From: Streptomyces sp. T12
GTDB taxonomy: Bacteria; Actinomycetota; Actinomycetes; Streptomycetales; Streptomycetaceae
Length of the DNA stretch: 64,000 nt
Direction of reading: 5' to 3'
Assembly: GCF_028736035.1 (NCBI RefSeq)
Contig: NZ_CP117866.1
Coordinates: 10,085,001 to 10,149,000, forward strand
Made by a program: the position numbers and the translations under genes. A model generated the notes under the pieces. It was not told where the DNA came from, searched no databases, and worked only from the letters and a program-made list of their open reading frames with translations. This document shows positions 1-64,000 of this stretch, one piece after another (positions within the stretch are counted from its first letter, which is position 1; every line of letters starts with the position of its first letter).

Positions 1-112
1 CCAGCTTGCCGAGGACGCGCGCGGCGGCGGCGTAGTCCTTGGCGTCGAAGAACATCTGCGCGCGCTCCCAGCGCTCGGCCGGTGTTCCGTGGTCGTAGTA
101 CGTCGTGTCCAC
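1..112 (-). CDS. TPR-like protein, N-terminal part (runs off window)
   Basis: The 3' end lies outside the window. Reading leftward from a GTG at 112, the visible 37 residues begin VDTTYYDHGTPAERWERA and continue with a helix-rich alanine segment (AKDYAAAARVLGKL) that looks like the first helices of a tetratricopeptide repeat. An AGGAGG ribosome-binding site lies about seven bases upstream of the GTG, which supports this start. Only the N-terminus is visible, so the TPR assignment is an inference from helix pattern, and no function can be given. Confidence 0.6.
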   Translation of the reverse strand, partial: MDTTYYDHGTPAERWERAQMFFDAKDYAAAARVLGKL

Positions 113-176
113 TCGTGCCCTCCTTCGACTTCGACGCCGTCAACGGAGGGCAGTCGTTCAATATTCCACTACTTCC

Positions 177-623
177 TCAGCCGGCCATGGCGGCGAGTTC
201 GGCGTTGGCCCGCTCGGTGATGAGGGTCAGGACTCGCCCGGCGGCGGCCAGGTCCTCCGTCGGGATGCCGGCGTAGATCAGGGCGGAGATGGGGGCGGTC
301 GCCGCGGAAGTCCTGTCGTACAGCTCCTGCCCGGCGTCCGTGATCCGCACCTGGGACGGCTCCTGAGGGCTCAGCAGCTCCGCGGCGATCAGCTCGTCGA
401 CCACGGCCTCGGCCTCCGCGGCGTCGATCTTCAGCGCGCCGACGACACTGTCGATGATGCGGTCCCGCTCGGCCGGTCCGTCGGCGACGGCGGCGAGCCG
501 GAGGGTGACGGACTGCTGGAATGTCGCGCCGTGGCGGGCCAGTACCTGCTCGAGAAGCGCGCGGCCGGCGTAGTGGGCCAGAGCTACGACTCGGGGGTCG
601 ACCAGGGGAGTGGTGGTGGTCAT
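177..623 (-). CDS. Winged-helix (MarR-type) regulator, 148 aa
   Basis: A 148-residue protein with the helix-turn-helix/wing layout of MarR relatives: helical N-terminus, a recognition region around residues 45-85 (SVVGALKIDAAEAEAVVD), then a wing segment (RITDAGQELYDR) matching the conserved 'T..G..L' of MarR wings. Its ATG overlaps the stop of the upstream MarR gene (620-623, ATGA), so the two are almost certainly co-translated. MarR proteins act as dimers on palindromic DNA; two different MarR-like proteins from one operon could form a heteromer, which is inference. Ligand unknown. Confidence 0.8.
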   Translation of the reverse strand: MTTTTPLVDPRVVALAHYAGRALLEQVLARHGATFQQSVTLRLAAVADGPAERDRIIDSVVGALKIDAAEAEAVVDELIAAELLSPQEPSQVRITDAGQELYDRTSAATAPISALIYAGIPTEDLAAAGRVLTLITERANAELAAMAG

Positions 624-1111
624 GTCTGCTCCTTGTCGGACTCGATGTCGGTGGCAAGCGGGTCAAGAGGTGCGTCGAGCAGGGTCGCGAGGTCGCGCGT
701 CAACTCCCGGGTGCGCGCGCTGTCCAGGCCGCCGAGCGGCGCCAGCAGCTGCTGCAGGAGACCTTGGACCACCTTGATCGCCTGCCGGGTCCGCTCGCGG
801 CCCTGCTCGGTCAGCGCCAGCTGCACCGCGCGTGGGTCGCGGGGATCCCGGGTGCGTTCGAGCAGGCCGGCGGTCTCCAGGGAGCGTGCCAGCTTGGAGA
901 CGTAGAGGGGTTCGAGCCCGGTGTGGTCGGCGAGTCGCCGCTGGCTGGGGCGCTCTCCGCGGCGCTGCATGTCGTACAGCGAGGCCACCAGCGCGTACTG
1001 CGCGTGGGTGAGCCCCAGCGGGGTCACGGCCCGGTCGACCGCGACCCGCCACTTCGTGGACAGGCGCCACACCAGGAAACCGGGCGAGGCGTTCTCGGAA
1101 CCCTTGCTCAT
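620..1111 (-). CDS. MarR family transcriptional regulator, 163 aa
   Basis: Classic MarR architecture: dimerisation helices at both ends, a helix-turn-helix near residues 58-80 (RRLADHTGLEPLYVSKLARSL) and a wing with the DPRDPRAVQLALTEQGR pattern, which matches the family signature 'D.RD.R...L..T..G'. The gene is divergent from a pirin gene with about 158 bp between the starts. That gap contains an inverted repeat and a tandem repeat cluster, both good operator candidates, so autoregulation and control of pirin are likely by analogy with other divergent MarR regulators. It overlaps the next regulator by four bases. Confidence 0.9.
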   Translation of the reverse strand: MSKGSENASPGFLVWRLSTKWRVAVDRAVTPLGLTHAQYALVASLYDMQRRGERPSQRRLADHTGLEPLYVSKLARSLETAGLLERTRDPRDPRAVQLALTEQGRERTRQAIKVVQGLLQQLLAPLGGLDSARTRELTRDLATLLDAPLDPLATDIESDKEQT

Positions 1112-1121
1112 GGCCGATACA

Positions 1122-1140
1122 GTACATGGCTACTATGTAC
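1122..1140. promoter_or_regulatory. Inverted repeat, probable MarR operator
   Basis: GTACAT and ATGTAC flank a 7-base centre, giving a 19-bp imperfect palindrome just upstream of the marR start. The segment TACATGGCTACTA also occurs twice in direct orientation (1123-1135 and 1138-1150). The size and position fit a MarR dimer site overlapping the divergent promoters; binding has not been shown. Confidence 0.55.
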
Positions 1141-1155
1141 ATGGCTACTATTTTC

Positions 1156-1210
1156 GGGAACGCATGCGGGAATCCATGCGTGAATGCAACGGGAATGCAC
1201 CGGAATGCAT
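1156..1210. repeat. Five tandem 10-12 bp repeats in the marR-pirin promoter region
   Basis: Five back-to-back variants of GGGAATGCAT occur at 1156 (GGGAACGCATGC), 1168 (GGGAATCCATGC), 1181 (TGAATGCAAC), 1191 (GGGAATGCAC) and 1201 (CGGAATGCAT). They lie about 60 bp upstream of the pirin start. They resemble a helically phased multi-site operator or iterons. No other gene explains them. Confidence 0.6.
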
Positions 1211-1269
1211 CGAGACAGGCCCGGGTGACGGACTGACGAAGCGACCCCGGCGGGGCTAGTTTGGGCGAC

Positions 1270-2235
1270 ATGAGCAATCTTGATCGCGAGGCGGTGCCCG
1301 CCATCTGCGGCGGCCGCGGTTTCGTCGTGGCAGAGCCCGTACGCGAACTTCTCAGCCCTCGTCACGTCAAGCTCGGCGAGTCCACCGAAGTCCGTCGCCT
1401 GCTGCCCAACCTGGGGCGGCGCATGGTCGGCGCCTGGTGCTTCATCGATCACTACGGCCCCGACGACATCGCCGACGAGCCCGGGATGCAGGTGCCGCCG
1501 CACCCGCACATGGGCCTGCAGACGGTGAGCTGGCTGCACGAGGGCGAGGTCCTGCACCGCGACTCGACCGGGAGCCTCCAGACCATCCGCCCGCGTGAAC
1601 TGGGCCTGATGACCTCCGGCCGGGCGATCAGCCACTCGGAGGAGAGCCCGAAGTCCCACGCCCGCTTCCTGCACGGCGCCCAGCTCTGGGTCGCTCTCCC
1701 GGACAGCCACCGCCACACCGACCCGCGCTTCGAACACCACGCCGAACTGCCCGTCGTCACGGCGCCGGGCCTGCGGGCCACCCTGATCCTGGGCGGCCTC
1801 GACGGTGTGCGCTCACCCGGCACGACCTACACCCCGATCGTCGGCGCCGACCTGACCCTCGAGCGCGGCGCCGACGTACGCCTCCCGCTGGAGCCGGACT
1901 TCGAGTACGCCGTCCTGTCCATGTCCGGCGAGGCATACGTGGACGGCGTGCCGGTGCTGCCCGGCTCGATGCTCTACCTCGGCTGCGGCCGCACCGAACT
2001 CCCGCTGCGCGCGGACTCGGACGCCGGACTGATGCTCCTCGGCGGCGAGCCGTTCGAGGAGGAGCTGATCATGTTCTGGAACTGGATCGGGCGATCTCAG
2101 GAAGAGATCGTACAGGCCCGTCAGGACTGGATGGAAGGCTCCCGGTTCGGTGAGGTGAAGGGGTACGACGGGGCCCCACTGCCCGCACCGGAACTGCCGC
2201 CGGTGCCGTTGAAACCGCGGGGAAGGGTGCGCTGA
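1270..2235 (+). CDS. Pirin family bicupin protein
   Basis: A 321-residue pirin. The N-terminal cupin carries the pirin hallmarks: RRMVGAWCFIDHYGP near residues 43-58, then HPHMGLQTVSWLHEGEVLHRDS with the metal-binding histidines, and the GRAISHSEES segment. A second, more degenerate cupin follows. Pirins bind Fe(II); members act as quercetin 2,3-dioxygenases or redox-sensing regulators. The ATG at 1270 is preferred over an in-frame TTG at 1261 because family members start close to this point. Divergent pairing with MarR genes suggests induction by a phenolic or oxidative signal, which is inference. Confidence 0.93.
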   Translation: MSNLDREAVPAICGGRGFVVAEPVRELLSPRHVKLGESTEVRRLLPNLGRRMVGAWCFIDHYGPDDIADEPGMQVPPHPHMGLQTVSWLHEGEVLHRDSTGSLQTIRPRELGLMTSGRAISHSEESPKSHARFLHGAQLWVALPDSHRHTDPRFEHHAELPVVTAPGLRATLILGGLDGVRSPGTTYTPIVGADLTLERGADVRLPLEPDFEYAVLSMSGEAYVDGVPVLPGSMLYLGCGRTELPLRADSDAGLMLLGGEPFEEELIMFWNWIGRSQEEIVQARQDWMEGSRFGEVKGYDGAPLPAPELPPVPLKPRGRVR

Positions 2236-3486
2236 CCTGCGGAAATGCGTCAGCTCTGGTGGCCGCAGGGCGGAAGGTGGTTGGGCAATTCTCCCTGCCT
2301 TCCACCTGCTTGCCGGAAGGCGTCCAAGCGGCCGGCTAACTCAGGCCGGTGCGGTTGGCGATTCCACGGTGTGGCTGTCTGCGGGCGGCTGTGGCAGGAC
2401 TCTTGCTGACCTAATGCTGACTTTGCTGACGCCTCGTCAGGCTCGGGTGAGCGGCTCTTTTCCCAGCTTCCGGGCTTGCGGAGGCGTTTGCAGGTTCGGT
2501 GGAGTCCGGACCGATGCTGACCTGGCTGGCGGTCGAGTCAGGCGTTACGGAGGGACGGCGTCGCTCACACTGCGGTCTTGTTGCGATTCCACAGGATTCC
2601 GATGTCACCGCTGTCTGTCGGCAGCGCCGCTTCCGTCCGATCCGAAAGGTGCTGCGCCGGAGAGCGACTAGCAGGTTCTTCGTCTGCTGGCGGTACACGG
2701 CTCGGATGTAGTTTGACCAGCGAAAACAGCTCCGATGGCCACAAGCTGCGTACGGCTGGTCCGGATCTGGTCCGGATCTGGTTAGAAGTGTTCGTGGTGA
2801 TGAGCGGTGCTCGCATGGCGCGCTTGTACGACGATGACGGCCTCGGCACTGCTTCCAGACGCGACGACGGGCTGCAGAAGACTGTCCTGACCGGGCTGCA
2901 CCAAGGCTGGATCCGGCGCTGGCGGAGGCCAGAGGCGCTTCTTCGGCCCGGCCCTACAACCGTGGCGCTGTCCTCGCAGGACCGCGACGACACCGCGTTA
3001 AGAATTCGTCCCGTGGGGGCTCGGGTGGCCGAGGCGTCGCGGCGGCGGGTGATCAGTGCTACCAGTGCCTCCCGACCCTCTGACGCCCCCGGGCCATGGT
3101 CGCAGAACCACGGTTCGAGGGGGCGGCTCCGGCGCACTATGCCTGTGAGTGCGCTTCCGCTGCTTTTCGCCATTCGTCGGCAGGTATCCGTCTGGCGTGA
3201 CTTGGGCTGTTTCCGCAGGTGAGAGACGGACGGTCACGCGCCGTGTAACGGCTGGCGGAAAGGGCCATGGCGAACCGCTTGGGAGCTGAAAAGGGCATTC
3301 GTCCAGCTGAACTGCCTCAGGCTCGCTGCCCCATGAATTGGCCTGACGGTATGGGCCCTCCTGGCCTGATGGCGACTCGACCAAGACGTAGCGCCATGAT
3401 GCCCCATCAGCTGCTGTCAGTGCCCACTGCTACACCCTTTTGTTGGGATGAGCCGCGCTCCGCGGCCCACCGACGGGAGGGGAAAC
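2236..3486. other. 1.25 kb without a convincing gene
   Basis: Open frames exist on both strands (for example 2565-3173 minus, 2578-3222 plus), but their composition is arginine/serine-rich shadow coding with no recognisable motif, no good ribosome-binding site and unusual codon use. GC content appears lower than in the flanking genes. This may be a decayed gene or old insertion scar; I see no repeats or terminal inverted repeats. Confidence 0.5.
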
Positions 3487-3699
3487 ATGTCGAAGGTGCC
3501 GGACGGGTTCCACCGGGTACGCGGACACATTCGTCGCAATCCGAAGCCCAGGAGCGCCAAGCGCATGAGCGGTTGGATGATTGCCGGCTTACTGGCCGGC
3601 GTGTGGCTGTGGGGGCAGGTGTTCGGGTTCAGTGAGTCCACCGCCACGACGCCACCGACGGATCCGAAGCCGGCGGCCAGCGCGACGGCCGACCGCTGA
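3487..3699 (+). CDS. Small single-pass membrane protein, 70 aa
   Basis: The ATG at 3487 follows a GGGAGG ribosome-binding site, and is preferred over a longer frame starting at 3448. A basic N-terminus (residues 1-27) is followed by one membrane helix (MIAGLLAGVWLWGQVFGF) and a short Thr/Pro/Ala-rich tail. Its stop overlaps the next ATG (TGATG at 3697-3701), so it is the first gene of an operon with two membrane-anchored Mrr-type nucleases. It may anchor or regulate them; the role is unknown. Confidence 0.75.
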   Translation: MSKVPDGFHRVRGHIRRNPKPRSAKRMSGWMIAGLLAGVWLWGQVFGFSESTATTPPTDPKPAASATADR

Positions 3700-4373
3700 T
3701 GGGACGGATACGTCTGCGGCGCCCTCGCGGTGCCGCGGAACTGGTCGCAGCGGCCGTAGTCGCCCTGGCCGTGCTCGTCCTGGTGGCGCGGACGGCGGCC
3801 ACGGCGGTCGGCACACTGAAGGCGGCCTGGCCTGCCCTCTTGGCTCTCGCCCTGCTCACGGGAGCCGTCGCGGCGTGGCGGATCAAGCAGGCGACCACGA
3901 TGCGGCGTCGGGAGAAGGAGCGGCTGGCCACTCTGCGGATCACGCTCGCGGAGTTCGACACCATGGACGACCGTCGCTTCGAGTACGCCCTTCGGGATCT
4001 GCTGGTCCGCGACGGCTGGCCGGCCCGCAGAGTTGGTGGCGGCGGCGACCAGGCCGCCGACGTCATCGGCGACCATCCGCAGCGCGGCCGGATCGTGGTG
4101 CAGGCCAAGCACACCCGCGTCGGCGGGAAGGTGGGCTCAGGTGTGATGTACGCGGTGAAGGGGACGGCCGGGCCGGTCCACAAAGCCGATCATGCTGTCG
4201 TCGTCACCAACGGGGCCTTCACCCGCGATGCCATGGCGTGGGGCGACCGGCACGGCGTCCACTGGATCGACCGGGAAAAGCTACGGCGATGGGCCGAGGA
4301 CGGTGCCGCTCTGCACGAGCTCCTCGGATTGTCCGCGCGCTCCCGCCCGAGCCGATTCAAGCGTGCGGCATGA
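3699..4373 (+). CDS. Membrane-anchored Mrr-type restriction endonuclease
   Basis: 224 residues: two membrane helices (about residues 14-32 and 42-60) and then a cytoplasmic Mrr_cat domain (about 88-215). The PD-(D/E)XK active site is visible as D121 (GGDQAADVIG) and the QAK triad at 135-137 (IVVQAKH), followed by the usual VVTNGAF strand. Mrr-type nucleases cut modified or foreign DNA. Membrane anchoring would place cleavage at the site of DNA entry, which is inference. It is translationally coupled to the upstream 70-residue membrane protein and is followed by a paralogue. Confidence 0.85.
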   Translation: MGRIRLRRPRGAAELVAAAVVALAVLVLVARTAATAVGTLKAAWPALLALALLTGAVAAWRIKQATTMRRREKERLATLRITLAEFDTMDDRRFEYALRDLLVRDGWPARRVGGGGDQAADVIGDHPQRGRIVVQAKHTRVGGKVGSGVMYAVKGTAGPVHKADHAVVVTNGAFTRDAMAWGDRHGVHWIDREKLRRWAEDGAALHELLGLSARSRPSRFKRAA

Positions 4374-4413
4374 CTGGCAAAGAGCGTGATCGCTGCCCAA
4401 GACGTCTGGAGCT

Positions 4414-5130
4414 GTGGTGTTCGACGAGGACGGGTCGCTCGACCCGCTGCTGAAGTTCCTGCTGTATGCGGTCATCGCGCTGGCCGTCGGAAAGATGCTC
4501 TGGGAGTGGCTCACCGAGGACATCGGACAGTGGATCACCGTAGATCTGTGGGGGCTGATAGCCGATCACCCGTGGTGGACCGGGCTCATCGTTGTCGGCG
4601 GACTGTCTGCGTTGCTCCTGCTCGGCAGAATCCTGTCATTCGTGGTCGGCGCCGACACCTACGCCAACGCGGACGACACGTTCGCCGCTCCCTCTGGCGA
4701 TGCGATCGAAGCGGACGCGCTAACTTTCAAGATGAAGCAGCTTTCGTCGATGAGCGCGACGGGTTTCGAGCAGGCGTGCACTGATCTCCTGGCCCGTGAC
4801 GGATTCCGGCGTCCCAAGCGGGTCGGAGGCGCCGGTGACCTCGGCGTGGACATCACCGCTCGCGATGACGAAGACCGCCTCCTGATCGTGCAATGCAAGC
4901 AGTATCAGAGCCCAGTCGGATCAGGCCACGTGCAGAAGTTCAACGGGACAGCCCGCCCACACCACGGAGCCGACCTCCCGATCATGATCGCGCTCAACGG
5001 CTTCACGCAGCCGGCGATCGACTTCGCCCAGCATCACCAGCTCATACTCATGGGCCGCCCGGAATTGAAACGATGGGCCCACGGCGAGCACCTCTACGAC
5101 GTCCTCGGCATCCAAAGCACGACACACTGA
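4414..5130 (+). CDS. Second membrane-anchored Mrr-type endonuclease
   Basis: 238 residues starting at GTG 4414. Two membrane helices (about 14-32 and 55-78) precede an Mrr_cat domain with D146 (GGAGDLGVDIT) and the QCK triad at 160-162 (LLIVQCKQY), then a PIMIALNGF strand. It is a diverged paralogue of the preceding gene with the same topology and lies 40 bp downstream on the same strand. Two related nucleases behind a small membrane protein form a compact three-gene unit. Restriction of incoming plasmid or phage DNA is the likely role by family; no methyltransferase partner is adjacent. Confidence 0.83.
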   Translation: MVFDEDGSLDPLLKFLLYAVIALAVGKMLWEWLTEDIGQWITVDLWGLIADHPWWTGLIVVGGLSALLLLGRILSFVVGADTYANADDTFAAPSGDAIEADALTFKMKQLSSMSATGFEQACTDLLARDGFRRPKRVGGAGDLGVDITARDDEDRLLIVQCKQYQSPVGSGHVQKFNGTARPHHGADLPIMIALNGFTQPAIDFAQHHQLILMGRPELKRWAHGEHLYDVLGIQSTTH

Positions 5131-5222
5131 CGCCAGCGCACACGGACCTGAGTCCGTCCCGGGAGCTCCCGCCTATTGTCCGGTGGTCCCTTTTCGGGCT
5201 CAGTCCGGTGCGGCGCGTTGTC

Positions 5223-6020
5223 ATGGACTCCCCCGACAGCCCTCGGCGCCGCATCGTCGAGGCGGCCGTCGAGCTGCTGGAGAAGGGCGGCCCTGACGCG
5301 GTGAGCACCCGCGCGGTCGCCGCCGCGGCCGGAATGCAGCCGCTGGCGATCTACCGCCTCTTCGGCGACAAGGACGGGCTCCTTGAGGCCGTTGCCGAGC
5401 ACGGCTACGCGCAGTTCCTGGATAGAAAGCGCGCGCAGCTCGACCCCGCCCCGCAGGACCCGGTGGAGGAGCTGCGCCGCGGCTGGGACATGGTGTTCGA
5501 GTTCGGGGTCTCCCGCCCCGAGTTGTTCGCGGTGATGAACCGGGCCACTGGCCGGGGATCGGACGTAGCACACCGCGCGGCCCTGGAGATCCTCCATGGG
5601 CGGGTGCGTGGGCTGACGGCCGGGGGGTGGCTGCGGGTTGACGAGGAGCTGGCCGCCCAGATCATCCAGGCAACCGGCCAGGGCGCGGTCACCACCTGGC
5701 ATTCCACCCCTGCGGACCGCCGCAATCCGGCGCTGTTGACCGTCCTGCGCGAGTCCATGGTCGCGGCCGCCACCCGCGCCGAGCCGGCGGTCCCTGCCGC
5801 GGAGTCCGGTCCCGCCGCAGCGGCCCGCGCGCTGCGCGCCGCCCTCCCCGACGACGCCGATGTCCTGAGCGACGCCGAGCCGCGCCTGCTGCATGAAATG
5901 GCTCACACACCCTGGCGGCGGACGGTGGCGCGCCGCATGCCTAATCGCGCGTCAGGCGCCCTCGTGCAGGTTGAACCTTCCGAGGAGAGATCGTGCGATG
6001 AAGCGGCGTCCATGAGATGA
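5223..6020 (+). CDS. TetR family transcriptional regulator, 265 aa
   Basis: The N-terminal TetR DNA-binding domain is clear: RRRIVEAAVELLEKGG, then STRAVAAAAGMQPLAIYRLFGDKDGLLEAV (residues about 8-55), the standard helix-turn-helix with the F.(D/K)K.(G/E)L motif. The rest is a helical ligand-binding and dimerisation domain. The ATG at 5223 is chosen over an upstream in-frame start because the domain begins here. It lies 92 bp after the Mrr genes on the same strand. The target genes and ligand are unknown. Confidence 0.9.
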   Translation: MDSPDSPRRRIVEAAVELLEKGGPDAVSTRAVAAAAGMQPLAIYRLFGDKDGLLEAVAEHGYAQFLDRKRAQLDPAPQDPVEELRRGWDMVFEFGVSRPELFAVMNRATGRGSDVAHRAALEILHGRVRGLTAGGWLRVDEELAAQIIQATGQGAVTTWHSTPADRRNPALLTVLRESMVAAATRAEPAVPAAESGPAAAARALRAALPDDADVLSDAEPRLLHEMAHTPWRRTVARRMPNRASGALVQVEPSEERSCDEAASMR

Positions 6021-6130
6021 GCCAGTGGGCGACCACACGGCTCCGGCTGGCTCCCCCTTGTCTATAACGCGGCTCCAACCTTGATCACGTCTCCGCCGCC
6101 CACTGTTAACAACGCTCGTGGTCAATACAG

Positions 6131-6598
6131 CTAGGCCAGCAGGACGGTGCGCTTGAGTTCCTCGAAAGCCCACAGGGACTGCTCATCCTCGATCGGACCG
6201 AGGTGCCGCGCCAGTTCCTCCCTCACGCGGGGAAGGTTCTCGGCCCAGTACGCCACCTGACTGCCGATCAACCGGTCAAGAAAGCGCAGTGGGCGACGGC
6301 TGGCCGTACCGCCGTTCTGGATTGCTCGGCGTCCGGCGTAGAGCCGATCGAAGCACCACAAGAGGGTGAAGTACGCGGTACGCACCTCGGGAAGGGTGTC
6401 GTCGCGGATCGAGCCGGGCGAGTGCACAAGGGTTCCCAGCATGTCGCGGGCCTTGGCCACCTCGCCTCCTGTCAGGTCGGCGTGGAGCAGGCGCGCCAGG
6501 TCGAAGACCCCATGCCGACGCTGCCAGTAGAACACCGCTATCGAGGTGCACAGCGACACGATCGAGAGCACGAGTGTCACCACTTCAGTCATGCGCAT
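6131..6598 (-). CDS. Single-pass membrane protein of unknown function, 155 aa
   Basis: The start at 6598 has a GGGGGAAG ribosome-binding site. An N-terminal membrane helix (VVTLVLSIVSLCTSIAVFYW) is followed by a helical cytoplasmic domain with conserved-looking aromatic residues (YFTLLWCFDRLYAGRRA and QVAYWAENLPRVREEL). I do not recognise the family with certainty; the layout resembles small membrane-anchored proteins of unknown function found near defence genes. It is convergent with the tetR gene and separated from it by about 110 bp. Confidence 0.65.
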   Translation of the reverse strand: MRMTEVVTLVLSIVSLCTSIAVFYWQRRHGVFDLARLLHADLTGGEVAKARDMLGTLVHSPGSIRDDTLPEVRTAYFTLLWCFDRLYAGRRAIQNGGTASRRPLRFLDRLIGSQVAYWAENLPRVREELARHLGPIEDEQSLWAFEELKRTVLLA

Positions 6599-6793
6599 GC
6601 TCTTCCCCCGGCTGCTACCGGCGATGCCGTCCGCTCCCGGCTCGTCGGCTGTGACTGAGCGCTCCAATCGATTCTGGCCGCGCCTCCGTGAAGTGCCGGC
6701 TTGATGATGTACAGGCAGCGCATCCCGTGGACCTCGCGCGCCAGGTGGGTCCAACTCCCGGCACCCCACGCCTCGTGGCAGCGCAGGACGTGC

Positions 6794-6821
6794 TGTCCAT
6801 CAACCGATCGGTTGATGGACA
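6794..6821. terminator. Perfect 28-bp palindrome, terminator or operator
   Basis: TGTCCATCAACCGA is followed immediately by its exact reverse complement, with no loop. It lies between two minus-strand genes (end of 6933-7892 and start of 6131-6598). It could be a terminator hairpin, but the absence of a loop and of a T tract also fits a dimeric regulator site or a recombinase crossover site. Confidence 0.5.
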
Positions 6822-6932
6822 ACGGGGCCTGGACGTCGACACGCCCGACTGGAAAGCGACTTCCTCCAACAAGGGTATTCGGCAACAACGGGCGTTCAGG
6901 AGCCGTTCGGCCCTTTTCTGTACGGTGCGGTG

Positions 6933-7892
6933 TCATGACGAACTACCGCTGACTGGGCGGACTTTGACAGCGCCCTGGAAGCCACCCTCGGGACTGGTGA
7001 CCTCGCATGTTGAGGTGTCGCGTATTCCGGATGGATGGGGCCGCCGTTTCTGCGCGTCAACCGCGGATGGGAGCTCACCAGTCCGGAGGCCGTAGTGGAA
7101 GGGCGAGGGGCCGTCGATCCCCGCCCGCTCCAGGAACAGCCCCTCGTAGTGCTGCAGCAGCTCCATGCCGAAGTCGACCTCCGGGGCCGTCCCGTCCTCC
7201 TTAAAACTGCCGAGAAGAAGCTGCGTCCAGCGCTGCTCGACAACTGACCACACCACCAGGTGGGAGGGCGCGAAGAACACCCACATGGCGTCGATCTCGT
7301 CTGGCAGCGTTGGGGCAGTCAAGGCATGCGCGATCACCGCGTCGAGACATTCCACGTAGGGCCTGTCGAAAAAGTGGGACACGATGAACACCACCCGCGC
7401 CTTGTCGGGCGAGGACTTGTCCCGCAATTGCTTCGCGGCCTTGGCGACCATCGACTGGGCCGCCTCGACGACATCGTTCGCTGACACGAACGTCGACCAA
7501 TGAGTGCCTGGCTCCTCACCTCGCTTCAGTGCCCGGGAGGCCGCTGCGTCGTGCTCGCGGAAGTCACCAGGTATCGACTTCACCTCGAAGTCGGCGAACT
7601 CGACACCGTTGCGGCCGAGCAGCGACGACAGTGCGTCGCTGTCCGAGTCCTTCACGCGGTAGACGAGGTCCACGCCGCCGTTGACGTCTACGGCGGCCGG
7701 CACGATGCCGAGATATGCGGTCGCCAGCATCGCCGCGAGATGCTCGCCCGCGGCCAGCTTCAGCTTCTTCAGGTCGTCGGCCGGTACGTGCGCCGACAGC
7801 GCTTCCGCCGCCCAGTCCATCACTTCGTAGGTGATGGCGATGACGTGGGTGCCGATGGCTCCGTCGAGGCTCTTGGCGCTGTCGTCGCTCAT
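6933..7892 (-). CDS. Uncharacterised 319-aa protein, possible nuclease-like fold
   Basis: Well-formed coding sequence (MSDDSAKSLDGAIGTH at the start) with no family I can name. Residues about 65-110 contain a stretch reading AAVDVNGGVDLVYRVKD then FADFEVKSIPGDF. This order of acidic residues followed by EVK is the kind of pattern seen in PD-(D/E)XK nucleases, but the spacing is only suggestive. The middle (VVFIVSHFFDRPYVECLDAVI) looks like an alpha/beta core. It sits among genes of unknown function between tetR and cas3, where a defence role is plausible but unproven. Confidence 0.6.
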   Translation of the reverse strand: MSDDSAKSLDGAIGTHVIAITYEVMDWAAEALSAHVPADDLKKLKLAAGEHLAAMLATAYLGIVPAAVDVNGGVDLVYRVKDSDSDALSSLLGRNGVEFADFEVKSIPGDFREHDAAASRALKRGEEPGTHWSTFVSANDVVEAAQSMVAKAAKQLRDKSSPDKARVVFIVSHFFDRPYVECLDAVIAHALTAPTLPDEIDAMWVFFAPSHLVVWSVVEQRWTQLLLGSFKEDGTAPEVDFGMELLQHYEGLFLERAGIDGPSPFHYGLRTGELPSAVDAQKRRPHPSGIRDTSTCEVTSPEGGFQGAVKVRPVSGSSS

Positions 7893-7964
7893 GGGCGCGA
7901 GTGTGGCAGCCCCGTGACGCGGTCGCGACGGGTTTCGGGGCCAACATCCATGTCAGCTCGTACG

Positions 7965-8626
7965 CTAAGCCTCGCGGCCTTGATTGGCGCTTTGACCCGG
8001 GATGATCGTACGGAGTGAGGAAACCCGAGCAGCGGTCGCCGACGCCCTGATCGCCCCGGCCAGCGCTGATTCTGACGAGGACGGGGGAACCCTGGATGCC
8101 GGCTTGCCCGCGTAGGTGGGCACGGCGGCGATCGCGACGCCGACCGTAACCAGCAGCAGACCCCAGGCTTGTCGGCGTTCACCGCCATAGGCCGCCTTCC
8201 GCGCCTCTTCGCGCATTGTGTCGGCGTACTTCTCGACCGTCCGCTGAAGCCGCTCACGCTCGTTGTGAACGTCCCGCAGGTCGATTTCGAGCTTCGCGGA
8301 CAGCCGCAGGTGCTGCTCAACGAGCCACTGGAGCTCAGCGCCCGTCGACATCCCCAGCGGGGGGCCGACGCGTTTGATGACGGACGCATTCTCAGCATGG
8401 TGAACGCGTCAACGCCGTCCTTGTCCTCGGCGCGGGCTGGACGGAACATGGCGGCAACCGCACGGAAGGGTCGGCAGACGAGGACCCACCGCCGCGACCA
8501 CTGGGGTGGCCATTGGAAGAACCGCTCACCGGCATGCTTGTTCGTCTGCCAAGTCCTCCACAGTCCGCTCCCGGTAATGATGGCTCCGAGTACCTGCAGC
8601 GCAACCCCGGCGGAGACCCATCCCAT
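7965..8626 (-). pseudogene. Frameshifted membrane/coiled-coil protein
   Basis: Two frames join to one sensible protein. From ATG 8626 the first frame gives a membrane helix (WVSAGVALQVLGAIITGSG), a WRTW segment and a basic/aromatic region. Around 8400-8350 the coding potential passes to another frame that reads ENASVIKR then MSTGAELQWLVEQHLRLSAK, a long coiled coil (NERERLQRTVEKYAD) and a second membrane helix (WGLLLVTVGVAIAAVPTYAG). The shift corresponds to one missing base. It may be a real mutation or a sequencing error. If the reading frame is repaired, the protein is an N- and C-terminally membrane-inserted coiled-coil protein of unknown function. Confidence 0.55.
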
Positions 8627-8838
8627 CCGCCCATCGTCCTGGCCACCGAGTCGGTGACAGCGACAGACACAGGTGTCACACACGGTGTATCTCATAAATG
8701 ACCATCTGCGAGAGTTCCGCGAGAGCCTCAAAGTGATCATGTTTCCGCAGGTCGGGTTGGAACATTGCTACAGCGGTTAACGCTAGGCCGGTCTTCGACA
8801 TGCGGATGCCCGGGGAATCGCCGGCCTCCCGCAGCCGC

Positions 8839-10146
8839 TCAGCACATCGATGCCGCATTAGCTGTCACGTCATCGGAGTCGAATATCACGGCGGTATCAA
8901 CGTCTACATCCACAACGTCATGTACCGCGGGCGCTTGGACAGCGTCGTACACATCGTCAACGTCAACGACGACCGGACGGGAGGAAAGCCCGGGCTGATC
9001 CGTGAACCATTCGCCCACCAGGTCCATGACGTCGTGCAGAGCCGCCAGCGGAAAGTACTCAACCCCCCGGGTGGACAGCCATCCTTCCGTGTCGAGTCCG
9101 TCCAGGACGAACCTCTCCAGCGCTCTCGCCATACCGATGGGCAACCCTGTGATCCGTAGATGCTGCGCGGTCAGTCCGTCCTCGGCGTGCTGCCGGAGCC
9201 TGTTATAGCCGCCCCCGGAGCTGATGCCGGGCTTCACTGTGTCCTCGCCAGTCGCCGTGTCCAATCCGCTCACGACGTAGTACACGTCGTGGGGTGGGAC
9301 AGCGCCGCCGTACATCCCCGGGGGACATTGGGGGCAACCATGCTTCATCTTGTTCGGGATCAGGACGAACTCGTGCCCGGCGAAACAGACCGCCTGGTGG
9401 GGGCGTGACGCTGCTATCCACTGCGACTCGAGCACAGTGATGCCGAGGTCTTTGGCTCTCTCTGAGAGCTCCTCGAACTTGGCCAGCTTGTTGCAGGTGC
9501 CGCAGAAGTCTGGGCGGATGGCCTGACGCCCGTCCCAGCTGTCCACGTAGAACGAGTGCGAGTGGCCGCGACGGCATCTGACGTCGACGGCGTTGCGGTA
9601 CTCCTTCACCACGGTGGATCGAGTCTCACGGACGACCGCCTCGACTTTGGCGAACCCTTCCGCGTACGCAGCAGTTTTCCGACAGTCTGGGCACAAGGTG
9701 TCGACGGGCTCACGCCGCCAGGTCCTCGCGTGGGCCCCGGTTGTCTTGAAGTGGTGTCCCTTCGAGCACTTCGCCGCGAATACGACATGGCCGTCCCCGG
9801 ACTCGTCTTGCTCGTCCGTGGCGGTCAGTTCTATACCCTCGGTCTTAGCCACCGACTTCAAAACGGCCAAACACTCCGCAACCCAGCCGACGTTGCGGCA
9901 CTTCTTACACCACGGCTCGTTCGGGTCCATCCCGAAGGGCTTGCGGGTGGACAAGACGTCCCACGCGCGGACTGCGAATTCGTGACCGGCACTACACGTA
10001 ACATCCGTCCAGCCGACCAGGCTGCGCTCCTCGTCCAGCGTCCACGCCTGTCGTCGGCATGCCTGACGGAACAGGTCCATCAGTGCGTTGATGTGGACGG
10101 CGGCTTCCGTGCTCACGTCCGAGGGCTCCGGCTGGTTGCTCGTCAT
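8839..10146 (-). CDS. Four zinc ribbons fused to a GIY-YIG nuclease fold
   Basis: The start at 10146 is preferred because AAGGAGAGAG precedes it. Four repeated treble-clef-like zinc ribbons (C..GH.F, then a C..C pair) are visible: C51/C80-C83, C127/C152-C155, C191/C215-C218 and C254/C271-C274. The C-terminus (about 285-355) matches a GIY-YIG nuclease: VYYVV at 288-292, KPGIS at 305-309, the arginine at 316 and the glutamate at 344 (ARALERF). Such multi-ribbon plus GIY-YIG proteins occur in phages and mobile DNA; the ribbons probably bind DNA. The acidic Asp/Val-rich tail after residue 370 is unusual. Function unknown; it lies next to a resolvase remnant and cas3. Confidence 0.75.
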   Translation of the reverse strand: MTSNQPEPSDVSTEAAVHINALMDLFRQACRRQAWTLDEERSLVGWTDVTCSAGHEFAVRAWDVLSTRKPFGMDPNEPWCKKCRNVGWVAECLAVLKSVAKTEGIELTATDEQDESGDGHVVFAAKCSKGHHFKTTGAHARTWRREPVDTLCPDCRKTAAYAEGFAKVEAVVRETRSTVVKEYRNAVDVRCRRGHSHSFYVDSWDGRQAIRPDFCGTCNKLAKFEELSERAKDLGITVLESQWIAASRPHQAVCFAGHEFVLIPNKMKHGCPQCPPGMYGGAVPPHDVYYVVSGLDTATGEDTVKPGISSGGGYNRLRQHAEDGLTAQHLRITGLPIGMARALERFVLDGLDTEGWLSTRGVEYFPLAALHDVMDLVGEWFTDQPGLSSRPVVVDVDDVYDAVQAPAVHDVVDVDVDTAVIFDSDDVTANAASMC

Positions 10147-10172
10147 GCGGGTTTCTCTCTCCTTGTCCGTCA

Positions 10173-10262
10173 TCACGCGCGCTCCAGGTAGCGGTAGATG
10201 GTCGGTTCCCGAACACCGGCAATGGACCGTCCTCCGCTGCGGGTTTCTGCTACGAGGTGCGC
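10173..10262 (-). pseudogene. Remnant of a serine-resolvase C-terminal HTH
   Basis: The last 29 codons of a frame ending at 10173 read HLVAETRSGGRSIAGVREPTIYRYLERA. This matches the C-terminal helix-turn-helix of serine resolvases/invertases (pattern G.SI..IA..LGVSR.TVYRYL) with a three- to four-residue deletion in the turn. The rest of the recombinase is absent, so this is a scar of a lost mobile element directly downstream of cas3. Confidence 0.5.
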
Positions 10263-10323
10263 TGGCGCGGGCACAGGGTCGGCGGCTTGTCGGCCGGGTT
10301 GGCAAGCATCCGGCGGACGCGCC

Positions 10324-12603
10324 CTACTTGGGTGGCTCGATTCCTCGTTGCGGGTGATGGGGGCCGGTCCACTCGTACAGGTCACCGGCGATTTCGACCG
10401 CGTGACCGGCGCTGATCGCTGTCTCCAGTTCCTTGTGAGGGAGCGATGCCATGTGGTCCTGGAGGGCGCGGTAGGTCTCCGGGGTCGGCACTCCGCCGCG
10501 GAGTTGCCCGATGGCGTCCCGGGCGGCCTGCTGGTCCTCATGGGTGAGCTGGGAGCGGATGACGACGACGGCCACGGAGTGCTCGTTGTCGATCATGCGC
10601 ATTCTGCGGGCGACTTCCGGATAGTCCAGGTTCTCTCGCAGTGCCTCGATGACTTCTCCGGTGGCTCCGTCGGGATCCGTGGAGGAGCGTCCGGCCTGGA
10701 GCTGGTAGCGGTGCTGGTAGTAGGAGCGCAGGGTGTCCAGGTCGTCGGGGGCTGCCAGTTCCTTGCCGAAGCGGCGGGATGCTGCGGCGATGCCGGACCG
10801 GTTGTAGATCACTTGTGGCTGGAGTCCGTCGGTCGGTTCGAAGACGGTCAGGACGCTGTCTTCGGTTGGGCGGTGGCCTTCGCGGTTGATGCGTCCGGCG
10901 GCCTGCTGTTCGGACTCCGGCAGCGACCGGGCGCGGAATCCGTGCGGGAAGTCGAGGTCGACGCCGGCCTCGATCAACGACGTCGACACCAGCAGCGTGC
11001 CCAGGCCGGCCTCCAGGCGTTGTTTGGCCGTCTGGATGGTCTCCCGGCGGTGACCGCCGGTCATGCGGGTCGACAGGTGCAGCACGCCGGGACTCTCCCC
11101 GCGGCCGTCGAGCCACGTTTTGTGCACGTGGCGGGCATCCTTGGTGCCATTGACCACGACCAGGGCGTCGGTGTGCTCTGCAGCCTCGGCAGCGATGCTC
11201 CCAAGCGTCACGGCTGGGCCGGTGCGCCACTCGTACCGGACCCGGCGCAGTCGCTCGAACAGAGGTGCGGGGTTCGCGACGATCTCGCGCTGCGGCAGTC
11301 CGGTCTGCCAGGGGTTGAGCGCGGAGAGTTCCGGCTGGGTCGCCGAGGACAGCACCAGGGTCACGCCGTAGTGCTCCACGAGCTCGCGCAGCCCGGACAG
11401 GATGGGTGTCAGCAGGTTGTCGGGGAGGGCCTGGACCTCGTCCAGGACGAGGACGGAGTTCGCGATCCGGTGCAGTCGGCGGGTGGCCGAGGGGCTGTTG
11501 CCGAAGAGGCTCTCGACCAGGCGGACCGTGGTGGTCACGATGAACGGGGCGTCCCAGTTCTCCGCGGCCAGTTTCGCCCATGGGTTGGGGCGGTGGGACG
11601 TTTCGAAGGTCACGGCGGAGTGGTGTTCCAGGACCGTCCGCGGCCCGTGCTCGGAATCCAGCAGTCTGCGGTAGACCGCCGCGTTCTGTTCCGTGATCGA
11701 AATGAACGGGACCGCGACGATAACGCGCCGCAGCCCGTGCAGGGCGGCATGACGGAGCGCGAAGCCTCCCCCAGTGAACGTCTTTCCCGCACCGGTCGGC
11801 AGGTGCAGCCGGAAGACCCCGGGCTTGCCGGCGGCTGCCTCGACCGCCTCCCCGTAGATGTCCTCGCGGAGCCGGTCCAGCCATGAGGGAGCGCCGCGGC
11901 GTCGGCGCTCGGCAATCATCTCCCGGCGGCGGTTCTCGTACCGCTCCCACAACTCCGCCATGCTCACGGCCCTTTGGGGGTGCGTGCCGGGTCTGAAGTG
12001 GGCGGCGGTGTCGAGCCGGTCCGCGTCGACCACGGCCGAGTACGTCATGCGGACCAGCATCTCCACACTGGTCCGGTTGTGCGGGTCAAGCCAGTTGGGG
12101 GCAGCCGGACAGGTTCCGTCCAGGATCTCCGGCATGACCCTGGCGACGCGGCTGATCGCCTCGTCCACCTCTGCGGAGTCCCGCATCAGGGCCTTGAGCC
12201 GGACCTTGAGTTCCGACCAGGCGGGCAGGCCGGTGTGATGTCCCTCGATCACTCCGGCGAACGGTGTCAGCACCGGATGACGCCGGGCCGCCTGGGCGAA
12301 CAGGAACGCCCCGGCGTCATGGTGTGGAGGGCGGCGGACCTTGCGGCCGGTCGTGGCCTCCTCGATCAGCCCGTCCTGCCAGGCGCACGCGCCCTTACCG
12401 GTGTCGTGGTCACGTCCCAGTCGGCAGGCGAGGTCTCCGCCTCCCCAAACGTCGGCGAAGCCGCGGGCCAGCTCGCCGGTGCCGCGGGCGTGGTCTTCGT
12501 ACCAGTGCCAGACGCCCCGACGGCCGGGTGAGTGGGCCACGAGCCTGCCTTCCGGAACCGGCGCGGGCCCACTTAACGGGTCAACTACCTTGTCTTCAGG
12601 CAT
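10324..12603 (-). CDS. cas3: Cas3 helicase-nuclease, type I-C
   Basis: 759 residues from ATG 12603 (ribosome-binding site AGGAAG). The N-terminal HD nuclease keeps its metal ligands: H38, H66-D67 (RDHDTGK), HH at 94-95, the HHTGLP motif near 121-125 and a later Asp (VVDADRLD). The SF2 helicase follows with Walker A LPTGAGKT at 268-275, DEVQ at 388-391, SSAT at 419-422 and motif VI QQAAGRINR at 566-574. All catalytic motifs are intact, so the enzyme should unwind and degrade DNA recruited by Cascade. It is transcribed divergently from cas5-cas8c-cas7, whereas type I-C cas3 is normally first in the same operon. Confidence 0.96.
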   Translation of the reverse strand: MPEDKVVDPLSGPAPVPEGRLVAHSPGRRGVWHWYEDHARGTGELARGFADVWGGGDLACRLGRDHDTGKGACAWQDGLIEEATTGRKVRRPPHHDAGAFLFAQAARRHPVLTPFAGVIEGHHTGLPAWSELKVRLKALMRDSAEVDEAISRVARVMPEILDGTCPAAPNWLDPHNRTSVEMLVRMTYSAVVDADRLDTAAHFRPGTHPQRAVSMAELWERYENRRREMIAERRRRGAPSWLDRLREDIYGEAVEAAAGKPGVFRLHLPTGAGKTFTGGGFALRHAALHGLRRVIVAVPFISITEQNAAVYRRLLDSEHGPRTVLEHHSAVTFETSHRPNPWAKLAAENWDAPFIVTTTVRLVESLFGNSPSATRRLHRIANSVLVLDEVQALPDNLLTPILSGLRELVEHYGVTLVLSSATQPELSALNPWQTGLPQREIVANPAPLFERLRRVRYEWRTGPAVTLGSIAAEAAEHTDALVVVNGTKDARHVHKTWLDGRGESPGVLHLSTRMTGGHRRETIQTAKQRLEAGLGTLLVSTSLIEAGVDLDFPHGFRARSLPESEQQAAGRINREGHRPTEDSVLTVFEPTDGLQPQVIYNRSGIAAASRRFGKELAAPDDLDTLRSYYQHRYQLQAGRSSTDPDGATGEVIEALRENLDYPEVARRMRMIDNEHSVAVVVIRSQLTHEDQQAARDAIGQLRGGVPTPETYRALQDHMASLPHKELETAISAGHAVEIAGDLYEWTGPHHPQRGIEPPK

Positions 12604-12759
12604 ATTTGACTTCCTGTCGGTTATACGCTGAGATCCCAGCACACCATCACATTCACCGCGATCTGCCCTGCGTCTGTCGTGGATCGCGATGGCGCCACGA
12701 CGCTAGCGGCCAGCACTGACAACGGGCCGGTTCGGCCGGTGCATAAGGGAGGAAGACGC
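12604..12759. promoter_or_regulatory. Divergent promoter region between cas3 and cas5
   Basis: This 156-bp gap separates the cas3 start (12603) from the cas5 start (12760), so it must hold both promoters. It contains a self-complementary GGATCGCGATGG-type element and a GGCCGG-containing inverted repeat close to cas5. No clear -35/-10 pair could be assigned by eye. Confidence 0.5.
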
Positions 12760-13530
12760 ATGATGACGGGGCATAAGCGGCAGCGCGGGGAGAGGGCTGA
12801 CCGGCCCCTTTATGTGCAGGTGGAGGCGTGGGGCCCGCTGGCCTGCTTCACCCGCCCGGAACTCAAGGTCGAACGGGTTTCCTACCCGACCATGACCCCC
12901 TCGGCAGCACGCGGGCTGCTGGAGGCGATCCTGTGGAAGCCGGAAATCGCCTACCGCATCGAGCGGATCGAACAGCTCAAGCCGGTGCAGTGGACAACCT
13001 TCCGGCGCAACGAGGTCAACAACTCGGTCATTACCAAGAAGACCTACGAGGATCTGCGCGCCAACTCCGGCTACCGCTACGACGTCGCCGAGGACCGCGG
13101 GCAGCGCGTCACCGTCGCCTTGCGTGACGTCGCCTACCGCATCCACGCCACGATCAACGCCACCGACCGCTGCACCGCGCCGCTGCCGAAGTACCGCGAC
13201 CAGTTCGACCGCCGTCTCCAGCGGGGTGCCTGCTTTGAGCAACCCCACTTCGGCTGCCGCGAGTTCGCCGCCTTCTTCGGGCCCCGCGGATCAGCTGAGG
13301 GAGCCGGCGCCGTCACCCCCGCCGACCCGGCAGGCATCCCCCCGATCGACGAGATCGGACTGATGCTCCACCACATCGAGTACCTGCCCAAGGGCCAGGA
13401 GCGCTACCACTGGTTCCGCGCCCGCCTCGAACGCGGCGTCCTGCACGTCCCCGACCGCCCGCTCGATGCCGCCCAGGCGGACGGGATGCCCGGGGCCGAG
13501 GGACGTGCCTCTGCCGAAGGGGCGGCCTGA
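12760..13530 (+). CDS. cas5: Cas5c (Cas5d) crRNA endonuclease, type I-C
   Basis: 256 residues; ATG 12760 (or 12763) follows GGGAGGA. The RAMP-fold signature is clear: VERVSYPTMTPSAARGLLEA then WKPEIAYRIERI and FRRNEV. In type I-C, Cas5d replaces Cas6 and cuts the repeat with a Tyr/Lys/His triad. The Tyr is present (Y42) and the Lys is present (K144), but the position normally occupied by the adjacent His is Y145 (PLPKYRDQFDRR). The downstream GACFEQPHFGCREFAAFF block is typical. Last gene junction: stop one base before the cas8c GTG. Whether K-Y still cleaves is open. Confidence 0.94.
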   Translation: MMTGHKRQRGERADRPLYVQVEAWGPLACFTRPELKVERVSYPTMTPSAARGLLEAILWKPEIAYRIERIEQLKPVQWTTFRRNEVNNSVITKKTYEDLRANSGYRYDVAEDRGQRVTVALRDVAYRIHATINATDRCTAPLPKYRDQFDRRLQRGACFEQPHFGCREFAAFFGPRGSAEGAGAVTPADPAGIPPIDEIGLMLHHIEYLPKGQERYHWFRARLERGVLHVPDRPLDAAQADGMPGAEGRASAEGAA

Positions 13531-13531
13531 C

Positions 13532-15367
13532 GTGCTTCTGCACAGCCTCGTCCAGCACGCCGACAGCCGCGAGGACGCTGTCCCCGACTACTACCAGCGC
13601 CGCCCGGTCATGTGGCAGATCGACCTGTCCAGCAGCGGCGACAGCGAGCCGCTGATCATCGATCTGCGCCCCGCCAAGGGGGACAAGCCACGGCAGGTCA
13701 CCGCCCCCTACACCGGCCGCTCCGGTACGACCCCGCCGCCGTTCCTGCTCACCGACAGCGCACTGTACGTCCTGGCCCATCCCGGCCTGGTCAAGCAGCC
13801 GGATGGTGAGAAGGTTCCGTCGACCAGCCCGAAGGACATCACGAAGGCCCGGCAGCGGCACGCCGCCTACCGCGCGATGGTGACCTCTTGGTGCGACGAA
13901 CACCTCGGCCTTCCCCAGGCCCGCACCCTGGCCGCGTGGCTGGACAGCTACACGCCCGGCTGCTGGCCGGAGGGGATGGACCAGGCGCACCTCGTGGCCA
14001 TCAGCGTGGACGGCGCATGGATCCACGACCTGCCGCAAGCCCAAGACTGGTGGGCCCAGAAGGTCAAGAGCGCCAAGAGCGGGAAGCCGGGCAAGAGCCA
14101 GGAAGGCATCTGCCTCGTCTGCGGCGAGAGGGGATCCTTGCTGTCGACGCTCCCGGTGCCCGTCAAGGGTCTGCCCAACTCCGGGATGAACACGCAGCTG
14201 ATCTGCCTCAACCAGCCCGCCCACTACAGGGCCGGCATCAAGCAGCTCGGCGCCACCCCCGTCTGCGTGACGTGCGGAACCAAGGCCACCACCGCCCTGA
14301 ACACGCTGCTGGCTGACCCCGAGCACCGCACGTTCGCTGGCGACTCGGCCATTGTGTGGTGGACCCGCGACCCCGCCACCGAAACCGACATGTGGACCCT
14401 GGACAACCCCGACCCCACGGAGGTCGCCCAACTCATCGACGGGCTCAGCCACCCGCGCAAGGGACGCGATGCGCGGGCCGCCCTCGACGAGGACGCCTTC
14501 CACGCCGTCACCCTGAGGGTGAACACCAACCGGGTCATCGTCGCCGACTGGATCACCATCCCCGTCCCTGACCTCAAACAGCGGCTCGGAAGCTGGTTCG
14601 CCGACCAGCAGACCTGGGACGGCTGGACCGACACCTACCTCTACTGGTCGGTCTGGCGCCTAGCCCTGGCCGCCGCCCGCTGGGACAAGCGGAAAAACAA
14701 GTACATCGACACCACCGTCCCCGCACATCTACAAGCCGACCTGGCCAAAGCCGCACTCCACGGCACCCCACCGCCGGCCCACCTCCTGCCGGTCCTCATG
14801 CAGCGCATCCGCGCCGACCACCACATCGACCGACCCCGCATCGCGCTACTGCGCCTCGCTATGACCCGTACGACCACCCGTCACAAGGAGCTGTGCATGC
14901 CCCAGCTGAACATCACCTCGACTGAGCCCGGATATGTCTGCGGGCGGATCATGGCCATGCTCGAAGCAATCCAGCGCAAGGCCATGCCCAAGGTCAACAC
15001 CACCATCACCGACAAGTACCTCACCACCGCAGTGGTCTCGCCCCGAGCCGCCCTCACCCGGCTCCGCATCGGCGCACGCCCCCATCTGCGCACCATCGCC
15101 CGGACGAGCGAACCCGCGGCGAAGGCCATGGAAAACCGCATGCGGGAAGCCTTCGACCTGCTCGATACCCTCCCCGCCCACCTGAACGCCGAGCAGCAGG
15201 CCCTGTTCATCCTCGGCTACGAACACCAACGCGCCCACTCCGCACGAGCCGCCGCCGAAGCCATCAAGGCCCGGGAACTCGGCAAGGAACTCTCCGGCGA
15301 GCAGGCAGCCGACGCCCTCCCCGAAGCCGCCGAGGAAACCAGCAGCACGGACAGCACCCTCGGCTAA
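13532..15367 (+). CDS. cas8c: Cas8c (Csd1) Cascade large subunit, type I-C
   Basis: 611 residues from GTG 13532, one base after the cas5 stop, with AAGGGG upstream; the Csd1-type opening LLHSLVQHADSREDAVPDYYQRR supports this start. Two Cys pairs (CLVCGE and CVTCGT) and the segment ALNTLLADPEHRTFAGDSAIVWW match the Cas8c core. Cas8c recognises the PAM and recruits Cas3. In type I-C a Cas11 small subunit is usually translated from an internal start within the 3' part of this gene; methionine codons in the last third (for example near 14836-14896) are candidates. It belongs to the cas5-cas8c-cas7 operon. Confidence 0.94.
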   Translation: MLLHSLVQHADSREDAVPDYYQRRPVMWQIDLSSSGDSEPLIIDLRPAKGDKPRQVTAPYTGRSGTTPPPFLLTDSALYVLAHPGLVKQPDGEKVPSTSPKDITKARQRHAAYRAMVTSWCDEHLGLPQARTLAAWLDSYTPGCWPEGMDQAHLVAISVDGAWIHDLPQAQDWWAQKVKSAKSGKPGKSQEGICLVCGERGSLLSTLPVPVKGLPNSGMNTQLICLNQPAHYRAGIKQLGATPVCVTCGTKATTALNTLLADPEHRTFAGDSAIVWWTRDPATETDMWTLDNPDPTEVAQLIDGLSHPRKGRDARAALDEDAFHAVTLRVNTNRVIVADWITIPVPDLKQRLGSWFADQQTWDGWTDTYLYWSVWRLALAAARWDKRKNKYIDTTVPAHLQADLAKAALHGTPPPAHLLPVLMQRIRADHHIDRPRIALLRLAMTRTTTRHKELCMPQLNITSTEPGYVCGRIMAMLEAIQRKAMPKVNTTITDKYLTTAVVSPRAALTRLRIGARPHLRTIARTSEPAAKAMENRMREAFDLLDTLPAHLNAEQQALFILGYEHQRAHSARAAAEAIKARELGKELSGEQAADALPEAAEETSSTDSTLG

Positions 15368-15420
15368 GCCCCACCATCCCACAACCACACCACCAGACAC
15401 GGAAGGACACCAACGCAGCT

Positions 15421-16290
15421 ATGACCGCCGCACACCTGGACCCCACCCGCAAGCACGACTACGTCTTCCTCATCGACGTCAAGGACGGCAACCCCAACGG
15501 CGACCCCGACGCTGGCGGCATGCCCCGCATCGACCCCATCACCAGCCAAGGCTTCATCACCGACGTCGCCCTCAAGCGAAAGATCCGCAACGCCATCACC
15601 CTCGCCCACCAAGGCCAGCCCGGCTTCGAGATGTACGTCGAGGAGGGCGTCGCCCTCAACCCGCAGATCCAGCGCGCCTACCACGACGGCGGCGCCAAGG
15701 AAGGCGAGACCGCCACCGCCCAGCAGTGGATGATCCGCAACTTCTACGACGTTCGCCTTTTCGGCGCCGTCATGTCCGTCGGCGACCAGAAGAAGCACGC
15801 CGGCAAGGCCCGCGGCCCTATGCAGCTCACCTTCTCCCGCTCCATCGACCCCGTCACCCCGCTCGAGGCTGGCATCACCCGCGTCGCCCCCAACAAGCCC
15901 GAAGACATCGCCAACGGCAAGGTCACCGAGATGGGCAACAAGCACTACGTGCCCTACGGCCTCTATCGCGGCCACGGCTTCTACTCCGGAGCCCTCGGCG
16001 CAAAGGCCGGCGTCACTTCTGAAGACCTGGCCGCCTACTGGCAGGCCATGACCATGATGTTCGACCACGACCGGGCAGCCTCCCGAGGCGAGATGGCTAT
16101 CCGCGGCCTGTACGTCTTCTCCCACGACGACGCGTACGGGCGAGTCCCCGCTCACAAGCTGTTCGACCGGATTCGCGTCAAGCCGCTGGGCCACAGCGAG
16201 GCACGATCCTGGGACGAATACGCCGACCGGATCACTGTCGACCAGGACGGAATGCCCGAGGGCGTATCCCTCACCAGCCTGATCGATTGA
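15421..16290 (+). CDS. cas7: Cas7c (Csd2) Cascade backbone subunit
   Basis: 289 residues with the Csd2 hallmarks HDYVFLIDVKDGNPNGDPD near the N-terminus, GGMPRIDPITSQGFITDVALKRKIRN, and the later FYSGALGAKAGVTSEDL and GEMAIRGLYVF segments. Cas7 multimerises along the crRNA spacer. It lies 53 bp after cas8c on the same strand with GGAAGGA upstream. The usual next genes of a type I-C locus (cas4, cas1, cas2) are missing: the CRISPR array begins only about 100 bp after its stop. Confidence 0.96.
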   Translation: MTAAHLDPTRKHDYVFLIDVKDGNPNGDPDAGGMPRIDPITSQGFITDVALKRKIRNAITLAHQGQPGFEMYVEEGVALNPQIQRAYHDGGAKEGETATAQQWMIRNFYDVRLFGAVMSVGDQKKHAGKARGPMQLTFSRSIDPVTPLEAGITRVAPNKPEDIANGKVTEMGNKHYVPYGLYRGHGFYSGALGAKAGVTSEDLAAYWQAMTMMFDHDRAASRGEMAIRGLYVFSHDDAYGRVPAHKLFDRIRVKPLGHSEARSWDEYADRITVDQDGMPEGVSLTSLID

Positions 16291-16391
16291 TGCTGATCCT
16301 GAATCACAACATCGGCTGACGCACCCCACCGCCGCGAATAGCAGCTAAGCGCAACTCCTGAGAGTTTCGACGGAATTTGGGTAGCCGCGTT
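16291..16391 (+). promoter_or_regulatory. Possible CRISPR leader between cas7 and first repeat
   Basis: About 100 bp lie between the cas7 stop and the first repeat, noticeably more A/T-rich than the surroundings (for example AGAGTTTCGACGGAATTTGG just before the repeat). By orientation it would be the leader side, but the first repeats are as diverged as the rest, so it shows no sign of recent spacer addition. Array transcription may also continue from the cas operon. Confidence 0.45.
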
Positions 16392-19300
16392 GTAGTGGTC
16401 GCTCCGCCGGGCGCCCGAGAATCGCAACCACTCCGGCCGGTTGTGCGGCGAGGGCCCGTATCCGCGTGGCGGTCGTCCTCCGGGCGGCCGAGGATCGCAA
16501 TCGGATGTTCGAGCCGCACGAAATCGGCCGGGCAATGGTGGCGGTCGCCCTTCAGGACGGCCGGGGATCACGACTGCACGGTTGTGTGGGACATGTGCTG
16601 GTGGTTGACCTGCGGCGATCGCCGTGCGGGGCGGCCGAGGATCGCAACGTCGTTGACGACAACGCCGACTCATACCCGAAGATAGTGACGGTCGCCCTCT
16701 GCGGCGCCCGAGGATCGCAACCAGTACGGGATCGCTCCCGTGAGATCGAGGGCGGGCGGTCGCCTTCCGGGGCGATCGAAGATCGCAACATGGCCGCGAT
16801 CCCGTGTGGACCGAGCCGACGTGGCGGTCGTCTTCAGGGCCAAGGGCCGCAACCTCGGACTCCACCGACCGATCTCATTCCTCGACGGCATGGCGGTCCC
16901 CCGCCGGGACGACCGAGGATCGAAACCACTTCGGCCAGATGGCGCTGAAGACGGGCACGTTGTGGCGGTCGTCCTCCGGGGCTGCCGAGGATCGCAACAT
17001 CTGGGTCGAGAAGCGGAACTTGCCGACCTCGACGGTGGTGGTCGCCTTCGGGCGACAGAGAACCGCAACAACTTGCCCGCCACGAACAGCCCGCCGCGCT
17101 GGATAGAGCTGTTCGTGACCATGGTTCCCCACCCGGGCGTGGCGGTCGCCTTCCAAGGCGACCGAGGATCGCAACTACGGATCCAAGCCCCACACGCTGA
17201 GCGGGGTGACCTTGGCGGTCGCTTTCCGGGGGTGACCGAGGGATCACAATGCCGTGGCACCGTGACTGTACACGCGGCGGAGGCGTGCGGTTAGCCTTCG
17301 GGGCGACCGAGAATCGCAACATCGAAGACGCCACACCCGACGAGATCGCCCGCGGTGGCGGCGGCTCCTTGGGACGACCGAGAATCGCAACTACATGGTC
17401 GCCGGGTCGATCTGGACGGTCGGCAAGGTGGCGGTCGCCGCCCTCCGGGTGATGGAGGGGCGCAACTCCTCGACGTCCAGGCTGTACAGGACGGGGAACA
17501 CGTGGCGGTCGCACTCCGGGCGGACCGAGGATCGCGACCGGTACTGCCGGAGGCACCAAAGGGCCCCGACTCGGGTGGCGGCCGCCCTTCCGGGCGACCG
17601 AGGATCGCAACGACTACCTCGTGACGCGAGGCAAGGTCGGCATGCTGGTAACGGTCGCCCTTGAGGCGGCCGAGGATCGCAACACCGAGTCCTTCGAGGA
17701 CTACTGCACCCGCATCAGGTGGCGGTTGCCTTCGGGGCGACCGAGGATCGCAACACGTAGACCGGGCCTACTCACCGCGTGTAGACCTGGTGACGGTCGT
17801 CTTTCGGGGCATCCGAGGATTGCAGCAATGGGCAGGACCGGCACACTGCCATCCAGCTCATCGTGGTGGTTGTCGTTCGGAGCGACCGAGGATCGCAACT
17901 GGGTGCCGGTGGTCTGCGCCGAGGCGAGGAAGCTGGTGGCGGTCTCCCTTTGGGGCGACCGAGGATCGCAACATCGGTGACGTACCGGTCCACTGGGCCG
18001 GGCTCCTGTGGCAGTCGGCCTCCGGGGAGACCGAGGATCGCAACGACATGGTGGCCTCGTCGACCACTAGGACGTCGACGCGTGGCGGTCGTCCTCCAGG
18101 GTGACCGAGGTTCGCAACTGGGACTGGGTCTGGACGCTCGAAGACCTCGGAACGTGGCGGTCGCTCTCCGGGACGACCGAGAATCGCAACGGGTACCTCG
18201 CCCCCTGCTCGTGGCGGTCGCCCCCCGGGGCGTCCGAGGATCGCAACACCCACCATCTCGACCTGACGCTGATCGGCGAGACTCGTGGCGGTCGCCCTCC
18301 AGTTCGGCCGAGGAGCGTAACGACCTCCGCCTGCACCCACCCGGACACCTGTACCTGTGGCGGTTGGCCTCCGGGGCGACCGAGGGTCGCAACAACCAGC
18401 TCGTCGCGGCGCAGGCCACCGAGGCCAAAGTGGTAGTCGTCCTCCGGGGTGGCCGAGGATCGCAACTTCATTGAGCGGCATGTCCGCCGGCAGTGGGTCG
18501 ACGTGGCGGTCGCCCTCCGGGGCGATCGAGGATCGCAACGCCGAGAAGCGCCTCCACATGGAGTCCCCCTCCACGGTGGCGGTCGCCTTCCGGGGCGACC
18601 GAGGATCGCAACTTCGGGGTGTCGCAGTCACGGAGCCGGGGCTACTGGGTGGCGGTGGCCCTTCGGGGCGACCGAGGATCGCAACAACGACCGGCTGTAC
18701 ATCCGCGCCGAGATCGAGACGTGGCGGTCGCCCTGCTAGGCGACCGAGGTTCGCAGCGTCAACTACATCTGGCCGGCGAACGGCGACCCGAAGGTGTCGG
18801 TTGCTCTCCGGGGCGACCGAGGATCGCAACGACGACACGGTCACTCCCGGCGGCGGCTCGGTGGCGGTCGCCCTCCGGGGCGATCGAGGATCGCAACCGC
18901 ACCTCGCGGTACGGGACGAGGAGGTCGTCGCGGTGGCGGTCGCCCTCTGGGGTGACCGAGTATCGCAACACCGCCATGGGTGTGGCCATGATCGACATGG
19001 TGGAAGTGCCGGTCGCCCGGCGGGGCGGTCGAGGATCGCAACTGCTCATCAAGCGAGACACGCCCGTAGCTCACGCAGTGGCGGTCGTCCTCCGGGGCGA
19101 CTGAGGATCGCAACAAAGAGGTCCACCGCCTGGTCGACGGGCTTACGCAGCGGTCGCCTGCCGGGGCGATCGAGGTTCGCAACGTGTAGTACCAGTCGCC
19201 TTTGCCGCAGTAGACCCGCGTGGCGGTTGCCCTCTGGGGCGTCCGAGGTTCGCAACGCCCGAGAGCGGGTGGTGTGGGCGGCCCGGCACGGGGTGGCGGT

Positions 19301-21266
19301 CGCGCTCCGGGGCGTCCGAGGATCGCAACTACCTCAACCCTGAACACGAGACCTTTCTGTGGCGTGTGGCGGTCGCCCTTCGGGGTGGCCGAGGATCGCA
19401 ACCTGCCGGTCACGGACGAAGTGTTCGAGGATGAGGCGGTGGCGGTCGCCCTCCGGTGTGACTGAGGATTACAACAAGGCCGCAGTCGATGGCCTCGTCG
19501 ACGCGGGCCTGTGGCGGTCGCCCTCCGGGGTGACCGTGGATCGCAACACGGCGGCCGGGCTCGGCACGCGCCGTGTCCCACCGGTGGCTGTCGCCCTCCG
19601 GTGCGACCGAGATTGCAACATCTCGATGTCCCCCGGGTCGGGACGCCCCTCCGAGGGGTGGCGGTCGCCCTCTGAGGCGACTGAGGATCGCAACGGGGTG
19701 CCCGGCACCGGCTTGGCCGGCGCGGGGAAGTGGCGGTCGCCCTCCGAGGCGACCGAGGATCGCAACAGCGACGGCTCCAGGATGTCCGTCGTGTTCAGGC
19801 CGGTGGTGGTCGCCCTCTGGGGCAACCGAGGATCGCAACCTGACTCTCCCTCGCACACGCCTCTCCAGGAGACGCCCGTGGCGGTCGTCCTCTGGGGCGA
19901 CCGAGGATCGCAACGGCGTACTGTTCTGAGTGTCTAGTCCAGAACGGAGTGTGGCGGTCGCCCTCCGAGTGACCGAGGATCGCAACGTCAATCCCAAGGG
20001 TGGTGCGACCACCACCACGCTAGTGGCGGACGTCTTCCGGGGTGACAGAGGATCGCAACATCACGCGGCGGGCACCACGCACGCCGTTCCCGACGAGGCG
20101 GCGGTCGCCCTCCGGTGCGGCCGAGGATCGCAACATCGTGTCGTCGCTCTGCAGCATCATGGCATTGAGGGTGGGGTCGCCTTCCGGGGCTACCGCGGAT
20201 CGCAACGACGCCGCGCTGCGACGCTGGGCTGCCGAACGCCCCGTGGCGGTCGTCCTTCGGGTGACCGAGGATCGCAACTGCATGAGTTCCATGTCGCTCA
20301 TCTCCAACGACGCGAGTGGCGGTTGCCCTCCGGGGTGACCGAGGATCGCAACTTCTTGGTCTTCGCGCTGAAGTAGACGTACACGTACGTGGCGGTCGCC
20401 CTCCAAGGCGACCGAGGATCGCAACGATTGCAGCTCGCTGGTTCAGTACGCGTACCGGCCGTGGCGGTCGTCCTCCGGGGCAGCCGAGGATCACAACTGG
20501 TTTGTCGTCCTCGACGGCGACAACTTCCAGCGGGGTGGCGGTTACCCTCCGGGGCGACCAAGGAGCCCAATGTCTGCACCCTGGGTTACCGCTACGCAGG
20601 CGACGACGTGGCGGTGGACCTCCGGGGCGACCGAGGATCACAACACGGTGGCGGGCAACGACGCTAGGCGCCGGATCCGGGTGGCGGTCGCTCTGCGGGG
20701 TGACCGAGGATCGCAACGAGATGACCCAAGAGGAGTGGGTCACCATGCAGGTCGGTGGCGGTCGTCCTCCGCGACGACCTGAGGATCGCAACTGCACGAC
20801 GAGAACGGCGAGCCGGGCGGCGACCTAGTGGCGGTTGTCTGCCAGGGTGACCGAGGATCGCAATGTGATACTCCAGAGCTACCATCAGGTCGTGCGGGCG
20901 TGGCGGTCGCTTTCCGGGGTGACCGAGGATCGCAACTATGCCGTTGGGACATGCCGAGCGCCCCCGCTCCGGAGTGGCGGTCGCCCTCCGGGGTGACCGA
21001 GGATGGCAACGGCGCGTCCCGGGTGGAACCGGTGACGGCCCTGGTGTGGCGGTCGCCCTTCCGGGCGATCGAGAATCGCAACTATGTCTTCAAACGACCC
21101 GCGGCGTACGCGGGCTTGTGGCGGTCGCCTTCAGGGTCGGCCGAGGATCGCAACCTTGAAAACTGGATAGCGAATCTGATTGGCAGTCGGGTGGCGGTTG
21201 CCCTCTGAGGCGACCGAGGATCACAACACCGAGAAGATGCCGACCTCGGCGAGGCGGGCGAGGTCT

Positions 21267-21291
21267 GTGGCGGGCGATCGAGGATCGCAAC
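21267..21291 (+). repeat. Internally deleted CRISPR repeat (25 bp)
   Basis: This copy reads GTGGCGGG followed by CGATCGAGGATCGCAAC, so the 5' arm and loop are lost while both ends of the repeat remain. The encoded pre-crRNA could not form the normal hairpin here, so the neighbouring crRNAs may be fused or unprocessed. Deletion between the two arms of the palindrome is the simplest origin. Confidence 0.75.
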
Positions 21292-22620
21292 TCCGGTTTG
21301 AGGACGCGCATGCCGATGAACGCGGCGAGTGGCGGTCGCCCTCCGGGGCGGCCGAGGATCGCAACCTCGCGCTGGAGCCGACCGGCCTGGTCGTGCCTAG
21401 TGCCGGTCGCCCTCCGGGGCCGAGGATCGCAATGACTGGGTCGGCGACCTCGACGACACCGTCGCCCTGGGCGGCGGTCGTCCTTCGGGGTGACCGAGGA
21501 TCGCAACACCTTCTTCATCAGCCAACAGTCGGAGCGGGCCTTCGAGGTGGTCGGTAGTCCTCCGGGGCGACCGAGTTCAACAAGGCTCCTCCGCTCAGCA
21601 CCGCGCAGAAGTCCGAAGTGGCGGTCGTCTTGCGGGGCGGCCGAGGATCGCAATTACGAACAGGTCCACATTCGCTACAACGGCTCCGAGATGGTGGCTG
21701 GCCTCCGGGGCGACCGAGGATCGCAACTCGGTCGGCAACGGCCAGATACACGCAGTCTGCGGCCGTGGCGATCGCCCTCCGGGGCAACCGAGGATCGCGA
21801 CTTCGAGCCGAGCACGCTTTCGCCGGCTGCGACCATTGTGGCGGTCGCCCTCCGGGGCAACTGAGGATCGCAACACCGCGTCCGGGGCGTGCGCCCTGCT
21901 CGGACCCGTGGTGGCGGTCGCCCTCTGGGGCAACCGAGGATCGCAACATGCCCTCCGCCATCTCCAGCACGCCGCGCTGCATGGTGGCGGTCGCCTTTCG
22001 GGGCGGCCGAGGATCGCAACGGGATGATCGGAGCCGGGAAGGTCTTCGAGGCCCTCGTGGCGGGCGCCGTCCGGGGCGACCGAGGATCGCAACCCCGTCA
22101 CGCCGAAGGTCCTGGCGGAGGGCCCGATCGTGGCGGTCACCCTCCAGGGCGACCGAGGGTCGCAACATGAAGTCGCGGCTCTCCGAAGCGGCGTCCGACA
22201 GCGTGGCGGTCGCCCTCCTGGACGACTGAGGATCGCAACGGCACGGGTGTGCTGGCGCACTTCGGGCTGTGGAAGGTGGCGGTCGTTCTCCGGGGCGACC
22301 GAGGATCGCAAGGGGTCGCCGACCCGCAGCACCACGTCATAGGCACGAGTGGCGGTCACCCTTCGGGGTGACCGAGGATCGAACCACCTGTACGGGCCGG
22401 GGGCAGGCGAACGAGCACGAGGGTGGCGGCCGTTGACAGGCGACCGGGGATCGCAACATCAAGCGGTGGGCGCACGAGCGGATCCGCGCCGAGGTGGCGG
22501 TCGCCCTGCTGGGACACCGACTACGAACACGCTGAGATCAGTGCGGTCTCCCTCCGAAGGACCGAGGATCGCAACACGTCCGAGGAGATCCTCGGAGCCG
22601 ACGGCCCCCAGGTGGCGGTC

Positions 22621-22714
22621 TTGCGATCCTCGGTCACCCTGGAGGGCGACCGCCACCCGGGCACCCAGCACGCACATCGCGAGCGGTGCCTCGTTGCGAT
22701 CCCCGGTCGCCCCC
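22621..22714 (-). repeat. Inverted repeat-spacer block inside the CRISPR array
   Basis: After GTGGCGGTC at 22612-22620 the sequence continues with a complete repeat in reverse orientation (22621-22656, starting TTGCGATCCTCGG and ending CGACCGCCAC). A 36-bp spacer follows (22657-22692), then the reverse complement of the 3' part of another repeat (from 22693, GTTGCGATCCCCGGTCGCCCC). Forward repeat sequence resumes at 22715. Breakpoints lie in the palindromic stems of two repeats, so this is a roughly 94-bp inversion. Confidence 0.85.
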
Positions 22715-24175
22715 GAGGGCCCCTCCGGGTTGACCGAGGATCGCACCGACGTGTGCACGCTCTTGCCATCCCCCTCCACCTCGGTGGCGGTTGCCCTCCA
22801 GGGCGACCGAGTATCGCAACCGCACGGCCGGCATCGCGGCCGCCCGCGGCCTGCTGGTGGCGGTCGCCCTCCTGGGCGACTGAGGATCGCAACAGCGCGG
22901 GCGAGGAGCCGTTCCGGGACGGGACGCTGGTGGCGGTTGCCCTTCGGGGCGACCGAGTATCGCAACACCGAAGAGGGCTGGATGGTGCAAGCGCTGCCCG
23001 GTGGCGGTCGCTCTCCGGGGCGATCGAGGATCGCAACAACTCGTAGGATCAGGAGGTGGCGGAGGACGACGAGTGTGGCGGTTGCTCTCCGGGGCGACCG
23101 AGGTTCGCAACGTTGAGAACTTGGCGCGCGAACCAGTGCGCCCTGGGGTGGCGGTCGCCCGCGGAGTGACCGAGACTCGCAACGAGTGGTGTTTGTCGGG
23201 ATGCCATCTCCCCCTCACAAGGAGGCGGTCGATCTCCGGCGGTGGTGGCGTCGTGGGGCGGTTGCCCTCCGGGGCGACCGAGGATCGCAACGTCAAGCAC
23301 TTCATCCGGCCGGAGCAGGTAGCCGAGGCGTGGCGGTCGTCTTTCGGGGTGACCGAGGATCGCAACATGTACGGCAGGGCAACGATCGGCAGACCCAGGT
23401 AGAGCGGCAGTCGCCCCCCCGGGGATGACCGAGGATCGCAGCACCGAGGACGGCGAGTACATCCGCACCGAGTACCGGGTGGCGGTCGCCTTCCAAGGCG
23501 TCTGAGGGTCGCAACGGATCCAACCGGTCCACCAGCATCAGCAGACGGCAAGAGTGGCGGTCGTCCTCCGGGACGACCGAGGATCGCAACACGTCCACCG
23601 GACAGCCCAGGCATCCGCTGTACGTGCTGGCGGTTGCCCTCTGGGGTAAGCGAGGATCATAACAGCTCACACTGGCCGTGGATGCGAGCGCCGAGCTTGA
23701 GGTGGCGGTCGCCCTCCGGGTGACCGAGGATCGCAACGGTGCGCTCATGCGGCAGCTGCACGTCTGGTTCGGGTGGCGGTCGCCCTTCGGGGCGACCGAG
23801 GATCGCAACTTCGCGACGTTCACCGCCGTGGCGATCGCATGGGACGTGGCGGTCGTCCTTCGGGGCGACCGAGGATCGCAACCGCGTCATCGCGAACGTC
23901 ACCGACCCTGGCGCGCCGTGGCGATCGCCCTCCGAGGTGACTGAGGATCACAACAGCATGACCTGCAGAGTGTCGTTGCCCCCGAGCTCGTGTGGCGGTC
24001 GCTTTCTGGGCGACCGAGAATCGCAACCACGACGACGAACGGGCCCTGGAGTACTGGGAGGACGGTGGTGGTCACCCTCCGGGACGACCGAGGATCTCAA
24101 CGTCGAACACGGCACCCGGCAGGTCGATCGTCACGGCCATGGCCGTCGCCCTCTGGGGCGACCGAGGATCGCAAC

Positions 24176-25272
24176 GGGTTCGCGCGCGACGTGCCGAACA
24201 GTGGCGGTTCCGGGCGGTGTGCTGTACGGCTGGGCTGTACGGCTGTCGCACAAATAGGCCGGACACGACGTGCGGGTCCGCGCCAGGACGTCATGGTTTG
24301 TCGTTGGGCAGCAGCCACGCGTGTCGCCCAGTTTCGGGAACGCTTCTCGGCCGCTGTGTCGGCGAATTGTGGCAACACCCCCGTCCGCTGTGGTCCTGCG
24401 CAGCTCAGAGGCGTTGACGGTACTGACCGACATCGAACTCCGGCATCCGCGGCGTTGTCGGCTGTCAGCGACGAACGTTGCCGGGATCCGCCGACATACT
24501 CAGACGTCATCCACAGCGACGCCGCCCACCGCATCGCCTTCTTCGGCATCGTCCCCGACTCAGACGCTGTCGGACGTGACCTCCGGGACGGCTCAACGCA
24601 TAGGTCTGGGGAAGATCTGATGAAGCGTCTGATCGCGTTGGTCACGTGCTGGCCACGTTGGTCACGAAAATCGCGCATCGTTACAGGTCAGACCCGCAAG
24701 CCCGGGAGACGGCCGGGGCCGCCACCCCTGGCCTGATAGAAGCGTAAAGGGCCTCTGACCTGGCATTTTGTTGTCCGGTCGTAAGTTCGCGCTTCCTGTC
24801 TAGGCTGACCCTCATCTAGGTGTTTCTGCCTGTTCCTGACCGCTACTGGTCACGCGCTGGTCACGTGTCCACCGTCGGGGCGGCCCCTGCGGGCTGTTGC
24901 GGCAGAAGCGGGCATCTCGCTGATGGGACGGCCCGCGTGGAGGTCGAGGACCACGTCATGCAGGACGCGCAAACATACAGGTCGAATGGGGTCTGACTCT
25001 TCGGGGTCAGGCCCCTTGAGCTTTACTGCGGTGGGTAGGTGCTGGACTGTCTGACCTCTCGTCATCTGCCGTCAGCCCCGATACCCGTACCGTGCTGGAT
25101 TCGTGCCGGATGCTGACGAATCGCGCGGGCACCTCGGGCGTGCGTGCCATTCGGGAGGGCTGTTAACCCAGTCGATCAGGCTTCCAGCACACGTTCTTCA
25201 CGCGATTACTGCCCGTTGCGGAAACAAATCTCCACCTGCCCGGCGTTGTCGATCTCCGATGCGATAACGGGG
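24176..25272. other. 1.1 kb array-distal region without a convincing gene
   Basis: Begins with a 25-bp partial spacer and a truncated repeat (GTGGCGGTTCCGGGCGG at 24201-24217), the worn end of the array. After that, no open frame has plausible composition, ribosome-binding site or motif; the frames 23990-24736 (plus) and 24097-24678 (minus) are shadow-like. A few short stretches such as TYSDVIHSDAAHRIAFFG (plus strand near 24500) look protein-like and might be a decayed gene. Confidence 0.5.
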
Positions 25273-26169
25273 GTGGTCGGCTTGAAGCTGTTCCGTACGG
25301 ACATAACGAAAAGCGGCGTGACCGAGGTCACGCCGCGTCTTGCTGAGGTCGAGGCTGATGTGCAGGGTCTGGTCGAGGCGCACATGGAGACGCTGCTGGG
25401 CGTCCGGTTCCTGGCCAGCGAGTACGGCACCGGGCCGGTCCACGGGGGCCGGATCGATTCGCTCGGGCTGGACGAGAACGGATCGCCCGTCATTGTCGAG
25501 TACAAGCGCGGTGTCGACGCTGGCGTCATCAATCAGGGCCTGTTCTACCTGGCGTGGCTGATGGACCATCGCGCCGAGTTCGAGCACCTGGTCCGCGACC
25601 GGCTCGGGGTGACGGCCGCGTCCCAGGTCCTGTGGAGCGGCCCTCGACTGATCTGTATCGCCGGCGACTTCACACGCTACGACGTGCATGCCGTGCGTGA
25701 GCACCGGCGGTCGATCGACCTGGTCCGCTACCGACTCTTCGGCAGCGACCTGCTCGGGCTTGAGACCGTGGCGTCCGTGAGCGGCGGAATGCAGGTGGCA
25801 CGCCGGGCGCGCCGCCAGGCAGTTGCTCGGGCGGCAGCCGACGCCGAGGGTGCGTCGATGGTGGAGCTGGCGGGCGCGGTCGATGAGGCGCTACTCGGGC
25901 TCGGCGACGGTGTGAACCGTGTCGAGCGCAAGCAGTACCGGGCGTATCAGCGGTTGCGGAACTTCGCCTGCCTGTGCCCGCCGCAGCGCAGCAAGCTGCT
26001 GGTCTACCTGAAGGTCGATCCGAAGGAGGTCGACCTCGTTCCGGGCTTCACCCGGGACGTGTCCGGGCTCGGTCACCACGGGACGGGTGACCTGGAGGTT
26101 CAGCTCCGCACTCCGAGGGACGTGGAGCGGGCGCAGGATCTGTTCCGGGCGAGCTACGCGGCGGCGTGA
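25273..26169 (+). CDS. NucS/DUF91-like nuclease with C-terminal DUF5655 domain
   Basis: About 298 residues. The true start is near GTG 25273 or TTG 25282, since the family begins with (M)KLFR; upstream residues of the longer frame do not look coding. The N-terminal half is a PD-(D/E)XK nuclease of the DUF91/NucS type: D62 (GGRIDSLGLD), E76 and K78 (VIVEYKRG), with QGLFYLAWLMDHRAEFEHLV downstream. The C-terminal 90 residues (KQYRAYQRLRNFACL, then LLVYLKVDP and DLEVQLRT) are DUF5655. Many actinobacteria have this protein; its role is thought to be DNA repair or defence. Here it is the first gene beyond the CRISPR array, which may be coincidence. Confidence 0.85.
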   Translation: MVGLKLFRTDITKSGVTEVTPRLAEVEADVQGLVEAHMETLLGVRFLASEYGTGPVHGGRIDSLGLDENGSPVIVEYKRGVDAGVINQGLFYLAWLMDHRAEFEHLVRDRLGVTAASQVLWSGPRLICIAGDFTRYDVHAVREHRRSIDLVRYRLFGSDLLGLETVASVSGGMQVARRARRQAVARAAADAEGASMVELAGAVDEALLGLGDGVNRVERKQYRAYQRLRNFACLCPPQRSKLLVYLKVDPKEVDLVPGFTRDVSGLGHHGTGDLEVQLRTPRDVERAQDLFRASYAAA

Positions 26170-26236
26170 TCGGATGCCGCTGCCTGTCGCCTGGCGGGCT
26201 GCGCTTCGTGCGGTGTCTGCGGTCGTGGGCCGGTGA

Positions 26237-26839
26237 TCAGCGCGAACGGCTGGCGGGTCGGCTGGCCGTGACCGACCGAGCCGCCGGCGCACTGGCGGCG
26301 AGTCGGGTCCTGTGCTCGCGGCCTGGCTGCGCCTGGCGGGTGCCGGTCTTTTGGGCGAGGGTCTCGGCGAGGCCCGTCAGCAGTGAACTCGGGGTGTGCC
26401 GGGACGCGGTGATGGCCCAGGTGGGCCGTTCCGGACCGGGACTGGCCCAGATGGTCCAGGTGGCCAGGTTCTGATTCGGGTGCTGTGCGGCGAAGGCGTC
26501 GAACTGGACGCCCGCGTCCCCGTCGGGGGACGTCCAGCGGATCCATCGCCCGTCCATGGTGTGCTTCCATCCGGCGTCGGAGAGCGGCTGGGTGGCTGCA
26601 GTGACCGTCTTCTCGTCCACCGGGACACCGATGGCCGTGTCCCAGCCGTCGCCGTCGGCGAGGTGGATGAGCAGATCCTGCAGCACCGGTCCTGGGGTGG
26701 CGCCGGTCGCGTTGAGGACCCACATGCGGTCGGAGACGGGTGTCTCGTAGGCGGCTACGGTCCATGCGGTCTCGTGAGCGGGGGTTTCGTGGACGCGCTC
26801 AATACGCAGGGTCTGCGACTCGTGGATGGCGTGCGTCGA
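26237..26839 (-). pseudogene. Decayed DUF317 protein (C-terminal domain only)
   Basis: The frame is open from 26839 and reads RIERVHETPAHETAW, then TVAAYETPVSDRMW and a long DUF317-like stretch up to TWAITASRHTPSSLL. The typical DUF317 'AW.VA.YETPVSDR.W' signature starts upstream of the first ATG (26725), and a stop at 26840-26842 cuts off the expected N-terminal DUF317 half. It is therefore a 5'-truncated gene, probably a relic of a conjugative element like the one to the right. Confidence 0.65.
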
Positions 26840-27117
26840 TCAACTCCAGTTCGGGCTGGCTGCCGCGCATCGACATAAGTCTGGGTCCGGGATCAGGAAG
26901 ATGCGGCATCTGTGACTGGGGAGCCTCTGAAAAGGTCCGTAGAAAAGTCCGCTTACAGAGCTGATGCCGGTCGTCCGTTGGTGCAATCTGCTATTTGGAG
27001 GGCGCGTCCGCACACCATGCCAGGTTGCCAACCAGCCAATCGGCCGGGATGTGACAGAGCGTCATACAATCAGCCGTGCGCACAGGCACCAGGACACGAC
27101 AGCGTTGAGGTGGGGCA

Positions 27118-27969
27118 GTGGCAAGAGACCAGCCCAAGACCGGGCAGCCTGAGCCGAGTGAACCTACAACCCATATGAGCGCTACGGTTCACGATCAGGG
27201 CACTGCCAATCAAGCAGGTAACAACCAGTACATAACCAACAACAACTACTTCGGCGGGGCGGCTCCAGGCCCTGCCCCAGCGTCACCATCACAGGACACT
27301 GCGGACGGCGGCGACGGCGCAGCCGAGGAGGGCTGGTTAAGAGCACACCGCAAGGAGTGGATTCTCGCCCTCGGCGGGGTCGTGGCTGCCGCCATTACTG
27401 CTGCGGCCACGTACGCAGCCGCCACCGGCGACAGTGACGAGGGCACCGGTTCCACGCCTTCCTCATCCCTCACCAGCGGTCCAGCCACTGGATCGCAGTC
27501 GGGCAAGGGCGAATCAGGCGGCTCTTCACCTTCGACCGGTTCTAAGGGTGAGGAAGCGAGCCAGACCTCCTCGATACCAGCGGTCTCCCCTGGCGTGCAA
27601 TGGCAGGGTCCGTTACTGCTCGACGGTGGCGCTAAGGACTTGGACAAGGGCCAGCCCGTCGATGCAACTGGCCGCAACGATGTCGGCACGGGCGGCATCT
27701 CTGTCCCCTACGACGTCTTCGCGCTAGACGACGGATCGTTGTCATTGTGGGAAGGCGACCGCAAACTGCCGAACTACGCCGACTGCGCGGAAACCGTGGA
27801 CTCCACCGGCACTCACTCCGTGTCCGTGGATCTGGGAAGTGTCGTTTGCCTGAAGACCGAAGAGGGGCGCGTCGCACGACTGAAGGTGACACAGTTCCCA
27901 GAGGCCAGCGGCCCTGTGGTGAAGTTTGACGCCGTCGTCTGGGATCTTGCTGCCGAGGCTGACGGCTAA
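27118..27969 (+). CDS. Membrane-anchored protein with a Ser/Gly-rich external stalk
   Basis: 283 residues from GTG 27118. Residues about 20-45 hold an Asn/Gly-rich segment (TANQAGNNQYITNNNYFGG), resembling the short Asn-rich motifs that precede effector or chaperone regions in other Streptomyces proteins. A single membrane helix follows (WILALGGVVAAAITAAATYAA, about 78-98), then about 60 residues of Ser/Gly/Thr linker and a C-terminal beta-rich domain (about 160-283) with two cysteines (YADCAETV and VVCLKTEE) likely to form a disulphide outside the cell. No known family. The preceding 290 bp hold no gene. Confidence 0.7.
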   Translation: MARDQPKTGQPEPSEPTTHMSATVHDQGTANQAGNNQYITNNNYFGGAAPGPAPASPSQDTADGGDGAAEEGWLRAHRKEWILALGGVVAAAITAAATYAAATGDSDEGTGSTPSSSLTSGPATGSQSGKGESGGSSPSTGSKGEEASQTSSIPAVSPGVQWQGPLLLDGGAKDLDKGQPVDATGRNDVGTGGISVPYDVFALDDGSLSLWEGDRKLPNYADCAETVDSTGTHSVSVDLGSVVCLKTEEGRVARLKVTQFPEASGPVVKFDAVVWDLAAEADG

Positions 27970-28184
27970 GACTCCGGCCGTACCAAGGGTGGAAGAGGCG
28001 TGCCCCCGGTCCCCCGGCGCCCGGTACCGGCGTGGACCACGGCCCACTCGGCATCCGTCACGTTGGTTGGTACCGGCGTGCGCGCATCGGGTTGTCGGCG
28101 GTGTTTCCGAATCGGTGCGTGTGGAGAACGGTCCCCTGCTCGAATAGCAGCCGACGGCGAGCGGTCTCAGGAGGCTTGAGTTCG
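27970..28184. other. Convergent intergenic gap
   Basis: Separates the rightward 27118-27969 gene from the leftward conjugation cluster. It contains C/G-rich inverted segments around 28005-28035 (CCCCCGG and CCGGTACCGG) that could end transcription from both sides; no T tract is visible. Confidence 0.35.
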
Positions 28185-28370
28185 TCATTGAGACTCCTCG
28201 TGATCGATGCGGGCCAGGACCAGGACGTTGGTGGCGGCGACGCTCCAGTTGGCAGCCTCCAAAGCCATGAGGGCGACGCGGGCCTGCGTGCCGGTCAGGA
28301 CGGCCTGCACGGCGCTCGGGTGAGTGGGGTGGGTGTCGAGGCGGACGTGGGCGTCGATGGTGGCAGTCAC
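28185..28370 (-). CDS. Small conserved-looking protein, 61 aa
   Basis: Starting at GTG 28370 it reads VTATIDAHVRLDTHPTHP, then a helical C-terminus (ARVALMALEAANWSVAATN). It is the last gene of the leftward conjugation cluster, 65 bp after the DnaB-like gene. Only weak ribosome-binding sequence is visible. No family recognised. Confidence 0.55.
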   Translation of the reverse strand: MTATIDAHVRLDTHPTHPSAVQAVLTGTQARVALMALEAANWSVAATNVLVLARIDHEESQ

Positions 28371-28435
28371 GTGGGGGTCTCGTCTGTTCTGCCGGTGGCC
28401 GGGCCTTCGGGGCCGGCCACCGGCGTACGTGGGGG

Positions 28436-29563
28436 CTATCGGGTTGCTCGTGTGGACCGGGCGGTGTGCGCGACCGTGGTGGTCGGCGGTCCGGCGCGGG
28501 TGGTGGGCGCAGGCAGCTGCTGCTGTGGCGGGGTGGCTCCGGTGGCGTGCTGCCAGCGGGTGCGGACGGCGCCGATGTCGGCGAGGGAGCGGCGGGCGCC
28601 GACGACGAGTTGGAACGGTGTGTTCGCTGGGTCGCTGGCGTACGCCTCGATGCGCCGCCCGGTGTGTTCGGCGGTAGCCAGGAGGGAACGCCGCAGGGCG
28701 CGCTCGCCCCAGTGCTCCACGGAACCAGCCGGTTCCGCCAGCATGCGGAGCACCTCGCCCGGTGCACTGCCGTCGTCCAGCAGGCCGCGCTGTTGGGCTT
28801 CCCACAGGACGGTGACGGGGTCGACGGGCTCGTGGCGGCGGGCCAGGGCGGTCAGGCACTGCCACAGGCCGGCGTGCAAGGGCAGGGTGAGGTCGTCGGG
28901 GAGCAGCCACGGGACGGACTCGATATCGGATGGGTGGGCGGTGGCGGTCGCGAGCAGCAGTTGCTCCTCCTCGACCGCCTCGGTGTAGTCGGGCGCGATC
29001 GCTGGCGGCGGTGCCGCGGTGCGGGGCAGCACTCCGGCGCGCGGCGGGAAACGGCTCGCGATGTCGTCCACAACTGCGGCGAGCGCGTCGGCCGTGGCGA
29101 GCACCGTCTGGACGGGGTGCGGCAGAGAGGCGTCGTGGACGGTGTGGACGAGGCGTTCGGCGGCCGTCTGCAGACGGCGGCGGGCGTGTTCGGCCTCGAC
29201 CATCCGTGCGTAGGCCGGTGCGTGGCGAGGCCAGGGGCAGACCTGGACGAGGGTGTGCAGGTACGAGGCGGTCAGTCCGCGCGCCTGCTCGCGCCCTGTG
29301 GCGAGCACGTGGTTGAGCCAGTTGGTGTTCTTCGCATGCTCGGCGGGGTCGGGCGGCGGCAGGGTGCTGATCGCGGCGAACAGGGCGGAGTGCGCGGCGG
29401 TGGAGAACGAGTTGGCGGCGATGCCGCTCACGTCGTCAAGGCGGTGCGGATCGAGGAGGAGGGCCCCGAGGAGGGCCTGCTCGGCGTAGCGCACGGGCAG
29501 TGGGGGATGGGTATCGGGCAGGTCGTCGAGGTCGTCTTCGTCGGGTTCGGGATCGTGGGGCAT
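28436..29563 (-). CDS. Protein with two DnaB N-terminal-type domains
   Basis: 375 residues from ATG 29563. Two helical regions resemble the DnaB N-terminal domain: residues 24-120 (YAEQALLGALLLDPHRLDDV then FSTAAHSALFAAI and NWLNHVLATG) and 200-300 (EEEQLLLATATAHPSDIESV then LHAGLWQCLTALARRHEPVD). No Walker motif follows, so it is not a helicase itself; it may interact with DnaG primase or the host DnaB. The stop/start overlap (TGATG at 29563) couples it to the cytosine methyltransferase upstream. Common in Streptomyces plasmids and conjugative elements. Confidence 0.75.
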   Translation of the reverse strand: MPHDPEPDEDDLDDLPDTHPPLPVRYAEQALLGALLLDPHRLDDVSGIAANSFSTAAHSALFAAISTLPPPDPAEHAKNTNWLNHVLATGREQARGLTASYLHTLVQVCPWPRHAPAYARMVEAEHARRRLQTAAERLVHTVHDASLPHPVQTVLATADALAAVVDDIASRFPPRAGVLPRTAAPPPAIAPDYTEAVEEEQLLLATATAHPSDIESVPWLLPDDLTLPLHAGLWQCLTALARRHEPVDPVTVLWEAQQRGLLDDGSAPGEVLRMLAEPAGSVEHWGERALRRSLLATAEHTGRRIEAYASDPANTPFQLVVGARRSLADIGAVRTRWQHATGATPPQQQLPAPTTRAGPPTTTVAHTARSTRATR

Positions 29564-30834
29564 CAGGCGGCGAGGGTGAAGTCGTCGGGGGCGAGGGTGA
29601 CGCCGAGGTGCGGGGCGAGGAGGTGGCCTGCGAGCAGCGGGGGCACGGCGTTGCCGATCTGCGAGAACTGCTGGCCTTTGTTGCCGGCCCAGGGGTAGTC
29701 GGCGGGGAAGGTCTGCAGGATCCCGGCCTCGCGGGCGGTGATCCGGATCGGCTCCGGCACCGCTGGCACGTCCGTGTCCTCCGCTGGTGCCGAGGCCGGT
29801 TCGGCGACCCAGGTGCACTCGTTCGCGCGGTGTCCGAAGAAGAGCGTGCCCGCTGGCTCCTGGATGGACCGGATGGTGGCATTAGCCTGGTTGTTGCTCC
29901 GCAACGACCAGGACCAGCGGTGGTCCCCGGCGGTGAACGCCGGCGCCGGAGCGGTGTCAGAGCGGTCCTCACGTGCGCCGTGCCGGGCCGCCCGTCCAGC
30001 TCCTTCGCGGCGGGACGGCCGGTCGACGCCGTCCGGCCGGGGCATCCAGGTGCCGCGCTCCCGGGCGTCGGACAGCGTCTTGCGGGAGCCCGACGGGAAC
30101 GGTTCGGGACCGCCGCCGGGACCGCCCCCGGCGCAGACGGTAGGGACGGGCCGGTCGGTCGCGCCCCAGCCCAGGGCCTCGGCCATACTCACCCAACGGG
30201 CACGGCCCGGCCCAAACAGCGACTCCGGCTCGGCGACTTGGGAGTGCGTGGGCGGGGGAGGCTGTGCCGTACGGACCCGGGAGGCGAGGAGGATCGCCCT
30301 TCTCCTGGTCTGCGGGACGCCGAAGTCGGCGGCGTTGAGGATGCCGTACCAGACGGAGAATCCCCATCCGCGAAGGACGGCCGCGTACTGCTTCCACAGG
30401 GGCAGGACGTCCGGCACCTCCTCCATGGCGACCCAGTCGGGCTCGCCGACCGTGTTGAGGGCATGCAGGTAGCGCATCGGCTCGGCTGCGAGCAGGGAGC
30501 GCTCGTCGCGGCACGCGGCGAGGAGGCGTTCACGGGTGTCGCGTCCGGCAGCCAGGTCCTCGACCGCCGCGTGCACCAGCGGCTGGTCGAGCAGGCCGAG
30601 GCGTTTGCCGGCCATGCTCCACGCCTGACACGGCGGGGACGCGATCAGCCCGCGCGTGCGGCCGATGAACGGCCACGTCGGATACCTCGCCACGTCGGTC
30701 CGGACCGTCAACTGCCCAGCAGCGATACGGGTTTTGCACGCCCACGGGTCCCATTCCAGACCGATGTCGCGCACGCCGAGGACGCCCAGTGCTCGGCTCC
30801 AGCCGCCCGGCCCCGCGAAGAGGTCGAGTATCAC
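29563..30834 (-). CDS. DNA (cytosine-5) methyltransferase
   Basis: 423 residues. Motif I is DLFAGPGG (4-11), motif IV is SPPCQAWS with the catalytic C69, motif VI is MEEVP (138-140, with Glu in place of the usual Asn of ENV), motif VIII is QTRRRAILLAS (175-185), and motif X near the C-terminus is QIGNAVPPLLAGHLL. The variable region between VIII and IX is long (target recognition). No cognate endonuclease lies next to it, so it is an orphan methyltransferase, plausibly protecting element DNA against host restriction. It overlaps the PP-loop gene (30831-30834, ATGA). Confidence 0.92.
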   Translation of the reverse strand: MILDLFAGPGGWSRALGVLGVRDIGLEWDPWACKTRIAAGQLTVRTDVARYPTWPFIGRTRGLIASPPCQAWSMAGKRLGLLDQPLVHAAVEDLAAGRDTRERLLAACRDERSLLAAEPMRYLHALNTVGEPDWVAMEEVPDVLPLWKQYAAVLRGWGFSVWYGILNAADFGVPQTRRRAILLASRVRTAQPPPPTHSQVAEPESLFGPGRARWVSMAEALGWGATDRPVPTVCAGGGPGGGPEPFPSGSRKTLSDARERGTWMPRPDGVDRPSRREGAGRAARHGAREDRSDTAPAPAFTAGDHRWSWSLRSNNQANATIRSIQEPAGTLFFGHRANECTWVAEPASAPAEDTDVPAVPEPIRITAREAGILQTFPADYPWAGNKGQQFSQIGNAVPPLLAGHLLAPHLGVTLAPDDFTLAA

Positions 30835-31763
30835 GTGGCCAGCCCGAAGTCGTCCTGCGAGACGGCCGGTTCGCTGCTACGGCAGGCCCAGGGCGAACAG
30901 CCGACCACCACACCCTGCTCCAACTCCTGCGCATCAGGAGCGTCGGTCAACTCGCTTTGCCGGGCAGCCCATTCGGCGGCGGTGACATGGTCGATCGGGG
31001 CTTCGCTCAGCGGTACCCTGGAACGGTGCAGAAAAGCCTGCCCGAGGAGCCGGTTGCCGCTCGCGTTCGCACGGGCGTTGCCCTGACGGATAGCGGCGTC
31101 GAATTCCACGACGTCCTGCCACTCGTCCGGGCTCGTGTCACGGATATTCCGCCACTGCGCATTTCCGTGGAATGGGCACCCCAGACAACTCGATTTCGGC
31201 GTGTCCGCCAGGCCGATCGATGTCAGGTAACGAATGCAGTCTTCTCGCGACCAGCCCATGTCGATGAGCGGATGCCGGTTGCGCATGTAGCGGACGTCGG
31301 CGTCCTTGGCGCGATGGAATTCGTCCGTGGAGATACCTACCCACTGCTCGACGAACACGCCCTTGGGGATGCGTGCGGGGTAGGGGTATCCGAGGATTTC
31401 TCGGACCTTTTTCTTGATCGGTTTGATTTTGTATTCCCCGGTGCATTGCCGTCTGGTCATCCCCTGCTTGCCGTCCTGATTGAGGATGTAGAGGGGCATG
31501 GAGGCGAAGCGGTGCGCCGGGTCGAGGGCGTCCTTTCGAATGTTGCCCGAGGAGACTCGTAGAATGGGTATTCCGGCCGGGGTGGCTATTTCCTGTTCGA
31601 GTCGGTCGAGATGATCGTAGACCGTCCGGGGTTCCCAGCCGGTGTCGGCGAAGATGGCGTAATCGGCTTTGGGGAGAACGCCGTTGGCGGAGAGGGCGAG
31701 CATGGCGCTGGACTGAATGCCGGCGCCCAGTGAAATGCAGATGCGCGTGGGGGAGTCGTGAAT
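30831..31763 (-). CDS. PP-loop ATPase, PAPS-reductase/DndC-like
   Basis: The PP-loop (ISLGAGIQSSAM) lies upstream of the first ATG (31703), so translation must start earlier. In frame there is no ATG/GTG/TTG; an AAGGA site sits seven bases before ATT 31763, which I take as the start (about 310 residues). Further family features are IFADTGWEP, QCTGEYKIKP and SSCLGCPFHGNAQW, that is, Cys residues placed as in adenylyl-sulphate/phage PAPS-reductase-like proteins and DndC, which bind ATP and often an Fe-S cluster. It is coupled to the C5 methyltransferase. A role in DNA sulphur or other base modification is plausible but not shown; sulphate assimilation is unlikely in this context. Confidence 0.82.
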   Translation of the reverse strand: MHDSPTRICISLGAGIQSSAMLALSANGVLPKADYAIFADTGWEPRTVYDHLDRLEQEIATPAGIPILRVSSGNIRKDALDPAHRFASMPLYILNQDGKQGMTRRQCTGEYKIKPIKKKVREILGYPYPARIPKGVFVEQWVGISTDEFHRAKDADVRYMRNRHPLIDMGWSREDCIRYLTSIGLADTPKSSCLGCPFHGNAQWRNIRDTSPDEWQDVVEFDAAIRQGNARANASGNRLLGQAFLHRSRVPLSEAPIDHVTAAEWAARQSELTDAPDAQELEQGVVVGCSPWACRSSEPAVSQDDFGLAT

Positions 31764-31822
31764 CGGGAATTCCTTGCATGAATGGAGGAGAAGGCAGGCA
31801 AGCGCTGACGGGGGCGGCGCTG

Positions 31823-32659
31823 TCAGCGGCGTGCGCGGGAGGAGTTGACCGTGGTGGGTGCGGCAACGGGGCCGACGGCCGGCCTGCTGGCGGGAAGGGG
31901 GGAAACGACGACCGTGCTGAGGGCGGAGATTCCGTGGGCGGTCAGCCGTGCGCGGTCGCGCAGCGGCCCGCCCGTAAAGAAGGGCGCTGCGGACGCGGGC
32001 TCGCGGATGACCAGGACCTGGGCTTCCAGCTGGCTCAGCATCTCGGCGTCCACAGCCGTTTCGTGGTGGTAGACGCGCTGGTTCCCGTCGTATTCGGTGA
32101 CGGCGATGTGGCCTCGGGCGACTTCGAGCAGCGCAGCGCGATGGTCCTTGGTCATACCGGGCACGGTGGTGGTGCTGCGTGCCCTGCTGGGCAGTCTGCC
32201 GGCGATGACCATGGCGGAGCCGATGATGGTCAGGGGTGCGAGCGCGGTGAGTTCGCGGGCCAGCTGTACGTATTGGCCGACTCCGTGCCGGGGATCGAGG
32301 AGCTGGTGCTGTGCATCGTCCGGCGGTCGGACGTGCTGCGCGGCGGTGAGGTAGCGAGTGGCGCCACCGGTCAGGTGGGTGAGCTGCTTCAGCCGTACGA
32401 CAGCGCCCTTGACCGAGTCGATGGCGGGCAGGGGCTGCTGGCGGACCGCCTTGATGGCGGCGAGGGCCTCGCGCTCCAGTCGCCGGGCGGAGGCGGCGTA
32501 GGCATCCGGATCAGGTTGGGGAGTGCGGCCGGAGAACAGGGTGTCGATCAGGTCGTTGTGCTGGGTGTAGAGGTCGGCGAGCGCCAGCAGCCGTTCCACG
32601 GGGGTCAGGGGCGCGGGTGCGTCCACGTCGAACAGCGGGGCGTCGGACGGTGTTGTCAT
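31823..32659 (-). CDS. Hypothetical protein of the conjugation cluster, 278 aa
   Basis: Start ATG 32659 (MTTPSDAPLFDVDAP). The N-terminal half is helical (LLALADLYTQHNDLIDTLFSG, then RRLEREALAAIKAV); a hydrophobic stretch, LAPLTIIGSAMVIAGRL near residues 145-165, could be a membrane or amphipathic helix. The C-terminal half has a small beta-rich segment (HIAVTEYDGNQRVYHHETAVDAE). I do not recognise the family. It lies between the PP-loop gene and another hypothetical in the leftward cluster. Confidence 0.6.
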   Translation of the reverse strand: MTTPSDAPLFDVDAPAPLTPVERLLALADLYTQHNDLIDTLFSGRTPQPDPDAYAASARRLEREALAAIKAVRQQPLPAIDSVKGAVVRLKQLTHLTGGATRYLTAAQHVRPPDDAQHQLLDPRHGVGQYVQLARELTALAPLTIIGSAMVIAGRLPSRARSTTTVPGMTKDHRAALLEVARGHIAVTEYDGNQRVYHHETAVDAEMLSQLEAQVLVIREPASAAPFFTGGPLRDRARLTAHGISALSTVVVSPLPASRPAVGPVAAPTTVNSSRARR

Positions 32660-32793
32660 CGCGGAGGTTTTCAAGGGCTGCGGGGGCGAGTGAGGGGTGG
32701 GCGAGCTGGCCGACCGCATCTGGGAGCTTGTCGGCCCCGGCCAGGTGCCGTGGGGGAGACGAGTACGAGGTCGTCGGGGGCGAAGCTGTTCAC
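32660..32793 (-). pseudogene. Small coupled ORF, probably frameshifted
   Basis: The GTG at 32793 overlaps the stop of the upstream gene (GTGA), a common junction in this cluster. The frame opens VNSFAPDDLVLVSPTAPG, then coding quality moves by one base near 32745 (in a GGCCGGGGCC run) to a frame reading AGADKLPDAVGQLAHPS. Low confidence; either a broken small gene or one with an indel error. Confidence 0.35.
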
Positions 32794-33629
32794 CGCCGCC
32801 TGCCAGCCGCGGCGGCAGCAGGAGCGGGCAACGATGCCGGTGCCGTTGTCGGCGTGCGTGCGGGTTTCTGGGTGTCCAGTGCCAGCCGTCCGGCGGTGGT
32901 GATCGTGACGCTCCGGTCAAGGAAGAGGGAGGCCCCTTGCTGGATGCGGATCAGCTTGCTGTCCGCGAGGACGGTGAAGGGCTTGCTGCGGATGGTGCTG
33001 CCGTCGCCGGCCCGGACGGTCTCCCGGCTGCTGCGCAGAGACCGGGAGACGCTGGTGCCGCCCTGGGCGATCTTTTCCAGGGCCGTGTAGTGGGCTGGGG
33101 TCAGCGGCGGAAGCGGTGGCAGGTGCTCCGGGTGGCTCTTGAGGTCCCCGACGATGCCCGATGCGGTGTAGAGGCAGCCGGTTGCGCACAGGTCCAGTTG
33201 GTGGGCGACCCTTCCCAGGGCCTCGGCCAGACGAGGGGCGGCTTCGGCATGCCGGGCCTTGCGCACGGTGTTGTCGTCCAGCGGCGGGCCGCCAGCGAAG
33301 GCGGTCCCTTCCAGCGGGTTGTCCGCGACCGCGCTTGCGAGGTCGAGGGCGGCCACAGACGCTGATTCCACGACGGAACTGAGCGCCTCCAGGGTGGCTC
33401 GGCTGCCGGGTACGGCGGTGTACTGGCTGCCGTCGAGGGCGGCCAGCCGCCCCAGGGCGCGGCCGGTCAGCTCGTGAGCTTGGGCGATCTTCGGGGCGAG
33501 CTGCTTCAGCATCTCGCTGCCTGGCTGCGCCTTCAGCGTGCTGACGCTGGTCTTCAGGGCGTTGAAGTCGGCGCCGAGCTTGCGGAGGTGGTCGACCTGC
33601 ACGGGCAGATCGATCTGACGGATGGCGAT
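32790..33629 (-). CDS. Hypothetical helical protein of the conjugation cluster
   Basis: About 279 residues if translation starts at ATC 33629, seven bases after GGAG, giving IAIRQIDLPVQVDHLRKL; the first conventional start is GTG 33602. The protein is largely alpha-helical (DFNALKTSVSTLKAQPGSEM, then ALGRLAAL and RLAEALGRVAHQLDL) with a C-terminal Ala/Pro-rich tail. The N-terminal half looks like a long coiled helical protein related to ESX-type or scaffold proteins only in general shape. Function unknown. Confidence 0.6.
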   Translation of the reverse strand: MAIRQIDLPVQVDHLRKLGADFNALKTSVSTLKAQPGSEMLKQLAPKIAQAHELTGRALGRLAALDGSQYTAVPGSRATLEALSSVVESASVAALDLASAVADNPLEGTAFAGGPPLDDNTVRKARHAEAAPRLAEALGRVAHQLDLCATGCLYTASGIVGDLKSHPEHLPPLPPLTPAHYTALEKIAQGGTSVSRSLRSSRETVRAGDGSTIRSKPFTVLADSKLIRIQQGASLFLDRSVTITTAGRLALDTQKPARTPTTAPASLPAPAAAAAGRRR

Positions 33630-33647
33630 GGTGGGTCTCCGGGGAGG

Positions 33648-34250
33648 TCAGTGGGTGCGGCGCCGCGCAGGCTCGGTGGCCGGTCCTCGGGGGACGGCGG
33701 CCGACGTGTGCTGGGGCGCGGCGGGGATCGCGTCGGGTGTGGGGATGCCCAAGTCGACGTGGACGCCGAGCCCGTGGGCGTAGGCGTGGGATTCGGCACG
33801 GACGACTGAGCCCAGCAGGTCACGCTCGCTCAGTGGCATCGGTGGCCGGTACGACGAGCCGTCGGTGGAGGGCGTGAAGCCGTGCTGCTCCAGGAGGGCA
33901 CGGGCGGTGGAGGTCGCGGCGGTCACGGCAACGGTGCCGTCACCGATCCGGAAGCGCAGTTCGGGAGCGGCTACGGGATGGTCGGGGCTCCAGCGCGTCG
34001 TCCAGGAGAGGTCGACGAGGTCGTGGGTGTGGGCCAAGAGCCCGTACATCGCGATCCCGGCGCGCTCGTGCGCGTCCTGCGCGGCGGACGGTGGGAGCAG
34101 GTAGAGGGTGCGGCCGAGGTGTTCGCGGGCGAGGAACCCGGCCTCGGTCAGCAGCCGTTGGGCGTCGCGGATGTGGCGGTTGAGGACGATGAAGGTGTGT
34201 CCGTCGTCGGTGGCCCCGATGAACACATCGGGGATGTCAACAAGAGGCAA
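33648..34250 (-). CDS. Protein with two copies of the 'GF' alpha/beta module
   Basis: 200 residues from TTG 34250. Two repeats of one compact module are visible: residues about 12-70 (FIVLNRHIRDAQRLLTEAGF then LYLLP and a helix) and about 100-165 (VAVTAATSTARALLEQHGF then YRPP and a helix ending YAHGLGVHVD). The same pattern (strand, A..LL...GF, Y.LP, helix, G..V..D) recurs in at least seven other proteins of this cluster. No named family; function unknown. It ends with an Arg-rich tail. Confidence 0.65.
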   Translation of the reverse strand: MPLVDIPDVFIGATDDGHTFIVLNRHIRDAQRLLTEAGFLAREHLGRTLYLLPPSAAQDAHERAGIAMYGLLAHTHDLVDLSWTTRWSPDHPVAAPELRFRIGDGTVAVTAATSTARALLEQHGFTPSTDGSSYRPPMPLSERDLLGSVVRAESHAYAHGLGVHVDLGIPTPDAIPAAPQHTSAAVPRGPATEPARRRTH

Positions 34251-34429
34251 GGTGGTCCAGGGGTATGTGGCGCTGCTTCAGCGGACCAGGCGGGAGGTGG
34301 CCCTTTCCGATGACGCCGACGGGGCGGGCTGGCTGAGGACGCTGGGCGAGCGGTGGCGGGAGTGCGGAGTCTGGTGCGGGCTTCGTCGCGGGAGTGGACG
34401 GGCACCAGGTGCAGGCGGGTCTGGCTCAC
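34251..34429 (-). CDS. Possible small ORF coupled to the coupling-protein gene
   Basis: GTG 34429 overlaps the stop of the TraG-like gene (GTGA). It reads VSQTRLHLVPVHSRDEAR, and then the composition becomes Ser/Pro/Arg-rich, so the frame probably breaks or the peptide is short. Listed because of the coupled start; low confidence. Confidence 0.3.
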
Positions 34430-36222
34430 GCTGCCGGTCCGAAGTCGGCTTGGGTGGGCGCGTGCTTCGCGACGGCGCGGGCGGTGATTGCCTTCGACGC
34501 GCGCTCGGAGGCCGCCGACAGGTTGGCTGCACCGGGCTCCAGGTACCAGGGGCGCAGGTCGAGCATGGCGGCCCGCATGCCGGTGGCGAAACACAAGGCC
34601 GTGCCCTTGGGGAGTGCCCGGATCGCGTCGGCGGGCAGGATCCGCTCCTGCCGCATCGACACCGAGGTCGACTTGCCGGACTCGGACATTGAGGTGGAGG
34701 TGGTCTCGACGTCATGGTCGCCTATGAGCCGGGAGAGCTTGTCAGCGAAGTCCGGGTCGTCGATGCCGCTGCCGATCACCTTGACGGTGGAGGCAGACCA
34801 CATAGCGTCCATGCCCGCGTCGCCCCACACCTTCTGGCCCTGGCGGTAGGACTGCAGGATCGTGATCGGGATGATGCCCCGTGAGCCCAAGTGCGAGTAC
34901 AGGTCGGGGAGATCACTGATCTTGCAGACGTTGGCGGCCTCGTCGAGGATCGCGAGCATCGGCGGGTCCAGGCGCCCGCCGGCACGCTCGGCCTGGGCGG
35001 TCGCGGCGCGCATCACGGAGTCGGCGCACGCCGCGATCAGTGCCGAGGCGCCGCCACCGCCGTCCTTGCTAAGGAGGAAGAGTGTGTCGGTGGAGGTGAC
35101 GAACTCGCTCGGCCTGAACTCCCGCACGCCCTTCTGCGGGGTGACCCACGCGGCAATCTCCGAGTTGAGAAGGGCGGCGGCGTACTGGCGGGCGGTCTCG
35201 TAGATGCCATCGCGGGTCTCCGGCGGTCCTTCCACTGTGCCCTTGAGCTGGGCAGCGACAGCCGTGAAGCCGTGGTCGCGCAGGACGTCCAGCGGGGTAC
35301 GGTCGGCAGGGAACGCCAGCCAGTTCATGACATCGGTGATGGGTCGTTCGTCGAGGGCCGCAGCGAGGAACAACTGCGCCAGGATGTTGGATCCGGCCTT
35401 GGACCAGAAGTCGCCCTGCTGGCTCGCGTCCACGGAGGCGGCGAGGAAGTGGCCGGCCAACCGCCCAGCGCCGTCCAGGGACTTGGCGTCCGCGAGAGGG
35501 TTCCACCACATGGCCCGTTCGGCGTGGGCGATCTGTTGCGGGTCCATCGACCAGGTTCGGCCGATGGCTGCGCGCGCGTCGAGGGTCGCGGTGTAGGCGT
35601 CGCCAGCCGCCTTGTTGGAGGTGAGCAGGACCGGTCCGGGGGCGTTGAGGATCGACGGGATCGCGAGGCTGGTGGTCTTGCCGGAGCGCGGCGCCATGAT
35701 GGCGACGGCGACGTCCTCGTAGCCCATGCGCACCTCGTGTTTGGTGCCCTGCAGGTTGCCGAGCAGGATGCCGGTGTCGCGGGCCTCGATGTGCTTGGCG
35801 TCCTTCAGGCTCGGGCGCAGGGAGCGGGCCTTGTCGGATATCGCCTTGGCCATCAGCGGTTCGATGTCCCGGGCTTTGGCCATGCCGGTGATCTTCTTCT
35901 TCCGGCTGCCGCTTCGGTTCTTGCGCCGGGCCCACAGGATGCCCGCGGCAGTGCCGAGGGCGAGGAGGAGGAGAACGGGGACGATGCGGGCACCGATCAG
36001 CAGGGACGTTTCTCCCGCGTCCGGCCAGACCTGCTTGGGGTGGAGGAGGGAGTCGGTTGGCTGGTACGGCGCCCAGTCGGCTCCGGTGAGGTAGGCGGTG
36101 ATGTTGCCCGACAGCCAGGCGAGGTGGGCGAGGGGGACGCCGATCGCGACCATGCCGAGGAGGAGGCGCAGGACGAGGTCGTACCCGTCGGTGGAACTGT
36201 TGGGGGAGGAGGAAGGGGGCAA
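34426..36222 (-). CDS. TraG/VirD4-type coupling ATPase (T4CP)
   Basis: 598 residues from TTG 36222. Two N-terminal membrane helices (about 17-42 and 72-97) anchor a hexameric ATPase. Walker A is MAPRSGKT (176-183), Walker B is MLAILDEAANV (422-432), and the TraG motif TSNKAAGDAYTATLDAR follows Walker A. Coupling proteins dock the relaxosome to the type IV secretion channel and drive DNA transfer. With the VirB4-, SCO6880- and VirB6-like genes 20-25 kb away this shows a multi-protein single-strand-type transfer system rather than the simple TraB (FtsK-like) system of many Streptomyces plasmids. Confidence 0.92.
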   Translation of the reverse strand: MPPSSSPNSSTDGYDLVLRLLLGMVAIGVPLAHLAWLSGNITAYLTGADWAPYQPTDSLLHPKQVWPDAGETSLLIGARIVPVLLLLALGTAAGILWARRKNRSGSRKKKITGMAKARDIEPLMAKAISDKARSLRPSLKDAKHIEARDTGILLGNLQGTKHEVRMGYEDVAVAIMAPRSGKTTSLAIPSILNAPGPVLLTSNKAAGDAYTATLDARAAIGRTWSMDPQQIAHAERAMWWNPLADAKSLDGAGRLAGHFLAASVDASQQGDFWSKAGSNILAQLFLAAALDERPITDVMNWLAFPADRTPLDVLRDHGFTAVAAQLKGTVEGPPETRDGIYETARQYAAALLNSEIAAWVTPQKGVREFRPSEFVTSTDTLFLLSKDGGGGASALIAACADSVMRAATAQAERAGGRLDPPMLAILDEAANVCKISDLPDLYSHLGSRGIIPITILQSYRQGQKVWGDAGMDAMWSASTVKVIGSGIDDPDFADKLSRLIGDHDVETTSTSMSESGKSTSVSMRQERILPADAIRALPKGTALCFATGMRAAMLDLRPWYLEPGAANLSAASERASKAITARAVAKHAPTQADFGPAA

Positions 36223-36541
36223 GAGCTACGAGCTTCCGGGCGGGGACGAGGGGGCAGCGGCTGTGGCCGTTCTTGGCCAGCGGTTGTCGCGAGGGAGTCG
36301 GGGCTGGCCGCCAGGGCGGTGCGCCGGGCAGCGAGGGAGCGAACGTGTTCTTCCAGAGCCCCGGCGACATGCAGGGCGAGCACGTCCGTCGTTGTGCGGG
36401 TGACGAGGTTCGGGCCAAGGGCCGGGAGACTGCGCGCGCCGTTGGGACGCGGTGCGAGGGCCGGACCGCGAGCGCGGTAGTGAGGTGACGCGCTGGGATG
36501 AAGCCGACCCCGACGGTCTCGTGAGTCGCGACCGCGCTCAC
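36223..36541 (-). pseudogene. Coupled ORF with a likely frameshift upstream of the T4CP gene
   Basis: GTG 36541 overlaps the stop of the next upstream gene (GTGA). It reads VSAVATHETVGVGFIPARHL, and near 36440 sensible coding moves one base to a frame reading SLPALGPNLVTRTTTDVLAL and HVAGALEEHVRSLAARRTAL. Together they give a roughly 100-residue helical protein. Either a broken gene or an indel error; unknown family. Confidence 0.4.
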
Positions 36542-37113
36542 GTTCGTGCCGACGCCCGCCGACCAGGCGAGGTCGAGGCTGCGGTCGGCATGGGGGCCAG
36601 GGGTGAGGGGGCTGTGCGGGCTGCCTTGTGGATCTCGCGGAGTGACTTGCCGTGGGTGGCCCAGTCGTCGAGGTAGCTCCACGACTCGGCGTGGTGTTCG
36701 GCGAGGGCGTCGTCGTAGGCCGGGGTACCGGGCTTGGCGGTGGCGGGGAGGGCATCTCGTGTGGCCAGCCATTGCTCGTGCAGTTCGTCGAGCCGGTCGA
36801 GGGCGGCCTGCAGGACGCCCAACTGGTAGACCCAGCGGCTCTGCATGGTGTTCGCCGGCAGGCGGCCCAGTTGCGTCTCGGCTGTGGCCAGCAGGTGGCG
36901 GGCGCCGTGGCGGAGTGGCTCGAACGCGGTGTGGGTGTCGGCGTCGCGCTGGCTGGCCCGCAGGCCGTAGGTGTGGTCGTCGTAGGGCCAGCCGTCGAGG
37001 TCGGTGTGCTCGTCGGAGTAGGCGTCCCAGGCGTCGAGGATCTTCTTGCTGTCCCGCACGTAGCGGTCGAGGTGGCGGAGGAACGCGCGGTGTGCGCGGT
37101 GATCGGCGGAAAT
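36538..37113 (-). CDS. Hypothetical helical protein, about 191 aa
   Basis: AGGA lies nine bases before ATT 37113, giving ISADHRAHRAFLRHLDRYVR; there is no closer ATG, GTG or TTG that keeps this region. The protein is a helical bundle (LLATAETQLGRLPANTM, YQLGVLQAALDRLDELHEQW) with a conserved-looking WSYLDDWATHGKSLREI segment. It resembles other small helical proteins of Streptomyces conjugative regions. The start codon is uncertain. Confidence 0.6.
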   Translation of the reverse strand: MSADHRAHRAFLRHLDRYVRDSKKILDAWDAYSDEHTDLDGWPYDDHTYGLRASQRDADTHTAFEPLRHGARHLLATAETQLGRLPANTMQSRWVYQLGVLQAALDRLDELHEQWLATRDALPATAKPGTPAYDDALAEHHAESWSYLDDWATHGKSLREIHKAARTAPSPLAPMPTAASTSPGRRASART

Positions 37114-37132
37114 GGCGAGGGGTCCTGTCGGT

Positions 37133-37978
37133 TCAGCGGTGGGCGGCCGGCTGCGCGGTGCTGGCGTTCGCCGGGGTCGTCGCGGGTTTCGTCTGCTGTC
37201 GGCGGGCGGCGCGTGCCTGGGCACGCAGTGCCTTGATGCGGGTGGTGTGCGCGTCGACCGTGTGCTGCGGAGTGAAAGGGCTGGACCTCTGCATGACGCC
37301 GTAACGGGCGGTGCGGTCGAACATGCCGCGCTGCACCGGTGCCGGGTCCGTGAGCGCGGCGACGAAGGCGGTCACGAGGTGCTCGGGCGTGTGGCTGCTG
37401 AAGGCGGCGTGCCACAGGTGGGTGCCAGAGCTGACGCCGTCGAGGCGGTCGCGGACGTCGATGTGCCAAGTGACGGACACCTGTTCGCGCCAGGGCACCG
37501 TGCCCGAGCCGTTCCCAGGCAGGCGCTCCACCCTGCACCCCGGCGGATCGCTGTACGCGATCCCGCGGCCGTCGATGAGCCATCCGGCGGCTTCCAGCAC
37601 GGACAGAGGGCTGGTCGGCTCGGCGGGCGCGCCAGCGACGAGGGCGTCGGTGAGGCCGGCGAGGACTTCGGCGGGCACGAGTTCGCCGAACTCGGCGTAC
37701 CAGCCGGGCTGGGTGTCGGCGGGTTCGGCCCGCAGCCGCCACCATGCGGAGGTGGTGGACTGCGGGTCGAACTGCAGGCGGTGGCGCAGGTCGGGGCTGC
37801 GCAGGACGATCTCGGGACTCAACGGGTCGGAGACGGCGCTCCATCCGGCGGCGGCCAGGCCGTGGGTGACGTGGCGGGCGTCTCCGGGGCCGGCGAGGTG
37901 GCGGGGGCTGGTGTCGAACGGGATCTGCGTGGCGTGTGTGTCGGCGAACGCGGCGAGCTGCCGTTCGCTCAGCGGCAT
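37133..37978 (-). CDS. DUF317 protein, 281 aa
   Basis: Two DUF317-type domains are recognisable: residues about 23-110 (SPRHLAGPGDARHVTHGLAA, then GWSAVSDPLSPEIVLRSPD and WYAEFGELVPAEVLAGLTDA) and about 118-215 (WHIDVRDRLDG, then HLWHAAFSSHTPEHLVTAF). DUF317 is almost confined to Streptomyces plasmids and conjugative elements; its function is unknown. The basic C-terminal tail may bind nucleic acid. Its ATG overlaps the stop of the next upstream gene (TGATG). Confidence 0.88.
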   Translation of the reverse strand: MPLSERQLAAFADTHATQIPFDTSPRHLAGPGDARHVTHGLAAAGWSAVSDPLSPEIVLRSPDLRHRLQFDPQSTTSAWWRLRAEPADTQPGWYAEFGELVPAEVLAGLTDALVAGAPAEPTSPLSVLEAAGWLIDGRGIAYSDPPGCRVERLPGNGSGTVPWREQVSVTWHIDVRDRLDGVSSGTHLWHAAFSSHTPEHLVTAFVAALTDPAPVQRGMFDRTARYGVMQRSSPFTPQHTVDAHTTRIKALRAQARAARRQQTKPATTPANASTAQPAAHR

Positions 37979-38325
37979 CAGTCGCCCGCCGGCTCGCGCG
38001 GGCCGGCACTGTCGTGCAGGTGGCGGAGATCGTCTAGCACGTAGTGGAGCGTGTGCTGGTCGGCCTGTTCCCACGCGGCCGTGCGCAACTCGGTGATCAG
38101 AAGGTCGACTTGTGCGGTGCGCGGGATGTCCGCGTGGTCCTGCAGGGCTCGGGCGAGGGCGCGCAGGGTGTCGGCGAGTTGGACGGGCAGGCCCGTGTAC
38201 TCGTCGAGGAGGGGCTCGACGAGGGCCAGGGCCTCTGCGGGGTCGGGATTCTCGCGCAGGTAGCAGGTGAGGTCCGACAGGGTTTCGGTCGCTGCGTGGA
38301 TGGCGTCCGGGGTGAGTGCGGGCAT
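37978..38325 (-). CDS. Small helical protein, 115 aa
   Basis: Entirely alpha-helical by sequence (IHAATETLSDLTCYLREN, then LADTLRALARALQDH and VDLLITELRTAAWEQADQHT). It is coupled to the DUF317 gene downstream. Similar in style to the other short helical proteins here (39154-39537, 52015-52467), but no family name is known to me. Confidence 0.65.
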   Translation of the reverse strand: MPALTPDAIHAATETLSDLTCYLRENPDPAEALALVEPLLDEYTGLPVQLADTLRALARALQDHADIPRTAQVDLLITELRTAAWEQADQHTLHYVLDDLRHLHDSAGPREPAGD

Positions 38326-38353
38326 CGGGCTCCTTGGGACGGGGACGTCGGGG

Positions 38354-39157
38354 TCAGCGGCGGGTCCGCGCGCGGCCAGCCGGAGTGCGGGGACGGGCGG
38401 TGGTGCGTGGCCGGGTGCTTTGGGCGCTGTTGCGGGCCCAGCTGGCGGCGCGGGCGGCCGTGATCCGGGCCTGCTGCCAGGCGCGGAGCTGGGAGAGCGT
38501 GACGGAGACCGACCAGGTGCGGATCTGCGCGCTGTGCGGGACGCGTCCGCGCGGGCGCATCACGGGATCCGGGCTGGCGAGTTCGGTGGAGAAGGCTTGC
38601 ACCAGGTGCATGGGCATGTTCGGCGTGAAGTTGGCCGTCCAGCCGTTGCCCTGCTTGTCCTTCGCTCCGGTCCACCACGTCGCCGTGCCGTCGGGGCTGT
38701 GGCGGTACTGCATCCACGCGGTGCCGTCCGGGTTGGTCGCTGTGTAGTGCTTGCCCTCGAACCGGGTGTGCCAGTTCTGTTCCTGCAACGGCTCCCAGAC
38801 GTTGGGAGCGTGGGCGGAGCGGGGACGGGTGAGGGCGTCGGTCACGCCGGCGACGATCTCCACCGGGGTCTGCTGGCCCAGGTGCGCCGACCAACCGCCG
38901 TTCAGGCCGTCCGCTTGGCCGTGGATGGTCCACCCGCCGGGAAGGACGTAGGGGTCGTAGGCGACACGGAGGGTGCGGTCCGGGCTCTCCATGAGCAGAG
39001 GGCCGCCCGTCTTGGACTTGTCCCGCCATCCCGAGGCGCGCAGGAACTCTGAGACGTGCCGGACGTCACCGCCGCCGGCGAGGGCGCGCGGCTGGACGAG
39101 GTAGTGCTGCTCGGCCTGCTCGCCGGGGCCCCAGCCCTGCCATTGCTTCTTCTTCAC
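38354..39157 (-). CDS. DUF317 protein, 267 aa
   Basis: GTG 39157 overlaps the upstream stop (GTGA). It reads VKKKQWQGWGPGEQAEQHYL, then the DUF317 core YLVQPRALAGGGDVRHVSEF and TLRVAYDPYVLPGGWTIHGQ, with a second related half (NWHTRFEGKHYTATNPDGTA, then NMPMHLVQAFSTELA). The Arg-rich tail again suggests nucleic-acid binding. It is a diverged paralogue of the 37133-37978 gene in the same operon. Confidence 0.82.
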   Translation of the reverse strand: MKKKQWQGWGPGEQAEQHYLVQPRALAGGGDVRHVSEFLRASGWRDKSKTGGPLLMESPDRTLRVAYDPYVLPGGWTIHGQADGLNGGWSAHLGQQTPVEIVAGVTDALTRPRSAHAPNVWEPLQEQNWHTRFEGKHYTATNPDGTAWMQYRHSPDGTATWWTGAKDKQGNGWTANFTPNMPMHLVQAFSTELASPDPVMRPRGRVPHSAQIRTWSVSVTLSQLRAWQQARITAARAASWARNSAQSTRPRTTARPRTPAGRARTRR

Positions 39158-39537
39158 CGGTGCCGCCGGGCGATGAGCGGTGCGGGTGCCGGGGGCTTCG
39201 CCGCGGTGGTGGCGGGCTGGGTGCCGACGTGCTGCAGGGTGTCTTTGTGTTCGTCCAGGTCGAGGGTGATGTCGTGCAGTCTGTTCGAGGCGCGGCCCAG
39301 GGCGAGCCATACCTCTGCGGGGAGGGTGCCTCGTTCGGCCTGGTCCTTGGCGAACACGCTGCCGGTGGCGACGAGGTGGGTGATGCCACCGAGGACTCCG
39401 GTGTCCGGGTCGAGAACGTGGGCGATGACCTGCGCGGCCTGGGGAGGGGGGAGTTGCGAGAGGTGGTCGGCGAGCTGGTCGAGCTGGCGGGTGATCTCGT
39501 CGGCCAGCCTTGCCGGGTAGGGGGCGGGGTGGGACAT
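39154..39537 (-). CDS. Small helical protein, 127 aa
   Basis: AGGAGC lies just upstream of ATG 39537. Helical (RLADEITRQLDQLADHLSQL, then IAHVLDPDTGVLGGITHLV and LGRASNRLHDITLDLDEH). The 'VLDPDTG.L' turn is shared with the proteins at 52015-52467 and 55352-56260, so it is probably a distant member of the same helical family. Coupled to the DUF317 gene downstream. Confidence 0.65.
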   Translation of the reverse strand: MSHPAPYPARLADEITRQLDQLADHLSQLPPPQAAQVIAHVLDPDTGVLGGITHLVATGSVFAKDQAERGTLPAEVWLALGRASNRLHDITLDLDEHKDTLQHVGTQPATTAAKPPAPAPLIARRHR

Positions 39538-39563
39538 GCTCCTCCGGGTCAGAGGGGGGACGG

Positions 39564-39725
39564 TCAGTGGTGGTGGCGGTTGCCGATGCGCAGCGTCTCG
39601 GCGAGGACGGCCTCCGGGCGGGCGCCCGCCAGCGGGGACGCGCGGTCGGGGTCGGTCGGGATACAGGCGCGCAGGTAGCGGCGGAACAGAGCCGTGGCGA
39701 GTCGGGGCTTGAGCCGATGGCTGAT
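39564..39725 (-). CDS. Possible small ORF, about 53 aa
   Basis: The frame ending at 39564 reads HRLKPRLATALFRRYLRACI and then EAVLAETLRIGNRHHH, which looks like real coding. No normal start codon is in a good place; ATC 39725 is the most upstream likely position. Low confidence. Confidence 0.3.
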   Translation of the reverse strand: MSHRLKPRLATALFRRYLRACIPTDPDRASPLAGARPEAVLAETLRIGNRHHH

Positions 39726-39773
39726 GGGTGGGGGTGTGCGGGGTACTACGGGTCTCTCCGGTCGGGTCGGGTG

Positions 39774-39804
39774 GGGCGGCCCCGGAGATGTGCCGGGGCC
39801 GCCC
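39774..39804 (-). terminator. Strong hairpin, probable transcription terminator
   Basis: GGGCGGCCCCGG and its exact reverse complement are separated by seven bases (AGATGTG), a 12-bp G/C stem. It lies directly after the stop of the frameshifted gene at 39813-40219, on the leftward transcript. No T run follows, as is usual in Streptomyces. Confidence 0.7.
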
Positions 39805-39812
39805 GGTGGGTT

Positions 39813-40219
39813 TTACGGGGTGTGCCGGGCTTGTGCGAGGCGCGAGGGGGAACGGGCCGGTGCCGGGTGCTGCGTGGCGGGGCTGGCCGCACGGGCACGG
39901 ATGTCGCGCACGGCCTGCTGGTAGGCGGCTTTGTCGAACACGTCGGTCGCGCAGCTGACCTCGTACCCGGCCAGGAGCAAGGCGGGGATGGCACGGGTCG
40001 CTAGGCGTTTCTGCTCGTCGGCACAGAGGCGTTCGGGCACGGTGTGCCAGATGTAGATCGGCGCGCCCGCGGGGTATTCGTGGCGTTCCAGCCCAGCTGG
40101 TCCAGCAGGTCGTGGAGCTTTGCGGGGGCGCCGGTCGGGGTGTCGGCGTGGATGGTGGTCGTCAGGGCCTTGATGTAGATCTCGACGTCCGTGCCGTATT
40201 CGTCGGCCAGGTTGGCCAT
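39813..40219 (-). pseudogene. Frameshifted 'GF/YHRLP' module protein
   Basis: From ATG 40219 it reads MANLADEYGTDVEIYIKALT and LHDLLDQLGW. Sensible coding then moves by one base near 40075 to a frame reading ERHEYPAGAPIYIWHTVPER, RLATRAIPALLLAGYEV and VFDKAAYQQAVRDI. The joined protein is a good match to the module in 41660-42355 (GF, YHRLP, RLA..A...L, Y.V..D..FD). One base appears to be missing; real loss or assembly error. Confidence 0.55.
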
Positions 40220-40235
40220 GAAGGTCTCTCCGGGG

Positions 40236-40881
40236 TCAACGGCAGCGGGTGGCCGGGGGCTGGTCGGGGCTCGGCGGTGGTGCAGGGGTCGGCTGTTGCG
40301 GAGCGCGGGCGGCATGGTTGCGGGCACGAAGGATGGCGTGGGCGGCCCTGTTCAAGGAGCTGGCGGTGTCCCCGAGCCGTGCGAGGGGTTCGGGTTCCCC
40401 GCCGGGGGCGGCGCTCTGAAGGTCACTGGCGGCGATCCAGGCCCGGACGACCACCTCCCTGGTGAGGGGCAGCAGCCCGTCAACCGGTGCGGCGATCTCG
40501 GACAGGACCTCGGCCACCTCACTGCTGGTCTCGGCCACCCCGGCCCGCTCGGCGAGCCGGGTGAGGTAGCGCCGGGCCGCATCACGTTCGCTCTCCGGTG
40601 TGGCCAGCATGTTCAGGGCGGGGTCGAGGTGGACGCTGTCACCGGACGAGCAACGTGTGCGCGGCGGTGGTCGCTGCGAGGCGCTGTTGCTCGACGGGCA
40701 GGCCGTGGGGAAGCCGGTGGTAGTCCCCGCGAGGTCCGGGAGCGGGGAGGAAGCCCCCGGTCCGCTGGAGGATGCCCGCCGCCTTCTCGGTGCCGCCGAG
40801 GGCGACGACCACGTCGGTGCGGGGGTCCTTGGCGATGGTGACGTACTCCAGCACCCTGAAGTCGGGCTCCGTCTGCTTCAT
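40236..40881 (-). pseudogene. Frameshifted paralogue of the 41660-42355 protein
   Basis: The first frame (ATG 40881) reads MKQTEPDFRVLEYVTIAKDP, then ILQRTGGF, DYHRLPHGLPVEQQRLAATT. At about 40642 it meets a stop while the neighbouring frame continues with GDSVHLDPALNML and a helical domain (LTRLAERAGVAETSSEVAEV, then HAILRARN). The two parts line up in order with the intact gene at 41660-42355, so this is one gene with one extra base (or two missing). The first ATG is coupled to the upstream stop (ATGA). Confidence 0.6.
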
Positions 40882-41636
40882 CGAGCCCTGGCGGTCGGCG
40901 TACGGCTGCCGGCCGGGACCGGTGGCATGGAGGCTGGGGCGGAGGTGGGCGCGGTTCGGCCTGCGGGGTGCTGGAGGGCGGTGCCGATGCCGAGGGCGTC
41001 GAGTTGCGGGCCGATCTCGCGCAGGGCGCGGGCCTGGGCCTGGGTGTCGTCGCCGCTCAGGCGGTGGATGCCGCTCTGCGGGTCCGGGACGAAGCCGATG
41101 GCCACGAGGACGGCGCCGACCCGGTCGTCGGCGGGGGCGGTGGCGACGCTGCCATCGTCCTGCCAGGTCAGGACGAGCCGGTCCGTCTGGGAGGGCTGGA
41201 TGCCGCCCAGGGCGTTGCGCCGGGCCTGGGCGAGCGCGCTGTCGTAGCGGGCGAGCAGGTCGCCGGAGATCTGCTCGGCGCTCAGGAACGGATCGTCCGA
41301 TAGGGCGATGCCGTTGGGTTCGGGGACGGCGCGGTATGCCTCGTCGGGCAGGGCGCGGGGGGCGACGGCGGCGATGAGGAAGCCGTCGCGTGCGTCGTGC
41401 CGGTCCAGGACGACGAGCTGGGCGCCGTCCGGGCGGCTCAGGACGGCGGCCTGCTGCAGCGGCTGCTCGGCGAGCATGGCGGCAACCAGGTCCAGGTCCC
41501 AGATGCGGTCAGCGAGTTCGGCGAGGTCGTCCTTGGCGTCGGCCGGCAGGTGGGAGCTGGTCCAGGTGTCGGGGAGTTCGCCGGCGAGGACGTCGGCGTA
41601 GGAGGCGAGGCGCTCGGAGGTGTCGTGGTCGTGCAT
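40878..41636 (-). CDS. Two-module protein of the conjugation cluster, 252 aa
   Basis: ATG 41636. Residues about 8-145 form a module seen elsewhere in this window: YADVLAGELPDTWTSSHLP, then IWDLDLVAAML, AAVLSRPDGAQLVVLDRHD and EPNGIALSDDP, ending LLARYDSALAQAR. The C-terminal part (about 160-225) carries a 'GF' module (VGAVLVAIGFVPDPQSGIHR). The first module matches a widespread, unnamed family in Streptomyces conjugative elements and recurs at 49947-51113 and, truncated, at 55139-55324. Confidence 0.68.
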   Translation of the reverse strand: MHDHDTSERLASYADVLAGELPDTWTSSHLPADAKDDLAELADRIWDLDLVAAMLAEQPLQQAAVLSRPDGAQLVVLDRHDARDGFLIAAVAPRALPDEAYRAVPEPNGIALSDDPFLSAEQISGDLLARYDSALAQARRNALGGIQPSQTDRLVLTWQDDGSVATAPADDRVGAVLVAIGFVPDPQSGIHRLSGDDTQAQARALREIGPQLDALGIGTALQHPAGRTAPTSAPASMPPVPAGSRTPTARAR

Positions 41637-41659
41637 GGTGTCCTTGGGCGAGTTGAGGG

Positions 41660-42355
41660 TCAGCGGCGCAGTCCGGCGGCCACCGGGGGCGGCGGAGCCG
41701 GGAGCGTGCGCGGCGGGGGCGGGCAGGCGCACATGGCGGAGCGTTCGCGTTCGGTGGCGGGGACCTCCGCGGTGCAGGTGCTGCGGCCGGGGTGCGGGGC
41801 GTGCCGGTCGGCGAGTGTGTTGCGGGTGTGGGCGAGGTCGGTGCGCAGGATGTGGAGGTGCTCGTCGGCGAGGTAGCGCAGCCGCCGGGCGGTGTAGGGG
41901 TCGGCCGTCTGGCCGAGCCCCTCGTGGAAGTCGGCGGTGGCGGTGAGGACTTCCTCCAGCGCGGCGAAGATGCCGTCGTGGGCGGCGGTCAGTTCGGTCA
42001 GCGCGTCGGCGACCTCGTCGCTCGTGGTGGCTTCACGGATCCGTTCGGCGAGGTGGGCGACAGACGCGCCGAGCGGCAGGTAGTGGGCCTCGCGCGTCTC
42101 GGTGTCGAAGGCGTCGTCGGCGTCGACGTGGTAGTTCACGGCGCGCAGCCGGGCCACGGCCTGGGTGGCGAGACGTTTCTCCTCGGCGTCATCGAGACCT
42201 GTGGGCAGGCGGTGATAGGTCTCGTGGAGGCGGACGACGGGGACGAAGCCGCTGCGCTCAAGGATGCTGTGGGCTTCCGGGTCGCCGCCGCCGGCGAGGA
42301 CCTCGTTGGAGTCGAGGTCGCGCCCCAGGGTCAGGAAGCGATCGGCAAGGGCCAA
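41660..42355 (-). CDS. 'GF/YHRLP' module protein with helical domain, 231 aa
   Basis: TTG 42355 follows GTAGGAG. Residues about 10-75 are the reference copy of the module: FLTLGRDLDSNEVLAGGGD, then HSILERSGF, TYHRLPTGLDDAEEKRLAT and NYHVDADDAFDTE. Residues 85-180 are a helical bundle (SVAHLAERIREATTSDEVAD, then LEEVLTATADFHEGLGQ). A paralogue broken by a frameshift lies two genes downstream. Function unknown. Confidence 0.65.
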   Translation of the reverse strand: MALADRFLTLGRDLDSNEVLAGGGDPEAHSILERSGFVPVVRLHETYHRLPTGLDDAEEKRLATQAVARLRAVNYHVDADDAFDTETREAHYLPLGASVAHLAERIREATTSDEVADALTELTAAHDGIFAALEEVLTATADFHEGLGQTADPYTARRLRYLADEHLHILRTDLAHTRNTLADRHAPHPGRSTCTAEVPATERERSAMCACPPPPRTLPAPPPPVAAGLRR

Positions 42356-42368
42356 GAAGAGGGTTCTC

Positions 42369-43211
42369 CTACGGTGATCGGTGAGCGGTGTGCCGGACGG
42401 CGGGCGGTACGGCGGCGCCCCGGGGCTGGACCAGATGCGCGGCGGTGCTGTCCAGGTCCTGCTGGATGGCATGGAGGCGGCGGCCGATCAGCTCCAGGCG
42501 GTGCGCGGCGTTGATCCCGGCGGCGCCGGGCTGGCGGGCGATCCGGTGCGCGGTGTGCTCGACCAGTCCCCGGACCGCGGCCAGCGGGCCGGACTGCTCG
42601 TCGGCAAGCTGCATGAGGACACTCGCCAGTTGGGCCGATGCCGTGGGCGTGCGGATAGTGGGCCGCGCCGTGAGCCCGGTGCATGCGGGGATCAGACGGA
42701 AGTCCTGCTCGATGCGGCGCGCCTCGTCCGCAAGGCGCCGCAGGACGTCGACGGGCGGGGCGTGCCATGCACCGTCGATGTGGATCAGGTTGGCGATCAA
42801 ATCGAGGCGTCCGGACTGGGCCTGAACGGCGATCCAACGGCAGCCGTCCTCCTTGCCCGGAATCTCGATGCCGGCAACGCGGGCTAGCCGGTGGGCAGCT
42901 TCGGCCCACTCGGGGCCGGTCAGCTCCCGGTCGTCCGGGTGAAGCCGGACGTCGAGATGGAGGATCGGCCGCCGGTCGCCGTCCGGACTGGACCCGAACG
43001 GATAGTCCAGATAGGGGTCTTCGAGGTGCTCGGCCCACTCGACGGACGTCCAGGTCCTGTGCTCGTCGTCCGGGGCGAAGTAATCCAATCCCGGCCAGTG
43101 GGCGACGACCGTGTACTCCGTCAGGCCCTCATTGGGCGAGACGGGCCGCCCCAGCGCCTCAGCGAGTGGATCGTGCGGAGTGTGGCTCCGCTCGTGCAGG
43201 CGGGGGATCAT
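42369..43211 (-). CDS. Relaxase/mobilisation-like protein lacking the His cluster
   Basis: 280 residues. The middle (about 65-160) resembles the MobA-type relaxases of Streptomyces: LDVRLHPDDRELTGPEWAEA, ARVAGIEIPGKEDGCRWIAV, and ANLIHIDGAWHAPPVDVLRR before a helical tail. In active relaxases the segment before the last strand carries two or three His (H.H). Here the same place reads GRLDLIANL, so the metal site is missing. It may bind DNA as an accessory mobilisation protein; a catalytic relaxase is not in the window. Confidence 0.6.
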   Translation of the reverse strand: MIPRLHERSHTPHDPLAEALGRPVSPNEGLTEYTVVAHWPGLDYFAPDDEHRTWTSVEWAEHLEDPYLDYPFGSSPDGDRRPILHLDVRLHPDDRELTGPEWAEAAHRLARVAGIEIPGKEDGCRWIAVQAQSGRLDLIANLIHIDGAWHAPPVDVLRRLADEARRIEQDFRLIPACTGLTARPTIRTPTASAQLASVLMQLADEQSGPLAAVRGLVEHTAHRIARQPGAAGINAAHRLELIGRRLHAIQQDLDSTAAHLVQPRGAAVPPAVRHTAHRSP

Positions 43212-43633
43212 CGGCCGCTCCGGATGTCGGCGATGTGCACAAGCTGGTTGAGGGCGGTGGTGGTGTACCAGCCGCAGTCGATCACCTCGTCGCGGTCGGC
43301 GTACCGCGCAAGGAGCGCGTCCTCCATGGCCCGCAGGTAGATCAGGCAGTCCGGGCAGCGGCGCGAGAGGTGCACGAGGTAGCGGGGGTGGGCGGTGACG
43401 TAGGACTGGGCGCCGCCGGTCGCATCACGCAGCCGCCATCCGTCCTCGTCGGTCGGCGTGTGCCAGGACGGCGCGACGACGCGCATCGCGTCTCCCCACA
43501 GTTCCCCGCCGGCCACCCCCCTCAGGACGACGACGGTGTCACCGGCCTGGAAGTGGGCGTGGGTGATGTCGCGGTCGGGGGTGAGCGGGTCGGGTGTCGG
43601 AGCGAACGCCGACGTGGGCGAGGGCTGGGACAT
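43208..43633 (-). CDS. Hypothetical protein with a CPDC motif, 141 aa
   Basis: ATG 43633. The middle has a small beta-rich region resembling an SH3-like fold (GDTVVVLRGVAGGELWGDAM), followed by YLVHLSRRCPDCLIYLRAME. The CPDC pair could bind a metal. Coupled to the relaxase-like gene (ATGA). Family unknown. Confidence 0.6.
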   Translation of the reverse strand: MSQPSPTSAFAPTPDPLTPDRDITHAHFQAGDTVVVLRGVAGGELWGDAMRVVAPSWHTPTDEDGWRLRDATGGAQSYVTAHPRYLVHLSRRCPDCLIYLRAMEDALLARYADRDEVIDCGWYTTTALNQLVHIADIRSGR

Positions 43634-43685
43634 GCGGTTCCTTCCACACGAGACGGGCGGGGTGGGAGGAACAATGGTCCGGAGG

Positions 43686-43710
43686 AACGCCGGTTTGGCT
43701 AACCGGCGTT
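43686..43710 (-). terminator. Perfect 10-bp stem hairpin
   Basis: AACGCCGGTT and AACCGGCGTT flank a five-base loop between the minus-strand genes 43733-44287 and 43208-43633. A likely terminator or attenuator within the leftward cluster, marking a transcription unit boundary. Confidence 0.65.
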
Positions 43711-43732
43711 TCCCGGCTATGTTCCGCCTGCG

Positions 43733-44287
43733 TCAGCGGAACGGGTTCTCCGTCTCGCGGTCCGCCTCGGACGCTGCGTCGAGGAGTTCGACCAGGTCAG
43801 CGCCTTCGGCGTCGCGCTGATCAATCCACCACCCGGCACGAGTGATGGCGCGAGCCTTGTCCTCCAGCTCCGCCCAGTCCGCCTCGTCCCAGGCCCCTTC
43901 GATGACGAGCGCGGTGTGCGCCGCCGTCATCAGCTGGTGGCGGGAGCGCTCGCCCCACTCCAGGGCCTTCACCGGGCCCTCCAACGGCGGCATGTCGAAC
44001 TGCTTCGCCCACGCGACGGCAGCCTCCTGCTCTGCGGCGCGCTTGGCCGCGAGCCACTCCTCCTTGGACTCGGTGTCGGCGTCGCGCGCCGCCTTCCAGC
44101 AGTCGGTGCAGTCCTTCGCCGCGAGCCAGCGGGCGAAACCCGCCCGCTTGTCGGCAGGACGGTCGGAAAGGTCATGAACCACCTGGTGAGAGCATGCGTG
44201 CTCCACGGTCCAATGCGTAGGGACCCCCGGGGAATTCCGTTTGATGGGCGTTACGTTCGAGGTCGGGCTGCTGGTCTGGGGCTTCAA
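43733..44287 (-). CDS. Zinc-finger-like protein of Streptomyces mobile elements, 184 aa
   Basis: TTG 44287 follows AAAGGC. A characteristic N-terminal segment reads VEHACSHQVVHDLSDRPADK, then AGFARWLAAKDCTDCWKA: C-x-H and C-x-x-C placed to bind zinc. The rest is helical with WAKQFDMPPLEGPVKALEWG. This family is very common in Streptomyces plasmids and conjugative elements but has no assigned function. It stands alone between two hairpin-bordered units. Confidence 0.72.
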   Translation of the reverse strand: MKPQTSSPTSNVTPIKRNSPGVPTHWTVEHACSHQVVHDLSDRPADKRAGFARWLAAKDCTDCWKAARDADTESKEEWLAAKRAAEQEAAVAWAKQFDMPPLEGPVKALEWGERSRHQLMTAAHTALVIEGAWDEADWAELEDKARAITRAGWWIDQRDAEGADLVELLDAASEADRETENPFR

Positions 44288-44432
44288 ATCGAGTGCCTTT
44301 CGTTGGCGGTTGGGGTGGTGGCCTGCGTCGTTGCGGAGGTTCGAGCATCAGATGCACGCTTCATGCGGCGGACGGAGGTGGTCTGGAGTGCTTGGCGGTG
44401 GTCTCGGGGACGCTTCCGCCTTCTGCGTCGTC

Positions 44433-46232
44433 TCAGCGTGTCCTGCGGATGGCGTCTGTGGCCGCCTTGGCGATGGCGGCAGGAGCGCTGGAGGGCTGGG
44501 ACAGGTGCAACAAGGTGGTCCCCGGCAAGTGGTGGGACTTGGCGGTGAGGGTGAGCTGGAGTACGGCGCAGCCGGCGGTCGTGAGCTGCTTGACGCGGGT
44601 GACGGCTTGAGCGGTTTCGTCGCTGCCGTACCGGGCGTCGGTGACGATCACGAGGAGGCGGCCGGCGCCGGGGCGGCTGAGTTCGAGGCCGTGGTCGAGT
44701 GCGTCGATGGCGTCGCCGAGGTTGTGGTGGCCGCCGTTGGCATCGAACGTCGTCACGCGCTCTGGTGCTCGGTGGGTGGGTCGGGTCAATGCGGTCAGGT
44801 GCCTGTCGTAGGCGATGGTGGCGGTAAGGGAGTCGGGGTCGGTCAGGGCTGCTGCGCGTGCCACGATCCAGGCAGCGGACGCGACGGGCGCGCAGGCGGC
44901 ACGCATGGAGCCGGAGACGTCGACGGCGATACCCACACGCAGCGGTGGGGTTGGGGAGTTGCGGCGGCGGGTGTGGGTGAACGGTTCCGCGGTGGGGACC
45001 GACCCGGCCGCGCGCTGAGCGTCGCGGGCGAGGGCCGCGCGCATGTTGAGGCGGCCGGGCGGGGTGGGGCTGGTGGTCCGCTCCTCGGTCCGCTCGCGGT
45101 AGGCGGCAGCACGCAGGGCGCGGCTCAGGCGCGCGGCGGCACTCTGCTCGGCGGCGGTGGGCCTGCGGGTGCCGGTGACCGGGTTGCTGTGGGGCGCCGG
45201 TGTGCCGTCGGGGGTGACGGTGGTGCCACGGGCGTTGAACACCGACTTGGCGGTGGCGGCGGCTTTGCGTCGCTGGCCGGCCCGCTGGGCGCGGTCCTGA
45301 GCCTGCGCCTTGGACCGCGACGCCATGGCGTTGGACGCTGCGTCCTGTGCCGCGAGGTCGGCGGCGTCGGTGGCTGCCGTGCTGTCCATGACGACCCCCA
45401 CGGCGCCGGACAGCAGATCGGTGAGGTTCTCCGGCACGGGAAGGGCGGGGGCCGCAGTGTCCAGAGCGTCGCACCATTCTTGACCGTGCGCGAGCATGGT
45501 CGTGGCGTCGTGGTCGGCGCACTGGTGGGCTGCGGTCCAGATGCGGGTGAGTGTGGCCAGCAGATCTGCGCCCAGCACCCTTTCGCACAGATCGGCGACG
45601 GCCCGGGTCTCGCCGGCGTCCAGGATGCCGACGTCACGGCGGCCGAGGATCAGGGCCGCCACGGCGGCGGCGTGCTCGATGCCCTGGAGGGTGGGGTGGG
45701 CGATGTCGGGCAAGACCAGGGTTCGGGCACTGGTGCGCAGGTACGTGCGGTCCGTGGGCCGCGTGATCAGGTGTGCGCCTTCGACGCGGCTCTCCTCCAG
45801 CAGGAGCGCGGCCTCGACGACACGGGGGTCCGCTCCGGCTGGCGCCGTCCAGACGGAGTGGGCCGCGTGCGCGGCCTCGTGGACGAACACTCCCCAGGCG
45901 GCGGGATACCGCTCCTCGTCGCCCACGATCCGCGGATGGATCTCGTGGGGCTTCAGCGGGGCGAACAGGCCGGCGTCGAACTCGACCTCGCCCAGAGTGG
46001 GGAAGAACGCGGCCGGTGCGCCGCTGCGTGTGCCGGGGCGGCAGGTGACGAGGAGGTCCTGGCGGCCGGAGAGGTCGACCAGCCGGTCGCCGAGTTCGGC
46101 TCCCACGCGCAGCCACGCGGCCGGGGAGGAACGGGGTTGCGCGGGCGGGGCGCCGTCGTCGTCCCATCGCGCGAGGTCGGCGTCGTCGTCCCGCGTGGTG
46201 GCGGGGGACTGGACGTGGTGGTGGGCGCTCAT
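44433..46232 (-). CDS. vWA domain protein with HExxH metallopeptidase motif
   Basis: 599 residues. The N-terminal third has a zinc-peptidase-like motif VFVHEAAHAAHS (H118-E119...H122), followed by LLLEESRVEG (about 144-152), which could supply the third ligand. The C-terminal third is a von Willebrand A domain with an intact MIDAS: DVSGSM (438-443), then a Thr and VTDARYG. vWA proteins pair with MoxR AAA+ ATPases as chaperone-like pairs. Here the vWA gene is coupled to a MoxR-type gene (ATGA at 46229-46232). The peptidase motif, if active, would make this an AAA+-controlled protease. Confidence 0.85.
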   Translation of the reverse strand: MSAHHHVQSPATTRDDDADLARWDDDGAPPAQPRSSPAAWLRVGAELGDRLVDLSGRQDLLVTCRPGTRSGAPAAFFPTLGEVEFDAGLFAPLKPHEIHPRIVGDEERYPAAWGVFVHEAAHAAHSVWTAPAGADPRVVEAALLLEESRVEGAHLITRPTDRTYLRTSARTLVLPDIAHPTLQGIEHAAAVAALILGRRDVGILDAGETRAVADLCERVLGADLLATLTRIWTAAHQCADHDATTMLAHGQEWCDALDTAAPALPVPENLTDLLSGAVGVVMDSTAATDAADLAAQDAASNAMASRSKAQAQDRAQRAGQRRKAAATAKSVFNARGTTVTPDGTPAPHSNPVTGTRRPTAAEQSAAARLSRALRAAAYRERTEERTTSPTPPGRLNMRAALARDAQRAAGSVPTAEPFTHTRRRNSPTPPLRVGIAVDVSGSMRAACAPVASAAWIVARAAALTDPDSLTATIAYDRHLTALTRPTHRAPERVTTFDANGGHHNLGDAIDALDHGLELSRPGAGRLLVIVTDARYGSDETAQAVTRVKQLTTAGCAVLQLTLTAKSHHLPGTTLLHLSQPSSAPAAIAKAATDAIRRTR

Positions 46233-47434
46233 CGCGAGCGGCCCCGGTGTGCGGAGCCGGTGCTGCCCGGGGGCTGCCGGGCGGCTGAGGCGGGGAGCTG
46301 CTTGCCGAGGGTGAGGGGCGCGATCTTCTTGACGCCGACTGCCTTGATGACGGCGGCGGCGACGGCGTCGCGATCCTCCACAGGAGCGATGCCGACCAGG
46401 TTCGCGAGCGCGGCTTTGGTGCCGAGGACGGCCTCGGTCTTCTGGTAGCTGAGCAGTTCTCGCAGTTGGGGGGCCCAGCCCAGCTCGCCGAGTTCGACTT
46501 GGTGGGCGAGGTGTCGGGCGACCCGGACCACCCGGGCATCGATCCTCAGCGCCAGGGCGAGGTCATAGTCCGTGCCGATCTGGATCTGCACGCTGAACCG
46601 GCTCGCGAGCGCCTCCGTCAACACCGCGCCGTGGACGCCGGGATTGTGGCCCGCCACCACGTAGAAGCCCGGCTCGGCCTTGATGGTCTCGCCCTTGTGG
46701 GCCTTGACCTGGATCTGCCTGCGCCCGTCCATCGCGGGATACAGCGCCGCCAGGACCTTCGGTGAGATCAAGGTGGCATCGTCGATCAGCAGGGCGCGGC
46801 CCTCGGTCATCGCGGTGACCAGCGGACCGTACTGGAAGACGTAGGCTCCCGCGTCGTCCTGTGTGTACTCGCCGATCAAGTCGCCGACCGTGGTGTCGCC
46901 GTCGCCGGCGACGGTGAGCAGGTCCGGGAACGCCGCCTCGACCAGACTCGTCTTGCCGGTGCCCGGAGGGCCGTAGAGCAGCACCGGCACGTCGGCGTCG
47001 CGCAGGCGATTCAACGCCTCGACGTCGGGCAGATCGGCCAGCTCCCGGGGGTGGTAGAGCTGGCCCCCCGCGCGGCGGATCGGGCCGGTCTGCCTGGGCG
47101 GGGCTGCTGCGGGCATGGTCGTGCGGGCCCTGGCCGCCTGGGCGCGGGGAGAGTGGGTGCCCGGGGGGCTGATCACAGCGGTCTGCGCGGCTGCGGCGGT
47201 TTTCGCGTTCGCGCGGAACTCCGGTTGTCCGGTTCCGCCTTGGTCGGCCTCGCCGCGTCGCACCAGGGTGAGGGCGGCGTTGCGGACGGCGCCGTGGGAG
47301 TGGCCCAGCTGCCTGGCCATGTCCCCGATGGTGAGCGTGTCCGCCGGCCGGTCGGCCAGCAGTCGGGCCACCTTGGCCCGTAGTTCGCCGCCCTTGGTGC
47401 GCGCTGGACTGGTAGGCGGTCCGGGTGTGGTCAA
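46229..47434 (-). CDS. MoxR-type AAA+ ATPase with N-terminal winged helix
   Basis: 401 residues from TTG 47434 (AAGGA upstream). Residues 15-66 are a winged-helix-like segment (AKVARLLADRPADTLTIGD, QLGHSHGAVRNAALTLVRRG). The AAA+ core follows: Walker A GPPGTGKT (155-162), Walker B LLIDDA (215-220), sensor-like AGHNPGVHG and ALASRF. MoxR ATPases remodel partner proteins with vWA subunits; the adjacent vWA/HExxH gene is the obvious partner. A DNA-binding wing on a MoxR ATPase is not standard and suggests control of transcription or attachment to DNA. Confidence 0.88.
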   Translation of the reverse strand: MTTPGPPTSPARTKGGELRAKVARLLADRPADTLTIGDMARQLGHSHGAVRNAALTLVRRGEADQGGTGQPEFRANAKTAAAAQTAVISPPGTHSPRAQAARARTTMPAAAPPRQTGPIRRAGGQLYHPRELADLPDVEALNRLRDADVPVLLYGPPGTGKTSLVEAAFPDLLTVAGDGDTTVGDLIGEYTQDDAGAYVFQYGPLVTAMTEGRALLIDDATLISPKVLAALYPAMDGRRQIQVKAHKGETIKAEPGFYVVAGHNPGVHGAVLTEALASRFSVQIQIGTDYDLALALRIDARVVRVARHLAHQVELGELGWAPQLRELLSYQKTEAVLGTKAALANLVGIAPVEDRDAVAAAVIKAVGVKKIAPLTLGKQLPASAARQPPGSTGSAHRGRSR

Positions 47435-47446
47435 AACGAGGGTCCT

Positions 47447-47817
47447 TCAACAGGTTCTGGTGCGGGCGGGGTTGGCGATGCGCTGGAGAGGCTGGCCGCT
47501 CTCGGAGCGGATCACGGACTGTGCCGACATCGGCGACCGGGCCAACCGGGGCGTACCGTCGGCGCTCACCGGCCGACCGAGGGCTCGGTCCAGGTGCAGG
47601 GGGTGGTGGCCGGCGACGAGCAGCTCGCTGGCTGCCGAGCAGGCCCGTGCGTCCGCTCCGTACCGGGTTCCGTCGCTCGGCAGGCGCAGCCGGGCGTCTC
47701 TTCGAAGCCGTCCTGGAGCAGGATCCGCCGGGCGGCGGCGTTGTAGCCGGTGGTGGTGATCTCGCCGGTGATGGTGTGCCGGATCGTCATGAACGGCTCT
47801 GCTGGTGCTTCGGGCAA
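47447..47817 (-). pseudogene. Frameshifted 'GF' module protein
   Basis: TTG 47817 has an excellent TTAGGAG site. The first frame reads MTIRHTITGEITTTGYNAAA and RRILLQDGFEETPG. Near 47695 sense moves by one base to a frame reading LRLPSDGTRYGADARACSAA, SELLVAGHHPLHLDRALGRP. The joined protein has the module's order GF, RLP, A..A...L, G..(V)H.D. One base appears to be missing in a CCCGGC run. Confidence 0.55.
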
Positions 47818-47827
47818 GGCGGATCTC

Positions 47828-48031
47828 CTAATCGGTGGTGGCGGGAAAGTGGTGGGGTGTTGGGCGAAGGCGAGGCGGGCCCGGAGCTTCCAGCACATCA
47901 ACGGTGCGTGGCTGGACCGCGAACGATGGGCAATGACTGCCGACATGCTCCAGGGCGGGCCTCACCGCCCCGCAGCTACCTGACTCGCCTTTCCGCACGT
48001 TCTGATAGCCGGGTGTACCAACAACGGCCAT
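47828..48031 (-). CDS. Small ORF with a strong ribosome-binding site, 67 aa
   Basis: GAGGAG lies eight bases before ATG 48031, one of the better sites in this region. The protein starts MAVVGTPGYQNVRKGESGS, then becomes Pro/Arg-rich, so a frameshift in the second half is possible. Overlaps the end of 47962-48267. Function unknown. Confidence 0.4.
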   Translation of the reverse strand: MAVVGTPGYQNVRKGESGSCGAVRPALEHVGSHCPSFAVQPRTVDVLEAPGPPRLRPTPHHFPATTD

Positions 48032-48267
48032 AAATGGATCTCCTCAAAAGGGTTGGAAAGTAGTGGGGGTTGCGCCTTGATCAGTGCCGCGGGCGGCGAT
48101 GCCGGCCACGCTGCAGCTGTCCGGTGGGGGCAGAGACATCGGCGCACGGCGAGAGCGGCGCGAGCGAAGTCCTCGCCGGCGGCGGGGAGCGCAGCGCTGG
48201 CTAGAGGCTGCTCGGCGAGGCGTCCAGCGAGAGGGGTGCTGGCGGACTGCTCGACGCCGATCGGCAT
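47962..48267 (-). CDS. Small ORF, 101 aa
   Basis: ATG 48267 follows the frameshifted gene at 48284-49475. It reads MPIGVEQSASTPLAGRLAEQ, then FARAALAVRRCLCPHRTAAA; the first two thirds look like a coded helical protein with CLCPH. The last 25 residues overlap the next gene and its ribosome-binding site, so the real stop may be earlier in another frame. Low to moderate confidence. Confidence 0.4.
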   Translation of the reverse strand: MPIGVEQSASTPLAGRLAEQPLASAALPAAGEDFARAALAVRRCLCPHRTAAAWPASPPAALIKAQPPLLSNPFEEIHLWPLLVHPAIRTCGKASQVAAGR

Positions 48268-48283
48268 GATCAGCCACGGTGGC

Positions 48284-49475
48284 TTAGCGGTGGCGGGCGG
48301 TCGTGCGGGCGCGGGGCGGTGGCGTGGGTGGTGTGGTGTCCACGGCGGGGCGCGGGCGTACGCGCAGTACGGGGGTGCGGTGCGGCGGCAGGACGGCGAC
48401 GGTCGCACCGAGGTCCTCGGCCGCCTCTTCGACTTCGCGCGTGAGGAACTCGATTTGCCGGCCCAGCGCTGAGAGTCGGGCGGCGATTTGGCGGCCCTGC
48501 ACGGTTTCCAGGGCGCCTGCGAACTGGCCGCTCGTTTCCAGAAGTTCCTGGAGGCGGACCATCGGGCCAGCGTCGTATCCGCGCTGGACGGCGGCAAGGA
48601 GCGCTTCGGAGGCGTCTCCCGCGGCCCGGCCCTCGACGACGTCGCGGATGAGTTCCTGCAGCGACACCTCCGGGACCGGCGCGGGGCGGTTGAACCGGGA
48701 GACGTCCGTGCGCAGTACGCCGGGCGGGACCGGGACGGGCAGCGCCTTTCCCGCCTCGTATTCGTGGGCGTAGTGCCCGATCACCTGCCAGCCCGGTGCG
48801 TCCGGGTCGCCTCGCAGCGCGATCAGCGTCGAGTCGTCGTCCTCGACCAGGTGGGCGAGGGTGATCGGCTGCCCGTCGGCGGCGTACCACGACTCGGTGA
48901 GCATGAGTTCGCCTCGCTGCTGCGCGGCATGGGCCATCTCGGTCCACATCTGCTGTTCTTCGTCGGTCAGCGGTGCCTTGTGATGGTGTTGTTTGTTCTG
49001 GTCGGCGAGGTCGCTGGCGATGAAGCTGTGATCTGCCCAGGCGGTGAGGTGCGGCCACAGGGCCGAGTGCTGAGCGCGTTCGGCCGGGGAGCCGGGGGCG
49101 GCCGGCCCGGTCGAGCGCCCGGCGGATCTCGGTGGCGGAGGCGGCCAGGCCGTCCAGCACGGCCCGCCACCCGGCGAGGTGCCGGGCGGGTGGCAGCTCG
49201 TCGAGCGCACGACGGGCAGCTTCGAGGAGAGCATCGGCGTGCGGGGCGAGGTGCGTCGCGTACGCCTCCACCGCCGCCTTGTCGCGGTGGGCTCGTGCCG
49301 CTGCCGCGGCGCCTGCGTGGACGGTGCGGCCGTAGCGGTCGCGCGTCAGGTCGAGCGCGGTTTCGCTCTCGCGGTCGATGACCGCCATCCGCAGCCGGAA
49401 GTCGCGGGCAGTGTTGGCGAGTTCGGGCGCCACTGGCAGGGGGCCATCGGGAGCCGGATTGCTCGCGGGCGTCAT
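48284..49475 (-). pseudogene. Frameshifted hypothetical helical protein, about 395 aa
   Basis: ATG 49475 is coupled to the upstream stop (ATGA). The first frame gives a helical region (ELANTARDFRLRMAVIDRES, then AYATHLAPHADALLEAARRA and AGWRAVLDGLAASATEIRRA). At about 49090, in a CCCCGGCC run, sense moves by one base to a frame reading ERAQHSALWPHLTAWADHSF, DEEQQMWTEMAHAAQQRGEL and VSLQELIRDVVEGRAAGDAS, with a C-terminal coiled coil (LSALGRQIEFLTREVEEAAE). Otherwise a well-formed protein; indel error or mutation. Family unknown. Confidence 0.6.
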
Positions 49476-49924
49476 CGGGACCGTCCACTGCCCGCGGCCG
49501 TCAGGTGGACGGTCGGTGCGTAGGCGGGCTTAGGCGGGATCGGCCGCGTGGCCGGCGGGGAGGTGGTGGGCGCTGTGGCGCGCTGCGTGGTTCGGCCGGC
49601 GGCGGCCTGGGCGAGACGGCTGCGGCGTTCCTGGAGTCCGTTGGAGCGGACCGGGCGGGGTGGGCCGGCGGAAAGGGCCGGGTCGAGGTGCATGTCGGCC
49701 TGCACGGTGTAGCCCTGGCGGCGCAGATCGTGCACGGCCTGGCGGGTGCGGCGGGGACCGTCGCGCTCGGGCTCGCTGAGCCGGTACAGCCCAGCGTGAC
49801 CGGGGACGGGCTCGAACTGTTCGCGGGTGAGGAACCATTTGGCCAGGTGCGGGGTGACGGCGGCCGTGGGGGCGGCGACGAAGCCGTGCTCGGGGTGGCC
49901 GGCGAAGTGGAAGTGGGCGGACAG
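49472..49924 (-). CDS. 'GF' module protein, 150 aa, apparent CTG start
   Basis: AAAGGA lies eight bases before CTG 49924, giving LSAHFHFAGHPEHGFVAAPT; the longer frame upstream is shadow sequence. Residues about 5-75 follow the module: WFLTREQFEPVPGHAGLYRL, RTRQAVHDLRRQGYTVQADM and HLDPALS. A Pro/Arg-rich tail follows. The stop overlaps the next ATG (ATGA). The start codon needs checking. Confidence 0.6.
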   Translation of the reverse strand: MSAHFHFAGHPEHGFVAAPTAAVTPHLAKWFLTREQFEPVPGHAGLYRLSEPERDGPRRTRQAVHDLRRQGYTVQADMHLDPALSAGPPRPVRSNGLQERRSRLAQAAAGRTTQRATAPTTSPPATRPIPPKPAYAPTVHLTAAGSGRSR

Positions 49925-49946
49925 GGGGCGGATCCTTTCTGCTGGG

Positions 49947-51113
49947 TCAGCGGCGCGCTGCGGCAGTCCGAGGCGCGCAGGGCGGCGTGGGGCGGGCGGT
50001 GAGCAGGCGCGGGCTCGGCGCCGACAGCGCCATCGGGCCGCCGGGGACAGCGGCACGGGCTTGGCGCTCGAACACCTCGCCGTCGGCGAGCCAGGTCTCG
50101 ATCGCGGGCAGGGCGGCGAGACCGAATCGGCTGCGGGCCTGTTTCCACCCGTCGACCGAGAACAGGACGCCACTCAACTCTCTGTCCTCGTCCCGTACTT
50201 CCTGGCTGCCGGCGAGTGCCGTGCGCAGACGTTGCAGGGCGGTGGCGTCCTTTGGCCAGGGGCTGCGGGCGGGGCGGCACCGGCTGAGCAGCGCGGGGGC
50301 GTGTTCGAGGACGTCGCGGAAGTGGAGCCAGGCGTGGTCGGCGAACGCGCGCTCCATCTCGGGCAGCATCCGGGAGTCGCGGAGCGGCGCGCCGTCGCTG
50401 TCATGGTGGGACTCCTTGATGGTCTGAAGGGTTTCGTGCTCCGGCCGGATGCGCTGCAGCGCGGTCAGGACCGTGTCGAGGCGGCGGTTGTGCAGGCAGC
50501 GGCTGTACTCGGGCAGGAACGTGGTGGCGACGGCGTGTGCGGCGAGGTCCGGTTCGGCGGGCAGCACGATGCTGCGCGGTGCGTTCGGTTCCTCCCAGTT
50601 GTCGTCGTATCCCTCGGTGGCAAACGCGCCCAGCAGGTATCCGCTGCTGTGCCCGGGGCGTTCGATCAGCAGCAGTTCCGTGCCCGCCGTGTTCTTGAGG
50701 ACGACCGCGCTGGGAACGTGGTCGTGGAGCAGCGCCTCCAGGAGGTCTCCGCTGTCCCACAGCGGGCCGATGAGGTCCTCCTGCACCAGCGGGTGGTAGT
50801 AGAGCTCCAACTGCGCGCTCCAGGCGCCGGGCAGCCGGGCGGCGAGGTCCTCGCCGAAGTCGGCGAGGTAAGGCCGGGGGCTGGTGGTGATGGTCGCGCC
50901 GTGCTCGTGGGCGCGGTGCACCAGGGCGCTGGCCGTCTGGCGGGTGGCCGGCCCGTCGGTCAGTGGCGCGGCGAATGCGCCGCCGGGGATCCGGTGGAAT
51001 CCGGCTTCTTCCAGGGCGCGTGCGGCCCGGCGGTGCTCCTCGCCGTAGGGGATGGCGACCAGAGCGCCTGCGCGGCTGGTGCTGAGGATGATCTGGGCGG
51101 TGCCGGAGGCCAT
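49947..51113 (-). CDS. 'GF' module plus unnamed second module, 388 aa
   Basis: ATG 51113 overlaps the end of the glycosyltransferase gene. Residues about 5-80 are a 'GF' module (ALVAIPYGEEHRRAARALEE, AGFHRIPGG, VHRAHEHGATITTS). Residues 82-210 are the second module (DFGEDLAARLPGAWSAQLEL, then LWDSGDLLEALL, AVVLKNTAGTELLLIERPGH and FLPEYSRCLHNRRL). The C-terminal third is helical with WLHFRDVLEHAPALL. The domain order is the reverse of that in 40878-41636. Function unknown. Confidence 0.68.
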   Translation of the reverse strand: MASGTAQIILSTSRAGALVAIPYGEEHRRAARALEEAGFHRIPGGAFAAPLTDGPATRQTASALVHRAHEHGATITTSPRPYLADFGEDLAARLPGAWSAQLELYYHPLVQEDLIGPLWDSGDLLEALLHDHVPSAVVLKNTAGTELLLIERPGHSSGYLLGAFATEGYDDNWEEPNAPRSIVLPAEPDLAAHAVATTFLPEYSRCLHNRRLDTVLTALQRIRPEHETLQTIKESHHDSDGAPLRDSRMLPEMERAFADHAWLHFRDVLEHAPALLSRCRPARSPWPKDATALQRLRTALAGSQEVRDEDRELSGVLFSVDGWKQARSRFGLAALPAIETWLADGEVFERQARAAVPGGPMALSAPSPRLLTARPTPPCAPRTAAARR

Positions 51114-51973
51114 CAGACCGCCAACTCCAGCCGGTCGGTGCGCGCATGGTTCAGCGCGGCGCGCAGTGCACGGCCGTGGCGGAACGCGAACTCGCGGGAG
51201 GGGCCCTCCAGTTCGCGGTACGCGGCGCCGCCGGCGGTCATCTGGGCGGGGTGCTTGCGGTAGTAGTAGACGACGTGCGGCAGTAGCTCGCCCGGTGCGA
51301 GGTTGGTGACGCCGTTGACCATAACGAAGTCCTCGCCCTGGGGCAGTCCCCCGTGCCCGCCGGCGGCCACGACGAGTTCGGTGCGGGCCAAGAGCATGGT
51401 CTGGCCGAGCGGGATCTGTGCCTCGGGGCTGGCCCAGTACTCGGTCACGTCACCAGGCTGGTGGACGCCGGGCGGTGTGGGGCAGCGCCAGATCGTGGTG
51501 GTGCCGTCCGGGTGCAGGTCCGCGCTCCAGCCCGCGACCCAGCCCAGATCGGTTTCGGTGATCCGCTGGTGGCGGATGGCGAGGCTGTCGGCCGGCAGGA
51601 GATCGTCGTCGTCGCTGTAGCAGACGAAGGGAGTGCGGACGCCGCTGAGCCCGAGGTTGCGGGCGGCAGCGGCGCCGACCGGGCGCGGGAGTTCCACCAC
51701 GCGGAAGCGTGGATCGGTGGCGAGCGGTTGAGGCAGGAGCGTGCGGGGCGCGCCGTCGAGGACGAGGACGGCCTCCCACGGCACGGTCTGCCGGGTGAGG
51801 CTGGCGTGTAGTTCGGCGAGGTAGCCCAGGCGTTCGGGCCGCAGCTGGGTGGCGATGACGACCGTGATGTCGGGGCGGCAATGCGGGGACAGAGGGTCTC
51901 CAGAGGCGAGTAGGGGCCAGATCAGCGACGGGCGGGCGGACGGGCTGCCGCCGTGGCGGGTGTGGCAGGGCAC
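51113..51973 (-). CDS. GT2-type glycosyltransferase, 286 aa
   Basis: GTG 51973; a later start is possible because the GT-A fold begins around residue 35 (DITVVIATQLRPERLGYLAE, LHASLTRQTVPWEAVLVLDG). It has the nucleotide-sugar motifs AAARNLGL and YSDDDDLL (DXD metal site), then QTMLLARTELVVAAGGHGGL and GEDFVMV (ED motif). The acceptor is unknown. Sitting inside a conjugation cluster and coupled to the next gene (TGATG), it may decorate a surface protein, or a modified base, which is speculation. Confidence 0.85.
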   Translation of the reverse strand: MPCHTRHGGSPSARPSLIWPLLASGDPLSPHCRPDITVVIATQLRPERLGYLAELHASLTRQTVPWEAVLVLDGAPRTLLPQPLATDPRFRVVELPRPVGAAAARNLGLSGVRTPFVCYSDDDDLLPADSLAIRHQRITETDLGWVAGWSADLHPDGTTTIWRCPTPPGVHQPGDVTEYWASPEAQIPLGQTMLLARTELVVAAGGHGGLPQGEDFVMVNGVTNLAPGELLPHVVYYYRKHPAQMTAGGAAYRELEGPSREFAFRHGRALRAALNHARTDRLELAV

Positions 51974-52014
51974 GACGGATCCGATGTCTTGAGCGCGTAG
52001 CGGGATGAGGGCGG

Positions 52015-52467
52015 TCAGCGCGTTCGGCCGCTGGGTGGCGGCGCTGCAGGTGAGCCGGGCGGGGTGTGGGCGGTGGCGTAGTAGTCGGCCACGGCTTCCT
52101 GCCAGCTCTGGCGCTGCGGGACGGCGAGGTCCCGCATCCGGTCGGCCGCCACGTGTAGTTGTTCGCCGAGCCGACGCAGCGTGATCTCGGCGGTGCGCAG
52201 GTCGTGGTGGAGGTCGTAGCCGTCCTGGCGCTCGGAGGACTTGGCCGTCTTGCCCGCTGTTTCGAAGAAGTCTGCGAGATGTTCGAGCGCGCCCGAGGCC
52301 GGGTCCAGGACCTCGTCGAGGAGCTGGGCGGCGTCCTCGTACGAGTGGGCCGCGTTCAGCCGGTCGGTGAGGCCGCGTACAGCCCGGGCTGCGGCCTTCT
52401 GGGCAGCGGGGCCGTCGGGCCGGGCGGGCGGGTGAGTTTCCGCAGCCGGTGATGATGTGTCGGTCAG
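52015..52467 (-). CDS. Helical protein, about 150 aa, apparent CTG start
   Basis: CTG 52467 overlaps the upstream stop (CTGA), with GGGAAGG before it. The protein is helical: AVRGLTDRLNAAHSYEDAAQ, LDEVLDPASGALEHLADFFE, then DGYDLHHDLRTAEITLRRLG and EQLHVAADRMRDL. This segment is clearly paralogous to residues 185-275 of the 55352-56260 protein. Function unknown. Confidence 0.65.
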   Translation of the reverse strand: MTDTSSPAAETHPPARPDGPAAQKAAARAVRGLTDRLNAAHSYEDAAQLLDEVLDPASGALEHLADFFETAGKTAKSSERQDGYDLHHDLRTAEITLRRLGEQLHVAADRMRDLAVPQRQSWQEAVADYYATAHTPPGSPAAPPPSGRTR

Positions 52468-53009
52468 CGCCGTGGCCTTCCCTGATCGGGCTGTTGCCTG
52501 GGCGGTGGAGCCGGGGACGCGGGCTGGGGTGGCGGTGCCTGCTGGGGGAACGTGTTGAGGTCGGGGGCTGGGTCGTAGTGGGCGCGCAGGGTTTGCAGGT
52601 CGGCGTCGGCGGCCATGGCCAGGGCAGTCTTGATCCGGCTGGCGGCGTCCCTCAGCAGCAGGGGCGGGGAGCCGGGGGCGGCTCCCCGGTTCTGCCGACG
52701 CCATTGCGCGGCGGCGGCCAGGTAGCCGACGACCGAGTTGAGGACGGGTTCGGCTGCGTCGAGCAGGGCGTTGGTGACCGCGCTGAACTCGGCCGGCGTC
52801 TTTGCCGCGGCCAGAGCCGTCAGGTACGGATCCAGATCCGGCACCGGCAACGGCTCAGTGGGCAACGGGTGTTGAGTACGGAAGGCTTCGGCGTCGCGGG
52901 TGGCCCAGCGGTACAGGTCGTGGGTGGTGGCGGAGCGTGTATGGAAGGCGCGGATCTGTTCGGCGGTCCGGCCGACGTTGTCGGAGAGCTCAAAGTCGGG
53001 GTGTTGCAG
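52464..53009 (-). CDS. Helical protein, about 181 aa, apparent CTG start
   Basis: The frame opens just after a stop and has GGAGG five bases before CTG 53009, giving LQHPDFELSDNVGRTAEQIR then FHTRSATTHDLYRWATRDAE. The first normal start (TTG 52865) would remove this well-conserved-looking part. The remainder is helical (LTALAAAKTPAEFSAVTNAL, AEPVLNSVVGYLAAAAQWRR) with a Pro-rich tail. Function unknown. Confidence 0.6.
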   Translation of the reverse strand: MQHPDFELSDNVGRTAEQIRAFHTRSATTHDLYRWATRDAEAFRTQHPLPTEPLPVPDLDPYLTALAAAKTPAEFSAVTNALLDAAEPVLNSVVGYLAAAAQWRRQNRGAAPGSPPLLLRDAASRIKTALAMAADADLQTLRAHYDPAPDLNTFPQQAPPPQPASPAPPPRQQPDQGRPRR

Positions 53010-53252
53010 TGGGGCCTCCAGTCAGGCGATGGGGCTTGGGATTGCCCCGAAGCAGTAGCTGTCAGGGACGTGGCGTCGCGTGGGTGTGCTGGTGTTCCGA
53101 GTCATGCGGGGGAGGGCTGGAGCGCGCATGTCGGCGAGGAGGGGCTGGACGTCGCGGTGTGTTTTCCGGCGACGTCCGGTGGCGTTGACGGCTTCGAAGG
53201 CCGCGCGGTGCAGTGCGAGGGCAACTGCTTCAACCGTTGCAGCATGGGCTGT

Positions 53253-54071
53253 TCAGCGGGTTCGGGCACGTGGACTTTGGGATGTCGCGATTGCGGGAGC
53301 GCCTGCCTGCGTGGAGGGAGGTCTGTGCGATCTCGCGGGTGCCGGTTGACCGGGCAGTGCGCGTGACCGGGACTCTCCGCGCGGACGTGGGGTCCTCGGC
53401 GGTGCGTCGGGAGTGCCGACGGGCTGGGTGCCGCCGATGAGAGAGGGGCGGCCGTCGAGTTCGTTGAGCCAGCTCAGGAGCCTGGGCAGGTTCTTGTCGG
53501 GCCCGTACACCAAGTAGGTGCCGTCGGCGCTGTCGCAGCCGAACCACTCCGCTATCCCCAGACGGAGGCGGGAGTTGACGCGGCCCATGTGCACGCCCTT
53601 GCCGCGAGCTTTCGCCTCCCGGGCCAGCCGCTCCGCGACCGGCCCCAGCTTCCACTCGGTCGATCCGGCCAGGAACAGGACGTCGAAGGCGTCCCACGGC
53701 AACAGACCGGGTGCATCGCAGCCGTCCTGCGCCGCGTAGGCCGCGGGTACGCCCAGTTTGCGGATCCGGGCCAGCCACGGCAGGGATTCGGTGAGAGTGC
53801 CGGCGGCGTCGAACGGCTGGTCCGGGGCGAGCGCCCACAGACAGCGATCCGGCCCGTACCGCTCGACGGTCCGGCTCAGCCACGCGAACCACGCCTCGGC
53901 GCCGGGCCAGTAGCGGCCTTTTCCGTCGCTGCCGAACTTCGAGTTGTCGCACGCGTACAGGGCGCCGTCGGGGATGCGGCTGCCTTGTGCGGGCGTGGTC
54001 ATGCAGCCGAGGCGTCCGGCGCTCATCGCGGCCCGTATGTCAGGCCCCGAGGGAGTGCCGAGATACAGCAC
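53253..54071 (-). CDS. DpdA-like (TGT-related) DNA base transglycosylase
   Basis: 272 residues from GTG 54071 with GGGGAGG before it. It has the arrangement of phage DpdA proteins, relatives of tRNA-guanine transglycosylase that insert 7-deazaguanine bases into DNA: MTTPAQG, ACDNSKFG, WALAPDQPFDAAGTLTESLP, AAQDGCDAP, FDVLFLAGSTEWKLGP, KGVHMGRVNS and FGCDSADGTYL. Acidic residues in DNSK, QDGCD and CDSADG are candidates for catalysis. The last 55 residues are disordered. No preQ0 biosynthesis genes are in the window, so a substrate would come from the host or elsewhere on the element. Family call from memory of DpdA motifs. Confidence 0.72.
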   Translation of the reverse strand: MLYLGTPSGPDIRAAMSAGRLGCMTTPAQGSRIPDGALYACDNSKFGSDGKGRYWPGAEAWFAWLSRTVERYGPDRCLWALAPDQPFDAAGTLTESLPWLARIRKLGVPAAYAAQDGCDAPGLLPWDAFDVLFLAGSTEWKLGPVAERLAREAKARGKGVHMGRVNSRLRLGIAEWFGCDSADGTYLVYGPDKNLPRLLSWLNELDGRPSLIGGTQPVGTPDAPPRTPRPRGESRSRALPGQPAPARSHRPPSTQAGAPAIATSQSPRARTR

Positions 54072-54170
54072 CGGGCACCTCCCCGGCAGGCGGATGACGA
54101 GTTCGGCCGGAAAGAGGGACGGCTCGGTGCTCGGCGGAGGAAGGGCGTCTTCGTCCTGTGCGGGCTGGGG

Positions 54171-54560
54171 TCACCGGCTGCGTGGACGGGTCTGGCGGGG
54201 GCGTAGGACGGCCGGATCGCCGACCTGTCTGGCTGCGTGTGGAGTGATGTGCGGGGCGGTGGAGAGGTCTTCGAGCCCGAAGCCGGGCAGGGCGCGGCCG
54301 TCCTGGGTGAAGTGGATCTCTACGTACTGCGCGTGCAGGTCGTCCTCGGGATCGGTGCGCCGGAAGACGCAGAGGGTCTCCCGCCAGGTGCCATCGTGGC
54401 GGTGGCAGGTGCTGGTGATGTGCAGAGACCAGGGGTCTTCGGGCGCGGGGCAGTCTTCGCCACGAGGGTGGTCCGGCAGTTGGGTGTGGGCGAGCAGGGC
54501 TTCGAAGAAGGCCAGGTCGTGGGGTGTGAGCGTGTGGTGCTCAACGTAGGAGAAGGACAT
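54171..54560 (-). CDS. Hypothetical protein, 129 aa
   Basis: ATG 54560. A mixed alpha/beta protein: MSFSYVEHHTLTPHDLAFFE, then WSLHITSTCHRHDGTWRETL and YVEIHFTQDGRALPGFG. No family recognised. Located upstream of the DpdA-like gene in the same direction, about 100 bp away. Confidence 0.55.
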   Translation of the reverse strand: MSFSYVEHHTLTPHDLAFFEALLAHTQLPDHPRGEDCPAPEDPWSLHITSTCHRHDGTWRETLCVFRRTDPEDDLHAQYVEIHFTQDGRALPGFGLEDLSTAPHITPHAARQVGDPAVLRPRQTRPRSR

Positions 54561-54650
54561 GGGCCGTTGGATCGATTCGTCGGTCGGTGGGGGCGTGAGG
54601 CTTCGTGCTCCTGACGCTGCTTCTGTGCGTGCGGGTGTCTGTGGGGCGGG

Positions 54651-55190
54651 TCAGCGTGAGGAGCGGCGTGCGGGCGCGGCCGGTGGGGCAGGTGCCGCCG
54701 CGGGGCCGCTCGCGGCCGGTGGAGGGCGGGTGTCTGCGGCGGCCCGTAGGTGCTTCGCGGCGCGGGCGAGGTGGAGGCGGCTGTCGCCGAGGCGGTCCAC
54801 GAGCTGGTGGTGCTCGGTGGTGATGGCCCGGGTGCGGGCGGGGCCGGGGGCCTGGTCAGCGAGGTCGGCGAGCTGGCCGAGGTGGTAAATGGCGGCACCG
54901 AGCGCGGAGAGCGCAAGCCCGGTGGGGGCGGCGGCGGACGCGAGGGCGAGGGTCGTTCGGCGCACCGTAGCCGTGGGCCGGGCGGGGGAGCGGGCGGTGG
55001 CCCGGTACCGGAAGGCGCTCTCGCCAGCCAGGAATCCCAGCAGGCGAGCCAGGTGGCGGACTTCGTCGTCGAGGATCTCGCTCAGTGCTGGATCCGGGTG
55101 GATCTGGTCAGGGAGTGGGAGCTGGTCGGCGACAGAGTTCAGCCGGTCGGCCACGTCGTGCAGCAGCATCCGCTGGTCGGGATCGGACAG
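54651..55190 (-). CDS. Helical protein, about 179 aa, apparent CTG start
   Basis: AAAGGAGG is placed five bases before CTG 55190; a GTG at 55196 overlaps that site and is therefore too close. The protein begins LSDPDQRMLLHDVADRLNSV and is helical, with a hydrophobic middle (ALASAAAPTGLALSALGAAI) and an Ala/Pro-rich end. Function unknown. Confidence 0.58.
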   Translation of the reverse strand: MSDPDQRMLLHDVADRLNSVADQLPLPDQIHPDPALSEILDDEVRHLARLLGFLAGESAFRYRATARSPARPTATVRRTTLALASAAAPTGLALSALGAAIYHLGQLADLADQAPGPARTRAITTEHHQLVDRLGDSRLHLARAAKHLRAAADTRPPPAASGPAAAPAPPAAPARRSSR

Positions 55191-55324
55191 CGGCACCTCC
55201 TTTCGGCGAGGGTGAACTGATCGGCGTAGGCAGGGTGGCGGTGGTACTCGCTCGTCCAGGCGCCGGGCAGACGGACGGCCAGGGCGGCGGCGAAGGCGGA
55301 CAGGTCGCTTCGGGGCGAAGTCAT
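55139..55324 (-). pseudogene. Truncated second-module protein, 61 aa
   Basis: ATG 55324 follows GAGGAC. The first 35 residues (DLSAFAAALAVRLPGAWTSE, then YHRHPAYADQFTLAER) match the N-terminus of the module seen in 40878-41636 and 49947-51113, but the rest is missing and the tail is Cys/Pro shadow sequence overlapping the next gene. Probably a deletion remnant. Confidence 0.5.
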
Positions 55325-55351
55325 GTCCTCGGAGGAGACAGTGGTCCCGCG

Positions 55352-56260
55352 TCAGCGCCTGTGCCGTGGCGGTGCCGGCGGCAGGGCTCGCGAGGGAGGG
55401 GACGGCGGACGGGCCGGGGCGGACGGGAGCCGCGGTGTCGGCAGAGGCGGGGTCAGTGCCCGCATCCGGTCCTCGGCCACGTGCAGGACCTCTGCGAGGT
55501 TGCGGATCTCGGCGGCGGCGTCGGCGAGGTCGTAGGACAGGTCGAAGCCGTCGTCCTCCTCGGCTTCCTTGGCCTTCTCCCCGGCGGCTTCGAAGAACTC
55601 GCCGAGCCGTTCGAGCAGGCCGTTGACCGGATCCAGGACCTGGTGCAGCAGGGCAGCGGCGTCCGCGTGCGACTCGGCTCCGTTGAGCCGGTCGGTCAGA
55701 GCGAGCATCGCCTTGCCGCAGACGTAGACGGAGGCGCGGTCTGCTGTATCGGGGACGTCCGGGGCCCGTCCGGCGGCGTCGGCCTGTTGCGCGTGCGGGA
55801 TTCCCGTGGGGGAGACGGGATGTGGCAGCAGCCCGAGTTGGGCAAGGCGATGGTCGATCGCCTCGATCAGGGGCGTGGCGTTGCCGCCGTGGCGGGCTTC
55901 GGGCCGCTGGGGGGCACGGGGGTCGGCGGAGGGAGCCGAGTCGTAGACGACCTCGAACAGAGATGGGTCGTCGGGGTCCTCACGGGTCGCGATCCAGCCC
56001 TCCGGGTTTCCCGGCGGGCGGTCGGAGGCGGGCTCCTGCGGCGGGCCGATGATCAGGAAGCTGTCGTCGGGGAGCGATACGCGCACGATGTAGGAGCTGA
56101 GGCCGTACTCGATGTCGCACTCCAGCCCGCGCTCGCGCAGGGGCGTGGTGATGTGCGCGTGGCGGCCCCACAGCTCCTGCCACCATGGAGTGTTCACGTT
56201 GCGGTGGTCGGGAAGCGCCGCGCGGCGAGCCTGTGGGGTGCTCTCTTTGTCAGCGCCCAC
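55352..56260 (-). CDS. Hypothetical protein with C-terminal helical module, 302 aa
   Basis: GTG 56260 has AGGAGGAG upstream. The N-terminal half is beta-rich (WWQELWGRHAHITTPLRERG, LECDIEYGLSSYIVRVSLPD, DSFLIIGPP), perhaps an immunity- or chaperone-like fold. Residues 185-275 (LTDRLNGAESHADAAALLHQ, VLDPVNGLLERLGEFFEAAG, LAEVLHVAEDRMRAL) are paralogous to the protein at 52015-52467. Function unknown. Confidence 0.65.
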   Translation of the reverse strand: MGADKESTPQARRAALPDHRNVNTPWWQELWGRHAHITTPLRERGLECDIEYGLSSYIVRVSLPDDSFLIIGPPQEPASDRPPGNPEGWIATREDPDDPSLFEVVYDSAPSADPRAPQRPEARHGGNATPLIEAIDHRLAQLGLLPHPVSPTGIPHAQQADAAGRAPDVPDTADRASVYVCGKAMLALTDRLNGAESHADAAALLHQVLDPVNGLLERLGEFFEAAGEKAKEAEEDDGFDLSYDLADAAAEIRNLAEVLHVAEDRMRALTPPLPTPRLPSAPARPPSPPSRALPPAPPRHRR

Positions 56261-56495
56261 GGCTCCTCCTGCGGGAGGCCGGAGTGCGGTGCGGCGGAGG
56301 CGTCCGGCGAGTCCGGGCGGATTCTGGCTTCGGAACCGGACTGACATCGAGTTCGTACTCGTCGTAGCTGGCGATCAGGTCGTGTTCCAGCTGTGCTTCG
56401 CGCTCGGCGACCTGGGCCATGACGTCGTCGTGCTCGGCTTGGCACTGCTGGTACTCGGCCCAGTCGGCGTCGCTGAAATGGGCGGGGCGGTTCAG
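56250..56495 (-). CDS. Small acidic protein, 81 aa, apparent CTG start
   Basis: AAGGAG precedes CTG 56495. It reads LNRPAHFSDADWAEYQQCQA, EHDDVMAQVAEREAQLEHDL and IASYDEYELDVSPVP, followed by an Arg/Pro tail; the composition is clearly protein-like and its stop overlaps the next start. The first ATG would leave only about 55 codons, and would cut the conserved-looking WAEYQ segment. Function unknown. Confidence 0.55.
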   Translation of the reverse strand: MNRPAHFSDADWAEYQQCQAEHDDVMAQVAEREAQLEHDLIASYDEYELDVSPVPKPESARTRRTPPPHRTPASRRRSRGR

Positions 56496-56540
56496 GGGAC
56501 TCCTTGCGGTGGGATGCCGACGCGGGTGCTTCGGCGTGGG

Positions 56541-57116
56541 TTAGCGGTGGCGTGTGCTTGGCCTGGGCGGTGCAGGCGCCGGGCTCTGCCGTTGGGAAGG
56601 CGTCGGGAAGAAGCGGCGGAAGTCGAGGTGTGCGGTGAGTTCCTTGGCCGCGTCACGGAGCGATTCCGAGGTGCGCCGCAGGTAGGCGCGGGCTGTCGCG
56701 TGGTCGATGACCATGCGGTTCTCCGGGTACGTCCGGTCGGTCGGGCCGAAGGAGCGGGAGAGGGATAGGGATAGGGCGGTCTCCGCGGTCTCGGTGAAGT
56801 GTGGTGCGGCGTGGCTCGACAGGGTGGCCGCTGTCGCGAGGTGAGCGAGTACGGCGCTGCCGGCCCGGTTCGTGCTGTGAGGGCTCCGGGCGAAGTCGGC
56901 AGCCAGCCGGAGGACGTCGCGGGAGAGGTCCTGCGCATCGGCGGCGTGCTGGAGCAGCTCCGCGTAGGAGGGCGCGGCCGGCACGTGTCCGCTCTGGTCC
57001 AGCAGCTCCCACTGCTCGGCGGCGTCGAGGAGTTTGGCCGTCATGACGTCGAGCGCGTCGATCAGGCGGAGGGTGTCGTCGCGAGGTATCACTTCGCGCT
57101 GGACATCGGGATTCAT
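56541..57116 (-). CDS. Helical hypothetical protein, 191 aa
   Basis: ATG 57116 (AAGAGG upstream) gives MNPDVQREVIPRDDTLRLID. All helical (LDVMTAKLLDAAEQWELLDQ, LLQHAADAQDLSRDVLRLAA, SESLRDAAKELTAHL). It lies 15 bp after the VirB4 gene. Possibly a conjugation accessory protein; no family known. Confidence 0.62.
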   Translation of the reverse strand: MNPDVQREVIPRDDTLRLIDALDVMTAKLLDAAEQWELLDQSGHVPAAPSYAELLQHAADAQDLSRDVLRLAADFARSPHSTNRAGSAVLAHLATAATLSSHAAPHFTETAETALSLSLSRSFGPTDRTYPENRMVIDHATARAYLRRTSESLRDAAKELTAHLDFRRFFPTPSQRQSPAPAPPRPSTRHR

Positions 57117-57130
57117 GAGCCTCTTGTGTT

Positions 57131-58645
57131 TCAGTGCATGCGGGCGTCGGTGTCGAAGAGCGCCAGCTCGCGCGGGTGGAGGAGGTGCTGGACGATGAAA
57201 GATCGTCCAGCGACCTTCCACAGCCCGCGCCCGCGGTTGAGGTGGGAGATCGCGTCGGTCTCCACCGAGGTCAGGCCGAGCAGGGCGGCTGCGGCGTGGA
57301 GTTGGTCGGTCTCCTGGCGGTAGATGATGCGGGTGGAGCAGTCGGCGAGCAGACCTTCGGCCAGGGCGCGTCCGCGGGATCCGGCGTCGCCCGCGGTGAG
57401 CAGGTCGGACAGCCGATGGATCACCATCAGGTTGGCGATGCCCAGGCCGCGGCTCAGCTTCCACTGGGACTGCATGCGCTGCAGGAGGCCGGGGTGGCGC
57501 ATCAGGCGCCAGGCTTCGTCGTAGACGATCCAGCGCCTTCCGCCGTTCGGGTCGGATAGCGCGGATTCCATCCACGCCGAGGCGCAGGTCATGGCGAGGA
57601 CGAGGGCGGTGTCGTCGCCGGATCCGCCCAGGCGGGACAGGTCGATGGTCAGCATCGGCGAGGTGGGGTCGAAGGCCACCGTGCTGGGGGCGTCGAACAT
57701 GCCAGCGAGGTCGCCGTGGACCAGCCTGCGCATGGCGTGGGCGAGATCGCGGGAGGCGTCGCCGAGGCGGCCGGACATGATGCCGCCGACCGTGTCGAGT
57801 TCGTCGGAGTTGTTGAGAGTGGCGGCGATGTCGCCGAGCAGCGGGGTGCGTCCGGTCGCGGCGGCGCGGGTGACGACGGCGTCCAGGGCGACGTCGAGGC
57901 CAGTGTGCTCCATGGGCAGCAGGTCCCGCCCGAGCACGGTGCGGGCCAGCGAGCCGAGCAGCAGCAGGCGGCGCTTGCGGATCTCGCCCGCCCAGTCAGC
58001 TTCCGGGACGGAGGCCGGGCGCGGGGCAGCGTCCAGCGGGTTCAGCTTCCCGGGCAGGCCCGGCCCGAGCGCGATCGAGGTGCCGCCCAGCGCCTGCGCC
58101 ACGGGCGTCCATTCACCCTTCGGGTCACACGGCACGTAGACCCGGTATCCGAAGGCGATCGACCGCAGCGCGAAGGACTTGGCCAACGCGCTCTTGCCCT
58201 GCCCGATCACGCCCGCGAGGAGGACGTTCGGATTGGTGAAGCCCTCGACCCTGCCGTACAGCGCGAACGGATCGAAACAGAAGGACGCCTCCGCGTGGAC
58301 GTCGCGGCCGACGTAGATGCCCTCGGCGCCGAGACCGCCTTCGGCGAGAAACGGGTACGCCCCGCTCGCGGTGGCGGTGGTCATGCGGTGGGCGGGCAGC
58401 TTGAGCCTGTTGTGGCGGGCGGACGCGGGGCCGGGTCGCCCCGCGGGCGGGAAGAGCGGCGGCGGCATCTCCTCCTCCTGCCCGCCGACGCCAGGGATGG
58501 GGACGGCGGCTTCTGCGCGGGCCTTCGCGGTGGCCTCGGCTAGCTGTCGACGGGCGGCTTTGCGGAAGGCGCGGTCGGTACCGTGTGGGGTGAACAGGGG
58601 GCTGGCGCTGGCGCGGCGGGCTCGGCGCGCGGGCCGGTGACTCAT
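57131..58645 (-). CDS. VirB4/TraC-type conjugation ATPase, 504 aa
   Basis: ATG 58645. After a basic N-terminus, the ATPase core begins about residue 95 (GAYPFLAEGGLGAEGIYVGR). Walker A is AGVIGQGKSA (144-153), Walker B is RWIVYDEAWR (371-380), and the C-terminal motor has IIYRQETDQLHAAAALLGL. VirB4 proteins power substrate transfer and pilus or channel assembly in type IV secretion. It lacks the usual long VirB4 N-terminal domain; the SCO6880 protein at 60354-61826 probably supplies it, as in other Streptomyces clusters. Confidence 0.9.
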   Translation of the reverse strand: MSHRPARRARRASASPLFTPHGTDRAFRKAARRQLAEATAKARAEAAVPIPGVGGQEEEMPPPLFPPAGRPGPASARHNRLKLPAHRMTTATASGAYPFLAEGGLGAEGIYVGRDVHAEASFCFDPFALYGRVEGFTNPNVLLAGVIGQGKSALAKSFALRSIAFGYRVYVPCDPKGEWTPVAQALGGTSIALGPGLPGKLNPLDAAPRPASVPEADWAGEIRKRRLLLLGSLARTVLGRDLLPMEHTGLDVALDAVVTRAAATGRTPLLGDIAATLNNSDELDTVGGIMSGRLGDASRDLAHAMRRLVHGDLAGMFDAPSTVAFDPTSPMLTIDLSRLGGSGDDTALVLAMTCASAWMESALSDPNGGRRWIVYDEAWRLMRHPGLLQRMQSQWKLSRGLGIANLMVIHRLSDLLTAGDAGSRGRALAEGLLADCSTRIIYRQETDQLHAAAALLGLTSVETDAISHLNRGRGLWKVAGRSFIVQHLLHPRELALFDTDARMH

Positions 58646-58694
58646 GAACGGGCGGCTTTCACGAAGGCGGGCGGTCTGGACGCGGCGCGGAGGG

Positions 58695-59237
58695 TCAGAC
58701 GACCGGCGAGGCAGTGAACAGGATCGGCTTGAGGTAGCCCTTGCCGTCGCCGGACCAGTCCAGCTGGATGTAGCCGTCGGCGAGGTAGCGGCTGCCGGAT
58801 CCCGCCTTGTGCTTGAGGGTTCCTGTCGAGTAGGAGCCGTTGCCGTGCATGCTGCTGTGTTCGAGCGCGTACTCAAGTCCGTTGTAGGCGGCGGACTTCA
58901 CGACCGGGTCCGTGCCGCGGACGCTGCGCTTGGTCTGGAGCTGGAACTTGGCGTTGTTGAAGGTGTAGGTGTTGCGGTTCTTGGCCGTGTAGGGGCCGTC
59001 CCAGTACACGGTGGCATTGGTGTAGATGTAGCCGCCGGACCTCATGGCGCAGAGCGTCACCTCAAGATCCCAGTTGTCGGAGTCGGGACCGGTGTAGGAC
59101 GGGTCGTCGACGGAGTCGCTGCTGGTCTTGCACTGGTAGCCGGCGGCGGTTGCCGGGGCGGCGGTGGCCAGGGCGGTGGTGCCGGCGAGCGCGGCGAGTA
59201 TGAGGGCGGTGGCGGTGGAGCGCTTCAGCTTGCGCAT
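58695..59237 (-). CDS. Secreted small protein, 180 aa
   Basis: ATG 59237 (AAAGG upstream). A Sec signal peptide is clear: MRKLKRS, hydrophobic core TALILAALAGTTALATAA and an A-x-A cleavage region near residue 32. The mature part is beta-rich with two cysteines (YQCKTSSD and VTLCAMRSG) and many Tyr, Asn and Gly residues. It lies between the VirB4 gene and the SCO6880 gene, so it may be an external component of the transfer apparatus or a released factor. Family unknown. Confidence 0.75.
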   Translation of the reverse strand: MRKLKRSTATALILAALAGTTALATAAPATAAGYQCKTSSDSVDDPSYTGPDSDNWDLEVTLCAMRSGGYIYTNATVYWDGPYTAKNRNTYTFNNAKFQLQTKRSVRGTDPVVKSAAYNGLEYALEHSSMHGNGSYSTGTLKHKAGSGSRYLADGYIQLDWSGDGKGYLKPILFTASPVV

Positions 59238-59263
59238 GCGGAGGGCCTTTCGGTGGTCGGGGG

Positions 59264-59716
59264 TTAGCGGCTGCAGGTGGTGGTGTGGCCGTGCAGCGGG
59301 GTGTTGAGGTCGCTGGGGGTGGTCTTGCGGCGGACGACGTGACCTGCGGCGAGGTGGCGCTGGCAGATGGTCAGAACCGGTGGTCCCTCCGGCAGCCGCT
59401 CGGGATGGCAGCCCGTGTCCGCCAAGGGCTCGTCTGCGACGGGCAGGAGGTGGAAGGCGTCGTGCACGGCGGCGGCGGACTGCCACAGCCGGGTGTGCGC
59501 GGTGGCCAGGTGCCGTCCGGCGGCGGGGTGCGGGGGCCGGGTGGCCTCGGCGAGCTGGTCGAGCAGCTGGTGGGCGGCGGTGAGGTGGGCGTGCAGCGTG
59601 TCCAGGTGCAGACGGTCGGCCGGAGCGCCGGAGGCGGTGTGGGCGCGGGTGTGGTGGCGCAGGCCGGCGGTGGAGGCGCGCAGGTAGGGGTGAGCGTCGG
59701 GGTGGGGTGTGTTCAA
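59264..59716 (-). CDS. Hypothetical helical protein, 150 aa
   Basis: TTG 59716 has AAGGA seven bases upstream. His- and Ala-rich helices (LHLDTLHAHLTAAHQLLDQL, HLATAHTRLWQSAAAVHDAF) are followed by a Cys-containing tail (CHPERLPEGPPVLTICQRHL). Two cysteines and several histidines might bind metal. Unknown family. Confidence 0.58.
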   Translation of the reverse strand: MNTPHPDAHPYLRASTAGLRHHTRAHTASGAPADRLHLDTLHAHLTAAHQLLDQLAEATRPPHPAAGRHLATAHTRLWQSAAAVHDAFHLLPVADEPLADTGCHPERLPEGPPVLTICQRHLAAGHVVRRKTTPSDLNTPLHGHTTTCSR

Positions 59717-59745
59717 GAGGGTCCTTGCGCCGCGAAACGGCGAGG

Positions 59746-60330
59746 TCAGCGGGTGCGGGGCCTGGAGGAAGAGGCGGGGGTGGTCGGCCGGATCCCGGTG
59801 CCGGTCGGCCGGTTGGTGGCAGCCGGGACGGCGGGCGGCTGCTCGGGACGCAGGTCGGCGTACTCCCCGGGGGCGCGCAGACCGGGGTGGCTCTGCTCAG
59901 GCAGGAACAGTAGATCCGGGCCCGTGATCGCCGGGCTGTCGGAGGCGTTCGCCTCGCGCCACTGCCGGAAGCCGGGAAGGGTCTCGATGACCCGGCGGGC
60001 CTCGTCCAGGCCGGTGGCGTGGACGGCGAAGCTCGTGGGCCGTTCGCCGTCGTGGCGCTCGCGTCCGGCGAAGGTGAGGGTGAAGGTCTGGAGTGCGGGC
60101 GGGCCGACAAGCCGAATGAGCTGGGCGACGACCGTATCGAGGTGGTCGCTGGCCTCGATCGCGGTGGTGGTGCGGGCCTCGTCGTAGTCGACGTAGGCGT
60201 CGTCTCGTACGGAGCCGTCTTCGTCGCGGTAGGGCTCCAGGGTTGCTTGGTGGCGGGCGGCGAGGTCCTGGCAGGAGGCGAGCAGGGCGTGCAGTTCCTG
60301 GATGAGGTGGGTGTGGTCGGTGAGGGGCAT
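59746..60330 (-). CDS. Hypothetical protein, 194 aa
   Basis: ATG 60330 gives MPLTDHTHLIQELHALLASC, then helical (EARTTTAIEASDHLDTVVAQ) and a beta segment (TFTLTFAGRERHDGERPTSF, AVHATGLDEARRVIETLPG). The last part resembles the A..I...(G)F pattern of the 'GF' module in general shape only. Function unknown. Confidence 0.58.
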   Translation of the reverse strand: MPLTDHTHLIQELHALLASCQDLAARHQATLEPYRDEDGSVRDDAYVDYDEARTTTAIEASDHLDTVVAQLIRLVGPPALQTFTLTFAGRERHDGERPTSFAVHATGLDEARRVIETLPGFRQWREANASDSPAITGPDLLFLPEQSHPGLRAPGEYADLRPEQPPAVPAATNRPTGTGIRPTTPASSSRPRTR

Positions 60331-60353
60331 CGGCAATCGCGGCGGGAGGGGAG

Positions 60354-61826
60354 TTAAAGGGCCGTGCGGGCGAGGGGCAGGGCGGCGAGGGTGAAGGCGT
60401 CGGGCTGCTGGTAATAGAGCCTTCTGAGGTCGACCTGGGCGGTGACGGCGGCAGTCTCGATCTGCGCGCACGCGGCATCGAGCAGGGTGTCGGTCTCGGC
60501 GGACACGGTCAGCAGCCCGGTCAGCGCTACATCGGCGTGCCCGGCGATGAGCTGGCGTTCGCGGGCTTTGACGTCGGCGTATTCGACGGAGTCGGCTTCG
60601 GCGTCGACCTGCCCGCGGCGGGCGCGCTCGTTGGCGTCCGCGATGATCGCCGCCTTCTTGCGTTGCACGTCGCGCAGCGCGGACTCGAGCCCCTGCGGCA
60701 CGTATATAAGGGAGAGGCTGCGCCGGACGCCGGCGGTGAACATCAGGCCGTGCAGGAAGCCCGCCGAGGTTTCGGTGCGGGGCCAGTCCTCGACCCAGTA
60801 GGTGGCGTGCCGCGCGGAGTCAGTGGCGAGCCGGTCGTACTCCTCGACCTGGACCACCGGCCCGGCGGCGGCAGGGTCGGCTTCGGCCCGACCGGTGTCG
60901 GACCACTGCTGCAGCGCGGACAGTGCGCCCGGGTCGTAGGCGGTGCGGATGACGGCGGCGATCTCGCGCGCGGTGAGCCAGCCTGTCACTGTCAGTCCGG
61001 CGCTGCGGGCGGCCTGGGCGATGGCGGCGGTGGTCTGCTGCATGACGGTGAAGGCGCCGGGCAGTCCGCCGCCGGCCTGGCTGATGAGGCGCTTGGCGGC
61101 CTTGAGGTCGAGGGAGATGGCCAGGTATGCCTCGTGCGGGGCGGCGGCGGGTCCTGCGGCGGCGACGAGTTCGCTGTAGACCTGTCCGGCGACCGGGGCT
61201 TCGGGGCGGCCATGGTGGGTCCAGTGGCGGGCGAGGGTGTCGCCGCTGTCGGGCACGGTGCGTTCCAGGACCTGCACGGTGGCGACGTGTCCGGTGCGGG
61301 CGATGCCCGCCAGGGCCCGCCCCCATCCGGCGACGTTGTGGTTCTGGGTGGCTGGGTCGAGGAGTGCGAAGGCGCGTGAGGAGACGCGGGCGACGGCGGT
61401 CAGGGTCTGAGCGTGCGGGTCGTGGACGGCGGCGGCGCCGTTGGCGGAGTCGCCGGGGGTGACGACGCGCAGGGAGGCGGCGGTGCCGGGCAGGTGCAGG
61501 ATGCCGTCCTGGCGGGGACGGGTGACCGGCCGGGCGAGCCACAGGGTCTGGCCGGTGCGGCGGCGGTGCGCGTAGCGGGTGACGATCGGCGCCCAGTCGA
61601 TCAGCGAGCGGCCGTTCCGGCGGACGGCGACCAGGGCGGCGACCGCGGCCCACAGCGGGGTCAGGGCGAGGGCGCCGAGCAGCCCGGTGGATACCACGGT
61701 GACCAGCAGCAGCGCCAACGCGCTGGAGACGAGGACGAGTTGGGGCAGGGAGAGGCCGAGGAGGATGCCGCGGCGGGACCGGTGGGGGAACTTCACCGTG
61801 CCCGGGGCGACGGAGAGATCATTCAA
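60354..61826 (-). CDS. SCO6880-type conjugation protein, 490 aa
   Basis: TTG 61826. Two N-terminal membrane helices (LPQLVLVSSALALLLVTVVS and LLGALALTPLWAAVAALVAV) with the PrgI/VirB3-like pattern are followed by a long cytoplasmic region like the N-terminal domain of VirB4 (LDPATQNHNVAGWGRALAGI, YLAISLDLKAAKRLISQAGG, RHATYWVEDWPRTETSAGFL, LIYVPQGLESALRDVQRKKA). This matches the SCO6880 family found in Streptomyces type IV secretion clusters. It is probably the membrane partner of the VirB4 ATPase downstream. Confidence 0.88.
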   Translation of the reverse strand: MNDLSVAPGTVKFPHRSRRGILLGLSLPQLVLVSSALALLLVTVVSTGLLGALALTPLWAAVAALVAVRRNGRSLIDWAPIVTRYAHRRRTGQTLWLARPVTRPRQDGILHLPGTAASLRVVTPGDSANGAAAVHDPHAQTLTAVARVSSRAFALLDPATQNHNVAGWGRALAGIARTGHVATVQVLERTVPDSGDTLARHWTHHGRPEAPVAGQVYSELVAAAGPAAAPHEAYLAISLDLKAAKRLISQAGGGLPGAFTVMQQTTAAIAQAARSAGLTVTGWLTAREIAAVIRTAYDPGALSALQQWSDTGRAEADPAAAGPVVQVEEYDRLATDSARHATYWVEDWPRTETSAGFLHGLMFTAGVRRSLSLIYVPQGLESALRDVQRKKAAIIADANERARRGQVDAEADSVEYADVKARERQLIAGHADVALTGLLTVSAETDTLLDAACAQIETAAVTAQVDLRRLYYQQPDAFTLAALPLARTAL

Positions 61827-61907
61827 GGGGCGGGTCCTGGTGGCGCGGGTGGATCCCGGGGGCAGGAGGTGGCGTGCACGTCCCGCCCGCGGGTGTCGGG
61901 CAGGGGA

Positions 61908-63281
61908 TCAGAGGCCGGTCGGAGGTGGCGGCGGTGAGGCCGGCCCGCTGGACGTGGCGTTCTGTGAGCCGGGGGACGGCGGTGCGCCCTGCGGCGGCGG
62001 GGTCGTGGTCGGCGGGATGGACTGCCATCCGCTGGCCTGGCCGGAGGCGGCGTTCGCTCCGGATCCGCCAGGTCCCGGGCTGCCGCCCATCTGGCCGTTG
62101 GTGTTGTCGGACACGCTTGTCGGGGCGGGCTGGGCGGCCTTCTCCAGGCCGGACTTGATGGCATTGCCATCGGGCGATCCGCCTGTGCCGCCGCTCTGCG
62201 GGCCTTCCTTGCTTTCTCCGCCTGCGCCGGTCGGGTTGGCGGCGATGTCGCCGGGGAAACCGCCAGCGGCGTCGGGGCCCTGCGGTGCGGCGGCTGCTCC
62301 GGCTGCCGCGCCACCGGTTCCGGCGGTGGCCGCAGCGGCGGCGGCCTTGCGTGCGGCCTTTTCCGCGTGGGCCTTGGCGATCTGTGCTCCGGCGCCGCCC
62401 GCCCGGTGGATGGACTCGCCGTCGGTGCCGTCGGCTGCCCAGTGCACGAACTTGAAGACGGCGTACGGGCACAGCAGGACCAGGATCATGATCACGATGC
62501 CGGCCGTGACGTCGGCTAGAGCGGCGATGCCGTCCTTGGCCTCGGTTTTGCCCATGGCGGCGATGCCGAGGACGAAGATCACGGTCATCAAGAGCTTGCT
62601 GACGACGAGGGTGGCGGTGGCTTCGATCCAGCCCTTGCGCCAGCGTCGGGCGACCTCCCAGCCGCCGCCGGCGGCGGCGAAGATGGCCAGTGTGACCATG
62701 ACGAGGATGCCGACCTTACGGACCATCATCACGCACCAGTAGAGGAACGCGCCGATGGCGGCGCCGAGCCCGGCGACGACCGCAACGAGCCAGCCCAGCC
62801 CGGACAGGCCCGGGATCTGGCTCACCTTCACGATGCGGCGCACCGCCGAGGCGATGTCCAGGTGCGCGGCTTTGAACAGGCCGTCGCTGACGGCGTCGAC
62901 CACTTCGACGGCGACCGTGGTCAGGGCGATGGCGCAGAAGGCGAACAGGACGCCGCTCATGGTGCCGGTGAAGGCTTGCGCGAGGGCTTGTCCGTCGCGT
63001 CTGATGGCGGCCCGGACCAGTTGCGCGCAGAATGTGGCGACCAGCAGGACCAGGCCCAGTGGCAGCAGCATCTCGTAGTTGTCGACGAACCACGTCGCGT
63101 TGAGGTCCACCTTCGTGGTGGTGTTGACCGCCTCGGCGGCCAGATCGGCTGCTGCGGCTGCCAGTTCACCGGTGGACTTGGCCATCCAGTCACCGATGGC
63201 CTTGCCGGGGTCCGAGGCGAATTCCACCGCGTCACCGACGGCGCACAGCTGGTCTGCCAGGGGGAAGTCACAAAAACCCAC
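61908..63281 (-). CDS. VirB6/TrbL-like polytopic membrane protein, 457 aa
   Basis: GTG 63281 (AAAGGAGGAG upstream). At least five membrane helices between residues about 70 and 280 (LLPLGLVLLVATFCAQLV, GVLFAFCAIALTTVAVEVV, WLVAVVAGLGAAIGAFLYW, GILVMVTLAIFAAAGGGW, LLMTVIFVLGIAAMG). A long disordered Gly/Ser/Pro-rich C-terminus follows. This is the layout of VirB6/TrbL/TcpH-type inner-membrane channel proteins in Gram-positive conjugation systems. Confidence 0.87.
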   Translation of the reverse strand: MGFCDFPLADQLCAVGDAVEFASDPGKAIGDWMAKSTGELAAAAADLAAEAVNTTTKVDLNATWFVDNYEMLLPLGLVLLVATFCAQLVRAAIRRDGQALAQAFTGTMSGVLFAFCAIALTTVAVEVVDAVSDGLFKAAHLDIASAVRRIVKVSQIPGLSGLGWLVAVVAGLGAAIGAFLYWCVMMVRKVGILVMVTLAIFAAAGGGWEVARRWRKGWIEATATLVVSKLLMTVIFVLGIAAMGKTEAKDGIAALADVTAGIVIMILVLLCPYAVFKFVHWAADGTDGESIHRAGGAGAQIAKAHAEKAARKAAAAAATAGTGGAAAGAAAAPQGPDAAGGFPGDIAANPTGAGGESKEGPQSGGTGGSPDGNAIKSGLEKAAQPAPTSVSDNTNGQMGGSPGPGGSGANAASGQASGWQSIPPTTTPPPQGAPPSPGSQNATSSGPASPPPPPTGL

Positions 63282-63317
63282 GGGGAGTTACTCCTCCTTT
63301 CGTGTCTGCGGCGCGGG

Positions 63318-63998
63318 TCACTGCGTGACGTTCGGTGCGATGGCGGCCAGGGTGCAGTCGTGGTTCGGGCGGCATTGGACGGCGAGGGTCACGGCGCGCT
63401 CCTCGGCTCCGCCGCCCCCCTTTTTCCAGGCGATCTGCTGCTTGCCGTTGACGGTGACGACGTAGATGTATGCCTCGGTGATCGCGGACGGGTCGTCGGC
63501 CAGCGCCTGCTTGAACGCGGAGGGGTAGTGGCCCTCGGTGACGCCGGCGGTGGCGTGCTGGTCCTGGTCGGCCATCCGCGACCACAGCACCGGGTCGGGA
63601 ACCTGGCCGGAGACGGATGCCCAGTCGGCGTATTTGGTCTGCTTGGTCATCCAGGCGCGCATGCCGGTGAGCTGCTGGTCGCGGGTGGTGTCGCGGGTGT
63701 CGTAGGACCACAGCATCTGTGCGGCTGCCTTGGCGTAGGCGACCGGTTCGGCGATCTGCGGGGGCTTGGGCACCGACCCTGACCCGGCCGTGGGCTTCGG
63801 GGCGGTCTCGGAGGAGGGCGGGCTGTCAGCGGGGGCGGGCGCGGCGGTGTCCGGGGCCTGGTGGCCGTTGCCGCTGCTGGTCAGCAGGGCGACGGTCCCG
63901 GCGATGGCGAGCAGGATGGCGACGACGCAGGTGACGAGCGCGATGCGCTGGTTGGCCGACCAGCCCGCGCCGTACGAGGACAGCGAGAGGTTCCGCAA
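63318..63998 (-). CDS. Conjugal transfer protein with one membrane helix
   Basis: The frame is open to the window edge; TTG 63998 is a possible start, but the gene may begin outside. A membrane helix (ALVTCVVAILLAIAGTVALL) is followed by a Pro/Ala/Ser linker and a folded external domain (YAKAAAQMLWSYDTRDTTRD, MRAWMTKQTKYADW, YVVTVNGKQQIAWKKGG) that resembles the NTF2-like fold of VirB8/TcpC proteins, which bridge membrane and wall in conjugation channels. The two cysteines near the end (VQCRPNHDCTLAA) probably form a disulphide. Confidence 0.75.
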   Translation of the reverse strand: MRNLSLSSYGAGWSANQRIALVTCVVAILLAIAGTVALLTSSGNGHQAPDTAAPAPADSPPSSETAPKPTAGSGSVPKPPQIAEPVAYAKAAAQMLWSYDTRDTTRDQQLTGMRAWMTKQTKYADWASVSGQVPDPVLWSRMADQDQHATAGVTEGHYPSAFKQALADDPSAITEAYIYVVTVNGKQQIAWKKGGGGAEERAVTLAVQCRPNHDCTLAAIAPNVTQ

Positions 63999-64000
63999 TC

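Follow-up and report, generated by a model that had tools for sequence, protein, structure and literature searches.

A Streptomyces type I-C CRISPR effector lineage with an aged array and no adaptation genes

Type I-C CRISPR systems with adaptation genes are known from plasmids of Streptomyces rutgersensis and Streptomyces cyaneofuscatus and from Actinomadura sp. WMMA1423. They contain the same effector families as the locus described here, and the consensus of the 37-nt repeat is the same in several of the Streptomyces loci. In contrast to our locus they keep cas4-cas1-cas2, and their cas3 and cas5 share one orientation. In the Streptomyces loci a leader is conserved as well, and the repeats on its side are mostly uniform. 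A TTC protospacer-adjacent motif (PAM) was reported for type I-C (PMC7913775; PMC12231136). Adaptation-free CRISPR is already known and common on plasmids; the present locus is a variant of it. Adaptation modules accompany 36% of plasmid-encoded systems, compared to 88% of chromosomal ones (PMC9071438). Our locus resembles the plasmid systems without adaptation genes of that report in this absence; in addition it shows a deep clade, the fusion of cas7 to the array and the ageing of repeats along the whole array. The I-C system on the pKLC102 island of Pseudomonas aeruginosa also uses a TTC PAM. It resides on a mobile element, includes lineages with frameshifted cas1, and its spacers still differ between strains, the renewal of memory being ascribed to an "unknown mechanism" (PMC7913775). 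That system still has cas1, though in broken form in some lineages, whereas our locus has lost cas4-cas1-cas2 and the leader. Minimal I-E variants without cas1 and cas2 (PMC12231136) likewise represent a loss of adaptation in Streptomyces, but they lack cas3 or carry tnsB/tnsC, while our locus has an I-C interference set with cas3.

The locus lies in a 64-kb stretch of the genome of Streptomyces sp. T12, referred to as the window, and carries the signature proteins of type I-C:

10324..12642, minus strand: cas3 (HD nuclease and helicase), in divergent orientation to the remaining cas genes (TIGR01596, 53.5 bits; TIGR01587, 85.3 bits; alignment with a solved Cas3 chain)
12679..13530, plus strand: cas5c, pre-crRNA processing subunit, start codon uncertain (TIGR01876, 119.9 bits; 3vzi, 3kg4, 8dex)
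13466..15367, plus strand: cas8c/csd1, large subunit, start codon uncertain (TIGR01863, 246.6 bits; PF09709)
15421..16290, plus strand: cas7/csd2, backbone subunit (TIGR02589, 262.4 bits; PF05107)

With the curated family models the cut-offs for Cas5c (85 bits), Cas8c/Csd1 (218.65), Cas7/Csd2 (182.25) and Cas3-HD (43.45) were exceeded. The helicase core of cas3 stayed below the cas3_core cut-off of 102.45 bits; residues 47-705 align with the solved Cas3 chain 8zns. The family matches confirmed the locus of cas3, cas5, cas8c and cas7 given in a preliminary description, whose layout is corrected in one point: cas3 runs away from cas5-cas8-cas7.

Pfam searches, which could miss very divergent proteins, found no Cas1, Cas2 or Cas4 in the two-contig genome of 11.46 Mb, and tblastn with Cas4, Cas1 and Cas2 of Actinomadura found no relative in the window. 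The absence of these genes at the locus, noted before, was confirmed at both levels. Because cas4-cas1-cas2 was not found in window or genome, the locus is an I-C effector lineage and not a complete I-C system. It belongs to clade A, 14 Streptomyces loci which form one clade with 100% support, and all loci with adaptation genes in the tree fall outside (L103 and L144 were omitted from it). No adaptation genes were detected by tblastn in 13 clade A loci (window, L106, L003-L012, L027; some of them short contigs), and none are listed in the annotation of L121 at 1-40135.

The junction of cas7 and array was examined by eye, in relatives and by leader comparison:

16291..16391, plus strand: stretch from cas7 to the first clear repeat, probably eroded remnants of repeats; no leader
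16392..24176, plus strand: CRISPR array, about 106 units with degenerate 37-nt repeat and spacers of mostly 35-37 nt
22620..22730, minus strand: two inverted repeats within the array

The array had been described as starting 100 bp after cas7. This is correct for the first clear repeat, which begins at 16392, but the gap looks like an eroded repeat without leader: repeat-like 3' ends are visible at 16310 and 16355, followed by a 36-nt spacer. In several clade members the stop codon of cas7 leads directly into a truncated repeat; by eye this fusion is evident in only part of the clade A members, and in the window it is eroded. The leader of the relatives matched neither the window junction nor any other site of the genome, and with the clade B leader the junction and 11 cas3-adjacent arrays of clade A stayed without match (E 1e-3). 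The locus has no leader next to the array, and the array abuts cas7.

One search returned 104 repeats on the plus strand and two on the minus strand near 22620-22730; a second with looser limit returned 105 on the plus strand. The roughly 108 repeats counted initially are within calling error of these numbers. Tandem-repeat finding picked up fragments of the array only. Hardly any repeats are alike, 104 out of 105 being distinct with a mean pairwise divergence of 21%, unlike the mostly uniform array of each related Cas1-bearing locus. Runs of near-identical repeats are absent at both ends, and the earlier impression of an array without sign of growth was borne out. In the clade A arrays beside cas7 the mean number of mismatches per repeat ranges from 4.3 (window, L004) to 8.2 (L011). 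A strict rule that Cas1 goes along with uniform repeats was ruled out by the heterogeneous distal arrays of the Cas1-bearing L141 (modal 0.11 and 0.15) and by the leader-bearing array of G420, still fairly uniform in a genome where no Cas1 was found. For the uniformity comparisons hits below 7 bits and arrays with fewer than three units were dropped (L010, L103, L142 and L144 were too short), for the comparison of repeat ageing and spacer sharing hits below 5 bits and arrays with fewer than five units; hits without same-strand neighbour were removed in both. Repeats with more than 10 mismatches from the consensus were excluded from stem covariation and related counts, those with more than 12 from position counts.

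The spacers point to plasmids. Matches were obtained with 53 plasmid records, 52 of them from Streptomyces, and among the 40 records listed of these 53 the match was end to end for 13 of 16 spacers. Phage matches to the whole array comprised 45 records, with ZL12 having the best E-value among the 40 listed. Of the 16 spacers tabulated with plasmid matches, targets were fetched for 14, and the target of one phage match was added. The TTC PAM of type I-C was present at 10 of these 15 targets, at eight directly and at two after the match was placed on the spacer boundary; TTG occurred at two. Among the individual spacers are:

16502..16537, plus strand: spacer with relatives in arrays of four other species (L006, L007, L008, L027)
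16999..17034, plus strand: spacer against plasmid pSTRVI01 (35/36, TTC PAM)
19257..19292, plus strand: spacer against plasmid pSHJG2 (35/36, TTC PAM)
22094..22129, plus strand: spacer against a plasmid of Streptomyces sp. NBC_01750 (35/36, TTC PAM)
22458..22493, plus strand: spacer against a MobL relaxase gene (36/36, TTC PAM), flanked by two very degenerate repeats

For four of 100 spacers the plasmid match runs end to end with 0-1 mismatch, although the repeats on either side of them deviate at 2-11 positions. Perfect matches as proof of recent acquisition were dropped, since they concern these four only and the hits were selected for closeness. Plasmid records with at least 95% identity made up 14 of 53 for the window, 27 of 89 for the Cas1-bearing controls, 16 of 62 for L106+L003 (a CRISPR array and the own replicon are counted here) and 23 of 158 for L107+L004. 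The 93 spacers of L011+L012, the most degenerate arrays, gave only 11 plasmid records, all of 80-95% identity except one of 100%, and this sole perfect match is another CRISPR array. A steady drop of spacer matches with repeat age was rejected, as only L011+L012 stands out. Spacers of 28-44 nt were used for the plasmid queries with L106+L003 and L107+L004, and of 25-46, 20-50 or 28-46 nt in the different spacer comparisons.

In L005/L008, the two closest loci, spacers change as fast as repeats, and both nearly at the neutral pace, with rates of 0.034 for spacers, 0.036 for repeats and 0.052 for fourfold sites of the cas genes (locus pairs sharing fewer than four spacers were dropped). Hence, the memory decays, and the proposal of a fixed, preserved set of spacers was not supported.

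As a whole, we consider it likely that a type I-C system lost cas4-cas1-cas2 and the leader, kept interference and carries a memory which decays almost neutrally. Visible in the sequence itself are the missing genes, the missing leader of the relatives, the position of the array beside cas7, the ageing of the repeats, the plasmid matches with their PAM, purifying selection on the cas genes and unequal change within the repeat, whereas the deletion, the production of crRNAs, read-through transcription and interference are inferred. Deletion of the adaptation genes, one of two origins suggested before, is favored as the most likely cause; the leader is lost too, and a similar fusion of cas7 and array occurs in other species. 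Such a deletion would have taken away cas4-cas1-cas2 together with the leader and thereby left the cas5-cas8-cas7 operon with the array fused to its end, and new invaders would no longer be recorded by the usual route. Very likely, the array would be read through from the cas operon, the crRNAs would be cut by Cas5c, and Cas3 would be directed at conjugative plasmids and plasmid-prophages that carry the TTC PAM on the 5' side. Of the interference without acquisition suggested initially, the absence of acquisition is supported by the missing adaptation genes and the lack of growth, while interference is predicted from sequence. The clade offers a natural experiment on the fate of an array once acquisition stops: nearly all repeats become distinct, spacers decay about equally and the most degenerate arrays are nearly without target matches. 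Repeat divergence could serve as a clock that dates when adaptation was lost. Should interference be confirmed, selection can keep effectors long after learning has ended, and one may ask how the memory is renewed.

One answer would be that homologous recombination refreshes the arrays without Cas1, with CRISPR arrays on different replicons as partners. We regard this as possible but not as the probable case. Between clade A loci 140 same-strand spacer matches (about 76-100% identical) were found versus one in the opposite-strand control, and some sit in opposite arrays (L003|6762|+ with L007|4275|-; L005|3711|- with L012|10954|+). Moreover, L009 has a broken clade B cas3 and a leader-bearing young array adjoining its clade A array. 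Spacers common to different species hint at occasional exchange by this route. However, plain descent can explain most matches, 30 of which belong to L005/L008 alone, and matches between clade A and clade B are not above control (4 versus 3). Several cross-species matches, if read as coding, show by eye most of their differences at third codon positions, as would fit if related genes had been sampled separately before the loss. A tentative view is that the memory is updated only by recombination and by array units passed on horizontally, like a slowly decaying inherited gene family and unlike an adaptive immune memory. The joint reading, a CRISPR lineage surviving across many species after giving up Cas1-based learning and updated only by exchange, is likewise rather doubtful.

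Alternatively, co-resident plasmids of clade B, whose repeat is the same, might occasionally add spacers in trans by means of their cas4-cas1-cas2. No such set was found in this genome, in line with the preliminary description, but sets with the identical consensus repeat do occur on other Streptomyces plasmids; in L140 each of the 21 repeats is identical to the consensus of the window. The different ages of clade A arrays and the four close plasmid matches between aged repeats would agree with this route, and some Cas1 is encoded elsewhere in 4 of 13 clade A whole genomes (G334, G153, G419, G421), so adaptation in trans is possible in those. For the window it is improbable given the missing Cas1, the unmatched clade B leader at the junction and in the 11 clade A arrays, and the lack of near-identical repeats at either end. 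Related strains had been expected to agree in the cas7-proximal spacers. These differ between many species, but L005, L006, L008 and L011 share the second one (by eye), an agreement that growth at the leader end would not produce.

Slightly less probable still is a dead relic with cas genes merely slow in decaying. The near-neutral decay of repeats and spacers and the few plasmid records of L011+L012 would fit a relic. On the other hand, the best tblastn piece of each cas gene is free of stops in all 14 loci, and median dN/dS values of 0.21 (cas3), 0.18 (cas5), 0.28 (cas8) and 0.17 (cas7) show purifying selection, with dS up to about 0.6 among the printed gene pairs (pairs with dS below 0.02 were left out of the medians). 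The retention of the effector genes, pointed out previously, is supported by this. The TTC-flanked targets and a constraint on the repeat handle also argue against a relic. Cytosines of the repeat are changed in 5.4% of handle sites versus 19.7% in stem and loop (p 6e-10), and in units common to several species the handle changes less than the spacers (0.051 versus 0.076, p 7e-4; repeat pairs differing at more than six positions were dropped). At G sites no handle constraint was seen (p 0.15); here the stem is changed in 8.6% and the loop in 18.9% (p 0.005). Stem and loop cytosines do not differ (p 0.54), and C-to-T changes in the stem keep a G-U pair. Part of this unevenness could be due to a hot spot of mutation in the hairpin of the repeat. 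In the window array, covariation of the stem did not exceed that of shuffled data (5 compensated double changes versus 6.2 expected); the excess among other species (56 versus 35 expected) was discarded as inflated by shared ancestry. Shared spacers change at 0.056 at positions 1-8 and at 0.094 beyond position 20, but this apparent seed conservation may be an end effect of the repeat boundaries.

Fixed CRISPR arrays can be co-opted, but a domesticated regulator aimed at the host's own genes is hardly credible here, as among the 40 of 97 candidates scored the best own-genome match outside the array (32/36) falls on a plasmid of the strain itself, has GTC as its PAM and is mismatched at positions 6 and 7, and the next covers 26/28 bases.

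The window covers 10,085,001-10,149,000 on a contig of 11.36 Mb of Streptomyces sp. T12; the genome has a second contig of 104 kb. The type I-C locus has these features in the window:

Minus strand (leftward): cas3, divergent from the other cas genes
Plus strand (rightward): cas5c-cas8c-cas7, pointing into the array
16392-24176: CRISPR array of about 106 units
Near 22620-22730: two inverted repeats inside the array

The repeat has 37 nt with the consensus GTGGCGGTCGCCCTCCGGGGCGACCGAGGATCGCAAC, and the spacers are mostly 35-37 nt long. Pfam searches of the whole genome found no Cas1, Cas2 or Cas4. Directly after cas3, at the position that a second array occupies in relatives, a gene (8842-10305) encodes a 488-aa protein with no Pfam or NCBIfam match. 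Two adjacent genes for Mrr-type restriction endonucleases (PF04471), then a TetR-like regulator, are located at 3699-6017. The genes at 28439-30834 (minus strand), with a DnaB-like helicase N-terminal domain and a C-5 cytosine methylase, are perhaps part of a mobile element adjoining the locus.

A Cas7 match at E 0.001 was obtained in 11 of 392 Streptomyces genomes, five of them at 89-100% identity. This search, a scan of named genomes and plasmid pETH1 yielded 14 loci, which form one clade (clade A) with 100% support in the tree of Cas5, Cas8 and Cas7. Adaptation genes were seen at none of the 14 loci; their absence marks a lineage and is not an accident. In the 13 whole genomes of clade A, no match was found for Cas1 in nine, for Cas2 in 11 and for Cas4 in 12. 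On the other branch (clade B) the tree indicates at least three further losses, in L107, in L138 with L143, and in L142, judged from annotation for the plasmid loci L138, L143 and L142. One clade A locus is carried by a 107-kb linear plasmid and one by a 2.8-Mb replicon filed as plasmid, thus a plasmid origin is likely. For cas3, cas5, cas8 and cas7 the median dN/dS was 0.17-0.28, and their aligned portions contain no stop codons. A second cas3 of the T12 genome (L103 7187-9743; G000:C1:10272186-10274742), with 88-94% identity to the window cas3, is broken across reading frames and followed by three degenerate repeats; it is the relic of another clade A locus, about 175 kb from the window locus. 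In a Streptomyces californicus plasmid (L137 13184-14001) an IS5-family transposase gene interrupts cas8c, and cas4-cas1-cas2 is kept.

In the window array 104 of 105 repeats are distinct, with a mean pairwise difference of 21%. For comparison, ten loci with cas4-cas1-cas2 were used, from three Streptomyces genomes (L108-L110), five Streptomyces plasmids (L137, L139, L140, L141, L145) and two Actinomadura (L013, L014). The commonest repeat made up 57-100% of the units in at least one array of each of these, and never more than 20% in the 16 loci where cas4-cas1-cas2 was not found (arrays of at least 10 units counted; absence in L138 and L143 judged from the annotation of the stretch fetched). 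Most Cas1-bearing arrays are flat on the leader side with degeneracy confined to the far end, and arrays without Cas1 resemble this far end over their entire length. Exceptions are the two distal arrays of Cas1-bearing L141 and one array of genome G420, fairly uniform and leader-bearing though no Cas1 was detected there and cas2 is truncated.

A common leader, mostly starting with CTTCGGAACC and ending just before the first repeat, was identified in 13 arrays of eight Cas1-bearing Streptomyces loci. It had no match at the window cas7-array junction or in 11 clade A arrays beside cas3, and its motif (up to two mismatches) was absent from 11 of the 13 clade A genomes, the window's included; only G419 and G420 have it. 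The left array of L138 keeps the leader although the locus lacks cas1. This I-C locus lacks cas4-cas1-cas2, retains the leader on that one array and adjoins I-E genes; it is carried by a plasmid of Streptomyces anulatus NBC 01641. The preliminary description placed the first repeat 100 bp after cas7. Read by eye, these 100 bp contain repeat-like ends at 16310 and 16355, then a 36-nt spacer; the supposed gap is therefore probably eroded array. Several clade A loci have a truncated repeat directly after the cas7 stop, by eye clearest in L011, L006, L005, L008, L004, L007 and L010, and a similar cas7-array fusion is present in L107 of the other branch.

For the close pair L005 and L008, with 28 common spacers, divergence is 3.4% in the spacers, 3.6% in the flanking repeats and 5.2% at four-fold sites of the cas genes. 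In seven other pairs with at least four common spacers the differences were 2.1-11.6% for spacers and 4.7-24.2% for flanking repeats; repeats diverged more in six of the seven, perhaps through rearranged neighbours. Spacer memory therefore decays almost neutrally. The repeat, however, changes unevenly: within the window repeats, the rate of change at C sites was 5.4% in the 3' handle versus 19.7% in stem and loop. Stem and loop were equal at C sites, where C-to-T keeps a G-U pair; at G sites the stem changed at half the rate of the loop, and no handle effect was found. Compensated double changes in these repeats were not above chance.

Spacer matches between clade A loci were same-strand in 140 cases versus one opposite-strand, and plain descent explains many of them. 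The pattern fits recombination between arrays: some matching pairs sit in opposite arrays, the cas3-side array is less degenerate than the cas7-side array in 10 of 12 loci having both (exceptions L012 and L106; L006 a near tie), and L009 has, next to its clade A array, a young array with a leader, as well as a broken cas3 that belongs to the other branch. Spacer sharing between clade A and clade B, however, did not exceed the control (4 vs 3), and recombination is therefore a rival explanation and not a finding.

Adaptation genes are commonly absent from CRISPR systems on plasmids (PMC9071438), and Streptomyces I-E variants without cas1 and cas2 are known (PMC12231136); a further I-C system for comparison is that of P. 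aeruginosa (PMC7913775). Titles and abstract openings, with subscription papers and preprints outside this scope, contained no description of an adaptation-less Streptomyces I-C clade or of array-wide repeat ageing.

With repeats masked, the 100 window spacers gave matches in 53 plasmid records, 52 of them from Streptomyces. At least 16 spacers match plasmids (40 of the 53 records listed), 13 of the 16 end to end. For 15 fetched targets, 14 plasmid records and one phage record (ZL12), the triplet 5' of the match was TTC in ten (two after a one-base shift of the match to the spacer boundary), TTG in two and another in three. Targeted genes include a MobL relaxase, a MobF relaxase, an NlpC/P60 protein and a helicase. 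The same search gave 89 records for Cas1-bearing L108 and L110 (99 spacers), 158 for L107 and L004 (90 spacers), 62 for L106 and L003 (79 spacers) and 11 for L011 and L012, the most degenerate arrays (93 spacers); such counts vary with the abundance of a target, and the one informative difference is the drop in the last pair. On the 104-kb contig of T12 itself, L104 (G000:C2:40413-40448) matches the spacer at 22167 in 32 of 36 positions; the PAM there is GTC, and positions 6, 7, 14 and 25 are mismatched.
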